NCBI RefSeq assembly: GCF_949628265.1
Contig: NC_088788.1
Coordinates: 2,418,001 to 2,482,000 of the forward strand
Origin: Cloeon dipterum
Taxonomy: Eukaryota; Arthropoda; Insecta; Ephemeroptera; Baetidae
Direction: 5' to 3'
DNA: 64,000 bases
This document shows, one piece after another, positions 1 to 64,000 of this stretch (its first letter is position 1; every line of letters starts with the position of its first letter). The position numbers were made by a program, and so were the translations under genes. The notes under the pieces are model-generated. The model searched no databases, was not told the DNA's origin, and saw nothing but the letters and a program-made list of their open reading frames with translations.

Positions 1-2390
1 TGGCAAGCGATGACGAATTTGTGGCTGCAATTCCGGTCTGACAAAAGTATTCCGCTCGAATTTTTGGTCACTTGCAAGTGCAGGCAATCCTCATTGGTCT
101 GATTATTGTCTGGTTGCCCCGAAGCCCAGGAAAGCGAGTCGGGAAGGTTCACGGCTCCTGGGCACCAGGCCCACCTTCCCCAGGTGCCCATTGCGCGTCC
201 CGCCGTCCAATAATTCCAGTTTAGCGTCCAGTTCCCTTTAGTCGTGTTGCTCAAACATTCAAAGTCGGAAGCCGAGCTAAACCATATCGGGCGCATGCCC
301 AAACTGCAACAAAGGTCCCAGTTCTGCTGCCAGGTTCCCTTTAAGGATTTGTTTTTTGTGTTTTTAAACAAACACAAAAAAATAGAATACTAACTAGCTT
401 TTTGGAGAAAAGGTACAATTTTCCACAGGTACGGGTCCACGTCCCATACTTTTCTCCGTCTAAATATAAATCATTTTTTTAGCAAAATTGATTTTTTTCC
501 AATAGCTCTTAAGTGTTATTTGGTTTCATTCCCTAATGTAAAATGCTTATGGGAGTATCCATTGTAAAAAAAGATCTACATAGGTAGGTTTCATATTTTA
601 CCAATAATTTTCCAATTATCGTCAAGCAATGTGCTCTATAATTTAGAATATAAATTATTGAATCAGTCATAATGTGAAACGTACGTCTTTCTTGCACTTA
701 AGAGTGAGGCAAAAGTTTTGAAAATCATCTTTTGGCTAATTCATCAGATTTTATAAGAAGAGAAATTGTATCAATCACGTATCCTTACCTCGCACAAAAA
801 AGGAAACAGTGAATTAGAATCTGAAGTTTTTAAGACGGCAGCACCGCTAAGCATGGAAGTTGTCAGTCCTTTTTGAGCTATTTCCAAACTGTTCATTTTC
901 TGCATTATCGCGGGAAGGACGATTTCTCTTTTCGGGTTGCACCAGGCGAAACTCAAATTGTAATTTTGGCACGACATGTTGCCTTCGTTGGAGCCAATCG
1001 TCCAGACGGCAGAGTTAGTGCCAACCTCTATAAAGCGTTAAAACAAAATTAAAAATAAATAAATAAAATTAAAACACACCCGTAAGCATTTTTTGAACTA
1101 GATTCATTTTAGGGCCGTCCTGCATAGAAATTAAATTCAAATTGCGCAAGAAGCAGTTCCTGGCCGCGTCAACTTGGCTCACTGCGGCTGACGAAAACAG
1201 AAACGTCGTTCCGTTTCTAACAATTAGCTTGCCTGAAATCAATGTGCAAATATTTAGGCATCTTCAACAGCAAAATTTTGTTCTTACTCGTGCTGGCACT
1301 GACCACTGATGATACGCTCTGAATAAATTTATTGCAAACGCTTTTTAAACTTATGGATATATAACGTTTCTTTAGTTTGCAAGTGATATTTATAAATAAA
1401 ATAAAGGATTGAACTGTTATATCATGTTTTAAAAGTCATAAGAGGATTAATTGAAACCTGGTTTGCGATGAAAGTGAAGTTTGTGCAACGAGACAGTTCG
1501 CACGCCAGCTAAAACCCATTTTTTATTTTAAAATTCTTCTCCGCTAATAGATTTGAGCCTACATTTATTGGTTTAGCTGTAGTTGTGGTAGTAGTGTTGT
1601 TAGTAGTTGTGGTGGAGGTTTCAAAATTTTTCGTTGTCACAGCTATGTTCAGTGCTGTTGTCACTTCTGCTGCTGGTGAGGTGCTTACAGTCGGGTCTGT
1701 GGTAGATTCTGCTCCCGTCTGAGCTGTTGAATACGTTAGAAATATTCGTGGTTCGTAAATTTAGTCGACATACAAGGCGTATTTTCCGCAATAAATTGAG
1801 TTGTGTCGGTACTGGGCAAATCCGATTTGGTAAGCTCAGAGGACGTGATGCCTGGACTAGAGGAAAATGTTTCTGTTTATTCAATGGGATTTTGGTTTGG
1901 ATTAGAATTTTCACTATCACTGCTGAAATATTTGTTTGAAAATTACCTCTGAAAAAGAAAAAATTATATTATTAAAGTTTGCTTCATTTTGTTTATATTC
2001 ATACAGAGTGCTGGATGTTTCAAGGGGAGTGTTGTTCGTTTTTAAATCCTTCGAACGTCGCGGTGGTTTACGCATAAAAGATGCCGAACATTTTGAACCT
2101 CCGCAACACTTGATTATATAAGGTCTTCTCAAGTGTTTCAGGGTTTCTAACCGTTTTTCCATGTTGTTTGTTAGAACCTTTTTGACGTAAACCCGGCCTT
2201 TTGAATGTAAACGTTTTCTATGCTGAGGATTTTTTCCGCCGCAAGGAACGAACTAAATTTTTAATTTTTTATATACATACCACATAAAAATATAGCATTT
2301 TATCCCAATTTGAACACTAATGAACAGGCTCACCTGATAATTCACAATTATTAGCACTGATATGATCGTTAAATGCAACAAAATCCTCAT
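1..2390 (-). pseudogene. Gene A: family I mucin-CTLD(-OBP) gene, 5' part, probably decaying, cut by window edge
   Basis: Reads right to left from ATG 2388-2390. Exons seen: 2334-2390 (signal peptide MRILLHLTIISVLIIVNYQ), 2198-2252, 2005-2146 (IIKCCGGSKC motif), about 1774-1948 and 1563-1723 (Ser/Thr-rich), a short CELSRC exon near 1490, an exon near 1280-1320, CTLD1 in about 1080-1250 and 788-1030, linker exons near 700-740 and 640, a CTLD2 start near 405-470, and the CTLD2 main exon from 338 to the left edge, with a QPD motif (GQPDN). Compared with B, C and D, the first Ser/Thr exon has indels that leave it out of phase with the next exon, which then meets a stop; the second intron also begins GC rather than GT. 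CTLD1 and CTLD2 exons are open. The OBP and last CTLDs would lie outside the window. A single sequencing error cannot be excluded. Confidence 0.65.
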
Positions 2391-2640
2391 GTCGACTTCT
2401 TCGTGTTGTAGAAGAGCTGTCGTTAAAATAGGTTGCAGTATGAAGTGCAAAACTGAAAACTCCCTGCTGTATATGAAAGTGATGAAACTATTGTCGTCAG
2501 TGTTCCCCCCTCCACACATTCAGAATTTTGAAATTTTCACACCCAAAGCACCTCACTCAAGGCTTGACGAGGAATTCAAATGAGGTGCTTTTCGTATCTG
2601 GTGTTGATTGCAATTATATTATCCCACGAAGTTAAGTGAA
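2391..2640 (-). promoter_or_regulatory. Conserved 5' flank of gene A
   Basis: About 250 bases upstream of the start codon match the same position in front of genes B and C. Shared pieces are a GACAGCTC box close to the ATG, a block near 2460-2510, and a distal block around 2560-2610 containing CATTTGAATTCCTCGTC. Conservation between diverged copies suggests a shared promoter; no transcript start can be seen. Confidence 0.4.
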
Positions 2641-2949
2641 TATTTTTAAACTATAAATATAATTTAAATGAATTCCTATAATATTAGCTTTCAGTGTTTG
2701 CAGTGTAAGCGAAATCGTGTAATAAAATGCTTTAAAATTAGAATAGTTATGACTTGAGGAACATCGAACATATGAGACGAACATTCGAAATTAAATGCTG
2801 TGGTGATTTGGAATGTTCAGATGTGATGCAAAATCAGTGGTGGTCAAAAACAATGAAATGCAAATAAAAAAATCGGTTCGAGCCACTGCGCCGCACAACA
2901 TAGCCCAATTTAACAAGGAGCTGCATAATTGAACCAAATCTATCTTTTT

Positions 2950-3790
2950 AGGAATAATTGTAACCTTCTATCCCGGCTGTAAGAAGTGCCTTGTATATTT
3001 GTAATCAAACTGCAGACTAAAAGCAGTGTCATTTTCCAAACTCGCAGCAGACTTTTCTTGCTCCCGCGTATTGTCAATTTATTATACGTAAAGGAATGAG
3101 GGCGTATACATTTTCTGTCTCATTTGCATAGCTGGAAACGTATAGAAGCGGCCATTTTTGCTGTACCAATTCCCACGTTTCGCTGGACGCAATGCAAAAT
3201 GGCAATGAACAAAAAGAGATACTCGTCAGGTACTGGCCGACTTTTCCGTTTTTTTTCCATACAAAATATGGCGCGAATGATGTACAAAATGATTTCTACG
3301 TTTATCTCGCAAGTGACGTTCGGACAGGATGGAGACGAACATGGCGGAGCTGGCGTTGGCGCTCCCTGCATCATTATTTTTTTAATTTATGATCGAAAGG
3401 AAGTGTACTGGCACCTGACAAGCGAATACGTAAATGTTGGTACACTACTTTTTGTCAGTGGCCCACGTGATGTTGAGGTGCATGCAATTTCCAGACTTGT
3501 TCAGGTTGTCTGGCTGACCTTGCTCCCAGGTCACGACCGGCAAGCTCGCCCCCCGCGTCGTCCCATTTTGGCTGCGCCAAGAGAAACCGTCAACGCTGAT
3601 CTGCAAAACTAACGTCCAGTAGTTGGATCCGTATTTTCATCTGTAATTTTTTTTAATTAAATGTTCGAAGTTTAGAACTTTTACCGAGGTTTTTAAGACA
3701 CTGAAACTTGCTATCGCGTTCTCAATTTCAACCGGCTTCATGCCTATTTTGGCGCAGCGGATGAAATTATCTCGCCACGTTTTAATTATT
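2950..3790 (-). pseudogene. Relic R1: middle part of a family II CTLD gene
   Basis: Lies between genes A and B. Minus-strand matches to gene E exons run in order: a CTLD helix exon (near 3690-3785, GMKPVEIEN), a CTLD exon with QGQPDN (near 3400-3625), a linker exon (near 3325-3370, APPCSSPSCPNVTC), a strand exon (near 3130-3200, KNGRFY) and a start-of-CTLDb exon (near 2960-3055, SLQFDYK). The CTLD exon has an internal stop and the helix exon a one-base frame break; signal peptide, mucin, OBP and last CTLD are absent. It is a decayed duplicate rather than a working gene. Confidence 0.7.
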
Positions 3791-4198
3791 ACGAATTATT
3801 TACAAGTGACTTTCCAAACACAATAAACAATGGATCGCAAGACTGCACCCATAATCCACTTAGTAACCACTTTTTGCCATTTCTGACAATGGGCAGCCAG
3901 TATTTTAGATCCCTGAACTGCTCAAATATCTCTCATTGCTTTGAAAATCCTGAGAGTGCCGTAACAATGCGAGCCAGTTTGACAGTTTTTACAATATAAA
4001 ATAGAAAGATTGAATTAAATTATACAACAATTCTAGGTAGGACACTAGAAATAATTTATTTGCTATGATGAAATGTAATAATACACACGCAGCTATTTAT
4101 TTTCAATATTTTCTCGGCAAGAAAAACACCACTGCCAAACTAAAATTGTCTTAATTATAATTATTTTCTAAAACATGAAATTTGATCCGAATTCAGAG

Positions 4199-7100
4199 TT
4201 AGTCTAGTAGGGAAGTGGGCCACACAATACTCGGTTGCAGTTGGTTCCTTTTTTTATCTATAAATAATCCGACGGTTTGCTTCAGGTAAATCTGAGTTGC
4301 TGTCGTAAACTGCTGGTTGCGATAGAATTTGTCGATATCGGTGATCAATCCTGCTGGCAGCTTCTTGAAGGTTGAGCACCAGCTGTCGGTGCCATCTCCG
4401 TTGTCGAAAGTCGGTCCAATGTAAATCCAATGGCTTGTAAAATCTGTAATATTTGTCCCAGCTCCCAATTGATAAACGAAATATCAACAGAATATTTTAC
4501 ATTGAAATTCTTTCATAAAAGAGTTAAAATCCTCAAAACTTTCGAAGGTGGCAAGGTGGCTGCCAAGTTTGCAGCAGTAGTTTGCTTCAGCTTGAGCGTC
4601 AGTCTAAATTAAACAATTTGTTGATAAATTTATTTACTGTTCAAATTACTTACAGTGGTTGAGATATATTTTGTAAAGTATTTTTTGCCAGTCGAGGTTG
4701 ACATGACGTTTCCCCCTAAAGCTGGAATATAAGTTTTAAATTTAGCTCTGAGCGGGAATTTAGATAGTACATTCTCAATTAAATTACAATAAATCCCTTT
4801 ATGATAATCAGAAAATTAATTTGTGCGTCTAAATGAGATTATATTAACATTGATGGGGAATTCTCCTGTGTTAAAAATGAAATCTAAATCAAATTCTTTG
4901 ATTTTTATATTATCTAAATATTTGAAATGAAAAAATATGCTGAATGAATGGAAAGAAAATTTATCACATTACTTGTTCCGTTTTTTTTCAGTTCATTAAT
5001 ATTTGCTTGCTGCAAAAACAACAATTTATTAAAATCTTGCTGAAAATGGTTCTCAAATTTGCAAGATTACATTTGGTACACATTTCGGATACACAGGACA
5101 CACTCTCTCGCCGGTTTTAATTCCCCCTGCAGCAGTAACTGAAACCTGGCGAGTAAAAAGATATAATTCTGACTGAATTGAATTCCAAAAGTCACAGTGG
5201 CGTCTCCTTTGATGGCAGTGACGAGTCCTAAAGTCAGGTCCGGATCATTTTTCTTTCCACACTGGAACATCTGGGCCATCGTGTGGCATTCGTCAGTGGA
5301 CTCTGCAAATAAATTATGGTTTGCAATTGTGTTGGCATAGCAAAGCTCACGAATGGAGGTGCAGGAATCAAAATTTCCAAAGCCATCCTGCATGGCCTGC
5401 GGGTCGTCGGCCGTCAAGTCCTCTAAGTTGCGCAAAATATTATCCGTCACCAGTGACCCGGTTTTTATCTTAATATGCATAATTAGATTTAATTTGCTTT
5501 TTATATAAGGGAACTCGAGAGATATTATTTACCACGTTTCCTTTTTTCCCGCAGCACCTAAGATAACACTAAAGAATAATATACGCGGTTTTATTATTAT
5601 TATTTTTAAATTAATTTGCGTAGCCGCGCACTTTGATATTGCGTCTTTGGTTGACGACGTTGCCTGTTGCATTCATGATTATCTTATTCACTTCATTTTC
5701 TGTCACATTCCAAATTTCCTTGCAAGTGCGCGCGATTTGTATCGAATTTGTGCCCGGTTGTAAGGCCTGAAAGACACAAAATATGATCAATTGGAAAAAA
5801 TAGAAATAAAATATCACCTCGCAAAGAAACGGTTTTTGCTTGGTACAAGTGTCAGCGCCCAAGTAGGTTTTACTCAAAGTCGAATTTGACAAATTTATGA
5901 AAATACACTGATCGGCACTCTCCGAGGGCATTTTCCCGTTTTTCCAGTTGGCTATTTCTTCCTTGTTCAATTTTTCATTTTCTGAACACCAGAAGTGAGC
6001 TCCTGGACAACCGCGGTTGGTGCCAGATGTCCAGAAATCCCTTCCACATTGATCAGGGTAGACTATTGAGAGTTTATAAAAGTGTGCAAATCATCAGGGA
6101 TGGAAATTTAATATTTTACATGCTTTCGGATATTTCGCAACCATTTTTGTAAGACAACTCAATTCCTCAAGAGCTTCAATTGATGCCAGTTTCATTCCAA
6201 CGGAGCAGCAATATTTCCACGCGCCAAACCAATCCAGCTAAACGAAATAAATTTTACAATAGAAGATTTAAATTATAAAATTATAAATCCACAGTTGCAG
6301 CCGAAAAGAGATAATCCTTTCCACAACCGGCATTCCACTGGCCATGAACGAAAAGATCTAAAAGAGAAGATCAGACAATTCTTCACTCAATTTAAATTCT
6401 AATCACTGACCGTTTAATGATCCGTTTGTGAAAATCGATTCCTAAAGATAATATTTAAGTTTAAATAATGTTAAAGAGCCCAAAATAAAAAAATAACAGA
6501 ACTTGCATTTTTACTACACTCCATCGGACAGATTGGCATGTAGCAGTCGGGCGTGATCATCACGTCAGCACCCTTCAAATATCGAAGCTCTCAACAAATT
6601 CACACAAAGTAAACATTCATTTCACCTGGCAAGCCATGACGAATTTATGGCTGCAGTTCCGGTCTGACAAAAGTATTCCGCTCGCATTTTTCGTCACTTG
6701 CAAGTGGAGGCAATTCTCATCAGGCTGGGCGTTGTCCGGTTGCCCTGGAGCCCAGGACAGCGAGTCGGGAAGGTTGACGGCCCCTGGACACCAGGCCCAC
6801 CTTCCCCAGGTGCCCATTGCGCGTCCCGCAGTCCAATAATTATAGTTTAGCGTCCAGTTCACTTTAGTCGTGTTGCTCAAACACTCAAAATCGGACGCCG
6901 AGCTAAACCATATCGGGCGCATGCCTAAACTGCAACAGAAGTCCCAATTCTGCTGCCAAGTGCCCTTTGAAAATTTATAAATGATTTATTATTTTTGAAA
7001 AAATACTGTTAATACTAACAAGCTTGCCAGAGAAAAGGTAAAATCTGTCGCAGTTACGCGTCCACGTCCCATACTTTTCTCCTTCTGAATATAAATAAGT

Positions 7101-9059
7101 TTTTAGCAAAAATCTAAATTAAGATTAAGTTATTCGGCTTTATTCCTTATTGTTAAAGGACTATGGGAGTAGCCATTGTAAAATCAATTGGTAAATAAAT
7201 TCATTGCTTATAGATTTTTCATTTATCCAAATAAAAAATTAGTTTCCGTGTTTCACGTTTTACCCTTAATTTTTCCAGTTTCGTCTAGCAATGTACTCTA
7301 TAAATTGTAATGTAAACTAAAGAATTCTTTGCAATTAATTTGAATCATACGTTTTTGTTGCACTTAATAGCAAGGCAAGAGTCTTGAAAATCATCTTTTG
7401 GCTAATTTACCAGTTTTTAAATAAATTAATTTTACCAATTAATCAATATCCTTATTTACCTCGCACAAAAAAGGAAACAGTGAATTAGAATCTGATGTTT
7501 TCAAGACGGCAGCACCGTTAAGTACGGAAGTCGTGAGTCCTTTTTGAGCTATTTCCAAACTGCTCATTTTCTGCACTATCGCGGGAATGACGATTTCCCT
7601 TATCGGGTTGCACCAGGCGAAACTCAAATCGTAATTTTGGCACGACATGTTGCCTTCGTTGGAGCCAATCGTCCAGACGGCAGAGTTAGTGCCAACCTCT
7701 ATAAATCATTAAAACAAAATTAAAAATAAATAAATAAAATTAAAACACACCCTGAAGCAATTTTTGAACAAGATTCAATTTTAGGACGTCTTGCACAGAA
7801 ATTAAATTCAAATTGCGTAGGAAGCAGTTCTTGGCCGCGTCAACTTGGGTTGCTGCTGCTGACGAAAACAGAAACGTCGTTCCGTTTCTAACAATTAGCT
7901 TGCCTAAAATCAGTGTGCAAAATGTATACATCTTCAACAGCATAATTTTGCTCTTACTCGTGCTGGCGCTGATCACTGATGATGCGCCCTGAATAAATTA
8001 GTGCAAATTTGTTAATTTTGTAGATGTATAATGCCGTTTTATTATGAAAGTGCTATTTCAATGAAATTTTTAAATAAAACTACGGATTGAACGGTTGATC
8101 CCATATTTTTAAATTCTTTAAATGATTTATTGAAACCTGATTTGCGATGAAAGTGAAGTTTGTGCACCGAGACAGTTCGCAAGCTCGCTAAAATCCAATT
8201 TTTATTTTTTTAAAATCATCTTTGCTAATTAATTTGAGCATACTGCATTAATTCGTTTAGCTGTCGTGGTGGTGATGGTAGTGACCAAATTTATCGCTTC
8301 TGCAGCTGGTGAGGTGCTTGTAGGTGAGGCTGTGGTTGACTCAGCTTTCGTCTGAGCTGTTAAATATTCGTGGTTCACAAATTTAGGCGACGTACAAGGT
8401 GTATTTTCCGCAATAAACTGAGTTGAGCCACTTTGAGAAATCGAGATAGTAGTCAATTCCGATTTGGTCGGCTCAGAGGACGTGATTCCTTGACCAGAGG
8501 AAAATGTTTCTGTTTCAATGGGATTTGGGATAGCTGTGTTTTCATTCTCAATGTGCTCTACAGCACTGCTGAAATCTGTGGCATGAAAACGGCCTCTAAA
8601 AATTAAAATAGTTAAAATGTCATTGCTTCATATTGCTCATTCAAGCGGTATTCTTACTGAGTGCTAGATGTTTCAGGGTGAGTAGTGTTCAATTTGAACA
8701 CACTTGAATGTTGCGGCGGTTTACGCATAAAAGATGACGAACATTTTGCACCTCCACAACACTTGATTATATAAATTCGTCTCGAGTGCTTCAGATTTTC
8801 TAAACATTTTTGTTAATTTAAACCATTTTTCTAAAAAAACCCCGAACCTCTTGTAAGTAAGCGTTTCCGAAATTCTCTTTCGCCGGAAAGAACGATCTAA
8901 ATATTTTAATATTTTCGTTTTTACATACCACATCACAACGTGTATTGATAATTATTTATTTGTCCATATATTATTGGTACTATAAAAGCAATATAGGCTC
9001 ACCTGATACTTCACAATAACTAGCACTAATACTATCGTAAAATGCACCATAATCCTCAT
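4199..9059 (-). CDS. Gene B: family I secreted mucin with four CTLDs and an embedded OBP domain
   Basis: Exons, right to left: 9003-9059 (signal peptide), 8848-8896, 8658-8799 (IIKCCGGAKC), 8396-8595 and 8244-8356 (Ser/Thr-rich), 8137-8187, 7958-7988, CTLD1 7751-7903 + 7460-7698, linkers 7351-7401 + 7264-7297, CTLD2 7020-7084 + 6626-6964, linkers 6498-6572 + 6411-6441, CTLD3 6293-6357 + 6120-6237 + 5818-6062, OBP 5632-5766 + 5351-5468 + 5196-5302, linkers 5071-5145 + 4973-5009, CTLD4 4654-4721 + 4501-4603 + 4199-4461. The phases match at each junction, giving about 985 residues. CTLD2 carries GQPDNAQPDENC, a QPD (galactose-type) motif, but LSD where WND is usual. Oddities: the last acceptor used by gene D (AG) is CG here, so a site 15 nt further in must serve; a run of seven A near the end shifts the frame and removes the final Cys pair. 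A 25-nt candidate exon at 5533-5557 is treated separately. Confidence 0.8.
5196..5766 (-). other. OBP (PBP/GOBP-like) domain of gene B
   Basis: Exons 5632-5766, 5351-5468 and 5196-5302. Cysteines: C1 in ARTCKEIWNV, then 30 residues to the point where C2 is expected, C4 in NFDSC, 8 residues to C5 in STDEC, and exactly 8 (HTMAQMFQ) to C6, as in classical OBPs. The piece that would hold C2 and C3 is a 24/25-nt exon at 5533-5557 reading CCGKKGNV in the fitting frame. It would need an acceptor one base inside the canonical AG; skipping it keeps the frame but loses C2/C3. Identification rests on clear homology to the six-Cys domains of genes E and F. Confidence 0.72.
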
Positions 9060-9330
9060 TTTGACTTCTATATGTTGTATAGATGAGCTGTCGTTAAAAC
9101 AGATAGATAGGTGTCAGCATGCCAAGTGCGAAACACAAAACTTCCTGCTACACATGAATGTGATGAAATATTGTCATCGGTTATCCCCCCCCCCCCCCCC
9201 ACACACACACACACATGGAATGTGCAATTTTCACACCATAAGCACCTGGCTCAAGGCTTGAGCAGGAATTCAAATGAGGTGCTCTTCGTAACTGGTGTTA
9301 AAATTTATTCAACTCTATACTATCCCCGGA
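9060..9330 (-). promoter_or_regulatory. Conserved 5' flank of gene B with poly-C/AC tract
   Basis: Aligns with the flanks of genes A and C, including the GACAGCTC box and the distal CATTTGAATTCCTGCTC block near 9250-9290. A tract of about 16 C followed by about seven AC repeats (9185-9214) sits where A and C have only a short C-rich stretch. Confidence 0.4.
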
Positions 9331-9734
9331 GGTAAATTGTTTTTTTTTAATTTTTGGATAATCGCTGCATTGAAATTGTCTGAATGGATGAATACATTAA
9401 TTATTTAAATTAATTTTAATAATTATAAGCTTTCTCAGTGTGGCAGAAAGAAAGCTCATAAGCGAAATAGACATAGTTCAAAGAGCTACGTAATTGAACA
9501 AAACTGGATGAAATGTCGCGTTGTGAGCAATTATTTTATTCCACTAGATTTATTTTCGATACTCATAGTAATGCGAAAAACGCGAATGAAATAGTCAACT
9601 TTTAATTAGGTTGAACATTTATTTATTTATTTATTATTTAGCATGATTGAAGCTTGCGTTTTTTTTTCAATATTCAAATTTACTCGCAAAGAACATGAGA
9701 GAAATAAAATGTGTTGTAGGGCACACATATCAGA

Positions 9735-11240
9735 GCCACCTTAATTGGTAGGGTCAGGGTCGGAAGTCACAGACGAGGCCATGGGCACGCTGGGATTATA
9801 GCACCAGAAGGGCTTTCCACCTTCCCTTGAAGCTGCCACCCACGCGAGGCAAGACTTTTGCTCGGCCCTTGAATTGTCCCTGCCCTGCGAATGCAATAAA
9901 TTTATTATCTCGGACTTTTACTAGTGAGAAAAAAATACTTGGCAATTATAGAGGAATTTTGTTTCGCCGCTGAAGTCTGCCAGCAGCAGCCAGCATTGCC
10001 GACGAGCTGTTGATGCAGACAGCCACGTAGTTTTCTTGGCCGTTGGCGTTGTCCGGATGTCTGGGCTGCGCAAGAGGCGCTTCACCGCACACAAGCCAAA
10101 GCTAGATTCGCAGCCGGTGTCCAGTAATAGATGGCGTCGCCCATAATTGCTATTGAATTGCCGGAATAACACTAATTTAAAATATAAAGCGACTAGTTAA
10201 ATTAATAGAGAAAAATGCCAAATATGCGGAACGCTGGAATTTTTTTTTTATTTTTTGGAGTTGAAATTTAAAATAAAATGCGCAGAGACACCAAACAGAA
10301 TTAAAAATTAATTTTTCTTAATAAGCTGATTGTGGGAGGACTATAGGACTCTTTTTGAAATTTATTTTAAATTTTTTATGCTTCCGAAAAATATATTTTT
10401 GCTCCGTGTGTTTTGTAAAATAAATATATATTTGATCCTGAAACGAGAAAGCTATTAATATTAATTTAGCATTCTGCCTAAAAGAGTAGTCAACATGTGT
10501 ACACACTAAATATTTTATTCTTTTATTGGAATTTGTAACCCTTCTATCCCGGCTGTATTTGTTAACTAAGCAGTGTCGTTCCGAACTCGCAGCAGGCTTT
10601 GCTTGCACCCGCATACTATCAAATAAATATTTTACTTTACGGAAATTTGTGTCATGCAATGCAACCGTTTCAGTCTGATTTGCATAGCTGAAAAGGTAAA
10701 AGCGGCCATTTTTGCTGCAACAAAATCTGGATCTGAAATTTACAATGCGACGCAAAGGAAAATAGCAATAAACAGAGAGATACTCGTCAGGTACTGGCCG
10801 ATTTTTCCATCATTTGTCACACAGCAAACTGCAAATATGTGGCACGCGGATGGTGTACCATTCGTGGGAGCAAAATAATTTATACGTTTTTCTCGCAAGT
10901 GACGTTCGGACAGGATGGAGACGAAACATGGCGGAGCTGGCGTTCGTTGGCGCTCCCTGCGTCATTATTTTTTTAAAAAAAATATGAGTGACCGAAAGGA
11001 AGTTGACAAGCAACGAAAACGTAAACATGTTGGTGCACTTTCTGTCAGTGGCAACGACGCTTGCGTTGATGTTGAGGTGCATGCAATTTTCAGACTTGTT
11101 CAGGTTGTCTGGCTGACCTTGCTCCCAGGTCGTCTGATTTTCGGTTGCACCAAGAAAAACCGTCAATGCTGGTCCGCAAACCAGACGTCCAGTAGTATTT
11201 CATCAAATAATTTTTCTTGCAAGATTTTATAGTTTTTTGT
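9735..11240 (-). pseudogene. Relic R2: decayed family II CTLD gene
   Basis: Between genes B and C. Minus-strand remnants in gene order: a CTLD exon with WEQGQPDNLNKSENC (near 10995-11200), a broken linker exon (near 10900-10970), a strand exon with SKNGRFYLFSYANQTET (near 10660-10745), a degraded CTLDb start (near 10545-10615), a CTLDb exon with GCESSFGLC (near 9950-10150), and a short terminal piece ending PFWCYNPSVPM (9740-9900). Several frame breaks are visible by comparison with E; no start, mucin or OBP remains. Confidence 0.68.
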
Positions 11241-11691
11241 TTAGTGACAATTGTGTTTACAACTTTCGTTTGGTTATGCAGTTCCTGCTTGTCAATTTTT
11301 GCAGTTCATGTTACTTTTAATTAAATCACATGATTATAATAAACAGATATAAAACCATATGAAATTTTTGTTTTTCAAATGTTGGCAGTAATCGCAATCA
11401 AACTGAAACATTTCGGTCCATTTATTTATTTATTCAAACTGCTTGTATTAGAATACAATATTTGTTGCTAGGTCTCGAAATTATTTTTTGTATTTATTGG
11501 ACTTATAATGAAAATTCTGTGTCATCAACAATAATTATACACAGATTTTTATTTAGAATATTTTTTATGCAAGAAAAACACCATTGCCAAACTCATAATA
11601 AAAATAAGAAATGTGTCTCACGCATATATTATGAAATTTTAAAATGTGTTTTTACAATTGGTATAATTTGATCGAAAATAGCTCATTTGTT

Positions 11692-14600
11692 CTAGTAGGA
11701 AAGTGGGCCACATAAGACTACGTTGCACGGGTATCCTTTGATATATAATGCAAATCCTAAGGCTTTCGCCACGTAAATGTGAGTTGAGTCGTACAGCTGG
11801 TTGCGATAATAAAAGTTGATGTCTTTGATCAATCCTGCTGGCAGCTTCTTGAAGGTTGAGCACCAGCTGTCGGTGCCATCTCCATTGTCGAAAGTCGGTC
11901 CAATGTAAACCCAGAGGCCTGCAGTATCTGTAACATATTTTGCAGCTCCCAATTGATAAACAAAAATCTGGAGTCTTTTTTACCGTGCCAGTCAAGCATA
12001 AAAGCTTCGAAATCAGCTACGCTTTCGAAAATGGCAAGGTGAGTGCCAAGTTTGCAGCAGTAGTCTGCTTCTCCTTGAGCGTCGGTCTAAATTAAAGGAA
12101 TATTAATTTGATACATTTATCTACTGTTTGAACTACTTACAATTCCTCCGATAATTTTTATAAAGTATGTTTTGCCAGTAGATAATTTCATGGCATTTCC
12201 CCCTAAAGCTGGAATAAAAGTTTCAAATTTAACTGTGATAATATGTTCTCCATAAAATTACGATAAATCATTAATTACATAATAAAATTTAGATATGTGT
12301 CTAATAGGAGTAGCCCTCTTTCCTTTATAAAAATTTCCCAAAAAAATAAAATGATAAAATCTAAATATTGAACTTAAAATAATGTTTAATGAGTGGGAAG
12401 TAAATCGATTATATTACTCGATCCCGTAGTTTTAAGTTCATCAATATTTGCTTGCTGCAAGAACAACATTAGTTAATCTTGATTAAAAATAAGTTTAAAA
12501 TTAGCAAGATTACATTTGGTACACAACTTGCTGCTGGATACACAGGACACACTCTATTGCCAGTTTTGATTCCCCCTGTAGCAGTTGCGGAAACCTGGCG
12601 ATTACAAAGTTAAAGACATAATTCGCTCTCTGAATAAGTTTTAAAAATCACAGTGGCGTCTCCCTTGATAGCAGTCACGAGTCCTAAGGTCAGGTCTGGA
12701 TCATTTTTCTTTCCACACTGAAACATCTGGGCCATCGTGTGGCATTCGTCAGTGGACTCTGCAAATTAAATTTGATTTGAAATTATATTTTGGCATAGAA
12801 AGCATACGAATGGAGGTGCAGGAATCAAAATTTCCAAAGCCATCCTGCATGGCCTGTGGGTCGTCAGCCGTCAAGTCCTCCAAGTTGCGCAAAATTTGAT
12901 CCGTCACCAGTGACCCGGTTTTTATCTTATTCATGTTCAGATTTAATTTTCTTTTTGACAGTGAACTCAAGAGATATATTTACCACGTTTCCTTTTTTCC
13001 CGCAGCACCTCAGATAACACTGCGAAGCAAAAATATACACGATTTTAAAAATAACTCCAATTTATTTGCGTAGCCGCACTTTGAGATTGCGTCTTTGGTT
13101 GACGACGTCGCCGCTTGGATTCATGATTATATCATTCACTTCATTTTCTGTCACATTCCAAATTTCCGAGCAAGTGCGCGCGATTTGCACGGATTTTGTG
13201 CCCGGTTGCAAGGCCTGAAAGAAACAAAACACACAATTTGAGAGGAAAAAATAGTTCTAAATAAAATATCACCTCGCAAAGAAACGGTTTTTGCTCGGTA
13301 CAAGAGGCAGCGCCCAAGTAAGTCTCACTCAAAGTCGAATTTGACAAATTAATAAAAATGCACTGATCAGCACTCTCCGAGGGCATTTTCCCGTTTTTCC
13401 AGTTGGATATTTCTTCCTTGTTTAATTTTTCATTCTCTGGACACCAGAAGTGAGCTCCTGGACAACCTCGATTGGTGCCAGACGTCCAGAAATCGCGTCC
13501 ACATTGATCAGGGTAGACTAATAAGAGTTTTATAAAAGTGTGCAAATCATCGTGGTTGGAAATATCATATATTCTACCTGCTTTGGGATATTTCGCAACC
13601 ATGTTCGTGAGACAACTCAATTCCTCAAGAGCCTCAATCGAGGCCAATTTCATTCCAATGGAGCAGCAATAATTCCATGCACCTAACCAATCCAACTAAC
13701 AACAATTTTAATTTACAAATAGAAGACTTGATATTTTGAAATATAAAAAAATCACAGTTGCAGCCGAAAACAGATAATCCTTTCCACAACCGGCATTCCA
13801 CTGGCCGTGAACAAAAAGATCTGAAAGAGACGAAGCACTAACAATTTTCACTCAAATTTAAGATCAAATCACTAACCGGTTAATGATCCGTCTTTGAAAA
13901 TCAATTCCTAGGACGTTTGAAATAAATTGTTATAAAATTAGCCCGTAAGAGAAAAATACAACTTGCATTTTTAATACACTCCTTTGGACAATTCGGTTTG
14001 TTGCAGTTGGACGCCATCAACGCGTCACCCTTAAAAAACACCGTTGCTCTCAACAAATTGGCACACATAAAAAATTAATCTCACCTGGCAAGCGATGACG
14101 AATTTGTGGCTGCAGTTCCGGTCTGACAAAATTATTCCACTTGAAGTTTTCGTCACTTCCAAGTGTAGGCAATTCTCATTGGTCTGATTATTGTCTGGTT
14201 GCCCCGGAGCCCACGAAAGAGAGTCGGGAAGGTTGACGGCTCCTGGGCACCAGGCCCACCTTCCCCAGGTGCCCATTGCGCGTCCCGCCGTCCAATAATT
14301 CCAGTTTAGCGCCCACTTTTCTTTAGTTGTGCTGCTCAAACACTCGAAATCGGACGCCGAGCTAAACGATATCGGGTGCATGCCCAAACTGCAACAGAAG
14401 TCCCAACCCTGCTGCCAAGTGCCCTTTGAGGATTTATAATGATTCATTAATTTTGATAAATTACGTTTTAATACTTACAAGCTTGTTAGAGAAAAGGTAC
14501 AATTTGTCGCAGGTACGCGTCCACTTCCCAAACTTTTCTCCGCCTGAATTTAAAACACTTAAGATTATTATTTCTTTATTTTTCATTATCTCTCAAATGT

Positions 14601-16699
14601 TAATCTATTATTAAATCCTTTTTGTTAATTGTCAATTGGAGAAGCCATTGTAAAATAAATTAGAAAATAATTTCGTTACAAATTTGGATGTTTCATTTTT
14701 TTCGAGTTTTGCAGGTTTCACGTTTTACCCTTAACATTGCCATTTGCGTCGAACAATGTGCTCTATACATTTGAATATAGAAATAAATGGATGTGTCAAA
14801 ATTAATACGAAACATACGTCTTTGTTGCACTTAAGAGGAAGGCAAGTGTCTTGAAAATCATCTTTTGGCTTATCATTTTTTAAGTATAATAATTTTATAA
14901 ATTATAAAAATAGTATGTACCTCGCACAAAAACGGAAACAATGAATTAGAATCTGATGTTTTTAAGACGGCGACACCGCTAAGCATGGACGTCGTGAGTC
15001 CTTTTTGAACTATTTCCAAACTGCTCATTTTCTGCATTATCGCGGGAAGGATGATTTCTCTTTTCGGGTTGCACCAGGCGAAACTCAAATTATAATTTTG
15101 GCACGACATGTTGCCTTCGTTGGAGCCAATCGTCCAGACGGCAGAATCGGTGCCAACATCTTTAAATCGTTAAAACAATATTAAAAATAATAAAATCAAT
15201 ACAAATACCAGTAAGCAATTTTTGAAGAAGATTCTTTTTCATGGTGTCCTGCATAGAAATTAAATTCAATTTGCGCGAGAAGCAGCTCTTGGCCGCGTCA
15301 ACTTGGCTCGCTGCTGCTGATGAAAACAGAAACGTCGCTCCGTTTCTAACAATTATCTTGCCTGAATTCAATGTGCAAAAATTTAGGAATCATGAAATGT
15401 GTAATTTTTCTCTTACTCGTGCTTGCGCTGATCACTGGTGATGCGCCCTGAATAAATTTATTGCGAACACACGTTAAATTTGTGGATATATAACGTTTTA
15501 GCATGGTTCATTTAAACACCTATTTGATTTTTTTTTTAAAGAAAGATCACTCTCATATTTCTAAATTCTTGTAATGATTATTTGAAACCTGGTTCGCGAT
15601 GAAAGTGAAGTTTGTGCACCGAGACAGTTCACAAGCTAACTATAAACCAATTTTTACTTTTAAAAATCATCTCTTTAAATTAATTTCAGCCTACATTTAT
15701 TGGTTTAGCTGTTGTAGTTGTTGATGTCGTGGTGGTGGTGGTGGTTGAGGAGGTGGTTTTTGTTGTGGTTGACGTGGAGGTTTCCAAATTTGTCGCTGTC
15801 GCAGCTGTGGTCAATGTTGCTGTCGCTTCTGCAGCTGTTGAGGTGCTTGAAGGCGGATCTGTGGTTGATTCTGCTATTATCTGAGCTGTTAAATAAGTCA
15901 AAAATGTGTCCGTGGTTCATAAATTTTATTCGACATACCAGGTGTATTTTCCGCAACTAATTTAGTTGTGTCACTTTGAGAAACCGAGATGGTAGTCAAA
16001 TCCGATTTTGTCGGCTCAGAGGACGTGATGTCTTGATTAGAGGAAATTGTTTCTGTTTCAATGGGATTTTTATTTGGTACAGAGGGGATTTTATCTGATG
16101 TAGAGAAGGTTGCATTCGATTCGAAGATGGTTGAGTCAGATTTAGAGCTTGCCGTATTTTCATGATCAGTGTGCTGCAAAGCACTGCTGATATCTTTGGC
16201 TTCAGTAGTTGTTGTTTTAAATCGGCCTCTTAAAATGAGAAAAATTAAATAGTCATAGCTTCTCGTTGCTCTATTCAAACGTTATTCATACTGAGTGTTG
16301 GAAGTTTTAGGGTGAGTGGAGATCGTTTTCAAATCACTCGAATTTCGCGATGGTTTACGATTAAAAGATGCCGAACATTTTGCACCTCCACAACACTTGA
16401 TTATGTAAGGTCGTTTCGAGTGCCTCGGGTTTTCTAAACGTTTTTCCAATTTGATTATTAAAACGTTTTTTATCAATAGAAAACCCGACCTTTTGAGAGT
16501 AATCGTTTCCTTAATTGAGAATCTTTTTCGCCGCATATAACGAACTAATTTTATTTAAAATTTGGTGTTTTAACAGACCACATCACATCGTACATCGATA
16601 TTATTTGATCCATAAATTAATTGCACAAATCAAAAGGCTCACCTGATAATTCACAATTATTAGCACTGATATGATCGTCAAATGCACCAAAATCCTCAT
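11692..16699 (-). CDS. Gene C: family I secreted mucin with four CTLDs and an embedded OBP domain
   Basis: Exons, right to left: 16643-16699 (signal peptide MRILVHLTIISVLIIVNYQ), 16490-16544, 16292-16433 (IIKCCGGAKC), 15939-16228 and 15695-15885 (Ser/Thr-rich), 15589-15639, 15417-15447, CTLD1 15209-15361 + 14921-15159, linkers 14818-14868 + 14729-14762, CTLD2 14479-14543 + 14085-14423 (GQPDNNQTNENC), linkers 13960-14029 + 13877-13907, CTLD3 13756-13820 + 13578-13695 + 13273-13517, OBP 13080-13214 + 12808-12925 + 12652-12758, linkers 12514-12594 + 12418-12454, CTLD4 12141-12208 + 11984-12086 + 11692-11945. Every junction is in phase except one: the linker exon 13960-14029 is 70 nt (75 in B, 72 in D) and throws exon 13877-13907 out of frame. 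Skipping that 31-nt exon would restore the frame. The last exon, like B, needs the inner acceptor. The stop follows the CGPLSY end. About 1030 residues. Confidence 0.78.
12652..13214 (-). other. OBP-like domain of gene C
   Basis: Exons 13080-13214, 12808-12925 and 12652-12758, with the same arrangement as gene B: C1 in ARTCSEIWNV, C4 in NFDSC, C5 in STDEC, 8 residues to C6. The possible C2/C3 exon is 12984-13008, again preceded by AGG rather than AG before the TGC TGC codons. Intron phases (0 at both outer ends) match the OBP modules in E and F. Confidence 0.72.
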
Positions 16700-16930
16700 T
16701 TTGACATCTATGCTGCGAAAGAGCTGTCGTTAAAACAGCGATCGGTTTCAGTTTGAAGGGGGAAATATAAAAGGTTCTGCTACACATATGTAATAAAGTA
16801 TTGTGATCAGTGTTCCCCTCCCACACATATAGTTTGTGCAAATTTCACTCCACCTGCGGCCCAAGGCTTGATGGGGAATTCAAATGCGGTGTGCTCTTCG
16901 TATCTATGGTGACAATTTTGATTCCAATAC
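16700..16930 (-). promoter_or_regulatory. Conserved 5' flank of gene C
   Basis: Shares the GACAGCTC box and the distal CATTTGAATTCC block with A and B. A TTTATAT element lies near 16765, about 65 nt before the ATG. Promoter function is inferred from conservation only. Confidence 0.4.
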
Positions 16931-17164
16931 TACCTATCCCATAAGGTAAAGGGTTTTTTAAATTTCTGATCATCGCTGCATTGAAATGTTCTGAATGGAA
17001 TAACACTGTCAAACATGATAATTTTAATGAATTAATTTATGTTTTTAGCAGAGTGGTAGAAAAAAGCTTATATAATCTTAGATATTAGAACAGTATGCCT
17101 CAGGGAACCTGGAGCACATGAGTAGAACATTTTTTGAATTTGCAAAAAGGAGCAGAATTTAAAT

Positions 17165-17237
17165 TTGGAGTAACTGCTGGCGCCATCTATTGGTGGCTAC
17201 AAACACTTATAGGGGATACCGCAACTGACGAATGAGA
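17165..17237. repeat. Fragment of MITE terminus
   Basis: Contains GGCGCCATCTATTGG followed by AAACACTTATAGGG and GCAACTG, matching the right end of the inverted-repeat element at 50739-51160. Only one terminus remains. Confidence 0.5.
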
Positions 17238-17549
17238 GCACTCATAGTTTTTAAAGCAATTTCGACCAAACTCTGGGCTACTTACCAACAACGCGTGTTT
17301 TTGGAAATAATTACTTGAGAGCGACACTATATATAGAAGCCAATAAATAGCCCATTCGTTTCTCTCTCATCCTCCCTACTGTCATATGTTTCTCTTTTTG
17401 CTACAATTTATGTCAAAATTTTAGGATTGTTCTTTTCAATTTGTTTAAAAATCATTGTTAATTGGTCCAAGCAACATACATTCCATACAAATTCCCGTGC
17501 GAACGAGTAAAATTGGAATATTAGCTTCAATTGCACAAAATAAAAAATT

Positions 17550-18310
17550 ATTGTCCTTAAAAAGCTGATTATGTGGGTGAACACATTTTGAAATTAATTT
17601 CAATTTTGTATGCTTCGGAAAAAATTATTTTTGACTTGGTGTACGTGTTACATAAAATAAATCTATTCCAGAGAATAAAACACACTTCCTAAAAGAGCAG
17701 TCAATAATCTACAAACTAAATACTCTTTATTCTTTTATTTGGAATTGTAACCTTCTATCCTGGCTGTAATTGCCTTGTATTTCTAATAAAACTGCAGACT
17801 AATTGTAAGCGCAGTGTGTAGCAGCCGCGTACTGTCAAATTATTATACTTAACGGAAATGTACGTGGTGCCAGAGAGCGCGTTTCTTTCTGATTTGCATA
17901 GCAAAAAAGGTAAAAGCGGCCATTTTTGCTGTAACAATCGCTGGATCTGCATGAAATTTACAATACGACGCAAAGGAAAATGGCAATAAACAGTGAGATA
18001 CTCGTCAGGCACTGGCCGACTTTTCCATTTTTTGTCACATTGGTGAACAGCTAGCGCAGACTGATGATGTACCATTCGCGGAACATAGTAATAAACATTT
18101 TCCTCGCAAGTGACGTTCAGACAGGATGGAGACGAACATGGCGGAGCTGGTGTTGGCGCTCCCTGCATCATTATTTTTTAAATTTATGATCGAAAGGAAG
18201 GCAGGCGAATACGCATATGTTGGTGCACTTTTGTCAGTGGTAACGAGTTAACGACGCTTGCGTTGGCCCGCGTGACGTTGAGGTGCATGCAATTTTCAGA
18301 CAATTATTGA
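17550..18310 (-). pseudogene. Relic R3: fragment of a family II CTLD gene
   Basis: Between C and E. It keeps a CTLD end (ENCMHLNVT, near 18250-18300), a linker exon (near 18115-18175, APPCSSPSCLNVTCE), a strand exon (SKNGRFYLFCYANQ frame, near 17890-17945) and a degraded CTLDb start near 17755-17800. The other modules are missing and frames disagree between pieces. Confidence 0.62.
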
Positions 18311-18455
18311 AACACATTTTCTACGGAAAACATATTTATTGGTGAAAATCAGAAAATTATAACCACGGAAAGTACGTTAGGAACATTGTACAATCACTGC
18401 AAGCAGTATTTGTTAGTAATTTATCATGTGTTATGAAGATAAACCATATTGAAAT

Positions 18456-21400
18456 TTAATAATCTTCGCACAAAACATGTGCAACATCCGAATTAGTGGT
18501 CACACCAAGCGACATTATTTTCTTTAAATTGTAATTGATAACAAAAGCTGGGATCGAGGGAGCTAGAGAAGAAGTGTCGAAAGCGAGGTCACTCATTGAA
18601 GAATTCGAGAAACACCAGCGCGGCTGTCCGTCACGCCAAGTAACGGGAATCCAGTAGTCTTTTTGCGCTGATATATATGCTACACACCGCAATAACATAT
18701 TCGCAACAATGCAATCAGCTCGCTCAAATCTGAATTAATTAAAAAGAATCGTACCTGAGCTGGTAAAAACGCTCGCCACCTTCTGCGGTGTGTCCAGAGT
18801 GGCAATTCGGAGGCCGAACATGCAGCACATAGTGATTCCGTAGGCGTAGTGGAACTAAAAAGAAGAAGCCACCCGTTATTTTGGCAAGTGCGTGCGATAC
18901 ATTGAATTTATTACTCTGTAGACTGAAAATGACAGGTACTTTTTGCCGCTTATGTAATCGATGGTGAAGTTTGTCACGGGTACCTCTTTGAAACCTACAA
19001 ACACCTTAGCTGAAATAAAAAAAGAAGGCAAATAACCCAGTCAGTACAATTCGCTTCTAATAATATATATGCCAACGAAGGCAAAGGTTGTCATGGTTTT
19101 TCAGTAAAGAATAATATAATATGAATTATGTACACAATAAGAAAAGAACTGCATTTAATTTTAACTGAAAAAAATTATTTAAATTTGCCAAATTTATTTT
19201 AGCCGATGATATATAAAGAACTGAAAGTACTAAATACTTGAATATCCCTCAAAACAATGTCCAATTGAAAAAAAAAGAAATTAAAAGTCCCATTGTGAAT
19301 GCTTAAGATGCCTCACTTTTCGTCGTCGTCTCGAACAGCGCTCTTAAAACCGGCTACAATAGGGAATAATTAATTGCTTTAATATTTTACACCCTTAAAA
19401 GACCCCACGTTTACAACGCAAGAAGTATAATTTTTGACACAAAAAGTAGGCTCCGGGGTCAACGGAGCAATTTCCTGAAACAACAAACAAAGGATATGTA
19501 GATGATTTGTCGCATAAATAAAATAACTCGGCGAGAGACTTGTGCTGACTCCGACAGAGAAATGGAATTCTCCTTTTCATTAACTACGCTCATGAACACG
19601 TCAGGCGCCTTTTCATTCGCACACTTGATCAATTGCGCCGCCTTGTCGCACTCATCCATTCCACCTGAGTTAGTTTGAGTCATAAATGTAAAATTGCAGC
19701 TAATACAAAAGCTTACCAGTTGAGTTTATGCACTCATCTTGAATCATCAAGTTTTTCTTGAGATCCTGCAAATTACCAGCTGCCAACTTTTCCAATATTG
19801 CCAGAAATTCACTTTCCACAAACTTTCCGTCAATCATCTACACAATTTACACTCAAGATTGGGATGGTCAAAAAGAATAATAAGTTATACCAAACCGCTG
19901 TTTTCCCCAATGCACTTGATGAAGCACTTTAACAAAAAAAATTAATTAGCACCAAATTCGGGTTTCTTTTTTACTTTCACATGGCATACTTTTATCCTTA
20001 AATCATAGTTTGTGTCATTCAGCAAATTGTCAATTTCAACTTGAATAGGATGAAATTAAATATAGAAGTAAAATAAAATTGATATACATACTCGAGCTGA
20101 CGTTGTAAATAGCAGCGCACTCGTCTCTCACAGATTTTCCTCCTGTAGCGGAATTTGACGTGTCCCGGGCCTGTAAACACAAGCGTCTCAAATCCAGTCG
20201 TTTTATAATTTTTTGCCCAAACCTCGCAGATGTACCGCAGCTTTGTGTCTCCGTTAAAATCAGCCATCAATGCACTCGACCCATTGATGTAGACAGCCAA
20301 GTGATGCTCCACTCCGCCTGCGTTGTCCGGCTGTCCCGGCTGCCATTTGGCATCTTTTCGAACCAAACGGTTCACAGAGCAGAAGCCGAAAGCCGACTCG
20401 CAACCGCTGTCGGTGCCCGATGTCCAATAGTAGCCCGGAGTTGCATATTTTTCTAAGATAGGAAATAAATACAGTCAATAAATTATTATACAGTCGCAAT
20501 CTGTTGAAAAATTTTAATATCAATTTATCGTTCCAAAGAAGGCAGGAAATAGGGCTAAATATTTAAATAATTTTAATATAATGAGGTCCTAATTATATAA
20601 TATTTGTATTTACTGAAACTGTGCGTCAAGACACAAAAATACTGTGCATTTATTTTCCCGTGTGTTCCTTTTAATTTTACAGCTGAAGAATTAAAACACA
20701 AAATGAATCAGGAAAATAGAAATGCATTGATTCGGTTGTCGAATTAAAATTTAATAATTGAGACCTTTCACTCCAGCTTTAACTCCGTCAAATTTGTAAT
20801 CAAACTGGAGGCTGAGTAGATTCATTCCTAAATCGCAGCAGGCTTTCATCGCCCCTAGGAACTGAATGAGATATTTTTTAATTAGGCAGTGGTTAATTTA
20901 AATTTATATAGAGACTGTTTTCGTCTGGTTGAGGTAGCTATAAACGTAAAAGCGGTTGTTTTTCTTGTACCAGGAGCCGAACAGATTTGGATCTGTAACT
21001 CATGTGAGTAAAGCAGCTGAAAATTAATTGTTATACCTTTTTTACTTATTAAATAGTATGAAGTCTTGCCCTTCTTGGTCATTTGAAAAAAAAGTGACAG
21101 CTGTTTTTGGGATAAAGAGTCGGCATTAATTTGAAATCTTACATAATTATAATTACATTTCTTGTGCATGTGATATTAGGGCAAACTGGTGACGCGCATC
21201 GTGGCGGAGGCGTTGTTGGACCCTGTAAATTTAATGTATTAATAAATATTTTAGGGATCTATATTGACATCTTTAACACTAAATTTAAAATTGTATTTAC
21301 TTGGCAGGAAAAAACATTGATGTTGGTGCATTTTTTGTCGGTCAAATAGACAGAACTTTTTTCTTTTTTGATGTTCATGTGAACACAGTTTTCTGATCCG

Positions 21401-23282
21401 TTCAAATTATCGGGCTGGCCAGGCGCCCAAAAATGCACCGAACCATTATTGTTGTTGCACCACGAAAAGTTTTTGCCTTGTGTCCTCAGGCCAGAGGTCC
21501 AGTAGTTTGACCCGTACTTCCAATTCACAGCTTTTAATAAAATGAAATTAAACAATTTTTAATAAATGTGGGGCCCTCGGCAAACCCAATTGTTTGAAGC
21601 ACTGATATTTGGCGTCGTTTTCTATTTCAATCGGCTGCATTCCAATTGAAGCGCATTTGATGGTGTTTTCCCTCCACGTCACCTGCACGAGTTTAATTTT
21701 CATAATTATTTTGAATATAGGATAGCAGGCTCACCAAAGATTTGCCGAATACAAAAAGCTGATTGCATGAGGTGACCCAAAAACCAAACTGGTCCGGATC
21801 TATACGGAATGCGCATTTTTTGTAATAATTAAGTTCAAACTAAAAAATTAAAGAAATTAAACCCTTCAATCGTCCATTGGTTTCAAAAAGTTCCTTCTGA
21901 AAAGGCTCAAATTGTAAACAATAAAATGAAACAATGACATTTTACATCTAGTGGAAATGAAGATTCGCATTTTCCTACGATGAGATCCTGTTTTCCGTCC
22001 ATATTAAAATTATAGAAAAAATTTAAATGTAAAAAATCGTACTGTTAAAGATGGGGCAGGAGTTGTTGTTGAAGGTTGGGTTGTCGTCAAGGTTGTTGCT
22101 CTTGTTTTCGTAGTTGAAGACGATAATTTTGTCGTAACCAATGGTGTTAAGGTTGTTGCGATTGACTTCACTTCTTTGGTAGACCAGATTGATGACGTTG
22201 TAAAAAATAATTCGGTCAAAACTGGAGTTGTTAACGTTGTTCTCTGATGTGTTGATGATGCTGCAATTAAGGAGAGTAAAGCTTTACTCGTCCCCTTATT
22301 GTTAGTGGCAATGGTGCTGGATGATGCAATAATTGTAGTTGGGTTCATTGTTGCTGGTATAGAGGTTGTATCCATTGTTGAGGTAGACGTCGGTTCAGTT
22401 GAATGAGCGAAGACTTGTGATGTGACAACATCACTACTGGTGGAAGAAAATAATTTCTCTGTTGGGGATTCTGGTTCATTAGAACTGTTGTTCAATGCCG
22501 AGCTGAATATAAGGATTGAAAGAAGAGTTAAAAACGTCGTTTTATGTTCAAGTTAAATCTTATAAAAATTCGTGCATAATTTAAAGTTCAACAATAAGTT
22601 TTTTACTTTTATGTTTCCCCTTTTGACAATTTAATAAGTTGACCTTTGGCCTCCTCTTAAATTTATTTGTGATCTTACAATGCTGTTGTTGAATAAGGTT
22701 CTGATTGTAGCTCTTCAATATCTTTACTGCTGATGGTAATCTCTGTTTCCTTATATTTGTTGAGAATTAGATTTAAAGTTAATCCTTCCGATATATTTTA
22801 CTCTTTCGTCTTTGGGCGTGAATGTGGAAGTTTTTAGCGACGATGTTTTAAATCCCTCGGTGACGTTTTGCTTTGACTTTCTTGGCCCTGGGTTGGTGCA
22901 CGATTTGTATCCACAGCATTTTATTATCTGTCTGCGGGTGTGCTTTCTTGTTTCCCTAGGAGACTTTGCTGCACCGTTCAGGTCGAAAAACTACGAAAAA
23001 TAAAATAATTTGTAGCGCTTGTGATAAAAAATGTATTTTGATTTTGAGGGACGTTCTTTTGCATTTTAATATCCAAGCCATTTGGTTCCAAATTTCGAAT
23101 ATTAGTATGCCCTATTTGATGTAGCAATTTTTTCTTTAATAAAATATTTACACGAGGACATGACTAGTTAGAGCAAGTGTCTTGCATGGCAATCAGTACA
23201 TAATTCTTTAAGTTTTTGAGATAAACGTGAAATTAAACATTACCAGGATGTTTAGAAAGATCAAGAATGTCAATAGCTGCAT
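18456..23282 (-). CDS. Gene E: family II secreted mucin with three CTLDs and a six-cysteine OBP domain
   Basis: All 24 exons join in phase (about 894 residues), right to left: 23244-23282 (signal peptide MQLLTFLIFLNIL), 22802-22990 (IIKCCGYKSC), 22679-22749, 22043-22502 (Ser/Thr-rich), 21946-21987, 21863-21896, CTLDa 21735-21799 + 21586-21682 + 21301-21530, linkers 21157-21222 (CASPVCPNITC) + 21046-21100, CTLDb 20916-20992 + 20765-20861 + 20223-20452, OBP 20092-20170 + 19990-20039 + 19891-19926 + 19717-19837 + 19540-19664, linkers 19409-19474 + 19317-19353, CTLDc 18915-19009 + 18755-18854 + 18456-18679. Domain positions: CTLDa about 278-409, CTLDb 449-584, OBP 584-721, CTLDc 755-894. CTLDa and CTLDb both have QPD motifs (APGQPDNLNG, QPGQPDNAGG); CTLDc has none. 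A TTTATT (AATAAA on the minus strand) lies about 130 nt past the stop. Best-preserved family II copy; I see no break. Confidence 0.87.
19540..20170 (-). other. Classical six-cysteine OBP domain of gene E
   Basis: Five exons. Cysteines follow C1-x25-C2-x3-C3-x42-C4-x9-C5-x8-C6: C1 in VRDECAAIYNV, C2 and C3 in CFIKCIGENSGL (own 36-nt exon 19891-19926), C4 in IQDEC, C5 and C6 in DECDKAAQLIKC. This spacing is that of classical insect OBPs, which bind small hydrophobic ligands in a six-helix pocket. The module is bounded by phase 0 introns and lies between two CTLDs in one continuous frame. Confidence 0.88.
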
Positions 23283-24160
23283 ATTGCAGAAGAGCTTTGG
23301 TTGCCGAACGATTTTGTTACATGGCACCTATATCGCTGGAAGTCCAGCAGCTAGTTGTTTCCTTTCCACATCATTAAAATGAAAAATATTCGAATATTAA
23401 AATCGAGGTGTGCAGCTCGTGTTGTATGGTGTTAGTCATGTTATTACCATGAATTTTTTTGGCCCTCACTAGTTGCACAAACAACGAACCGACGCTCTAT
23501 ATGTTTCGCAATGACTTTTCCAGGAAATATTCGATGCTACACGTTTTCCATCAGAGTCATGCGAAGCTGCCTATTAATTGCGATTTTTGCAAGCAAGCAG
23601 CTTGGGTGAGAGACGAATAGGCTTTTTATCGCATTCCATATAAGGTGATGAAAAATAAACTAATGCACAATTAAATGAAACGATTGATTTGACGAATTAA
23701 AAGATTTATTGGTAAAAATCAGAAAATTGAAACAACGGAAAGTACATTCTTACAATTAGAAACATTGTACTACCCTTGCAAGCGTAGAATTTGACTAAAA
23801 AAATTTATTTCAGTAATTTTATTGAATCAGCACAACTGACAATGAGTGGCCGCATCTTTTCGCCGCCCCGCACCGAGGTCTTTAATTGAAACGCCAGACA
23901 TTTGTCCCTTATGCCGCTGGAAAGGTGCGAAAACCAGCTGGTGGCGAGTCTAAGCAGCCCGTTGAGCTATTTGAGCATTTCGAGTCACTTAATTAACCAC
24001 CTTTTGCCATCTCTGACAAGTATATTAGATCCCCGAAATGCTCAAATATTGTATGTATTGCTTTAACACTCCTGAGAATGCCTTAACAATGCGAGCCAAC
24101 GGGCTGGCATAATTTATCATACATATTCATATATACATTTTTGTGTATATGTATTTAAAT
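23283..24160. other. Intergenic, E promoter side and F 3' flank
   Basis: No coding region. Bases 23701-23790 match the 3' flank of gene E near 18325-18400, including the TTTATT signal, so this is probably the F 3' end. Bases 23994-24103 match 3868-3985 in the 3' flank of gene B, a shared non-coding segment between the families. Confidence 0.5.
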
Positions 24161-27100
24161 TTAATATTCTTCGCACAAAACATTTGCAACTGAGGTAGTG
24201 CTCAAACCAAGTGAGCTAATTTTTTTTAAAAGGTAATTAGAAGTAAAAGCTGGAATCGAGGAATTTAGAGTAGAAATGCTGTAAGCCAGGTCATTTAGTG
24301 GAGCATTTGAGAAACACCACCGCGGCTGTGCGCCATTCCAAAAAGCGGGAATCCAGAATTCGGCGGTCTTATGCGACGAGGTATATGCTACCACAACACA
24401 TTCGCAATTAGCTCGGACATATATGAATTAGAGAATCGAACCTGGAGCGGTAAAAACACACGCCAACTTCTGCAGTGTGTCCAGAGTGGCCATTCGGAGG
24501 CCGAATTTGCAGCACATAGAGCTTCCGGAGATGTAGGAGAACTAAAAAATTAGCCACCCGGTATTTTGGCAAGTAGTGCTTTAATTTGATTATATTTACA
24601 GTGAAGTATTGAAATGACAAGTACTTTTTGCCGCAAATGTAATCAATCATGTAGGTTGTCACGGCGGGTAACCCTACGACATTTTCAAACACCTGACCTG
24701 AAATAAAAAAGAAGGCAAACCCAGCAGTCAGTAAAATATTCACTTGTACTAAAAAAATCTTTAAACAGAAATGATTGAATTGGTTTATAGATGCCAATGA
24801 AGGCACATGAGGTTAGTTAGATATTAAAATTTTTAATGTTTAAAAAGCCTCTCACTTGTTGTTGTTTCCTCGAACTTCGCTCTAAACACCGGCTAAAATA
24901 AAAGAACAGGTAAATATTAATTTCTTTGACACTTTACACCCTTAAATTATCCCACATCTATAACGCAAGGATAATCTTGGACGCAAAAAGCAGGATGCGG
25001 GGGCAACGGGGCAGCTTCCTGAAAAAATACAACAAAAGAAGATTAATCTGTCTAATAAAAGAACTCGCGAGTGTGACTTGGATTGACTCCGACTGAGAAA
25101 TGGACCGCTCCATTTCATTAACTACGCTCATGAGCACGTCAGGCGCCTTTTCATTGGTACACTTGATCATTTGCGCCGCCTTGTCGCACTCATCCATTCC
25201 ACCTATTTAAGTTTAAATAATAAAACTAAAATTACTCCTACAAAAAAAGCTAACCAGAGGAGCTTGAGCACTCATCTATGATCATCAAGTTTTTCTGGAG
25301 ATCCTCCAAATTGCCAGTTGCCAAATTTTCCAGTATTGCCAGAACTTCATTTTCCACAAACTTTCCGTCAATCATCTATAAAATTTACACTCAAGACTGG
25401 GATGGCCAAACAGAATAAAAAAAATTATACCAAACCGCTATTTTCCCCAATGCACTTGATGAAGCACTTAAACAATAAATTCGGGTTTCTTCACTATTTT
25501 CCAGTTTTAAAAAAACATATGGCATACTTTCATCCTCAAATCATAGTTTGTGTTGTTCAGCAAATTGTCAATTTCCCCTCGAATAGGATAAAATTAAATA
25601 TAGAAGTAAAATAAAATTAATTTACACACTCGAGCTGACATTGTAAATAGCAGCGCACTCGTCTCTCACAGCTTTGCCTCCTGAGGCGGATTTGGTCGTG
25701 TCCCGGGCCTGTAAACTCAGCCTCTCAAATCCAATCGTTTAAAGATTTCTTGCTCAAACCTCGCAGATGTACCGCAGTTTTGTGTCTCCGTTAAAATCAG
25801 CCATCAATGCACTCGACCCATTGATGTACACAGCCAAATAATTCTCCGCTCCGCCTGCGTTGTCCGGCTGTCCCGGCTGCCAATTGGCATCTTTTCGAAC
25901 CAAACGGTTCACAGAGCAGAAGCCGAAAGCCGACTCGCAACCGCTGTCGGTGCCCGAAGTCCAAAAGTTGCCCGGAGTTGTATTTTTTTCTGAGATAAGA
26001 AAAAATGTAATCAATAAATTAAGTCGTATTTAATCTCTTTTTCGAAAAATAAAAAATTAATACTAATTTATCGCTCCAAGTGGGAGACAAAATCATATAT
26101 ATATGGCTAAATATTTAAGTACTTTTAATATGGAATCATATGGCCTATAATTTTATAATATTTGTATTTGCTGAATTCAGTGCGTTAGTCATAAGATTTC
26201 GTGCTTTTAATTTTCCTGCTCTACAAATACAAAATAGATCAGGAAAACAGAAAAGCTACTTTTAATTGGTTTCGTAGCGGTCAGCATTTGTAAAAATTGA
26301 TTAATTTAATAGAGACCTTTAACTCCTCCCAAAACCCCGTCGAATTTGTAATCAAACTGAAGGCTGAGTAGATTCATTCCTAAATCGCAGCAGGCTTTCA
26401 TCGCCCCTAGGAACTGGACGAGATATTTTTTTAGATTCGAGAGGCAGCGGATTACTTTATTTTATATAGAGACTGTTTGCGTCTGGTTCGGGTAGCTATA
26501 AAAGTAAAAACGGCTGTTTTTCTTGTACCAGGAGCCGAGCATATTTGGATCTGTAATAGTTGTGGAGCTCATGAGTAGATAATTATTTGTTACAATTTTT
26601 TTACTTGTTAAATAGTAGGAAGTCTTGCCCTCTTTGGTCAAATTATTAAAAAGTGACAGCTGTTTTTAGGAAAAAGTCAACTTTCAATTAAATTCTTTGA
26701 TTATTTCTAATTACATTTCTTTTGCATGTGATATTGGGGCAAACTGGTGACGTGCATGGTGGCGGCGGCGTTGTTGGACCCTATAAATTTAATATATTAT
26801 AAAAATATCTCTTTTTAATTAGATATGAAACCTAAAATATATTTCAAAATCTGATGTTACTTAAAAATACAGATTTTTGCATCCATAAATATATTATGAG
26901 TTGTAAAAAAGGCAAAAAGTTAGGGATCTGTATTCAAATGGTATTTACTTGGCAGGAAAAAACATTGATCTTGGTGCAATTTTTGTCGGTCAAATAGACA
27001 GAAGTGTTTTCTTTTTTGATGCTCATGTGAACGCAGTTTTCTGATCCGTTCAAATTATCGGGCTGTCCAGGCGCCCAGAGATCCACAGAACCAGTCATCT

Positions 27101-28899
27101 CAGAATAACCACTTTTGGTGCACCACGAGAATTTACTGCCTTGAGTCCTCAGGCCAGAGGTCCAGTAGTTTGACCCGTACTTCCAATTGACAGCTTTTAA
27201 TAAGATTAAATTAAAACTATTATTTTTTAATGTGGACGTTCAGCAAACCCAATTCTTTGAAGCACTGATATTTGGCGTCGTTTTCTATTTCAATCGGTTG
27301 CATTCCAATTGAAGCGCATTTGATGGCGTTTTCCCTCCACGTCACCTGCACGAGTTTAATTTCGATAATTATTTTGAATATAGGAGAGCAGGCTCACCAA
27401 AGATTTGCCGAACACAAAAAGTTGATTGCATGAGGTAACCCAAAAACCGAACTTGTCCGGATCTACAGGTTGCACAAATTTAGTAATAAATTTTATACTA
27501 AATAATTCAAGAAATTAAACCCTTCAATCGTCCACTGGTTTCAAATAGCCCCTTCTGAAAGGGTTGATATGGTACACAATAATATGAAACATTGATGTTT
27601 ATATTTTACATTAAGTGCTGGGAATGAAGATTCACATTTTTCTAAGATGACGAGATCCTATTTTCCGTTAAAATTGAAGAAACTCGAAATTAAAACAAAA
27701 AAATTTAATGCGTTAGTACTGCTAAAGATGGAGTTGGTGGGGTTGTTGTCGAGGTTGTTGCTCTTGTTGTCGTAGTTGAAGACGATAATTTTGTCGTAAT
27801 CAATGTTGTTGAGGTTGTTGAGATTGATGTCACTTCAGTAGACCAGGTTGATGACGTCGTAAATAATAATGTCAAAACTGGAGTTGTCAACGTTGTTCTC
27901 AGGTCTGTTGATGATGATGTTGTAATTGTAGTTGGGTCCATTGTTGCTGGGGTTGAGGTTGCATCAATTGTTGAGGTAGATGTCGCTTCAGTTGAATAGG
28001 TGAAGATTGGTGCAGCAATATCACTACTTATAGTGGAAGAAAAAAACATCGTTTTATATGTACAAGTTTTACTTCACGTACTTGTGCGTGCAATTTCAAA
28101 GAACAACAATAAAATCGTGATATATTCATATTTCCCCGTTTGAGAATTTAATAACTTGGTATTCTCCTCTCGAATTTGAAACAAATTGGTGATCTTACAA
28201 TGCTGTTGTTGAATAAGGTTCTGATTGTAGCTCTTCAATATTTTTGCTGCTGATGGTAATATTTGTTTCCTTTGTTGAGCTCTGATATTTAAATAACTTT
28301 AGGTTTAAAGTTCATCCTATCGACATTTTTACTCTTTTATTTGTGGGTGGGAATTTTTGATCAACGATGTTTTCAACCTCTCGGTGACGTTTTGCTTTAA
28401 TTTTGCTCCTGGGTTGATGCATGATTTGTTTCCACAGCATTTTAATATGATTTGTCTGCGGGCGCTCTTTCTTGACGCTTTAGGAGACTCTACTGCACTG
28501 TTCAGGTCGAAAAACTACGAAAATTAAAAATAATTTGTATCACTATGGCGATAGAAAATTTCTTTTGATTTTGAGGGACTTATTCTAAGTCAAAAATAAT
28601 TCTAAAATCATTTTGGTTTCAAGATCCTAATGTTAAAAAAATAAATCTTTTTCAAAAATCAGATCTGTAATAACCTATAGAAATCTAATAGTCAAATCAT
28701 CAAATACAAATACATTTCCAGGTTTCCATAAATTTTAAAATCCAGAACTAGATTTTTGCAATTTTATCTTTAATATGTTCACACGCAAAACATGACTAGA
28801 GCAATTATTTGTTAACAATCAGCGCGCACAATTTTAAGAGATAAACATGAAATTGAATATTACCAGGATATTTAGAAGGAAGATCGTCAATATCTGCAT
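24161..28899 (-). CDS. Gene F: family II secreted mucin with three CTLDs and a six-cysteine OBP domain
   Basis: Close paralogue of E in the same order. Exons include 28864-28899 (signal peptide MQILTIFLLNIL), 28333-28514 (IILKCCGNKSC), 28199-28269, 27720-28026 (Ser/Thr-rich, shorter than in E), 27610-27657, CTLDa with APGQPDNLNG between about 26950 and 27460, linker with CTSPVCPNITC near 26710-26780, CTLDb ending near 25760, OBP 25630-25708 + 25528-25577 + 25431-25466 + 25255-25375 + 25078-25202, and CTLDc ending in exon 24161-24387. From the 27720 exon onward all junctions are in phase. Exon 28333-28514 has a net 7-nt loss against E, so it ends in another phase than the next exon expects; the mucin exon also starts at a different acceptor. 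The N-terminal part may be damaged or spliced differently. Confidence 0.8.
25078..25708 (-). other. Classical six-cysteine OBP domain of gene F
   Basis: Same spacing as E (25-3-42-9-8). Key pieces are VRDECAAIYNV, CFIKCIGENSGL, IIDEC and DECDKAAQMIKC. Reading frame and cysteine spacing are kept between E and F despite many silent and conservative differences, which argues for selection on the domain. Confidence 0.87.
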
Positions 28900-29123
28900 G
28901 TTCAGAAGTGATTTGGTTGCCAACTGATCAAGGTTTTTAAGCGATTGCTGTAAAGCAACTTATGACGGAAGTCCAGCAGCTTGTTATTTCCTTTTTGACA
29001 TCATTAAAATCTGAATATTAAAACCAAGGAATGCAGCCGGTGTTGTTTCGTGTTAGTCATGATTTTTATCGAGAATTTTAATTTTTTGTCAATCCCTAAT
29101 CACCAATGTTTCGGAATGACATT

Positions 29124-29494
29124 TTATCTTTTCCAGGAAATATTCGATGCCACGTTTGCTCTCCTATAGGTGTTTGCCTGATCAACCAATAGCTGCGCGA
29201 CAGCTCTGGCTTCATTTGTGCGACCTAACTTGGCCAAACACCAGGCTTTACTTTCCTGCACACTCTTTGCCATGAACAAATTGCCCTGGTACACGTGCCT
29301 CAATTCTCGGTACGCGCGCAAGGCAGCGCTGTACTCGCCCTTAAAATACAGAAAGTCGGCGTACTGCTTGTACCATCACAGTCTTTGGGAGAGAAATAGA
29401 GAGGCGTGAATTGCGGGGCTGCCATTTCAACTTGCTGCTTGTCGCATTCAAGAAGATCGTTCCCAAAATTGAAAAACTCCTCCATGGCTCCCAA
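29124..29494 (-). pseudogene. TPR-like fragment, frame-broken
   Basis: The minus strand reads MEEFFNFGNDLLECDKQQVE in one frame, then KQYADFLYFKGEYSAALRAY and KAWCLAKLGRTNEARA in another. The second part has the helix-turn-helix look of tetratricopeptide repeats (A/Y/G positions such as YADFLYFKGEYSAAL). The frame change near 29370 and the lack of clear splice sites suggest a pseudogene or a fragment of a gene I do not recognise. Confidence 0.4.
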
Positions 29495-29559
29495 TCAGCT
29501 GTTTCCACGACGGCCTACTAACGAGTTTCTCGGCTTTTTCCTCTTCACGCTCAAGTTTG

Positions 29560-30985
29560 GGAAGCCGTCCTTCTCGATGGCTTCAAATATCCTTGTTCGA
29601 CCTGCAGCCAAAAAATAGAGTTGACGATATCCTGGAAAATAGGATGAACAACTGGTTTAATTTTATTTTGATCACCATGCAAGAAAACACATTTCTCAAG
29701 ACTGAAAAATTGAAAAATAAAAACGGAATTCATCCTCAACACTTAAAAATACCATTTGACTTAACTCGTTCCTCGTATTAAAATCGGCAAAGCTGCGTAT
29801 TTCGGCGCAAAACCCGAGAAATCGACGCGTGGCAACGCGGAACGGCGTGTCGAGTAGTCAAAATCCGGCCCATAGGCAAATAAAAAAAATAAATATTTAT
29901 ACTTCAGCACCGTTAGACGGGCCTAAAAGACGCAGAATTTTACGGAGTCTTAAACACTTTGTTTTTTTTTACTCTACGACCCATAGGAGCTGAGTTATTA
30001 ATTTTTAAAGTCGAAAAAAACGCAATTTCTGACATTTCAAAATTTGGTTTTTGGGGCCCAGACAGGGCCCTATGGGCCGGATGGTACCGATTATTGTACC
30101 GATCGACGCCCCTTGGTGGGGCACGTCCAGCCATGTGTGGTCTTTCAAAATCAGACCATTTTTAGAATTTTTATGAGTTATTTTCTTCTAATTTTCGAAA
30201 AAGTCGAAATTTTCAATTACTTCCGCCAGCCATATTCCCCTTGCAGGACAAATATGGATCCTCAATCAACGCGAAATCATTTTAAGACGAACTAAGAGCC
30301 GATCTGATCAAAATCCTTGGAGGAGATAGACTTTGAGCTTTGAAAAACGTGATTTTCGCAGTTTTCGCACTTACTCCATAAACATGGGAAATTCAAAATT
30401 CGCGATTCTTCCTAATTCAGCACAATTAAAGGGATATTATCGACTCCATCGCACGCACAGGACCTCTTCCAGTCTGGAAACTAATTTTCAGACTTTTCGC
30501 GCCCATAGAAAAATTAAAATTGATTTTTTTATTTTTTGGCTTAGCGACATTGCGGCCAAAAATAGTTTTATTTTTGTTAAAATTCGGCCGTTCGTCCGAT
30601 CATTAACCACGACCCCTCATCGGACAGGTCTCGGACGGGGCTTTAATCTGCGGTACCCTAACGACCTTTTGCAGGGTACTCCACGACCTGAGATCATTTT
30701 AAGGCCGGTTTTTAATGATTTTATCCATTTTATCAGTACTTTCGAGCACATTTGGCGATACTCAGCGATTATTATTTCATACCCTTGCCTGTCACCAACC
30801 TTCCTCAGGTCGCGGGACCTGATATAAGACCCCAGACTGTTTTTTTGCGTATTTACCGGCGCCGTCGCTTCTATTTGAGTTTTTTCGTCAGCGGACAGTT
30901 GCCCAAAGTGCCCATAGGGGCGCAAGCTAATTGTTATGTTGTTTTTAATTTTAAAAATATATCTTAAGTTAACAGTCAACTTGTC
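29560..30985. other. Gene-free stretch
   Basis: Only short, unconvincing reading frames; base composition is mixed with several GC-rich patches (for example 30040-30130). No splice-linked exons, tandem repeats or terminal repeats could be made out. Confidence 0.4.
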
Positions 30986-30991
30986 TTTTAC

Positions 30992-31654
30992 CTGTTGAGA
31001 GACAAGAAGTTCTGGATGAGTCTCCACAAGCTCCCATCAGACAAAACGTGTTCCTCGAAAACCAATTTACCGTTCTGAGTTGAAAAATATGTAATCAGTC
31101 ACCTTCCTCATTAAACCAATTATTATTCTCACGTGTTTCAGAACCCTGAAGATCTCCTTCAGTGCCTTGGACTCGTTCAAGGACGACCACATCCACGCTG
31201 CAACTCGGCACCTGCGAGATTTTTCTGCCGAGCCGCAAATTAATGAACTGCTTCAGCGTTAGATGAGATTTCTCTAGGGTTTTCCTGAGGTACTGCTCTC
31301 GCAGAAGGGGTTGATGTCCAGCATCAGCAGCTCGCTGTTGGAAGATAACGCGGCGAGATTGGCACCTGGACTAATTAGAGTGTTAAAAATGCAATAATAG
31401 GAAGATGATTTAAATATTTACCACCAGCGCATCCAATTTACAAAATTACTAAATCGCTGTCAACTCTCCTGACGAGCTCACAAAAGATTCTGGACAGCTC
31501 AGGGTTGAAATGAGGCTTGTTTCTCGACTTTCTTGCAACCTCCCACGCGCAGAATCTATAGTAAACCATCAAATAATTTAATGGACCTAGCTTAATTGAA
31601 TTCATACCGTAGCCAGGAGTTGGGAGCGATTTGTTTCACAAGCGCCATGGCCAT
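30992..31654 (-). pseudogene. Decayed METTL7/TMT1-like methyltransferase gene
   Basis: Class I SAM-methyltransferase signatures on the minus strand, in exons 31608-31654 (start MAMALVKQIAPNSWLR), 31422-31555, 31133-31365 and 30992-31074, with good GT-AG introns of about 50-60 nt. Motif I region reads LVIL*IGCAGGANLAALS (stop where Glu is usual), followed by LLMLDINPF, VPSCSVDVVV and KALKEIFRVLK, then GKLVFEEHV, as in the METTL7 family. Besides the stop, exon 31133-31365 needs two frame changes to keep the family pattern. No downstream exon is found. Introns show it is not a retrocopy; it is a decayed or locally damaged host gene. Confidence 0.7.
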
Positions 31655-31699
31655 GGTGCAGAAGAGAGCGAAAGGTCGGAAAATACGAAACCTGACGCG

Positions 31700-32690
31700 A
31701 TCGTAAAATCACCCAAGGTCATAGAAAAGATTCTTTGATGTCATTCCCGCATTTTGAAATGCAAGAAAACGCATTTCAAAGTCGAATTCACGGAATAAAC
31801 GCGTACTCCGCACAGTTCTTGTTTTGTTTACATCCACACGATCATCTGGCGGACGGCGGAGTGTAGGGATGGAAAGTGACCACGCCCACCATCCAGGCAG
31901 CGCGAGCGCGGGCTCACATCATGGTCCAGAACTGTTCAGAACACCCTAACAATTTCTGCTATACAATCTACCCAGCCGACGACCTTTGCTATGATGCGTG
32001 ACTGATTGTGAGCAGTTCATGTCATTCTTTATTCAAGATTAATAAAGATTATGTATTCGTCCAGGTCGCGGTAAAATTGCGCATATTTCTACAAATATCC
32101 AAATTTTCACTGTCGAATTGATATTGTTGCCCGATTGCAGAGCTTCAAACTTCTCGTGAGCTATTTTTAGTAATAAAAATCAGCTATGTAGATGTTTGAA
32201 AAGTATTTTTGGTATTTCCCTTTCTTCCTAAATAATTATATAACATAGAAGTTTTAAGCGCATACAAATAATGAAAATATCGTGTATTAAAATATGGTTT
32301 AATTAAAACTAAAGATAATCTCTATTTTTTAAAATTAATTTAGGCGACTATTTAGGCCTCCAGAAGCCAAAAAGAGAACGTGTTGTAATAATTTAAAATC
32401 AATATAACTTCCTAAATTATGTAAAAATTACACACCAATCATACTAAAATCGGTTTTGACTGGAAACTTTTTCCCAGTGACATTTATTGATAGTCAGCTC
32501 GGAAAGGTTTTGAAAATATTATCACAAAAATCGATATCTTATACGCAATTTTCCCAGCTAAAACGACGAAAATTCGGGGTTTGTTCTGAATATTAAAAAT
32601 TATAAAAGTAAAAAAGTAGATTCCTTTGTATAAATGGCCGAAATGGAGTGCAATGGGTCTTATTATTCTCATTGTTTTTGCTGAGAATAT
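31700..32690. other. Gene-free stretch, possible old promoter
   Basis: Bases 31790-31940 are GC-richer than the surroundings and lie just upstream of the methyltransferase relic, so they could be its former promoter. The rest is AT-rich with no feature seen. Confidence 0.3.
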
Positions 32691-33546
32691 GGAGTCAAGC
32701 AGCTATATAGCGTGTGGTGCTGCAGCTGCGGATTTTAGTATGATTTTAGTTCCAAACTGAGTGAGCTGAGCAGTCAGAGGACTGTTTGGGACGGCGATAG
32801 TAACATTTTCGGCATTTGTCTCTAGTTTAAAAATCGGTGAGAGGGTTTCTTTCCATAAAAATGTGTGTTTTTCGAAAACTTCTTCTTTGCGGACACGACC
32901 CAGCACGATTACGGGCAAACGTGGATAAGTTGCAGTCCAGGAAATTCTCCAAAGTCCAAGATAGATTGTTTAATGCTTGGAAAAATGGAGTTCGCCGCAG
33001 GACGTAATAAGAAGTACAAATTAAAATGTACATTTCCAAAATATTTCCTCCAATCGTTCTGGAGTGTTATTTGCAGGGCTGGGCGTGGGAATAATTCGGT
33101 TTTTTTTGCGGCTAGTGTCTCCTGGGTTTTGCAAACAAATTTCGCAGCCATTGATTTCTGCCTTTTTCAACTTTGCTATGCAAAATTTTCTTTAGATAAT
33201 TTTTTATTTATGAATAAATCATTAAAAACACTAAACGCTTTGAACCCCAGATTTTCAGGTACCGTTTATCATCAGTTTTCGTGGAAAATAAACTGGTAAA
33301 TTTCGAGATTGTTACATAAAGTGCAATCAACTGCATGGAACACTGCACTGCAAATTTAGGAAGCTCTCTGGGAGATTCTTAGGCCTGGTTATTTGTGTGT
33401 TATCAAAAACAATTTTATGGATTTTTGGGGTTCCCAAAATATTTTAAATCGTTTACTTTATATACGTAAGCTCATAATATGTGCCTATAGCCGCTGGTCT
33501 CGCTTGACACGCAGATAGCCGAGCACAAATAAATGTTTAGTGTGCC
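32690..33546. repeat. Left inverted-repeat arm flanking gene D, interrupted
   Basis: Bases 32690-32740 and 33385-33546 match, in reverse orientation and in order, the segment 41598-41811 on the other side of gene D. Shared words include GATAGCCGAGCACAAA, TTTAGTGTGC and GTGCTGCAGCTGC. About 640 bases (32741-33384) interrupt the left arm and look like a later insertion with no coding content. Confidence 0.6.
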
Positions 33547-33769
33547 AAACTCATCCGCGCAGAACAGTTATTATTATTTAAAACCCTAAATTTTGCGTTT
33601 TTTATTTTTGCGGAAGTTTTTGCAATGAATATTAAAAGATATTATCAATATTTAATTAGAACATTTCTTATAAAAGAACTCAAAATTATTGTTCCCACTC
33701 TGCCATAAAAATAAGATAAAACTTCGGTGTCAAACAAACAACTGTAATTAGACACAGTCTTTTATTTTA

Positions 33770-34125
33770 TGCATGTTGACTGGCAAAATTTTCGCCCTTT
33801 TCCATTTTCCTCCGTGGTTGAGTGGACTTCAATAAGGACAGGTAGGCATCCTCTGGACTCTCTGGGAGCAGTCCCGCAGGATGCTGGCCATAAAGCCGAG
33901 CACTCGAGCGTCCTTGGCACGCGCGCCATCCGTTTGCACATCCCATTGTGGACCGACCGCTGCTCCGATTTGCTCGTCGACGTACTGCAGCGGCTCACCG
34001 TCGACCGCGTCGACCGTATACCAAAAAGCAATTAAAACGGCGCTGGTGCTCGCGTGTTGTTCGTCACGTAACTTTTGCGATGATTCATAATACAAATTAT
34101 TTCTGAAATCGTAGCTTTTGCACTT
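33770..34125 (-). CDS. Unrecognised 3'-terminal exon or fragment
   Basis: An open frame on the minus strand (stop at 33829) can start at an acceptor ATTTCAG near 34107 and reads NNLYYESSQKLRDEQHAS, then AVLIAFWYTVDAVDGEPL, QYVDEQIGAAVGPQWDVQ and VLGFMASILRDCSQRV. Composition is protein-like and GC-richer than the flanks, and a TTTATT (AATAAA on the minus strand) follows near 33762. I do not recognise the family, and no upstream exons are evident; the hAT-like MITE at 34157 lies directly upstream. Confidence 0.35.
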
Positions 34126-34156
34126 TGACATATACAACAGAGGAACGCGTGGCTCT

Positions 34157-34490
34157 CAGGGTTCGCCAATTTTGCAATGCGCAAAAATGTACCACTGGTT
34201 TTTTGCGCCAAAAACCTGCTGGAAAAACCCACTAGTTTTGGGGTTTTCCGCATTTTCCGAATTTAACCCGAATATAGTCAATTTTCGCTCCAAAAGAGTC
34301 TAAAATTGTCAGTGTAACCAGTGGCTCTAATACTGATTTTGGTGATTTTGAAAAATACCTTTTTTTGGTCATCCATCACGAGAATATTTTTTTTCCATAA
34401 GAATGCATGTGTTTCGGAAAAATGCGCAAAATTGCAGAAAAACCCGCAAAAAACAGTTTTTTGCAATGCAGTGGGTTTTTGCGAACCCTG
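34157..34490. mobile_element. hAT-like MITE
   Basis: 334 bp with terminal inverted repeats CAGGGTTCGC / GCGAACCCTG that continue imperfectly inward. It is flanked by 8-bp target duplications GTGGCTCT (34149-34156) and GTTGCTCT (34491-34498), one mismatch. An 8-bp duplication and a CAGGG start are typical of the hAT superfamily. No transposase coding. Confidence 0.75.
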
Positions 34491-34679
34491 GTTGCTCTGC
34501 CTCTGGAACGCATTTTGATGAGACGGTAAATTAGAAGAAGATGGAAAATGCAGCAAAAACATTGTTCTATAAATTTATACTATTCTCTAGAACAGAATGA
34601 TTGTTCTTATTGCATTTGAATAAATTTTTAAATTCTTTAATTATATTGACTTGTTAAAAATTTTAATGCGAACTCTCCA

Positions 34680-34832
34680 ACGTCCATGTTCTGATTTGAA
34701 AATTATGGGGGAAATAGTGCGACGTCAATAGTTCGTTACACATGACAGGAAGTTCCATATATTCCACACTTATTCATGCTGAAGCCTGTACCTCTGTTTT
34801 ATCGACAGCTCTTTTACAGCATAGAAGGCAAA
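34680..34832 (+). promoter_or_regulatory. 5' flank of gene D
   Basis: The 130 nt before the ATG match the proximal flanks of A, B and C, including CGACAGCTCT and a CAGGAAGTT stretch. The distal CATTTGAATTCC block present in A, B and C is missing, so D may be expressed differently. Confidence 0.4.
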
Positions 34833-37800
34833 ATGAGGATTTTGATGCATTTGACGATCATATCAGTGCTAATAATTGTGAATTATCAGGTGAGCCTTGT
34901 TTTGATTTGTACAATTAATTTATGGATAAAATGCTATTCATATAAATGGCAACTAGTATTAAAAATGTGAATAGGCTAATCTATCGACACTGCGGTTAAA
35001 CTCTTTGACCGGAAAATCTCGCCAACGGCCTCATATGGAATTTAAATTATCTGGCCACATCTAACTAGTATAATATGACTTAGAAAACCTAGAAATAGTT
35101 AAAACTCGCTATTTTTAAGAAAGTGCTTGGAATTTTTCAGTATAATCGGTCTTATTATACTTATGAAATTAATACAAAAGACTCCAATTTGTATTTAACT
35201 GGCTTAAAAATAGATTTAACTCACCAGAGACTGATGTGTATAAAATGTTTTGTGAATCAAGGAATGTTAAAGTGGAATGACACAGGTCAACAATTGAAAA
35301 TTATTTGAATTGTTGGATGCCACAAACAATTGATCGATAAACAATTTGTTCAATAATTTGTAATTATAAAAAAGGACCTCCTACAGTAAAAATTCAAAAT
35401 TTGCCAATTTTCTCCAAAATGTACAGTGCTCGAACATATTTTCTTGGCATATTCCGATTCCTCTCGTCGAGATCTGTTCAACGGTGTTTGCCACTTATTG
35501 GGGAATCTCTTGGTTTTGAAATTAAATCGGATTTCAAGTAAGGAGACAGCCATTACCATGTGGAAAGCACGGTAACTTCCCAGCCAATTTTCTCAAAAAA
35601 ATACAGTGCTTTTCTTAGGTCAATTTAGGCTTTAACTGAATCCTAAGGGACGAGTTTATGCATTGGCAACAAACATTTTCCATGCTTTTGCTCTTTAATT
35701 TGTGCCGAATTCTGTGAGACTGAAACTCTGATTAATGAGAATCGGCTTTCCTGATAGACATATTTACTGACGGTTTATTCCCTGTACATCCTTGAATGTA
35801 TGAAATTCCTCAAAAAGTGCACTGCAGATTTTCCAAAATGTAGAGATGTCCCACATGAAGGCGGTATACCCACTCGTAATAAAGAATATAACGCATGTTG
35901 TGAGAATGACGTGTACACGTTAAACCATGTAATTGGAAACAGGCGGTGCAAAACCCAGTGAGCATCACACCGAGACTATTTAACGCGCTTCCAAGTTCAA
36001 TTAAGCTAATCGATGATCGATGATAGCTCCAAAGTCAAGCAGCTGGTTTTGCACCGCCAATTCTATGACCTGGACGAATTTTTATCTCTGTGATTCTGAT
36101 TATTTTGATGTGATTATGTTGAACAGCCTGACGTATTTTAAGAGCCACCCCTGTAAATATTTGGCTTAACAAAATAAAAGAGTGTCTGAAACTGAATCTG
36201 AATTTTCTGTAGCAATCCAACGTTTAATTATGAACCTTATAACGATTGTAGATGTAGTTTCTGTTAAAAAGATCGAATTCAAAAGCGAAAAGCAAGAAAA
36301 TTGACTTTGAGAGAGACAGCTTAAATTTAATTGTATAGATTTAGTGTTGCACGCATGTTGCGTTTAATAAATCGTTATAATTAATCAAATGCTATATATC
36401 ATGTTGTGATGCATGTTGTCAGTTAATTAATAAACCAAATTTCAAAATTTAGTTCGTTCATTGTGCCGGTAGAAGTGTTCAAATGAGGAAACGTGTACGT
36501 GCAAAAGGTAAGGTATTGAAAAAAGGTTTTTGGTTTTGACAAACAAACTGGTCAAACGTTTAGAAAACCTGAAGCACTCGAGACGAATTCAAATAATCAA
36601 GTGTTGTGGAGGTGCAAAATGTTCGGCATCTTTTAATCATAAACCATCGCGAAATTCGAGTGATTTGAAAACGATCTCCACTCGCCCTAAAACTTCCAGC
36701 TCTCAGTATGAATGAACGTTTGAATACAGCAAACTTTAAATTATTTCAATTTTCAGAGGCCGTTTTAAAACAACTGTACGCAAAGTTTTCAGCAGTAGTA
36801 TTGATGAAAACACGGCTATTTCTGAGTCTGCTACAACCGTCTTCGAATCAAATACGGCCCTCTCTGAATCAGATACAACCCCCTCTGAACCAAACCAAAT
36901 TCCCATAGAAACAGTAACAATTTCCTCTACTCAAAGCATGACGTCATCGGAGACTACCAAATCGAAATTAACAACCACCACGATTTCCCAAAGTGGCACA
37001 ACTAAATTCATTGCGGAAAATACACCTTGTATGTCGACTAAATTTATGAGCCACGATGAACACGTCTGAATGAATTAAACAGCTCAGGCGAAAGCAGAAT
37101 CAACCACTAATCCACCTACAAGCACCTCACCAGCTGCAGAAGTGACAACAACCTTGACTATAGCAGCGATAACGACAAATTTGGTCACCACCACCACAGC
37201 CAAACCCATCACCACAACCGCAACCGCAACAGCAGCTGCAACATCAACCACAACCACAACCACTACCACCACCACCACCACCACCACGACAACAGCAACA
37301 ACTACGACAGCTAAACCAACAAATGTAGGATCAAATTTATTAGCAGAAGGATGATTTAAAATAAATAAAAAATGGTTTACAGCTACCTTGCGAACAGTCT
37401 CGTTGCGCAAACTTCACTTTCACCGCAAACCAGGTTTCAATTAATCCTTTTAAGAATTTAAAAAATATGAGAATCTTAATAGCACTTCAATAATAAAACG
37501 TTATATATCCATTCTATAAATTTTACACAAGTTTGCAATAAATTTATTCAGGGCGCAACATCAGTGATCAGCGCCAGCACGAGTAAGAGCAACAAAATTA
37601 TGCCTTTGATGATTCCTAAATTTGCTGCACTTTTTATTCAGGCAAGCTAATTGTTAGAAATGGAGCGACGTTTCTGTATTCATCAGCAGCAGCGAGCCAA
37701 GCTGATGCCGCCCAGAACTGCTTCTTGCGCAATATGAATTTAATTTCTGTGCAAGACGTTCTAAAATTGAATATTGTTCAAAAATTGCTTCAGGGTGCGT

Positions 37801-40800
37801 GTTTAAATTTTATTCCTTTTTAATATTGTTTTATTGATTTAAAGATGTTGGGACCGACTCTACCGTCTGGACGATTGGCTCCAACGAAGGAAACATGTCG
37901 TGCCAAAATTACGATTTGAGTTTCGCCTGGTGCAACCCGAAAAGAGAAATCATCCTTCCCGCGATAATACAGAAAATGAGCAGTTTGGAAATAGTTCAAA
38001 AGGGACTCACGACGTCCATGCTTAACGGGGCTGCCGTCTTAAAAACATCAGATTCTAATTCATTGTTTCCTTTTTTGTGCGAGGTAAAGACACTTGATTA
38101 ATTGGTAAAATTAATATATTCAAATACTATTGAACTAGCCAAAAGATGATGTACAAGACTCTTGCCTCGCTCTTAAGTGCAACAAAGACGTATGTTTCGT
38201 ATTTATATTTATGTATATATCCATTAATTTATTTTCGAATGTATATATAGAGCACATTGTTAGACGCAAATGGGCATATTAAGGGTAACACGTGAAATCT
38301 ACAGAAATCTTATTTTAACTTGAAAAAAGAATTATGGAGATTTTATTTTATAAACTCCCATAAACAATTAAAAATAAGGAATGAAAGCGATTATAGCTCT
38401 TGGGAGCTATTGGAAAATAAATAAATAATGTTATATTTTATTTTCTTTCCCAAAAATTAATTATATTTAGATGGAGAAACGTATGGGAAGTGGACGTTTG
38501 CTTGCGACAAAATGTACCTTTTCTCTGGTACAATTGTTAGAATTAAATTTTTATTCCGATTCTGCCTAAGAAAAATAAATTCTCAAAGGGCACTTGGCAG
38601 CAGAGTTGGGACTTCTGTTGCAGTTTGGGAATGCACCCGATCTCGTTTAGCTCGGCGTCCGACTTTGAGTGTTTGAGCAACACCACTAAAGATTTGATGT
38701 GGACGCAAAACTGGAATTATTGGACGGCGGGACGCGCAATGGGCACCTGGGGAAGGTGGGCCTGGTGCCCAGGAGCCGTCAACCTTCCCGACTCGCTTTC
38801 CTGGGCTCCGGAGCAACCAGACAACGCCCAGCCCGATGAGAATTGTCTGCACTTGCAAGTGACGAAAAATGCGAGCGGTATTCTTTTGTCAGACCGGAAC
38901 TGCAGCCACAAATACGTCATCGCTTGCCAGGTAGAATGAACTTTGTATATGTGAGTGAATTTGTTGAGAGCTTGGAAATTTTAAGGGTGATGTGTTGATG
39001 ACGCCCGACTGCAACAAGCCAATCTGTCCGATGGAGTGTACTAAAAATGCAAGTTTTGTTTTACTCTTAAGGGCGGCTTTTTTAACAATCTTATAGGAAT
39101 CGACTTTCTCCCTCGGAATTATAAACGGTCAGTATTAAGATTCTGAATTAAGCGTAAATTAGATTGAGCTTCTCTTTCAGATCTATTTGTTCACGGCCAG
39201 TGGAATGTCGGTTGTGGCAAGGAATATCTGTTTTCGGCTGCAGCTGTGAATTTTAAATTTTAAATTTAAATATTATTTTTAAAATTTATATTTTTAGATG
39301 GATTGGTTGGGCGCGTGGAAATATTGCTGCGCCCTTGGAATGAAATTGGCCTCGATTGAGTCTATTGAGGAATTGAGCTGTCTTACGAATATGGTTGCGA
39401 AATATCCCAGAGCGGGTAGAATATGAGATATTATTTCGAACAATGATGAATTGCACACTTTTAAACTCTCAACAGCTTACCCTGATCAATGCGGAAGGGA
39501 TTTCTGGACATCTGGCACCAACCGCGGCTGTCCAGGCCCTCACTTCTGGTGTTCAGCGAACTGTAAATTGAACAAGCAAGAACTAGCCAATTGGAAAAAC
39601 GGGAAAATGCCCTCCGAGAGTGCCGATCAGTGCATTTTCATCAATTTGTCTAATTCAACTTTGAGTGAGACCTATTTGGGCGCTGACTCTTGTACAGAGC
39701 AAAAACCGTTTCTTTGCGAGGTGATATATATTATTTAAAAAATTTTTGATTGTGTTATTGTGTCTTTCAGACCTTTAAATCTGGCCTTAAATCAGCGCAA
39801 ATTCAGCGCTCTTGCTCGGCAATTTGGGGTATTACAGACGATGATGTGAATTTAGTTATCATGAATCCATACGCCGACGTCTTAAACCAAAGACGCGAAC
39901 TAAAAGTGCGTCTCCGAAAATTAAAAATAAAACCTCGTAATTTCTGCTTTGCATGTATAGTGTTATATTAGGTGCTGCGGGAGATTAGTAAAAGTGGTAA
40001 ATACATCTCTTGAGTTCACTTTTAAAACTCAAATTAAATCTGATTCCGCATAAGATAATAAACGGATTACTGGCGACGGATAAAATTTTGCGCGACTTAG
40101 AGGACTTGACGGTCGACGACGCACTGTCTTTGCAGTACAGCTTTGGAAAATATTATTCCTGCACTTCCATTCGTATACGCTTACTATGCTAACACACAAT
40201 AGCAGGGTGCATACTTTTTTTGCAGAGGCCCCTGAAGAATGCAACCTGATGGCCATGATGTTCCAGTGTGCCAAGATGAGTGCACCAGAAATTACCAGAG
40301 GACTCGTCACTGTCAACAAAGGAGACGGCTTTGCTGTGACTTTTAAAACAATTTTCATATACGCAGAATTATATCTTTTAACTTTTTACTCGCCAGCATT
40401 TAGTAAGTGTTACAGGGGGAATCAGAACCGCCGAGAGAGTGTGTCCTCTGTATCCAGCAGCAAGTTGTGTACCAAATGTAATCTTTCGTTTTGGGACCCA
40501 TTTTCAATAAGATTGATTAATGTTTGTTCTTGCAGCAAGCAAATATCGATGAGCTGAAAAACACGGGATCAAGTAATAAGATCAATTTGATTTCCATTTA
40601 TTTCTAGTAATAGAAAATCCACAAGAGTTTTTTATCTTTTTAGATTGCAATTTTTTAAGAAAATTTAATAAAGGAACCTCTACATTTTGTTTACTGAACA
40701 TAAATTATCTGAAATTCCTGCTCACAGCTAGATTTTAATGAAGGCCTAACATTTATTTCAGCACTAGGAGGAAACATGACGAAAATCTCGACTGGCAAAA

Positions 40801-41286
40801 ATTACTTTACAATATTTCTCCCGACAGGAATTGTAAGTAATTCTAACAGTAAATCGTATCAAAAACATAATTTTTATTTAAATTCAGTCCGACGCTCAAG
40901 CTGAAGCAGACTACTGCTGCAAACTTGGCAGCCACCTTGCCATTTTCGAAAGCTTGGCGGATTACAACGCATTTACGCGCGACTGGCAAGGTAACAAATT
41001 CTGTTGAGATTTAGTTTATCAATTGGGAGCTGGAACAAACAATATTGCAGCAACTGCAGGCTACTGGGCTTACATTGGACCGACTTTCGACAATGGCGAT
41101 GGCACCGACAGCTGGTGCTCAACCTTCATGAAGCTGCCAGCGGGATTGATCACAGACATCAACACATTTTATCGCAACCAGGAATTGACTTCAACTCAAA
41201 TTTACTTGTCGAAAGACACCGGATTTGGATTGTATGGAAAAGGAACCATCTGCAACCAAGTAATATGTGGCCCACTTCCATACTAG
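34833..41286 (+). CDS. Gene D: family I secreted mucin with four CTLDs and an embedded OBP domain (best copy)
   Basis: Exons joining in one frame: 34833-34889, 36453-36507, 36564-36705, 36757-37028, 37083-37324, 37383-37433, 37552-37582, 37642-37794, 37845-38083, 38139-38189, 38251-38284, 38471-38535, 38589-38930, 38986-39057, 39097-39127, 39181-39245, 39298-39415, 39476-39720, 39771-39905, 40055-40172, 40226-40335, 40397-40477, 40536-40572, 40762-40832, 40888-40990, 41015-41286. About 1063 residues: signal peptide 1-19, Cys cluster (IIKCCGGAKC) 37-84, Ser/Thr-rich stalk 84-256, CTLD1 283-414, CTLD2 442-578, CTLD3 612-755, OBP 755-876, CTLD4 915-1063 ending CGPLPY. CTLD2 holds PEQPDNAQPDENC; the others lack EPN or QPD. 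Intron 1 is long (1563 nt) and contains a dispersed repeat. The only family I copy in this window with no evident break; a 24/25-nt candidate exon at 39972-39996 is not needed for the frame. Opposite strand to A-C. Confidence 0.87.
35268..35695 (+). repeat. Dispersed repeat, copy 1 (in intron 1 of gene D)
   Basis: About 425 bp nearly identical to 56563-56985 in the same orientation, including AAATTGTTTATCGATCAATT (reverse) and TCCTCTCGTCGAGATCTG. No coding and no obvious terminal repeats; a short non-autonomous element or a fragment of one. Confidence 0.7.
39771..40335 (+). other. OBP-like domain of gene D
   Basis: Exons 39771-39905, 40055-40172 and 40226-40335. C1 in QRSCSAIWGI, C4 in YYSC, C5 in PEEC, then 8 residues (NLMAMMFQ) to C6. 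The possible C2/C3 exon, 39972-39996, reads CCGRLVKV only if spliced one base after the canonical AG. Between C1 and the expected C2 there are 30 residues, within the OBP range. Confidence 0.72.
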
Positions 41287-41502
41287 AATATGACCAAATT
41301 ATTCCATTCGGAGAAATTATTTTTAACATCTGGATAATATGGTTTGTATTTTATGGTGATAGAGTTTTTCTTGCCGACAAAATATTTAATAAAAACGTGT
41401 CTATTTGCAGTTGCTATTTCTATGTATGACTCTGAATTTTCCGAATTTTCATTGCAAATTATATATGGCAGTGTGTGAATGACGATTTTGAGCCTTATAA
41501 AC

Positions 41503-41508
41503 AATAAA
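41503..41508 (+). terminator. Poly(A) signal of gene D
   Basis: AATAAA about 217 nt after the stop codon at 41284-41286; a second AATAAA-like run follows at about 41515. Confidence 0.55.
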
Positions 41509-41597
41509 AGTTTGAATAAATAAATATGGAACAACATCTTTTAGAATTGATTGCAAAAATTGCCAACAATAAGGGAAAAAACACATTTTAGGGATTC

Positions 41598-41811
41598 TTT
41601 TAGCACACTAAACATTTGTGCTCGGCTATCAGCTGCTGGTCACATGGTGATCTCACGTGTATCGAGTTATTAAACAATGTAAAATATTTTGGAAAACCCA
41701 AAAAACCACCGAGTTGTAGTTTTTGATACCAGTTAACACACAATTACTCAAGAACGATGATGGAGTAAATCTGCAGCTGCAGCACAACACGCTAGCTTGA
41801 CTCCCTTCTCA
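41598..41811. repeat. Right inverted-repeat arm flanking gene D
   Basis: Reverse-complement match to 32690-32740 plus 33385-33546. Together the two arms bracket gene D, which has the opposite orientation to its paralogues. Confidence 0.6.
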
Positions 41812-42025
41812 ACAAAACACAAGAGAAAAATAGATCCCGCTCCCTTTCGGCTATTAACGCAGAGTGTGCTCTTACTTATCATGGAATCTACTTGATGTGA
41901 TAAATTTACCTCTAAATATTTTTGGAAATAGATTTAAAATAAATGTATTACAACAACACGTTCTTTTGGTAGTTCTGGAAGCTTAGGTGCCGATAAAATT
42001 TTCAAATGAGAACGATAATTTAGTT

Positions 42026-42031
42026 TTTATT
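42026..42031 (-). terminator. Poly(A) signal of the Thr-rich mucin gene
   Basis: TTTATT on the plus strand is AATAAA on the minus strand, about 105 nt after the stop at 42135. Confidence 0.5.
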
Positions 42032-42134
42032 AAAAACAAAACTCTTTAGGAATTTATTTTAAGAGTTACGAGTACATATCTCATATAATATTTATACAAC
42101 ATTTTTAATATGTTGCTGGTGCTTTAAACTCTGT

Positions 42135-43479
42135 TTAATAATTAAAGGGATCAACACAAGGAGCTGCAGTAGTCAAGATTTGAGAAGTTGAAAAATTCAT
42201 ATTCGGTTCAGTTTTTACGGATGTGCTGTTTGCTACGCTTGTTGAAAATGCAAGAAGTGCTGTTGGCGACTCTGTTCCGTTAGGGAACTCAACAATGCTA
42301 CTATTATTTGCATCAAATCCGACGGTCGACGTCGAGGAAGTCGTGGTATCGCTGACCACCATTGCAATTGGGAGTGCTATTTTTGCGAAGACAAGCATAG
42401 GCTTCTGGAATGATGCTTTTACTGTCGTTCTCGACGTTGTTACGGGCCTTGCGGTACTGCTTGTGGCTCTTTGGATTGTTGTTGTCGTGGTTGTTGCTGT
42501 TGTGGTTGTCAAAGGTTTAACAGTAGTTGTTGGTGAAGTCAAAATAGTTGTTGTTGTTGTTGTGGTTGTCGTAGTTGGACGTGTTGTGGTTGTCAAAGGT
42601 TGAACAGAAGTTGTTGGTGAAGTCAACGTAGTAGTTGTTGCGGTTGTAGGAATTGTTGTCGTGGTTGAACTTGCAGGGGGTGAATTGGTTTCTATGGTCG
42701 AAGGGTATGTTGAAGTTGTCGTTACAAGTGGAACCTGGCCTGCAGCATCAAAAAATGTAGCAGAGATTGCCAAAGGTGCGATTCCCTGTTCGGCAACTTT
42801 CAACGCCGGCACTGACTGTCCAGCCTCAGACTGAGGAATCAATTGGGAATTGTAATCTCCAATATCGGGAAATGTCGGTTCTTTGACAAGAAGTGTTTGC
42901 TGAATAGTCAGGATTGGGCCAACTTCCTCTACGCTGGGGGTGCTTGGACTCACGCTAGTGGACTCGGAGGGGGTTGTTGTTTTTGCTAAGGTTGTCTTTG
43001 GTTCAACTTGATTGAAAGATTTGAGGTCATTCAAAAGCTTGGCCACGTCTATTGTCGTCGTTCTGGTGGTTTGCTTGATGGTAATCGGCTTGGCTGAGCT
43101 TTTGAAATCGGTTTTCGCGCTTGTGGTTTGGTCCACCGCCCCATTTTTCTTGGATGCAGTCGTGTTTAGCTGAACTCGTTTCTGGTTCAGGGTGGTAGCA
43201 GCTCTTTTAGTGGTTTTTACATGCTTAGGATGTGCCATTTTCTTGTTTGCAGGTTTTGGCTTGGCGGGGGATTTTACCCCTTTCGACTTGACATTATTTT
43301 TGTTTTTTAAGGCTGCAGTCGTCCTCTTAACTGGTTTCTTAGTCATCCTGCCTTCTCCCAATTCGAATTCAATAGCTATCAAAGCTATTAGCAAAATGAG
43401 CCAAACCTGAAAAGTACGGGGGCTAAAGCATGAGGCTGCGTTTGATGTTTTTGATTTTCACTACCTGTAAGCAGCGCAT
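42135..43479 (-). CDS. Secreted Thr-rich mucin-like protein
   Basis: Two exons: 43465-43479 (ATG, MRCLQ) and 42135-43406, joined in phase 0 across a 58-nt GT-AG intron; 428 residues. The joined N-terminus MRCLQVWLILLIALIA is a good signal peptide, cut by the intron after residue 5. Next come a basic Lys-rich stretch (about 25-110, many PK/KR), a mixed region, and from about 230 a Thr/Ser/Pro-rich mucin part with long Thr runs and VKPLTTTT-type repeats, suited to dense O-glycosylation. A lone Cys is near the C-terminus (APCVDPFNY). No CTLD, OBP or chitin-binding domain is seen, so it is not a family I/II member although it lies next to gene D. It is transcribed away from the Ninjurin gene, with start codons about 850 nt apart. 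Confidence 0.75.
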
Positions 43480-44099
43480 ATCTCGCTTTGCTCGATGCTA
43501 TTTTACATCAGTCGTGTGTCGGAAGCAAAACGAGCGCTTTTATCTCTCTCCCACGTCTGTTGATTGTTCAGGAGATAGCAGAACGAGAGGAAATTAATTT
43601 TTCCAGCAGTGAAAAAATAAGCTTTCCACGAATAATAATTAACATATAGGAAAAGCGCGCATTCGTTCTCAATTTCATTATACGATTGTAGTTTTGCAAA
43701 CCTGTGGGAATATGATCTAGACGGAAATTAAATAATTCAACTGCAAAACTAGACATTATTCGCAGAATTTAGGTTAAGTGAATGTTTTATCCGGCCAAAA
43801 AGTCCAGCGCTCTCTCCGAGGGCATTTTCCCGTTTTTCCAGAATTAAAATATTTTTAATTAAAATTTAAGAGTTTTTTGTATAAAATATTGCTGGTCAAA
43901 AAATCGCAAAGCAGAAGAGTTATTATTTTCAGAGAAATTTAATCAAAATTACGTTAACGCTTCAAGGGCGCGTCGCACATACCAGAAAATCGAACAACGC
44001 GCACCACTATCCAAAAAGGAGACAATAATATTCGTGAGTTGAGAGGCCACAAACGAGATGCCGCTGCGGCTGGCGCGGCATGCATATTTTAATTTCGTG

Positions 44100-44328
44100 T
44101 CCTATTAAAACGCGCTGACGAGACCTTGTGCGGTTTCAGAAGAGTGTTTGTTTGTTTGCTCGAAAATTCGTGGTGCGCCAGAGCAGGATAAAGGCGGATG
44201 GCTCGGTGCTAGGCTCCTTTGTCAAGCAGCCGCACTCGGCGCCCGCCCGCGGAGAATCGGACATGTAGGACTGCGGCGTCAACTCGCGCATTTTTCATTA
44301 TCACTTTTATCACCTATCGCTGCTTAAC
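44100..44328 (+). promoter_or_regulatory. GC-rich 5' region of Ninjurin first exon 1
   Basis: A CpG-containing GC-rich stretch directly before ATG 44329 in an otherwise AT-rich area. It is likely 5'UTR and promoter of the Ninjurin gene; the exact start is not visible. Confidence 0.45.
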
Positions 44329-47300
44329 ATGGAGCTGAACAGGGTTGCAAATGGAAACTCGGTCACCCCCATGGACGATGGCGCGGGAGAAGACAATCCA
44401 GGCCGGAGAGTGAGTTGTTTTTCATTTTTATCGTTAAAAATTTGAAATTGCTTTGAAGGAAAATATTAAATTTGGTCATGATATTGACTGTATTAGCTTT
44501 TTTAGATTGAATTTTTGGTTTTTTAATTTTGACAATGTTTCTAAAATCAAAGAATTTTTAAATCTTTTGTGTTTTTCGGTTTTAAAATTCCTCCGGACCT
44601 GTAAAATTTGAATAAAGCTATGATTAACCAACATTTTGCAACTTTTGAAATTATCTTTGGTTTGTTTGAGAAATTCTTAATTTATTATTTCTGACGACCA
44701 TCAGAATTGCAAAAACTGCTCACCAGTAGACTCACAACCAGCTGAAGGGTTTAGGGGTGATTTCCGCCCACCCCCTGAAATTGATATATTTCAAAACCAA
44801 TTTGGAAAGAGCAAAAATCCTTTTTAGCGATGAAATTTGTATTCTTTTGTATTAAATTTAAATAAAAGCTGTTTTAACTTTTAAATAATAGTGAAATTGT
44901 GTGGTAATTTACAGTAAGGTTCGGCAAGCTTATTTTTTTTACAAAAGGGGTAACAATGTTCAGGGTTGCATTTGCTTACCACCCGGTTTTTTCACCACTG
45001 GTTTTTACCACTCAATTTTTTACCAATTTCTTGCGCAAGAAGTGCAAGAAATGAATTTATTCTATTTTTCTTCTGTGAAAATCTAAGATTTGCGGTTGGA
45101 GTGCTCAAAATTTCCTCCACTGTGCAGTTATTTTCTTTTAAATTGCCATTTTGCTGCCTCAATTTCTCCAAAACTTTATCTCTGACAATTTTTCAAGTCG
45201 AGGTCATGAGCAAATAATTAGAAAATTATTGAAAAATAAGGTGAAAACATTGCCTGCAAGAAACTGGTAAAAATTGAAAAAAAACGCATTTTACCAGTGC
45301 ACTGCATTTTTTAAATGCGGGTTTTTTGCAACCCTGACAATGATTGGTAGTTAATTTTTGCCATTAAAATTATCTCTAATTAAAACACTCTAAAGCTTTC
45401 AAACAATTTTAAGCTCATTTTCTGTATTACAAAATCCTCTTGCTTTAAAGCACACCAAATATTTTTAAAAATTTGTCCACAAAGGAGATGAGATGAGTCT
45501 TAAAGTTTTCCAAAATTGTCCCGTTATGCCTCAAAAAGGGATGAGTTTTGTTTTGAAAACATTTTAATGACACAATCCTGTAAAGACCAATTATTGCTAT
45601 TGATTTTGCTTGATCATTACGCCAATTTTCTCCTCCAAAATCTGAGACATTACATGAAAATAATTTTGGAATTAAACCTTTTTACCTGTTTCCATGATGG
45701 CAACAACTAAATTGTGTTTCCAAATCTGTAATATTCCAAGGAGCAGTTTATTTTTAGTAAATTTCAAAATATCTATATCTACACCGAAAAATAATTAATT
45801 TTACAATTTATTTGCCTAAAATTGTGAGCTAAAAAGTAGGCTGCATGTATTTAAAACACCGTTTTAATATTTTTAGAGATTTGTCCCTTTATTGACTAAG
45901 CCTCTAATTAGCCTAATTAGCAATACTCATTACTATAATACGAGGTTTTTACTGTAGAAGACTGGCTGACACACATATATCAATGTCAGATATGGATAAT
46001 GCATTATAAATAGATAGCCATGATGTGCGGTCGAACATAACAAAAAATAATAAACCCATGCTTCCTGCGTGCACGGCAAAGCGAAATTAAGAATCATGCA
46101 AACAACGAGCACCGCAGCATTCGAGTCACGGTCGCAGAGTGGAGAGTGTGTGTTACCCAGAAACGGCGGCGGCGGAACTCGCGTTTTTAGACAAATCCGT
46201 TTGAGTCGCGCGCGGCTATCGCATGCAGCACGGCCGTCGTCGGCAAAGGGTTTCTTGTCAGTCAGTCAGGAAGAAGACGGCGCGTCGCTCTGGTCGGAGG
46301 CGGCGGAGGCGGCTGCGGGCTCGGCCATGCCAACCAGATTCCAAGATGTGGTGCGTTCAGATGTAAATTTTAATTAACAAAAATTCAATTTTATCGATTC
46401 ACTGGTTTTGAAAGCCAAGGTCGCGGTGGGTAGTGACAATCGTTATTTTATTTTGAGAGCTTGACTGACACACATGAACAGGCAGTCGGTCACTCCTTTG
46501 GTGTCGATAGAATCGCTGTTTTAATGTTTGGCGCCGCCGTCGCCATGGTAAATCGTGGGGGCCGCGCGTAGAAATGCACTCTGGGTGCAGTTAAACATTT
46601 TTTATACTCACTCGCACCTGTTCAGTCTCGAGCAGAGGAGGCTTTTGCACGAACACCGCAGATATTTGGGTCGTTCGAAATTCCTCCTCTGCTATGATCG
46701 TCTGACGAAAGGGTTGAATTTTTGAAATGGCTGCCGTGGTAAGTTGAAAAATTAGGGGAGCAGTTATTTGCGAGATTGGAGGTCGATTGGACGCGATTTT
46801 TCAGCGTTGAATTTTTTAGGTGGCAGTCATATTTGCTTAAAGTACTTGTTAATAGATGGTGAAATTCCAAATTTGAAGCTCGGGAATGCGGGCGTTCCCT
46901 ATTTTTTCGGTATCTCAAAAATACCCAAAAAAGGAATTATGTTAATGAACTCTAAACTGCAACTCTTGACTGCGTTGAGGTATCACGTTGAAATTTTCAC
47001 TGCCTAACCTAGTTTTTAATCCTGAACAACTTTTGCATTTACAAAAAATTCGCAGGTCGAAGGTCAAGGTCACCTTTTGCGACCTTTTTTTGAAAATTCA
47101 AAATTAAGGGATGATAGCCCCCTACGATTTTTTTGGGGTTAAGGGCTGAAATGTAGCCCGTGAAATTCTGCACAAGCACACCAAGTTTCATAGGTGCAAT
47201 CGCGATACTTTTGCTGCAATTTGAATTTGAAGTTTGAAAACCTGCTCGAGGCCGCTTGACCGCGCATGCACTCAGAGCGGCGAGTTCGCCTCTCGTTCTT

Positions 47301-50300
47301 CAAGTTGATTTTTTTCGCATTTCACTTGCTTAGAAACACCAAGAGGGCCTAGGGTAGACCAAGGAAGGTCGAAATCGACCTTCAGGGTCTGTCCCTGACG
47401 TGACCCTGAGATACAAAATTTCGAAAATTTCCAATTTCATCGAACTTGGTGTCTTTTCATAGGTTTTCACCACTGTACAGCTCAAATATAGAGCCAAAAC
47501 TGCCGAATTACAATCCTGAAACCGGTTCTTGAAGTAATTGTGTTAGCCATTCATCCAGACATGATGTGCAAAATGGTCAAATTTTGAAATCTTTAATTTA
47601 TGATATGATTCTTCTGTTTTGTACACACAGAGTTCATATTGAGTGTTAAAAATTAACGACTGTTTTTAAAAAAGAGTTAAAAAAATTTATTTAGAGCAAA
47701 TAACAATTAAATTACATGTTTAATTTTTTTATAAAAAGAAAGGAAACAAAAATATTTGGTTTTTAAAAGTAGCTTATTTGCCAGTGCATTTAATAACATT
47801 TTTTCATAGTATTAAGCAAAAGATCCTTTATTATCAACACATATTATGAACTTCATGTGTGCAAAATAGATAGAATTAAGAATTTAAAATTTTGACCATT
47901 TTGCACATCATGTCTGGATGAATGGCTACCACAATTATTTCAAGAACCGGTTTCAGGATTGTAATTCGGCAATTTTGGCTCTATATTTGAGCTGTACAGT
48001 GGTGAAAACCTATGAAAAGACACCAAGTTCGATGAAATTGGAAATTTTCGAAATTTTGTATTTCAGGGTCACGTCAGGGACAGACCCTGAAGGTCGATTT
48101 CTACCTTCCTTGGTCTACCCTAGGACCTCTTGGTGTTTCTAAGCAAGTGAAATGCGAAAAAAATCAACTTGACGAACGAGAGGCGAACTCGCCGCTCTGA
48201 GTGCATGCGCGGTCAAGCGGCCTCGAGCAGGTTTTCAAACTTCAAATTCAAATTGCAGCAAAAGTATCGCGATTGCACCTATGAAACTTGGTGTGCTTGT
48301 GCAGAATTTCACGGGCTACATTTCAGCCCTTAACTCCAAAAAAATCGTAGGGGGCTATCATCCCTTAATTTTGAATTTTCAAAAAAAGGTCGCAAAAGGT
48401 GACCTTGACCTTCGACCTGCGAATTTTTTGTAAATGCAAAAGTTGTTCAGGATTAAAAACTAGGTTCGGCAGTGAAAATTTCAACGTGATACCTCAACGC
48501 AGTCAAGAGTTGCAGTTTAGAGTTCATTAACATAATTCCTTTTTTGGGTATTTTTGAGATACCGAAAAAATAGGGAACGCCCGCATTCCCGAGCTTCAAA
48601 TTTGGAATTTCACCATCTATTAACAAGTACTTTAAGCAAATATGACTGCCACCTAAAAAATTCAACGCTGAAAAATCGCGTCCAATCGACCTCCAATCTC
48701 GCAAATAACTGCTCAGGGAGAATATTTTGATCTAGTTCATCAGACCTCATAGTTTTAATTGATTTCCTTGAACGTTGCGTGAGGAAAATATTTTTTGGGT
48801 ATGACATTAATTTATTTTTACTAAAAAATATCCCATTTAATTTTTTTCAGCTTAAAACTACCCTCAATATCACGTAAAAATTTAAGGAGAATCATAAGGT
48901 CAGCAATTTTCGCGAAAATAATTAAAAATTAAAACGATGCACATTCAGATTTTGTTAAATTTCTAGTAAAATTAAACTGCAGACGAGTAAATACACTTGA
49001 TTTTGATTTCTCTTGTCTAAACTAATTAATTATCATGCAAACATTGGAACTGATTTTCTTAGAAATTTAATTGGCATAAATATTAAGCTCCTTTGAACTC
49101 TTAAAAAAAAATATTTTCATTAAATTAAAGTAAAAAAAATCCAGAATTTCGCAGAGTAAATTCAATACAATTTAGAATTGTTATTAAAAGCGATTGGTTT
49201 CAGAGACAAGCATTTGAAAAAATATATTTTTATCGTGTGGTATTAATTTAATTTAATAAAAATTATTCCTGGCAGTAACGAAATCGTCTCTGTGCATTTT
49301 ATTGCGCCTCTTCAGCCATCAAGTAGGATCAAGTTTCACACACACACACAATCTGTCTGCGGGATTTCTTTATTTCTTTCATATTCCTGCATTTTCACGC
49401 CTAGTGACTCACAATCAGTCCCTTCTGTTCCGCTTTCACTCCTCCTCGTCGAGCGTGCGAAAAAAATGTGCAGCAAGGCCGCATTAAATTTGAAAAGGAA
49501 AATAAACTCGCTGCATCACCGCAGCACATGGCTGGCACAATTTGACTCTGTTATCTTATCTAGGGCGCCCAAATAAACGAGGCAAACATTTGATACAGGA
49601 TTATTATTATTTCCTCTTTTTCGCAGGTCCACAGGACAATTGACGCCAACAGGTATGCCAGCAAGAAGACCTTGGCGCAGGGCATGCTCGATATCGCCCT
49701 TCTCACAGCAAATGCGAGTCAGCTAAAATACATCCTTCAGGTAATCATCGTAATTAGGAAATTAACAAACGTAAATATTTGTTTCAAGTTGAGAGAAAAC
49801 AATGAAACGGTAAAACGAAAGGACTTATTCAATTATTTTCCTTATCTTTGTTTTTGTTTTATCTTTATATTTAAATTAGGTGACTCAAAAAATACTGAAG
49901 AGATTAATTGACAAAAATTACACCATAAAACGTTTCTAAATAATAATTTTTATTTTCTCTACTAATTTGGTTTAAATTAAAACTTTTAAAAGGGGTTAGA
50001 AAGTTTATATAAAAGGAGCAGATTTGATTTATTTTTCCATTTTTGCCTCTATTTAAATATTCACGGAAACCTATGTAACAAGAGAGTATAGTACATATAT
50101 AAATTACATCAAATTCCAGGTATAATTAGCAATGAATGCAGTCCTTATATTTATAATTGATTTTCTGGAAATAAGCCCTCTGCCCAATTAGGTTAGATCA
50201 CGCAATGCGATTCCGTCACGTAATTCTCAAACTTTATCCAAACTACAATTAGGAAAAGCAACACAGCAGATTTTTAATGGCTGTTTGCTCCGCAGGTTGG

Positions 50301-51947
50301 ACACCAGCACGAGTTTTACACTCTGATGGTCACGCTGATTTCAATCTCGATCATCCTTCAGGTAAATATAGCTCTCTTTCTATTTTCGTCCAACGCAATC
50401 AGGTCGATTCCACCCAGGAAGTTTTATTTTATTTATTTTTTGAACACAGTGCTGGAAATTGGCAATTGGTCGGACAATTGACAAAAAGACTGTCCAGCCG
50501 CATTCTCGGAAATTTCCGGAATCAACCGTCCTTTACAAATAGTATGAAATCCACTTTCTGCAATTGGAAATTCAAACATAATTTTTTACGGCATTTAGTC
50601 AAAGAGAAACGACACACTTCATTTGTTTCAAATTTGGTATTTTTGGTAAATACAATTTTTAAGTTGTGTTTGATTTTATTTTTCACTTGTTAGAGACAGA
50701 GGCAGATTTTATATGTTATTAAATTTTTAGTAATTCACCAGTTGCATAAACCCTAGTGTTTGAAGCCGCCAACAGGTGGCGCCACCGTATACTTTCGTAA
50801 TAAATTTAATTTTAACTAACTTTCGCTTCGATTTTCAGACTAAATCCAGCTACTGTACATTCTTTACTTAATTTTCTTTCTTTTGACGTGCTGAAAACCA
50901 AAATCGGTTCAGCCAATCGCCGTAGAATCAGGAAAAACCAATTTTTAAAATTTAAAATATTTTCCAACGTTTCTATGGCGAATCACTGGACTGATTTTGG
51001 TTTTCAGCACGTCAAAAGAAAGAAAATTAAATTAAGAATGCACAATTAGCAGGATTGAGTCTGAAATCGCAGCGGAAGTGCCTTAAAAATAAATTTATTA
51101 CGAAAATATACGGTGGCGCCATCTGTTGGCGTCTTCGAACACTAAGGGCTTCTACAACTGGCGTATTTGCTAGGAAAATGAGTTAAAATGCAGTAATGTA
51201 GAAAACACTATTTTATTTCATTTTTTACACGCTGGCTGTGCAAAAAAACTGGACAGAAAAAAGTTAAACCTTTTTGACAAAAAGCGGAAGGTGATTGGTT
51301 GTTGGACGCAGGTGGTGATGGGGTGCCTGGCTCTGTCGCTCAACATGCTGCGGGACTGCAGGCTGCACCAGCAGGAGTACAAGAGTTCGGCTCTGTGCCT
51401 CAACTACCTGTCGCTGTCCGGCGCCTTCCTCGTCTCGGCCGTCAACCTGCTCATCGCGGTTTTCAACCCAAGGCCCACGCACCCCGCCGCCCCTGTCTAA
51501 CAGATCGATCCCTTCCCTTGACAAATTATCTTATTTTGACGCGTTAAAATGCCCAAAAGGTAGTTTTAGAAACTAAAGAATAATGAGATTACATAATTTG
51601 TGTAAATATTTTAGATTAATTTTGAATTCATAATAAAGAAAATTAGAATCAGTAAAAATAAAATCGCATTTAAATCCTTCTTGTAGAATCAAGGGAAGGG
51701 ATTGTTTTATACACTGCACTGGTGACCTTCCTGCCCGCAGGTGCTGGTCGGCGTACTTTTTGTCCTGCTGGGCGGCTTGAACATCAACAAGGAGCGCGAC
51801 CAGCGGAAGGCGGAAGTGATCAACGACATTAGCACGGCCCTCATATTTGTAATTTCGATTGTCAACGTCATCATATCAGGTTTCGGACTAGAAACAAAGC
51901 CAATATTACTCAGCAACCTCAACCGCGAAGATATCATTGAGCCTTGA
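44329..51947 (+). CDS. Nij: Ninjurin membrane protein, main (distal 3' exon) isoform
   Basis: Exons 44329-44409 (MELNRVANGNSVTPMDDG...), 49627-49740, 50296-50361 and 51741-51947, all joined at phase 0; about 155 residues. Exon 49627-49740 gives NRYASKKTLAQGMLDIALLT and NASQLKYIL, the hallmark amphipathic region of Ninjurins; 50296-50361 gives EFYTLMVTLISISIILQ, the first half of the first transmembrane helix; 51741-51947 gives VLVGVLFVLLGGLNINK and FVISIVNVIISGFGL, the second hydrophobic helix. Ninjurin family proteins are small plasma-membrane proteins; NINJ1 oligomerises to rupture the plasma membrane during lytic cell death, and insect members have been linked to tissue stress and adhesion. 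Intron 1 (5.2 kb) and intron 3 carry transposon-derived inserts. Confidence 0.92.
44961..45336. mobile_element. hAT-like MITE in Ninjurin intron 1
   Basis: 376 bp, ends CAGGGTTGC / GCAACCCTG, flanked by 8-bp duplications ACAATGTT (44953-44960) and ACAATGAT (45337-45344). No coding capacity. The terminal sequence resembles that of the element at 34157, so both probably were mobilised by related hAT transposases. Confidence 0.75.
46140..46350 (+). promoter_or_regulatory. Possible alternative promoter and first exon of Ninjurin
   Basis: A second GC-rich island. ATG 46327 reads MPTRFQDV and meets a GTGCGT donor at 46351 in phase 0, compatible with exon 49627. TCAGTC words resembling the arthropod initiator lie near 46258. 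The alternative start would change only the short cytoplasmic N-terminus. Confidence 0.4.
46758..48714. mobile_element. Fold-back (long inverted repeat) element in Ninjurin intron 1
   Basis: Two nearly identical arms of about 840 bp (46758-47600 and 47873-48714) in opposite orientation around a 270-bp AT-rich loop. Ends read GAGCAGTTATTTGCGAG and its complement; AGGG lies immediately outside both ends (46754-46757 and 48715-48718), a possible 4-bp target duplication. Identical short open frames (MRDWRSIGRDFSALNF) occur in each arm only because the arms are copies. No transposase. Confidence 0.8.
50739..51160. mobile_element. Inverted-repeat MITE in Ninjurin intron 3
   Basis: 422 bp; the left half (CAGTTG...CTAGTGTTTGAAGCCGCC...GGTGGCGCCACCGTATA) is repeated in reverse at the right end. 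The central part also pairs through GACGTGCTGAAAACCAAAAT and its complement. No clear target duplication. It sits between the exon ending 50361 and the proximal terminal exon at 51312. Confidence 0.7.
51312..51500 (+). CDS. Nij: Alternative (proximal) 3'-terminal exon of Ninjurin
   Basis: Follows an acceptor TTGGACGCAG, is open in the same phase as the distal exon, and ends in TAA at 51498-51500. It reads VVMGCLALSLNMLRD and SLSGAFLVSAVNLLIAVF, which aligns with the distal exon (both have a Leu-rich helix, a charged loop and a second helix with VN). It is GC-rich and would replace the second half of the first helix and the whole second helix, ending PRPTHPAAPV. AATAAA at 51632-51637 would end this transcript before the distal exon. 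Confidence 0.8.
   Translation: MVMGCLALSLNMLRDCRLHQQEYKSSALCLNYLSLSGAFLVSAVNLLIAVFNPRPTHPAAPV
51632..51637 (+). terminator. Poly(A) signal after the proximal Ninjurin terminal exon
   Basis: AATAAA 132 nt after the TAA at 51500 and about 100 nt before the distal exon's acceptor. Confidence 0.55.
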
Positions 51948-52141
51948 CAAACTGCAATCGTGTCGTTGGCAATCAAATATTAATTAATTTTGTTTGTTAA
52001 TTGATGAATCTATTCTGATAAGAACGAACTGTTTACAAAATTTAAGGCCGTTCAAAAATTAAATATAAACAGCGAAAAGGTAAAACAGTTTTGTTGATGC
52101 GTATATTTTTTTGTATAAGATTTTGTTAAGCAGGCGGCTTT

Positions 52142-52147
52142 AATAAA
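52142..52147 (+). terminator. Poly(A) signal after the distal Ninjurin terminal exon
   Basis: AATAAA about 195 nt after the stop at 51945-51947. Confidence 0.55.
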
Positions 52148-52149
52148 AA

Positions 52150-53750
52150 ATGAAAATAATTTTTGAAAAAATATTTTCTACCCCTTTTAATTTAATTTCT
52201 TACCGCCTCAATGGTTTGTTCCAGGGCAACAATTTAAATTATAAACAATATCGACAGCTGTTTGCGTGGCTCCCCAGATATGGACGAAATTCGCCAGAAT
52301 ATATTGGGTCAAAATTCCTAAAATTTTCCATTTTACAAGGCTCAAAGTTAACTTTTTCCTGGATCGACGTAAAAAAATGTAACAAAAATTACGCTAAACA
52401 ACTTTTCCATGGTTGCCAACTTCAAAAATCAGGAAGAATTTAAAAAAAATATCGAAAATATAAAATAGGCAAAATGTGGCAATAATCACATCATAAATTT
52501 AACTGAGCCAAAAATATCTGAACACAGGAAATTGTTGTCCAAGGCGTCGATGAAGTTTGATGAAATTTTTTGCGTAAACTTTTTCCAAAAGAGTTAAGAA
52601 AACTCCGACTATCCAATTTTTGCGGGCATTCAAAGGTTAAAATCTGGGACTTTGCTTTAAACAAAGTCGCAGTGCTAGGTCAAAATACATTAAAAAATCA
52701 TCGATTGAGTGTTAGTTAAAGTCGAACTTAACAATCTGCTAAAGGCTAAAAATATTTTTGCATTGTTGGCTTTAGCAAGCTGTTATTTATGTTAATTGTT
52801 TTTCAATTAAGCAACAGTTAACTTCTACTATATAAAAGCAATAATGAAATCAGGTCTGTCAAACAATTATTTAAGCCGAGATTTTTTTAAAAGATAAGAA
52901 ATTAAAAAAAAACGCTTTTATTCAATTTTACTCAGTATATTTTAAAAAAATGAAATGGGTGCAGAATTTTGCAATTTCAGAATTGTGAAATTTTGTTCAT
53001 TGCGCCCAGTTTCAGTAGTTTTTATTTAATTAAAAGCTATTTATGATCCTCTTTTTTCATATTAATTTTGATTATGTTAAAATTACGCAGTAAATTAAAA
53101 ATTCTGAAATGGGGTGCAGTGCTCCCCGTTTCAGAATTTTGCAATTTATTTCATAATTGTGAAATTTTGTTCATTGCGCCCAGTTCAAGTAATTTTTATT
53201 CAATTAAAATCTATTTCATGCTATTTTTTCATAATAAATTTGATTAGATTAAAATTTAAAATTACACAGTAAATTAAATAAAACTGAAATGGCGTGCAGT
53301 GCACCTCAGTTAAAATTCAGAATTTTTAAAAATGCTATTAATCAAGAATTATTTAATAAATTGGTTTTGGCAACCTCTCTGCTGCTTAAAGCATTGAATC
53401 ACGTTGAGCGGTTTTCGACAAATTAATGAGAAAATCCCCATTTTTTCAAAATCAGACAATAATCGCTTTTTAAATGGGTGATAATCGAAAAATAGTTGGT
53501 TTGGATGAAATAATCGATTTTGAAAATCTGTTAAAATGCTTAAAAATTTATGTTTCGTACTCATTTGATAGTCTGGACATCATAAACGCAAAAGAAAAAA
53601 AATAATCGATAATCGGGTTTGCACAACCCTACTGATCACCTTTAAATTTATAAAAAATTTGTCGAAATTTTTCGCAATTATTTTGTCAAGAAATGATAAA
53701 TTTTGATTTTTTACTAACTCAATTAATGTGTTTCGAAACACGACAATAAT
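52150..53750. other. AT-rich gene-free stretch
   Basis: No gene. Bases 52965-53035 and 53100-53230 are two diverged direct copies containing GAATTTTGCAATTT and GAAATTTTGTTCATTGCGCCC. The end CGGGTTTGCACAACCCTA near 53620 resembles a hAT terminus, but I found no partner. Confidence 0.4.
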
Positions 53751-54158
53751 TTCGTCCTCTCCCCCATTGAAAAAAACAGCGCGCGCTCAATCGTTTTTGT
53801 CTTTCCTGCCATGTGCAGCTCCGGCACGGCACACTCACCGCTTTTCAAGGTTACGCGGGGGGTGCGTGCGTTTTTTTATACATATCAGCTGACGCAATAG
53901 AAATTTCATCGATTATTTCTCCGCGCGCGCCAGACAATGCATCGCCAGACGTGAAATAGAAAAAATGTGGGTCTCCCCCCGCGCGGCACATTCACGTTTT
54001 TTTAACATGCACTTTCGAGCGGACGTGCACAATTTTTTTCTCGGCCCCTCGCAGGGGTGGCTGGCTGCTGGCTGCGAGAACACACAAAAAACCCCGTCTG
54101 TGCATGGGGTTGTAAAACTAGGCTAGCCGAGCTAGTTGATCGCTGGATTCGGTGCATA

Positions 54159-54190
54159 ATGCAGCAGCGCGTGTTGGATCCACCTCAAAG
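54159..54190 (+). CDS. Possible first coding exon of a gene continuing beyond the window
   Basis: ATG followed by QQRVLDPPQ and a strong donor CAAAG|GTAAAG, at the end of a GC-rich island (53780-54190). If real, the remaining 9.8 kb would be its first intron. No second exon is seen, so this is a weak call. Confidence 0.22.
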
Positions 54191-54199
54191 GTAAAGTGG

Positions 54200-57100
54200 A
54201 AGAAATTTCATTTGATTCGGTAGAATAATAATAATTCTTCTGGGAGGAACAGTGTTCTTATTTGACAAATTTTAATATCAAGTGTTCTGTATTATGATCT
54301 CGCTGTTTGTTCTCTTTCTTAATATAAAAAATTGGATTTATCCTGGAAGGAAATGTCGAGAGGTAAAAAAAAAATCGATGACAAGCTCTCGTTTTGAGAT
54401 AAATAAAAACTTGCGGCTTTTTATTGAGGAAGGAATTTTTTAAAATAAAATAAATTAAAAAAATGACTTGATTTCTCTTCTAAATATTATTCTTTAAATA
54501 TATTAGGGTTGAATTTTCTAGAATATTTGCGCAAACGGACAGTTAGAAATTAAAATTAGTTTAATAACTTCATTGCATATATTTTTTTATTAATAATTCT
54601 GTCACAATGATTCTTATTTTACCGTAAATAAAAAATTTAAATCTCGCTGTGAATATAGCTTGGCTAAATTAGTATTTATAAATAATTAAATAGTTAGTAT
54701 AATTAACTATATTTCATAACAAGGCTTTTTATTTTAAAATGTAGTTCTTACACAAAGATTTAAAAATTTGGTTTCTATACATGCGGACAAACTTCGCGTT
54801 TTTATCGCTCGACGGCGCCAGTCGCACGTCTAGCGCCGCGTCTGCACCCCTAGTTGGGGTGCGCCGCTGAAGATGCCTCCACGATGAAAGAATCCGGCAA
54901 CCCTCCACCCTTATTCGAACGCACAAGCCGGGTGTGCCGCGAATTTGCATTTCTCGAGGCTGCTAATTGCATTAATTTCGGTCGAGGTGAGTGGCCATGA
55001 ATAAAAGATGCCGGCAGGAAAACAACCCCGAAAACAACCCTTGAAAAAAGCACCTTGTTGCGCAACAAGTCCGAGAGCTCATCGTTCTGCTAAATTAATG
55101 AGCGTAATTAAATCTCTCCGGGAAGGAGGAGAGAACGAGGAAAAGCAGGGAAAGCGCCCCGGAAGAATTTGCATAATTAATTTCCGCCTGCGAGCAAGCA
55201 CGCCGAGACAAATTGCGTTCGGCTTAAGAGCCTTCCTGTTTTACAACAATTAAAACAAAGTGCCTCCATTAATTACGAGGGTGCGCAGAGGCAGACAAAC
55301 CCTTCCAGCTCCGCGAAAGGCGCATTTTTCAACTGGAAACCACTTTCCGGCGGTAATTAATTAAATCCGGTCTTAATTGCAATTTTAACACCGCGTCTGC
55401 ACGTATTATACGTATTCTTTTTTCCGACGCGCGAAAGGAGAACGGGCTGAGCGCCGGAGAGGAGAAAAGCGTCATCAAAATTGCATATGCAACACACGCG
55501 GAGAGAGAGAGAAAGAATTTTTTAGATGGAAGCAGCGAGAGTCTAGGGGTGCCTAGGGGAGGACGCAGGGGATGCTCGCTGCATGAGGCTGAGGGGTGAA
55601 ATGAAAAAAACGTACGAGAGGGTGGAGGAGGGTGAGTGAGAGAGAGCAGGCAGAAAGAGATTTGAAATAGAAAATCGATACCGCGAGAAAGCGCGATAGA
55701 AAAAAATGGCGAGAGAGATGCTGAGTGCGCTTATTATTCTTCATTAGGCGCGCGCTTCATTCCTCAAATCGGCATTTCTTTCGCGGCTGCGAGTCTCCAC
55801 AGCGGCAAAATGGCGATTTCCGGCCGGAATCAGCTTGATTGCTCATCTTATCTCATTACACAAATCGACGAGGAAAAAGGCAGGAATTTTCCTGAAAATT
55901 TCTTATTAATCAGTTGTGTCTAATTTTTATGGTGCCCGACCAGAATTCAAAAATGAAGTTGATAATCCACAGGATTTAGTTGATTCAAATTAAAATTATT
56001 TGAAATATTGTGCAAATATCGAAAATATGTCATTAATTATTTAAAAGAAGCCTGCATTAAATTTAAAAAGAAATACTAAAAGGTATATAGATAGTTTAAA
56101 ATTAAAACTGAATATATTGATTCCAGAATATATTGAAATTCGTGGTTTATTTATGATATCAATATTTTGCATCGTTGCATTGTGGAGTTGCTACAATCGT
56201 CACTTCAAAGGGCGTCCTGTACAAATTTAATTTCAAATTTATCAATCGAATAAGCTTATTACAGATTTGATTATTTTTAATTCAAAAAATGCATAATTCT
56301 TAAAATTAATAATTAAACTTGACAAGATTTCGGAATTTGCAGATTAAATTTCAGAAGAAGTTTTCTCCAAAGTGAGTTTTGTATCCCCATTGTAGTAAAT
56401 TCGCGATATGTTTCACAATTATATAGAAATTAACCTCATAATTCGCACAACTTTGGGCACATCCGTGACAAGAATCAATAAAAAGCGTGGAATCCCTTGA
56501 AAATTAACCTAAATCTTAATATTTATTGTTATTTAGTCCACGCAGAATTCGTTTTGGACATAAAAAGTGGAATGATACTGGGCAACAATTGAAAAATATT
56601 TGAACTGTCGAATGCCATGAACAATTGATCGATAAACAATTTGTTCAACAATTTGCAATAGTAAAAAAGGACCTTCATACAGTAAAAATTCAAAATTTGC
56701 CAATTTTCTCCAAAATTTACAGTGCTAGAACATATTTTCTTGGCATATTCCGATTCCTCTCGTCGAGATCTGCCCAACGGTGTATGCCACTTATTGGGGA
56801 AACTCTTGGTTTTGAAATTAAATCGGATTTCAAGTAAGGAGACAACCATTACCATTTGAAAAGCACGCTAACTTTCCAGCCAATTTTCTCAAAAAATTAC
56901 AGCGCTTCTTAAATCAATTTAGGCTTTAACTGAATCCTAAGGGATGATTTTATGCATTGGCAACAAGCATTTTCCAGGATTTTGCAGTATCATTCCTCTT
57001 TTTAAATTCCAAAAAATATTTTTAGGAATATTTAATGCCACGTATTAATGGAAGAACAAAAACAGAAACTTCAGCCTTTCTTCCTTACCCATTTTGGCAA
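54200..57100. other. Gene-free stretch with GC-rich islands
   Basis: Bases 54780-55850 are GC-rich with many TTAATTA/TAATTAAAT words and purine-rich runs (for example GAGAGAGAGAGAAAGA near 55502-55516). The style resembles cis-regulatory DNA of a large gene, but no conserved element can be proven from one sequence. AT-rich sequence without features surrounds it. Confidence 0.3.
56563..56985 (+). repeat. Dispersed repeat, copy 2
   Basis: Second copy of the 425-bp repeat at 35268-35695, same orientation, with only scattered substitutions. Confidence 0.7.
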
Positions 57101-57140
57101 AGCAGGCGTTTTCATTTTCAAATTAACTTTTATTCCCGCA

Positions 57141-57144
57141 GCAG

Positions 57145-57175
<31 letters not shown>
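57141..57175. repeat. CT microsatellite
   Basis: About 13 CT units, then TTTCTCGC. Confidence 0.8.
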
Positions 57176-57176
<1 letters not shown>

Positions 57177-58001
57177 TTTACTGCGTAGAATAAAAGCGAA
57201 TTAAAAAAAGCCGTCAAAGTTATTTCACTCCTCGAGTCGCTCGAGAAGAGTCGGACTGCTGTGCGTTTTTTTCCTCTCATTTTCTTTTTGTAATGTTCTT
57301 CATTTTTAAGCTCGGCTGCTTAATGTGTTTTCTTGGCGTGCGCGCTGCGGCCACTGCTGCTGCTTAGCGGCTCGCGTAAAAAGTTTGGCAATTAAGCTCT
57401 CGCGCGCGCACACGTATAAAAAGAAGCACTTTGCTGCTCCGGCAGCGGGACTTTATTTTTTGGTCATTATCCGCAGCGAACGCGTGATTCGGGGCAATTA
57501 AAATGGCATGGCGCGCCGCTTTCCACCTTAATGAGAACCGTAAATTGCACTTTTCCAACAGCCATTATCCCGGCAGAGGCTTTGCCACTACACGCTTTTA
57601 CGCGCAAGAGCAAAGTTTTGCACTTAATCTTCAGTTTCGCCCTTTTTTCTTTTTAATTTTATATATACACTATACCCTTCAGGCTTGGCTGCCACGGAAA
57701 ATTATTCAATAAATTCAAATACTATATACAGAGCGTTAATTTAAATAGCAACTATCAGATTGATTACATTTAAATCGTCTTACAGATTTGCACATGGTTT
57801 TTAAATTTCATCTTCTTCTTAGGATTGCAGCGATAAAACAATCGTCTACTCTTGGCTCTTGTATAACGTTCTCTGCATCATTTTCTTCTTCTTCTCGGCA
57901 CTGTCGTGGCATGTTGGGACAGATCAAGCCGATAGTTATGTCACGACAAACATATTTTGTGTAAAAACCGGTCATAAAAAATATTAAAATGAATTTTCTA
58001 C

Positions 58002-58379
58002 TTAAAGACCGTCTTTGACGAAGTTTCTGAGCCCACCAATCGATTCCTGAGGGTCGAATTAGGTAAAGTGGATGTTTTTCCCTCCAAAAGGACCATCACG
58101 GCGTGCGAACTGTTTTTCCCGCCAAAACAATAGAAATGCGAGAAGTGCACATGCGTCACAGCTGGCTGGGTGTGACAAAGAAGTCATTCGCACAGGCGGT
58201 CTTCTCTGCAAGTGCTCAAACCAGCTCTCACGCATGCGCACTTGTCGCATTGTTTTGGCGGGAAAAAAATTCGCACGTCGCGCTTGACTTTTTGATCGGA
58301 AAAAATATCCATTTTACCTAAATCGACCCTCAGGAATCGATTGGTGTGCTCAGAAACTTCGTCAAAGATGGTCATTTAA
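58002..58379. mobile_element. Palindromic MITE
   Basis: About 378 bp; arms of roughly 160 bp pair, with ends TTAAAGACCGTCTTTGACGA and the reverse complement at 58350-58379. Inner words such as CCCGCCAAAACAAT and GTGCGCATGCGT also mirror. A further right-end copy at 58562-58594 suggests either a nested insertion or a second, partly deleted copy. Confidence 0.65.
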
Positions 58380-58399
58380 CGGAAAACGGTCAAAATTCT

Positions 58400-59115
58400 C
58401 ATTTAGATTGTTTTTGCATGCAAATAAGATGGATTTTTATGACTAAAATTACACGCCAAGTGCAACAAAAACACCGGCATCTAATCAGACAGCAGCGCCA
58501 CATAGACAGTCAGCGCAATTAAACAACAAGCTTTTTGTCCTTGCACTGGCTGTTGATGTTAGCTCAGAAACTTCGTCAAAGACGGTTTTTAAATAAATTA
58601 AATAAAACAAAATTACAATTAATCTATATTTTCTCGGTAAAAATACTCAACTAGTTAATTCTGAATTAAAACTTGATTTACAACGTAACAAAATAAACAG
58701 CAATAAGGGAGATTTTACGGTGTAAAAGTGGCGTAATTAAGCTGGAGGGAGCGTCTGTGGCGTGTAATGCATCTGTGTGCGGGATTAGGTGGCTGGCGGG
58801 CGAATCACGTCACGGAGCGAGGCGTGAGCTCTGGTCAAGATAATGACCAGCCACCACGAGAGCAGCCACAGAGCAAACAGCTCGACAAAACCAACAATAA
58901 ACAAGGGGAGAAGCGAAAAGTCGACCCCCGAAAAGAACAGTAAAAATGGCATCTGTTGTATAGCAGCAGAGCACAAGCAGGAGAGAACGAGAGAGAGCGA
59001 AGCAGTTATCCCTCTCGCTGGGCCGCCACCCTCGGTGCTCTCCTCTCTCTCTCATTTGCAATTCCAGCATCTCTGAGAGATGCATTGTTTCTCCGGACCA
59101 AAGATGGCCGCCGCT

Positions 59116-59146
<31 letters not shown>

Positions 59147-62100
59147 GGCCCGATAATAACTCCATATCTCGCATCCGCACCTGCCAATTTTCTTTTTTAT
59201 ATTAAACCCGCAGCCGCACGCACCCGCGGCAAAGATAGGAAAGAAGCAGCGGAGCAAATCTCGCCCCGGCACAACTGCTACTACTGTTTTTTCATCTTTT
59301 TCATCCCTTGCTACTGCTGCTGCTGCCAAACGGACTGCTTTTAATATAATTCTGGTATTTGGTTCGCTCCTGCGAGGTCCTAGCGCAGATGAAATTGAAA
59401 TATTATGTAAAGCAATAAGGGCGTGTTTTGTGTGAGCGCGGAAAAGGGACTTTATACCTGCTGACGAACGGACTGGCTGGCTGGCTTTATTGAAAAATCA
59501 CGCAACACTCTGCCGTTTGCCAGCATTTCCTTGCTTGGGATTGTTCCAGAAAATTGTTTGCCTGCACTTTGCTCGAGAGACTATCACTTTTCAAAGTGTT
59601 ATTATTATCAGTAGTTGATTATTCCCCAACTGCATGCACTCACAGAAAATTGTATCTTCATTATACTAGCAAAAATCTTATTGAGCTTTCTTTGGAAAAA
59701 TAGTTGTAGAAATTAATAAAGTTTGAATTTTTTTATTTATTAAATTAATTTTTTTACAAAATGTACATGAAAGTGGTTTTTATTTTTCCTACAGTCGTAA
59801 ATTCAAGAAAGCCAACTCTTAATTTGTAGACTATAACTTATGTTTATTAAACACTCGCATGGCTTTGTATTTATGGAGTTATTAAAAAATAAATAAATAG
59901 ATTTGAGAATAAAAACAGTTTAGTATACCTTAGTAATTTAAATTAGTTTGTATACATATATTTTGTTTTAGATATTATAATTTTTGCATACGAAATAAGA
60001 GAAATGTTATAATTCACTTTCAATTTGCTCTGAGAGTTATAGTTTGTCCTTCTCAGAAACGAAGAGCGAGATTTCCAAACGAAACCAGCAGTGCCGCAAT
60101 AATATTTTCAACCATATTTCTCCCTCCAAATACATTCGTTTGAAAAGCAGCTCAATAAAGGCGGCGAGTGCTGCGGCCATTTAATAAGCTTGAGATTTTC
60201 TTTTGATCCGACGGCCAGCAGTGGCGGCATTCTCGTGTTTGCGGCACATTTTAATTAAATCCCAAATTCAAAGGTCTGCGGCACTTTGAAGTGGCTATGA
60301 AGCTTCTCGTCTCCTTTTGCTCCATTTTTCAGCCGGCCAACCCCCAAATTGGCCGTCTCTAAAGCCAAAATCAATCACTCGTCGGGCCGCGTGCAGAATG
60401 ATGGATGGAGCTTTAATTAATTATGCGAGGTTTGGCCAGATATTTCATTATCCGGCGGCGAAAATATGCTCGAGTGGCTTTGAATGGAGGGTCAAGTGGT
60501 CAGCTGCACTCTCTAATTTAAAATGCCAATGCAAATAACAAGAGAGGAAGCCCCGGCCGGCCGACTGCTGGCTAGGGATGAGATATTTAAATTATATCTC
60601 AAGCTGTATCTCATCCTTCATGCGGCTCGCTACAACCCCCGTTTGAATTCCTGCTCGCTCCCTTCCTCTCCGCCGGCCGGCCGGCTGACCCTCGCTATTA
60701 TTAAAACAGCACCGCGCGCGCTCTCCGCGTTTTATTTCATTCTTGACCGTTTCTCTCCGAACCAAAAGAGTGCATGCAGGCAAATGCGATGGATGGAAGC
60801 TCTGAAATCAGACGTTTTGAGTCGTAAAATCCCTTTGTTTAGGAAGAAATCAGAGATTTTATTGATAGGGGATATTGTCTTTTGTGTTTTCTTGCATACT
60901 TGAAATTATTTAAACTGAAGACGCTTAATTGACATTTCAAATTGGCTACATCATCCCGGGTAAAAATATTTTTAAACGGGATTTTGCACGTTTAATGTAA
61001 ATTTGATGATTTTAGCCATTTTTCAGGTCTATATTCTGACAGAAAATGGAAATTAAAATTTTTTAAACTGGTTTATGAGTTAAATATTCTCCATGAATTA
61101 ATATATTGACTATTAGGAAACCTTAAAGTCCGTAAAATATATATAAAGCCGACTAATTATCCCAAGGAAACTGTTTAAATTTCAGTCTCTTACAATTTTC
61201 GATAAACTTAAACAATAAAACATCAAATTAAATTACTAAGCTTGACAAAGTCATATTTTTTCTGTAAAACGACCAATTTGATCATGAAAATACGTTAAAT
61301 AATAAATCAAGGAATATTTTAATAGGTTTAAATGGAGAAAAACCTTAGAGAAATGGTTGTAAGATTTCAGGATTCGTTAGTTAATTGTGAGTTTATTATT
61401 TATTTATATTTTCAAAAGCCGATGAGTCTCACTGTCTATGCACATTCCTCCAATCTGTTTATATCTTCTTTAAACTTTCTACTAGAAATATCTTTGCTGG
61501 TTAAATTAGAATTTCAGCTTTATTTTACTCAAAGTATGTTTTAGATGAACAAAAAATGGAAAGAGTTCTCTTTGAAGAGTCAAGAGTACAAGCTATGCAA
61601 CCTCCACAGACTCGAGTGACACGCAGGTTGCATAGCTCAACCAATTCTCAGAAGAAAATAAAAAAGCAGCTTTCTCTCGGTGTGTAGCAAGTCGTTTAAA
61701 TAATTGTTTAGCGCTGCAATTTAAAAAAAATAAAAGCCATTGATTTTAAAATCCATGTAAGGTTTATTTCTTGCATTTCTTTAAAATGATACATAAATTA
61801 ATTGCAGGATTAACAAGTGCAAATTTCAAGAGCAAAATCAGAAGGCGCAGAGTAAAAGCACGGCCTGCTGTGTGAAGGGGTGCTTATATTTCCAGCTCCA
61901 TTGGCTGCAGATTGATGCTAATTAAGGGCGGAAAGGAGTTTTCCTCTTCTCCGTTCGGCGTGTCGGCTCTCTCTTCCGTGAGAGTGGATTTGGCCATAAA
62001 TCCAACCCTTAAATGGAGCGAGAATTAGCCATTTAGCTTAGAAAGAGAGCGAGAGCGGGGCTTTTAAAAAGCGGCCCGCCGAGAGGAGCTTAGCTAATGA

Positions 62101-62700
62101 AGAGAAGCGAGAGCGGCCCGCTCCTATTTCACCATTACACCCGCCGCCGCTCGCCTGCTCGGCCAGGCTCGTTTTTTTAACGCGCAAAAAGCTTTTTATA
62201 CTTCCACAACGCGCCACGGCTGCAGCACTAAAAGTTACATTAAGCGGCAAACTTTTGCAGCCAGCAGCAAGCAGCTCTCGCTCTCTTTCTCATTCGACTC
62301 CCCGAAGGGTATCATTTACAATACGCCTAGTTTTACGCCGCGTGACAATATTTGGCAGCGCGCGGCCGCGCGATTAATTATTTACGCCGGCCGTCTGTCT
62401 CTCCTCCTTTGCCCAAGAGCAAGGTGAGTTCTGCGCCACGGCTAAAAGCTTTTTTACATTCCGTGTGCCAATATCCAAAGTATCTTCACTTTCTGCACAC
62501 ACAAGAAAACGAACGAACGCGGAGAAATGCGACGAGCAGCAGGTGAAAACATTAAATATGGGACCAAGTTTCGGAGCAGCCAGCAGCACTAAAAAAATTA
62601 ATATATCCCAATAGGTTTTTTACTTGTAATTTAAATTATTTGGCTTTGAGAGTGGCTGCAAAATTCTGTTAAATAATTTTTTCCTCTGCACTGGAAATGG
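58400..62700. other. Gene-free stretch with GC-rich islands and simple repeats
   Basis: Contains a GGCT tetranucleotide run near 59115-59143, GGCCGGCC clusters near 60550-60690, and GC-rich blocks at 58740-59400, 60100-60780 and 61860-62560 separated by AT-rich DNA. No linked exons or RNA genes recognised. Confidence 0.3.
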
Positions 62701-62732
62701 CAACAACTTGCCGTTTAATTTCTTGATTTAAT

Positions 62733-62989
62733 CAGCGGGGTCCAGATGTGCGATAAAATTGGTTCCCGCTGCGCAGCTCCAAGATGGCGTTTAAACGTGG
62801 GAAACAAAAAGCCGTACGAGTGTCAAGAGTTTGTTTTTACGATCCAAAAGACACAATTAGTACAAGCAAAGCAAATTATGTCACAATATTGACCAAAACT
62901 TGTTTCTTTTCGCGCATTTTCACCGTTTTTTTCGCGCCACACTCCACAAGACGCCATTTCTGCGCGTCGCAAGAATCTGGACCCCGCTG
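62733..62989. mobile_element. hAT-like MITE with perfect 8-bp target duplication
   Basis: 257 bp, ends CAGCGGGGTCCAGAT / ATCTGGACCCCGCTG, flanked by identical GATTTAAT at 62725-62732 and 62990-62997. No coding capacity. A different terminal family from the CAGGGTT elements. Confidence 0.85.
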
Positions 62990-62999
62990 GATTTAATCG

Positions 63000-64000
63000 C
63001 ATCCGAATTTTGAATGATTAATAATTTATATTCAAGTGACGAGCACTGTCTCTTGATTTAAAATCAAGCTTTTTATTTTTGCAGAGGAGAAATTTTCCTC
63101 AAAACTCGAACACTGCGACGAGATGAATCGAAATTAAGCGAAATTAACCATTAAAAACCCCCGTTTAATTTAATTGAATATTTGGCAAAATTTTAAATGT
63201 CTTATTTTTATTACTGAACATTTCTGGGACGATTTTTCAAACTAGCACCAGCTAAAATTAACAAAATTTGCGTTCCTAATATTTCAAACCACTTTAATTT
63301 ATCATCAAATGTAATTTTAGAAAATAAATCTCTAGCTCGTCCGTTTAATTCAATATTTTGCTGTAAAATCTTGTCGTGGCCGGCAGTTTTGAGGCAATTA
63401 CTGCACAAAGTGGCCGCTTAAGGGAAACAGCGGCTTAGCCCGAAGTAAGTGGAGACTCTCGAGCGAAAGCAGTGCAGAAAAAGCAGCTGGAAAACAATAT
63501 AAGTCAAGGAGCGGCGCGCATTCAAGAGCGAGGTCCGAAAGCGGGTGCTCGGCTGTTATTTATTCGAATACTTTGGCCCATTACGCCGCGCATTCTCCTC
63601 CATATACATAAGGGCATCACTCGCTGGCAGTGCGGCGCGCGCTGAGAGAAAGCAAGCAAGCGCGACTGTAAAAATTCCCCGCCCAGTGAGAGAGGGCGGC
63701 GGACGGCCGCCCGCCCGCGCGCAGTAATAGCTAGCGCAAAACCCTTCAGACGTTGGGTGCAGAATAGATCACGTAAATTGTTAATGACTTGGAAAAAGTT
63801 GCCGACCGGCCCCGTGCTTTTCCGTGCGTCTCCCGGGCCGCCTCCATCGCCGCCGCTGCCGCCGCCGCCGGACAAAATAACAAATGGCAGCGCGGCGCAG
63901 AATTAATTTCTTATCCCAGTCATTAAGTAAGGGTGCCATTTTTCAACTTCAGCCACCAAGGGTGGACACGTTTCACCCCCCTATACACCCGGAAAGACAG
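63000..64000. other. Gene-free, GC-rich right edge
   Basis: Bases 63490-63900 are GC-rich with a GCCGCC run (63845-63870). No supported gene; it may be regulatory or 5' sequence of a gene outside the window. Confidence 0.3.

Follow-up and report, generated by a model that had tools for sequence, protein, structure and literature searches.

Lectin genes in the 64-kb window

The window, here meaning the whole 64-kb stretch of DNA that was analyzed, carries two tandem genes, E and F, with the same architecture. Both models were assembled by hand. Each reads in a single frame that is closed only by its terminal stop, and all 23 introns of each gene are GT-AG. As a cross-check, we ran a spliced aligner with F as the query and recovered the E exons, with exons 3 and 4 starting differently compared to the manual model. 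This check is not fully independent, since the splice weights were derived from the same E/F introns. F exon 3 required a different acceptor than E. From the N-terminus, the order is a signal-like stretch (called by hydrophobicity only), a Cys-rich segment, a Ser/Thr-rich stalk, the C-type lectin domains CTLDa and CTLDb, an odorant-binding-protein (OBP) domain, and CTLDc.

18456..23282, minus strand: gene E, 24 coding exons, 894 aa
22043..22502, minus strand: E stalk (exon 4), rich in Ser/Thr, with up to 47.5% S/T in 80 aa
21301..21987, minus strand: E linker and CTLDa (with QPD), exons 5 to 9; Pfam Lectin_C 2.1e-6 in whole E
20223..21222, minus strand: E linker and CTLDb (with QPD), exons 10 to 14; alone without a Pfam match; hhalign CTLDa-CTLDb 99.2%
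19540..20170, minus strand: E OBP module, exons 15 to 19, aa 585 to 721; C-25-C-3-C-42-C-9-C-8-C
18456..19474, minus strand: E linker and CTLDc (without QPD), exons 20 to 24; without a Pfam match; hhalign CTLDb-CTLDc 94.4%
24161..28899, minus strand: gene F, tandem copy of E, 24 coding exons, 840 aa
25078..25708, minus strand: F OBP module, exons 15 to 19, aa 530 to 666; C-25-C-3-C-42-C-9-C-8-C

The sequence-only reading had placed the OBP domain of E and F between CTLDb and CTLDc, on five phase-compatible exons with a Cys spacing of 25-3-42-9-8. The rebuilt spliced frames bear out this position, and both genes have the five exons (phase 0 at entry and exit) and the spacing. We rejected the possibility that the domain is confined to this pair, as a diverged OBP occupies the corresponding position in B, C, and G. 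In C, the order is stalk, CTLD0, CTLDa, CTLDb, OBP, and CTLDc, and B and G are built likewise.

11695..16699, minus strand: gene C, 24 coding exons, about 1027 aa; CTLDa with QPD
12652..13214, minus strand: C OBP module on 4 exons; C-30-C-3-C-42-C-8-C-8-C, C3 being followed immediately by an extra Cys; PF01395 6.7e-11
4268..9059, minus strand: gene B, architecture as C; aligned to 4268, stalk exons approximate
5196..5766, minus strand: B OBP module; PF01395 5.4e-11
36078..41283, plus strand: gene G, architecture as C; from spliced alignment, first exons not resolved
39771..40335, plus strand: G OBP module; PF01395 8.8e-6
3..2390, minus strand: gene A, with stalk, CTLD0, and CTLDa; truncated by the window start
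2997..3917, minus strand: decayed E/F-type remnant, in-frame stop in the alignment
9856..11262, minus strand: decayed E/F-type remnant with CTLDa, linker, and CTLDb pieces
17752..18300, minus strand: decayed E/F-type remnant with CTLDa end and linker

Five genes in the window thus bear an OBP module, in two diverged subfamilies (E/F and B/C/G), with G alone on the plus strand. Each chain has one OBP, with three CTLDs in E and F and four in B, C, and G, and the OBP-containing proteins are 840 to about 1027 aa long. E, F, and C have an open spliced frame across every module; in B (to 4268) and G, it is open from the stalk onward. The real query scored 3062 on the B locus and 2943 on the G locus, compared to 131 to 155 for shuffled queries. 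The C-terminal tail of B is frame-shifted relative to C and G. Because gene A is cut at the window start, the presence of an OBP is not visible there.

To look for further modules, we took C, starting inside CTLD0, as the query for spliced alignment and compared real and shuffled queries. With one shuffle each, scores were 68.9 (real) versus 73.3 for 41200-43500 (minus strand only) and 161.3 versus 156.3 for 29000-36500 minus. With three shuffles each, they were 152.0 versus 130-149 for 29000-36500 plus, 184.9 versus 183-204 for 43400-54000 plus, 196.0 versus 176-195 for 43400-54000 minus, 189.4 versus 152-200 for 54000-64000 plus, and 159.3 versus 154-166 for 54000-64000 minus. With real and shuffled scores this similar, no further lectin modules stand out in these regions. 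No Rfam families or tRNAs were found within the window, and a search for relatives in viral contigs gave 204 pattern matches, none of them confirmed.

Family assignment of the OBP and lectin modules

Classical OBPs are a class with a six-helix fold, an internal hydrophobic pocket, and a characteristic range of cysteine spacing. All five modules have the six conserved cysteines at classical spacing, the B/C/G type having one extra Cys after C3. Whole E and whole F matched PF01395 above the gathering score (1.8e-11 and 2.2e-13), and all five modules exceeded that score (26.2 to 55.3 bits against 22). The OBP segment of E, which the sequence-only reading had proposed to compare with PF01395, was therefore recognized by the family model, as were the modules of F, B, C, and G. 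Against PDB sequences, the best phmmer match was to Anopheles OBPs (6.6e-8). A profile of the five modules matched 23 PDB sequences at E<=1e-3, of which 21 are named odorant- or pheromone-binding and the other two by Anopheles gene number only. The best match, 6jpm (4e-9), aligned at its six cysteines.

Five introns of the OBP cassette (entry, three internal, and exit) coincide in place and phase between the E/F type and the B/C/G type, which fits one ancestral fusion. The cassette is phase 0 at both ends in all five genes. We rejected an independent OBP gene located within a lectin gene, since the flanking introns measure 50 to 65 nt in every gene and no signal-like stretch was found at the start of the OBP exons. 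More broadly, an ordinary OBP gene lying inside or between lectin genes and transcribed on its own, with the fusion arising in gene modelling, is highly improbable. It would agree with OBPs elsewhere being proteins of about 120 to 170 aa, as given in an excerpt of PMC13205551, but the short introns argue against it, as does the constant placement and phasing of the OBP in all five genes, across both subfamilies.

The lectin modules were less readily recognized. Pfam Lectin_C (PF00059), scanned against six CTLDs alone, placed E CTLDa and C CTLDb above the gathering score, and E CTLDb, E CTLDc, C CTLDa, and C CTLD0 below it. Whole E matched both PF00059 and PF01395, and whole F matched PF01395 only, its Lectin_C score likewise being below gathering. 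Thus, the PF00059 assignment held for two of the six domains. As Pfam recognizes few of them, the remaining CTLD calls come from profile comparison among the CTLDs, where hhalign gave 99.2% (a-b), 94.4% (b-c), 88.9% (0-b), 75.3% (a-c), 7.9% (0-a), and 0.1% (0-c). The sequence-only reading had also called the lectin domains QPD-type. This is true of CTLDa in six of six genes and of CTLDb in E and F, but not of CTLDb in B, C, and G, CTLD0 (0 of 4), or CTLDc (0 of 5). In C-type lectins, QPD or EPN and WND are the usual sugar-site motifs. Sugar binding is uncertain, since CTLDa has T or S in place of the N of WND, and QPD is missing from CTLDb of B/C/G.

Taken together, the spliced frames, Pfam and PDB-sequence profile matches, and three further paralogues uphold the earlier proposal of a mucin stalk, CTLDs, and OBP in one chain, and we consider this architecture in E, F, B, C, and G very likely as predicted from the DNA. 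We read these genes as a tandem family of multidomain C-type lectins, probably secreted, that contain an OBP of classical Cys pattern as a permanent internal module. The claim that the architecture is new to the literature stands for the open-access literature searched, in which no description of a lectin-OBP fusion was found; a new lectin domain architecture with an internal OBP would be the best reading.

OBP divergence and possible functions

OBP dN/dS was 1.18 for B-G and 0.96 for C-G with all seven Cys kept; the intervals include 1, so that relaxed constraint explains these values as well as diversification does. For the same pairs, values were 0.28 and 0.34 in CTLDa and 0.19 and 0.16 in CTLDb. 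Fast OBP change is not general, given OBP values of 0.25 for B-C and 0.52 for E-F (E-F CTLDc, 0.98). Module exchange behind the fast G OBP is not favored because its dS (0.26 and 0.29 for B-G and C-G) lies within the 0.19 to 0.47 of the neighboring modules.

Our working mechanism is tentative, and we rate it somewhat below an even chance: glycan anchoring may be combined with capture of a small lipophilic molecule. The mucin stalk and CTLDa with its QPD, together with CTLDb in E/F, would anchor the protein to an extracellular surface rich in glycans, such as mucus, the peritrophic matrix, the cuticle, or the surface of a microbe. There, the OBP pocket would capture its ligand; the tether would fix the capture site in place, whereas a free OBP diffuses. 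Tandem copies with diverging OBPs would then differ in capture specificity while sharing a conserved lectin scaffold. From this domain content, we infer that glycan recognition could be coupled to lipophilic-ligand capture. The statement as a whole, a tandem lectin family with a permanent OBP module and glycan-anchored lipophile capture, comes close to an even chance without reaching it.

The same modules could instead form an immune pattern-recognition protein, with CTLDs binding microbial glycans and the OBP fold a microbial lipid, so as to read a lipoglycan or trap the lipid; rapid OBP change would then reflect conflict with microbes. We regard this as somewhat unlikely. The tandem array includes decayed copies, two of four pairs have OBP dN/dS near 1, and an excerpt of PMC7379682 describes two-CTLD insect lectins (immulectins) as lineage-expanded microbe receptors, but the B-C OBP is conserved. 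Values of about 1 for G compared to B and C would also suit an OBP that is a structural spacer, its disulfide-bonded helical fold kept, ligand binding lost, and sequence drifting under weak constraint, as would the 20 of 82 nonhydrophobic B sites that are hydrophobic in G. However, 43 of the 50 hydrophobic B sites stay hydrophobic in G, and the B-C and E-F ratios are 0.25 and 0.52. Moreover, a rough neutral simulation (20,000 runs with the B-G number of changes) rarely kept both an open frame and seven Cys (0.0003; open frame, 0.035), with E-F giving 0.145 for an open frame and 0.028 with six Cys. The spacer is, in our judgment, unlikely.

It is doubtful that each locus serves two functions, with alternative splicing, early poly(A), or proteolysis giving an OBP-free lectin or a free OBP. 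Having phase 0 at both ends in five of five genes, the cassette could be skipped without a frame shift. AATAAA/ATTAAA hexamers occur in the CTLDb-to-linker stretch of B (3), C (3), and G (4), but E and F have none, and such hexamers are frequent by chance in AT-rich introns. A signal-peptide-like ATG lies in F intron 13, the only one of five genes with such an ATG <=700 nt upstream of the OBP. The R-X-[KR]-R cleavage motif is found in none of the five proteins, and the looser R-X-X-R (E 25 and 536, F 481, B 26) never adjoins the OBP.

Glycan-anchored capture could also extend to a germline repertoire, which we think quite unlikely: the lectin-mucin part would be the constant holder and the OBP a variable reader, diversified from one tandem copy to the next on a fixed Cys scaffold, giving different lipophile traps on the animal's own secreted glycan layers. 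An excerpt of PMC7250882 reports 191 OBP genes for the mayfly Cloeon dipterum. When OBP genes are counted by domain search, modules that belong to larger proteins can be included, and if the repertoire were real, part of the very large OBP counts in some insect genomes might represent lectin modules rather than free carriers of odorants.

Relation to known lectins and OBPs

OBPs are mainly treated as free carriers; joined permanently to a mucin-lectin scaffold, an OBP would act as a capture module fixed to glycan surfaces. Such a chain would add to the domains known to accompany insect lectins and to the ways in which OBPs are known to be used. Long D7 salivary proteins, which bind bioactive lipids and amines according to excerpts of PMC5307786, PMC2823692, and PMC2644710, likewise use an OBP domain as a capture module in a multidomain secreted protein. 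They have two OBP domains and no lectin mentioned in those excerpts, in contrast to one OBP per chain here, and no D7-named chain was among the PDB-sequence matches of the OBP modules. Immulectins share several CTLDs, the QPD motif, and lineage expansion (excerpt of PMC7379682) but have exactly two CTLDs, compared to three or four plus OBP and stalk.

The excerpt of PMC7379682 defines insect CTL-X proteins as a CTLD plus another conserved domain, naming Ig and CUB for Thitarodes. Whole E, which matches PF00059 and PF01395, fits this multidomain type. It differs in that the partner is an OBP, a word search for "odorant" giving 0 occurrences in that paper, and in the three or four CTLDs, Ser/Thr stalk, and tandem expansion of the family. 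The modules share their sequence family with classical insect OBPs (PF01395; Anopheles OBP 3q8i/8c68, honeybee ASP1, and LUSH), having six Cys at 25-30/3/42/8-9/8 and matching solved OBPs over most of the domain. Unlike free classical OBPs of about 120 to 170 aa, they are internal modules without their own signal peptide, carried within chains of 840 to about 1027 aa.

Exon structure and domain order of genes E and F

The two type-2 lectin genes of the array, E and F, are tandem copies on the minus strand, with 24 coding exons apiece.

18456-23282, minus strand: gene E, type 2
24161-28899, minus strand: gene F, type 2

All introns are GT...AG (23 of 23 in each gene), and the spliced frames are free of stops over 894 residues in E and 840 in F. 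With F as query, a purpose-written spliced protein-to-DNA aligner recovered E in 24 exons (634 of 829 aligned residues identical), differing from our manual E model only in the starts of exons 3 and 4. Because its splice weights were derived from the introns of E and F, this recovery is a consistency check and not independent. From the N terminus, both proteins carry a hydrophobic stretch, a short Cys-rich segment, a Ser/Thr-rich stalk, two C-type lectin domains (CTLDa and CTLDb), an odorant-binding-protein (OBP) domain, and a third lectin domain (CTLDc). Hydrophobicity windows of 19 residues exceeded the membrane threshold only when beginning at residue 2-3, and the stalk reached a maximum of 47.5% (E) and 64% (F) Ser/Thr over 80 residues. 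Every unit from CTLDa onward is entered in phase 0, and all except the last are exited in phase 0.

Exons 15-19 encode the OBP domain (residues 585-721 in E and 530-666 in F). The cysteine spacing on which the sequence-only reading based this assignment, 25-3-42-9-8, was found in E and F alike, and a Pfam search matched PF01395, an insect family, in whole E (1.8e-11) and whole F (2.2e-13). Lectin_C matched whole E (2.1e-6) and had no match in whole F. Searched by itself against PDB sequences, the E module matched Anopheles OBPs (6.6e-8), ASP1 (3e-6), and LUSH (3e-3); two bacterial chains (0.28 and 0.42) were rejected as noise. A profile built from five OBP modules matched 23 distinct PDB sequences at 1e-3 or better, 21 named as odorant- or pheromone-binding proteins and 2 bearing only an Anopheles gene number. 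In the best match, 6jpm, six cysteines align with six.

The OBP domain in type-1 genes

When the modules were searched against the window by tblastn, weak OBP matches (E value 0.01-0.11) appeared downstream of further pairs of CTLDs. By reading these places and by spliced alignment, we modeled genes C, B, and G, which are of type 1.

11695-16699, minus strand: gene C, 24 exons, about 1027 aa
4268-9059, minus strand: gene B, 25 blocks, stalk exons approximate, alignment running to a frame shift near the C terminus
36078-41283, plus strand: gene G, 26 blocks, initial blocks uncertain
2997-3917, minus strand: decayed type-2 (E/F-like) lectin piece
9856-11262, minus strand: decayed type-2 lectin piece
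17752-18300, minus strand: decayed type-2 lectin piece

At the B and G loci the real query scored 3062 and 2943, against 131-155 for shuffled queries. The frame shift in B relative to C and G (about 4230-4268, minus strand) lies beside a run of A and may be genuine or may reflect a sequencing error. Type-1 proteins have the order stalk, an additional lectin domain (CTLD0), CTLDa, CTLDb, OBP, and CTLDc. Their OBP cysteines are spaced 30-3-42-8-8 with an extra Cys adjoining C3, and all three modules scored above the PF01395 gathering score (C, 6.7e-11; B, 5.4e-11; G, 8.8e-6). The fusion, previously claimed for E and F, is confirmed there by the spliced frames and PF01395, but that scope was too narrow, since B, C, and G carry it likewise. 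Gene A, also of type 1, is silent on the OBP because the window start cuts it after CTLDa.

The alternative to one chain is a separate OBP gene lying among lectin exons. The intron between CTLDb and the OBP is 52 (E), 51 (F), 58 (C), 51 (B), or 50 nt (G), and the intron 3' of the OBP is 65, 59, 57, 50, or 61 nt, respectively. Of the five genes, one (F, in intron 13) has a signal-peptide-like ATG in the 700 nt preceding the OBP; none of the five proteins has an R-X-[KR]-R motif. We also counted AATAAA/ATTAAA from the last CTLDb exon to the post-OBP linker, as these are relevant to premature transcript ends: there were 3 in B, 3 in C, and 4 in G, and they were absent from E and F. Such hexamers are frequent in AT-rich DNA.

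The E OBP is 22-24% identical to the type-1 modules. Five introns (one before the OBP, three internal, and one after) are common to both types in place and phase, and the type-2 region has one intron more. The simplest reading of these shared introns is a single fusion that would predate the type-1/type-2 split. Along the window, type-1 genes A, B, and C come first, interleaved with type-2 remnants; the intact type-2 genes E and F are next, and G lies beyond them on the opposite strand. The alternation looks as if the duplicated unit had been a type-1/type-2 pair whose type-2 copies have since died.

Three other frames were noted in the window. A TPR-like frame adjoining the lectin array (29124-29375, minus strand) matched Pfam DUF5588 (PF17826) above cut-off (5.4e-8). 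An open frame of 440 residues (42138-43457, minus strand), hydrophobic over an N-terminal stretch and containing long runs rich in Thr, had no Pfam match, and spliced alignment on the minus strand found no CTLD nearby; it is possibly another mucin gene, facing G. A weak Ninjurin match (51174-51497, plus strand; 0.0057) fell below cut-off.

Relationships and evolution of the modules

Scanned singly, two of six CTLDs passed Lectin_C (E CTLDa and C CTLDb), and E CTLDb, E CTLDc, C CTLDa, and C CTLD0 did not. Profile comparison linked a-b (99.2%), b-c (94.4%), 0-b (88.9%), and a-c (75.3%), with no direct link for 0-a (7.9%) or 0-c (0.1%); the OBP profile was unrelated to every CTLD profile (1.0% or less). 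All six genes have the QPD motif in CTLDa, and E and F have it in CTLDb as well; the remaining 12 CTLDs examined lack it. Sugar binding may have been lost in CTLDc and CTLD0.

dN/dS by module (Nei-Gojobori; intervals in parentheses)
Module; B-C; B-G; C-G; E-F
OBP; 0.25 (0.10-0.55); 1.18 (0.78-2.01); 0.96 (0.61-1.59); 0.52 (0.27-1.14)
CTLDa; 0.36; 0.28; 0.34; 0.29
CTLDb; 0.17; 0.19; 0.16; 0.46
CTLDc; 0.70; 0.56; 0.60; 0.98 (0.63-1.66)
CTLD0; 0.49; 0.24; 0.43; no CTLD0

The OBP is the fastest module in B-G and C-G and is conserved in B-C; CTLDc is fastest in B-C and in E-F, where it lacks QPD (18456-19474 and 24161-25018, minus strand). By the same method, dS in the OBP was 0.26 for B-G and 0.29 for C-G, compared with 0.31 and 0.26 for CTLDa and 0.38 and 0.47 for CTLDb. 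B and G share all seven OBP cysteines. In a rough neutral simulation (uniform changes equal in number to the observed pair difference; 20000 runs), the B-G frame stayed open in a fraction of 0.035 and did so with all seven cysteines in 0.0003; the corresponding E-F fractions, with six cysteines, were 0.145 and 0.028. From B to G, 43 of 50 hydrophobic OBP sites stay hydrophobic and 20 of 82 others turned hydrophobic. This fits a retained scaffold with changing residues, and the B-G and C-G pattern would be expected equally under diversification and under relaxed constraint.

Proposed mechanism and nearest known systems

The observed basis for a mechanism is the architecture, the domain families, the stalk, the hydrophobic N terminus, and rapid OBP change in two of the four gene pairs compared. 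We propose that the chain would be secreted, that CTLDa (plus CTLDb in E and F) would anchor it to glycan, and that the OBP would capture a ligand. Judged from sequence, the earlier idea of glycan recognition coupled to ligand capture is plausible.

An insect source is likely, PF01395 being an insect family, and a mayfly is a tentative guess in view of a compact genome. A 191-gene OBP set has been reported for Cloeon dipterum (PMC7250882), which prompts the same guess, and only 10 OBPs for a second mayfly (PMC13205551). The parts of the open-access literature covered by our search treat OBPs and C-type lectins as separate proteins and describe no CTLD-OBP fusion. The protein would be a multidomain insect-type lectin with an OBP as partner domain, a combination not described in those sources. 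The closest lectin class is CTL-X, in which a CTLD is joined to a further domain (PMC7379682). The closest working parallel is the long D7 salivary proteins, which carry two OBP domains per chain as capture modules for lipids and amines (PMC5307786).
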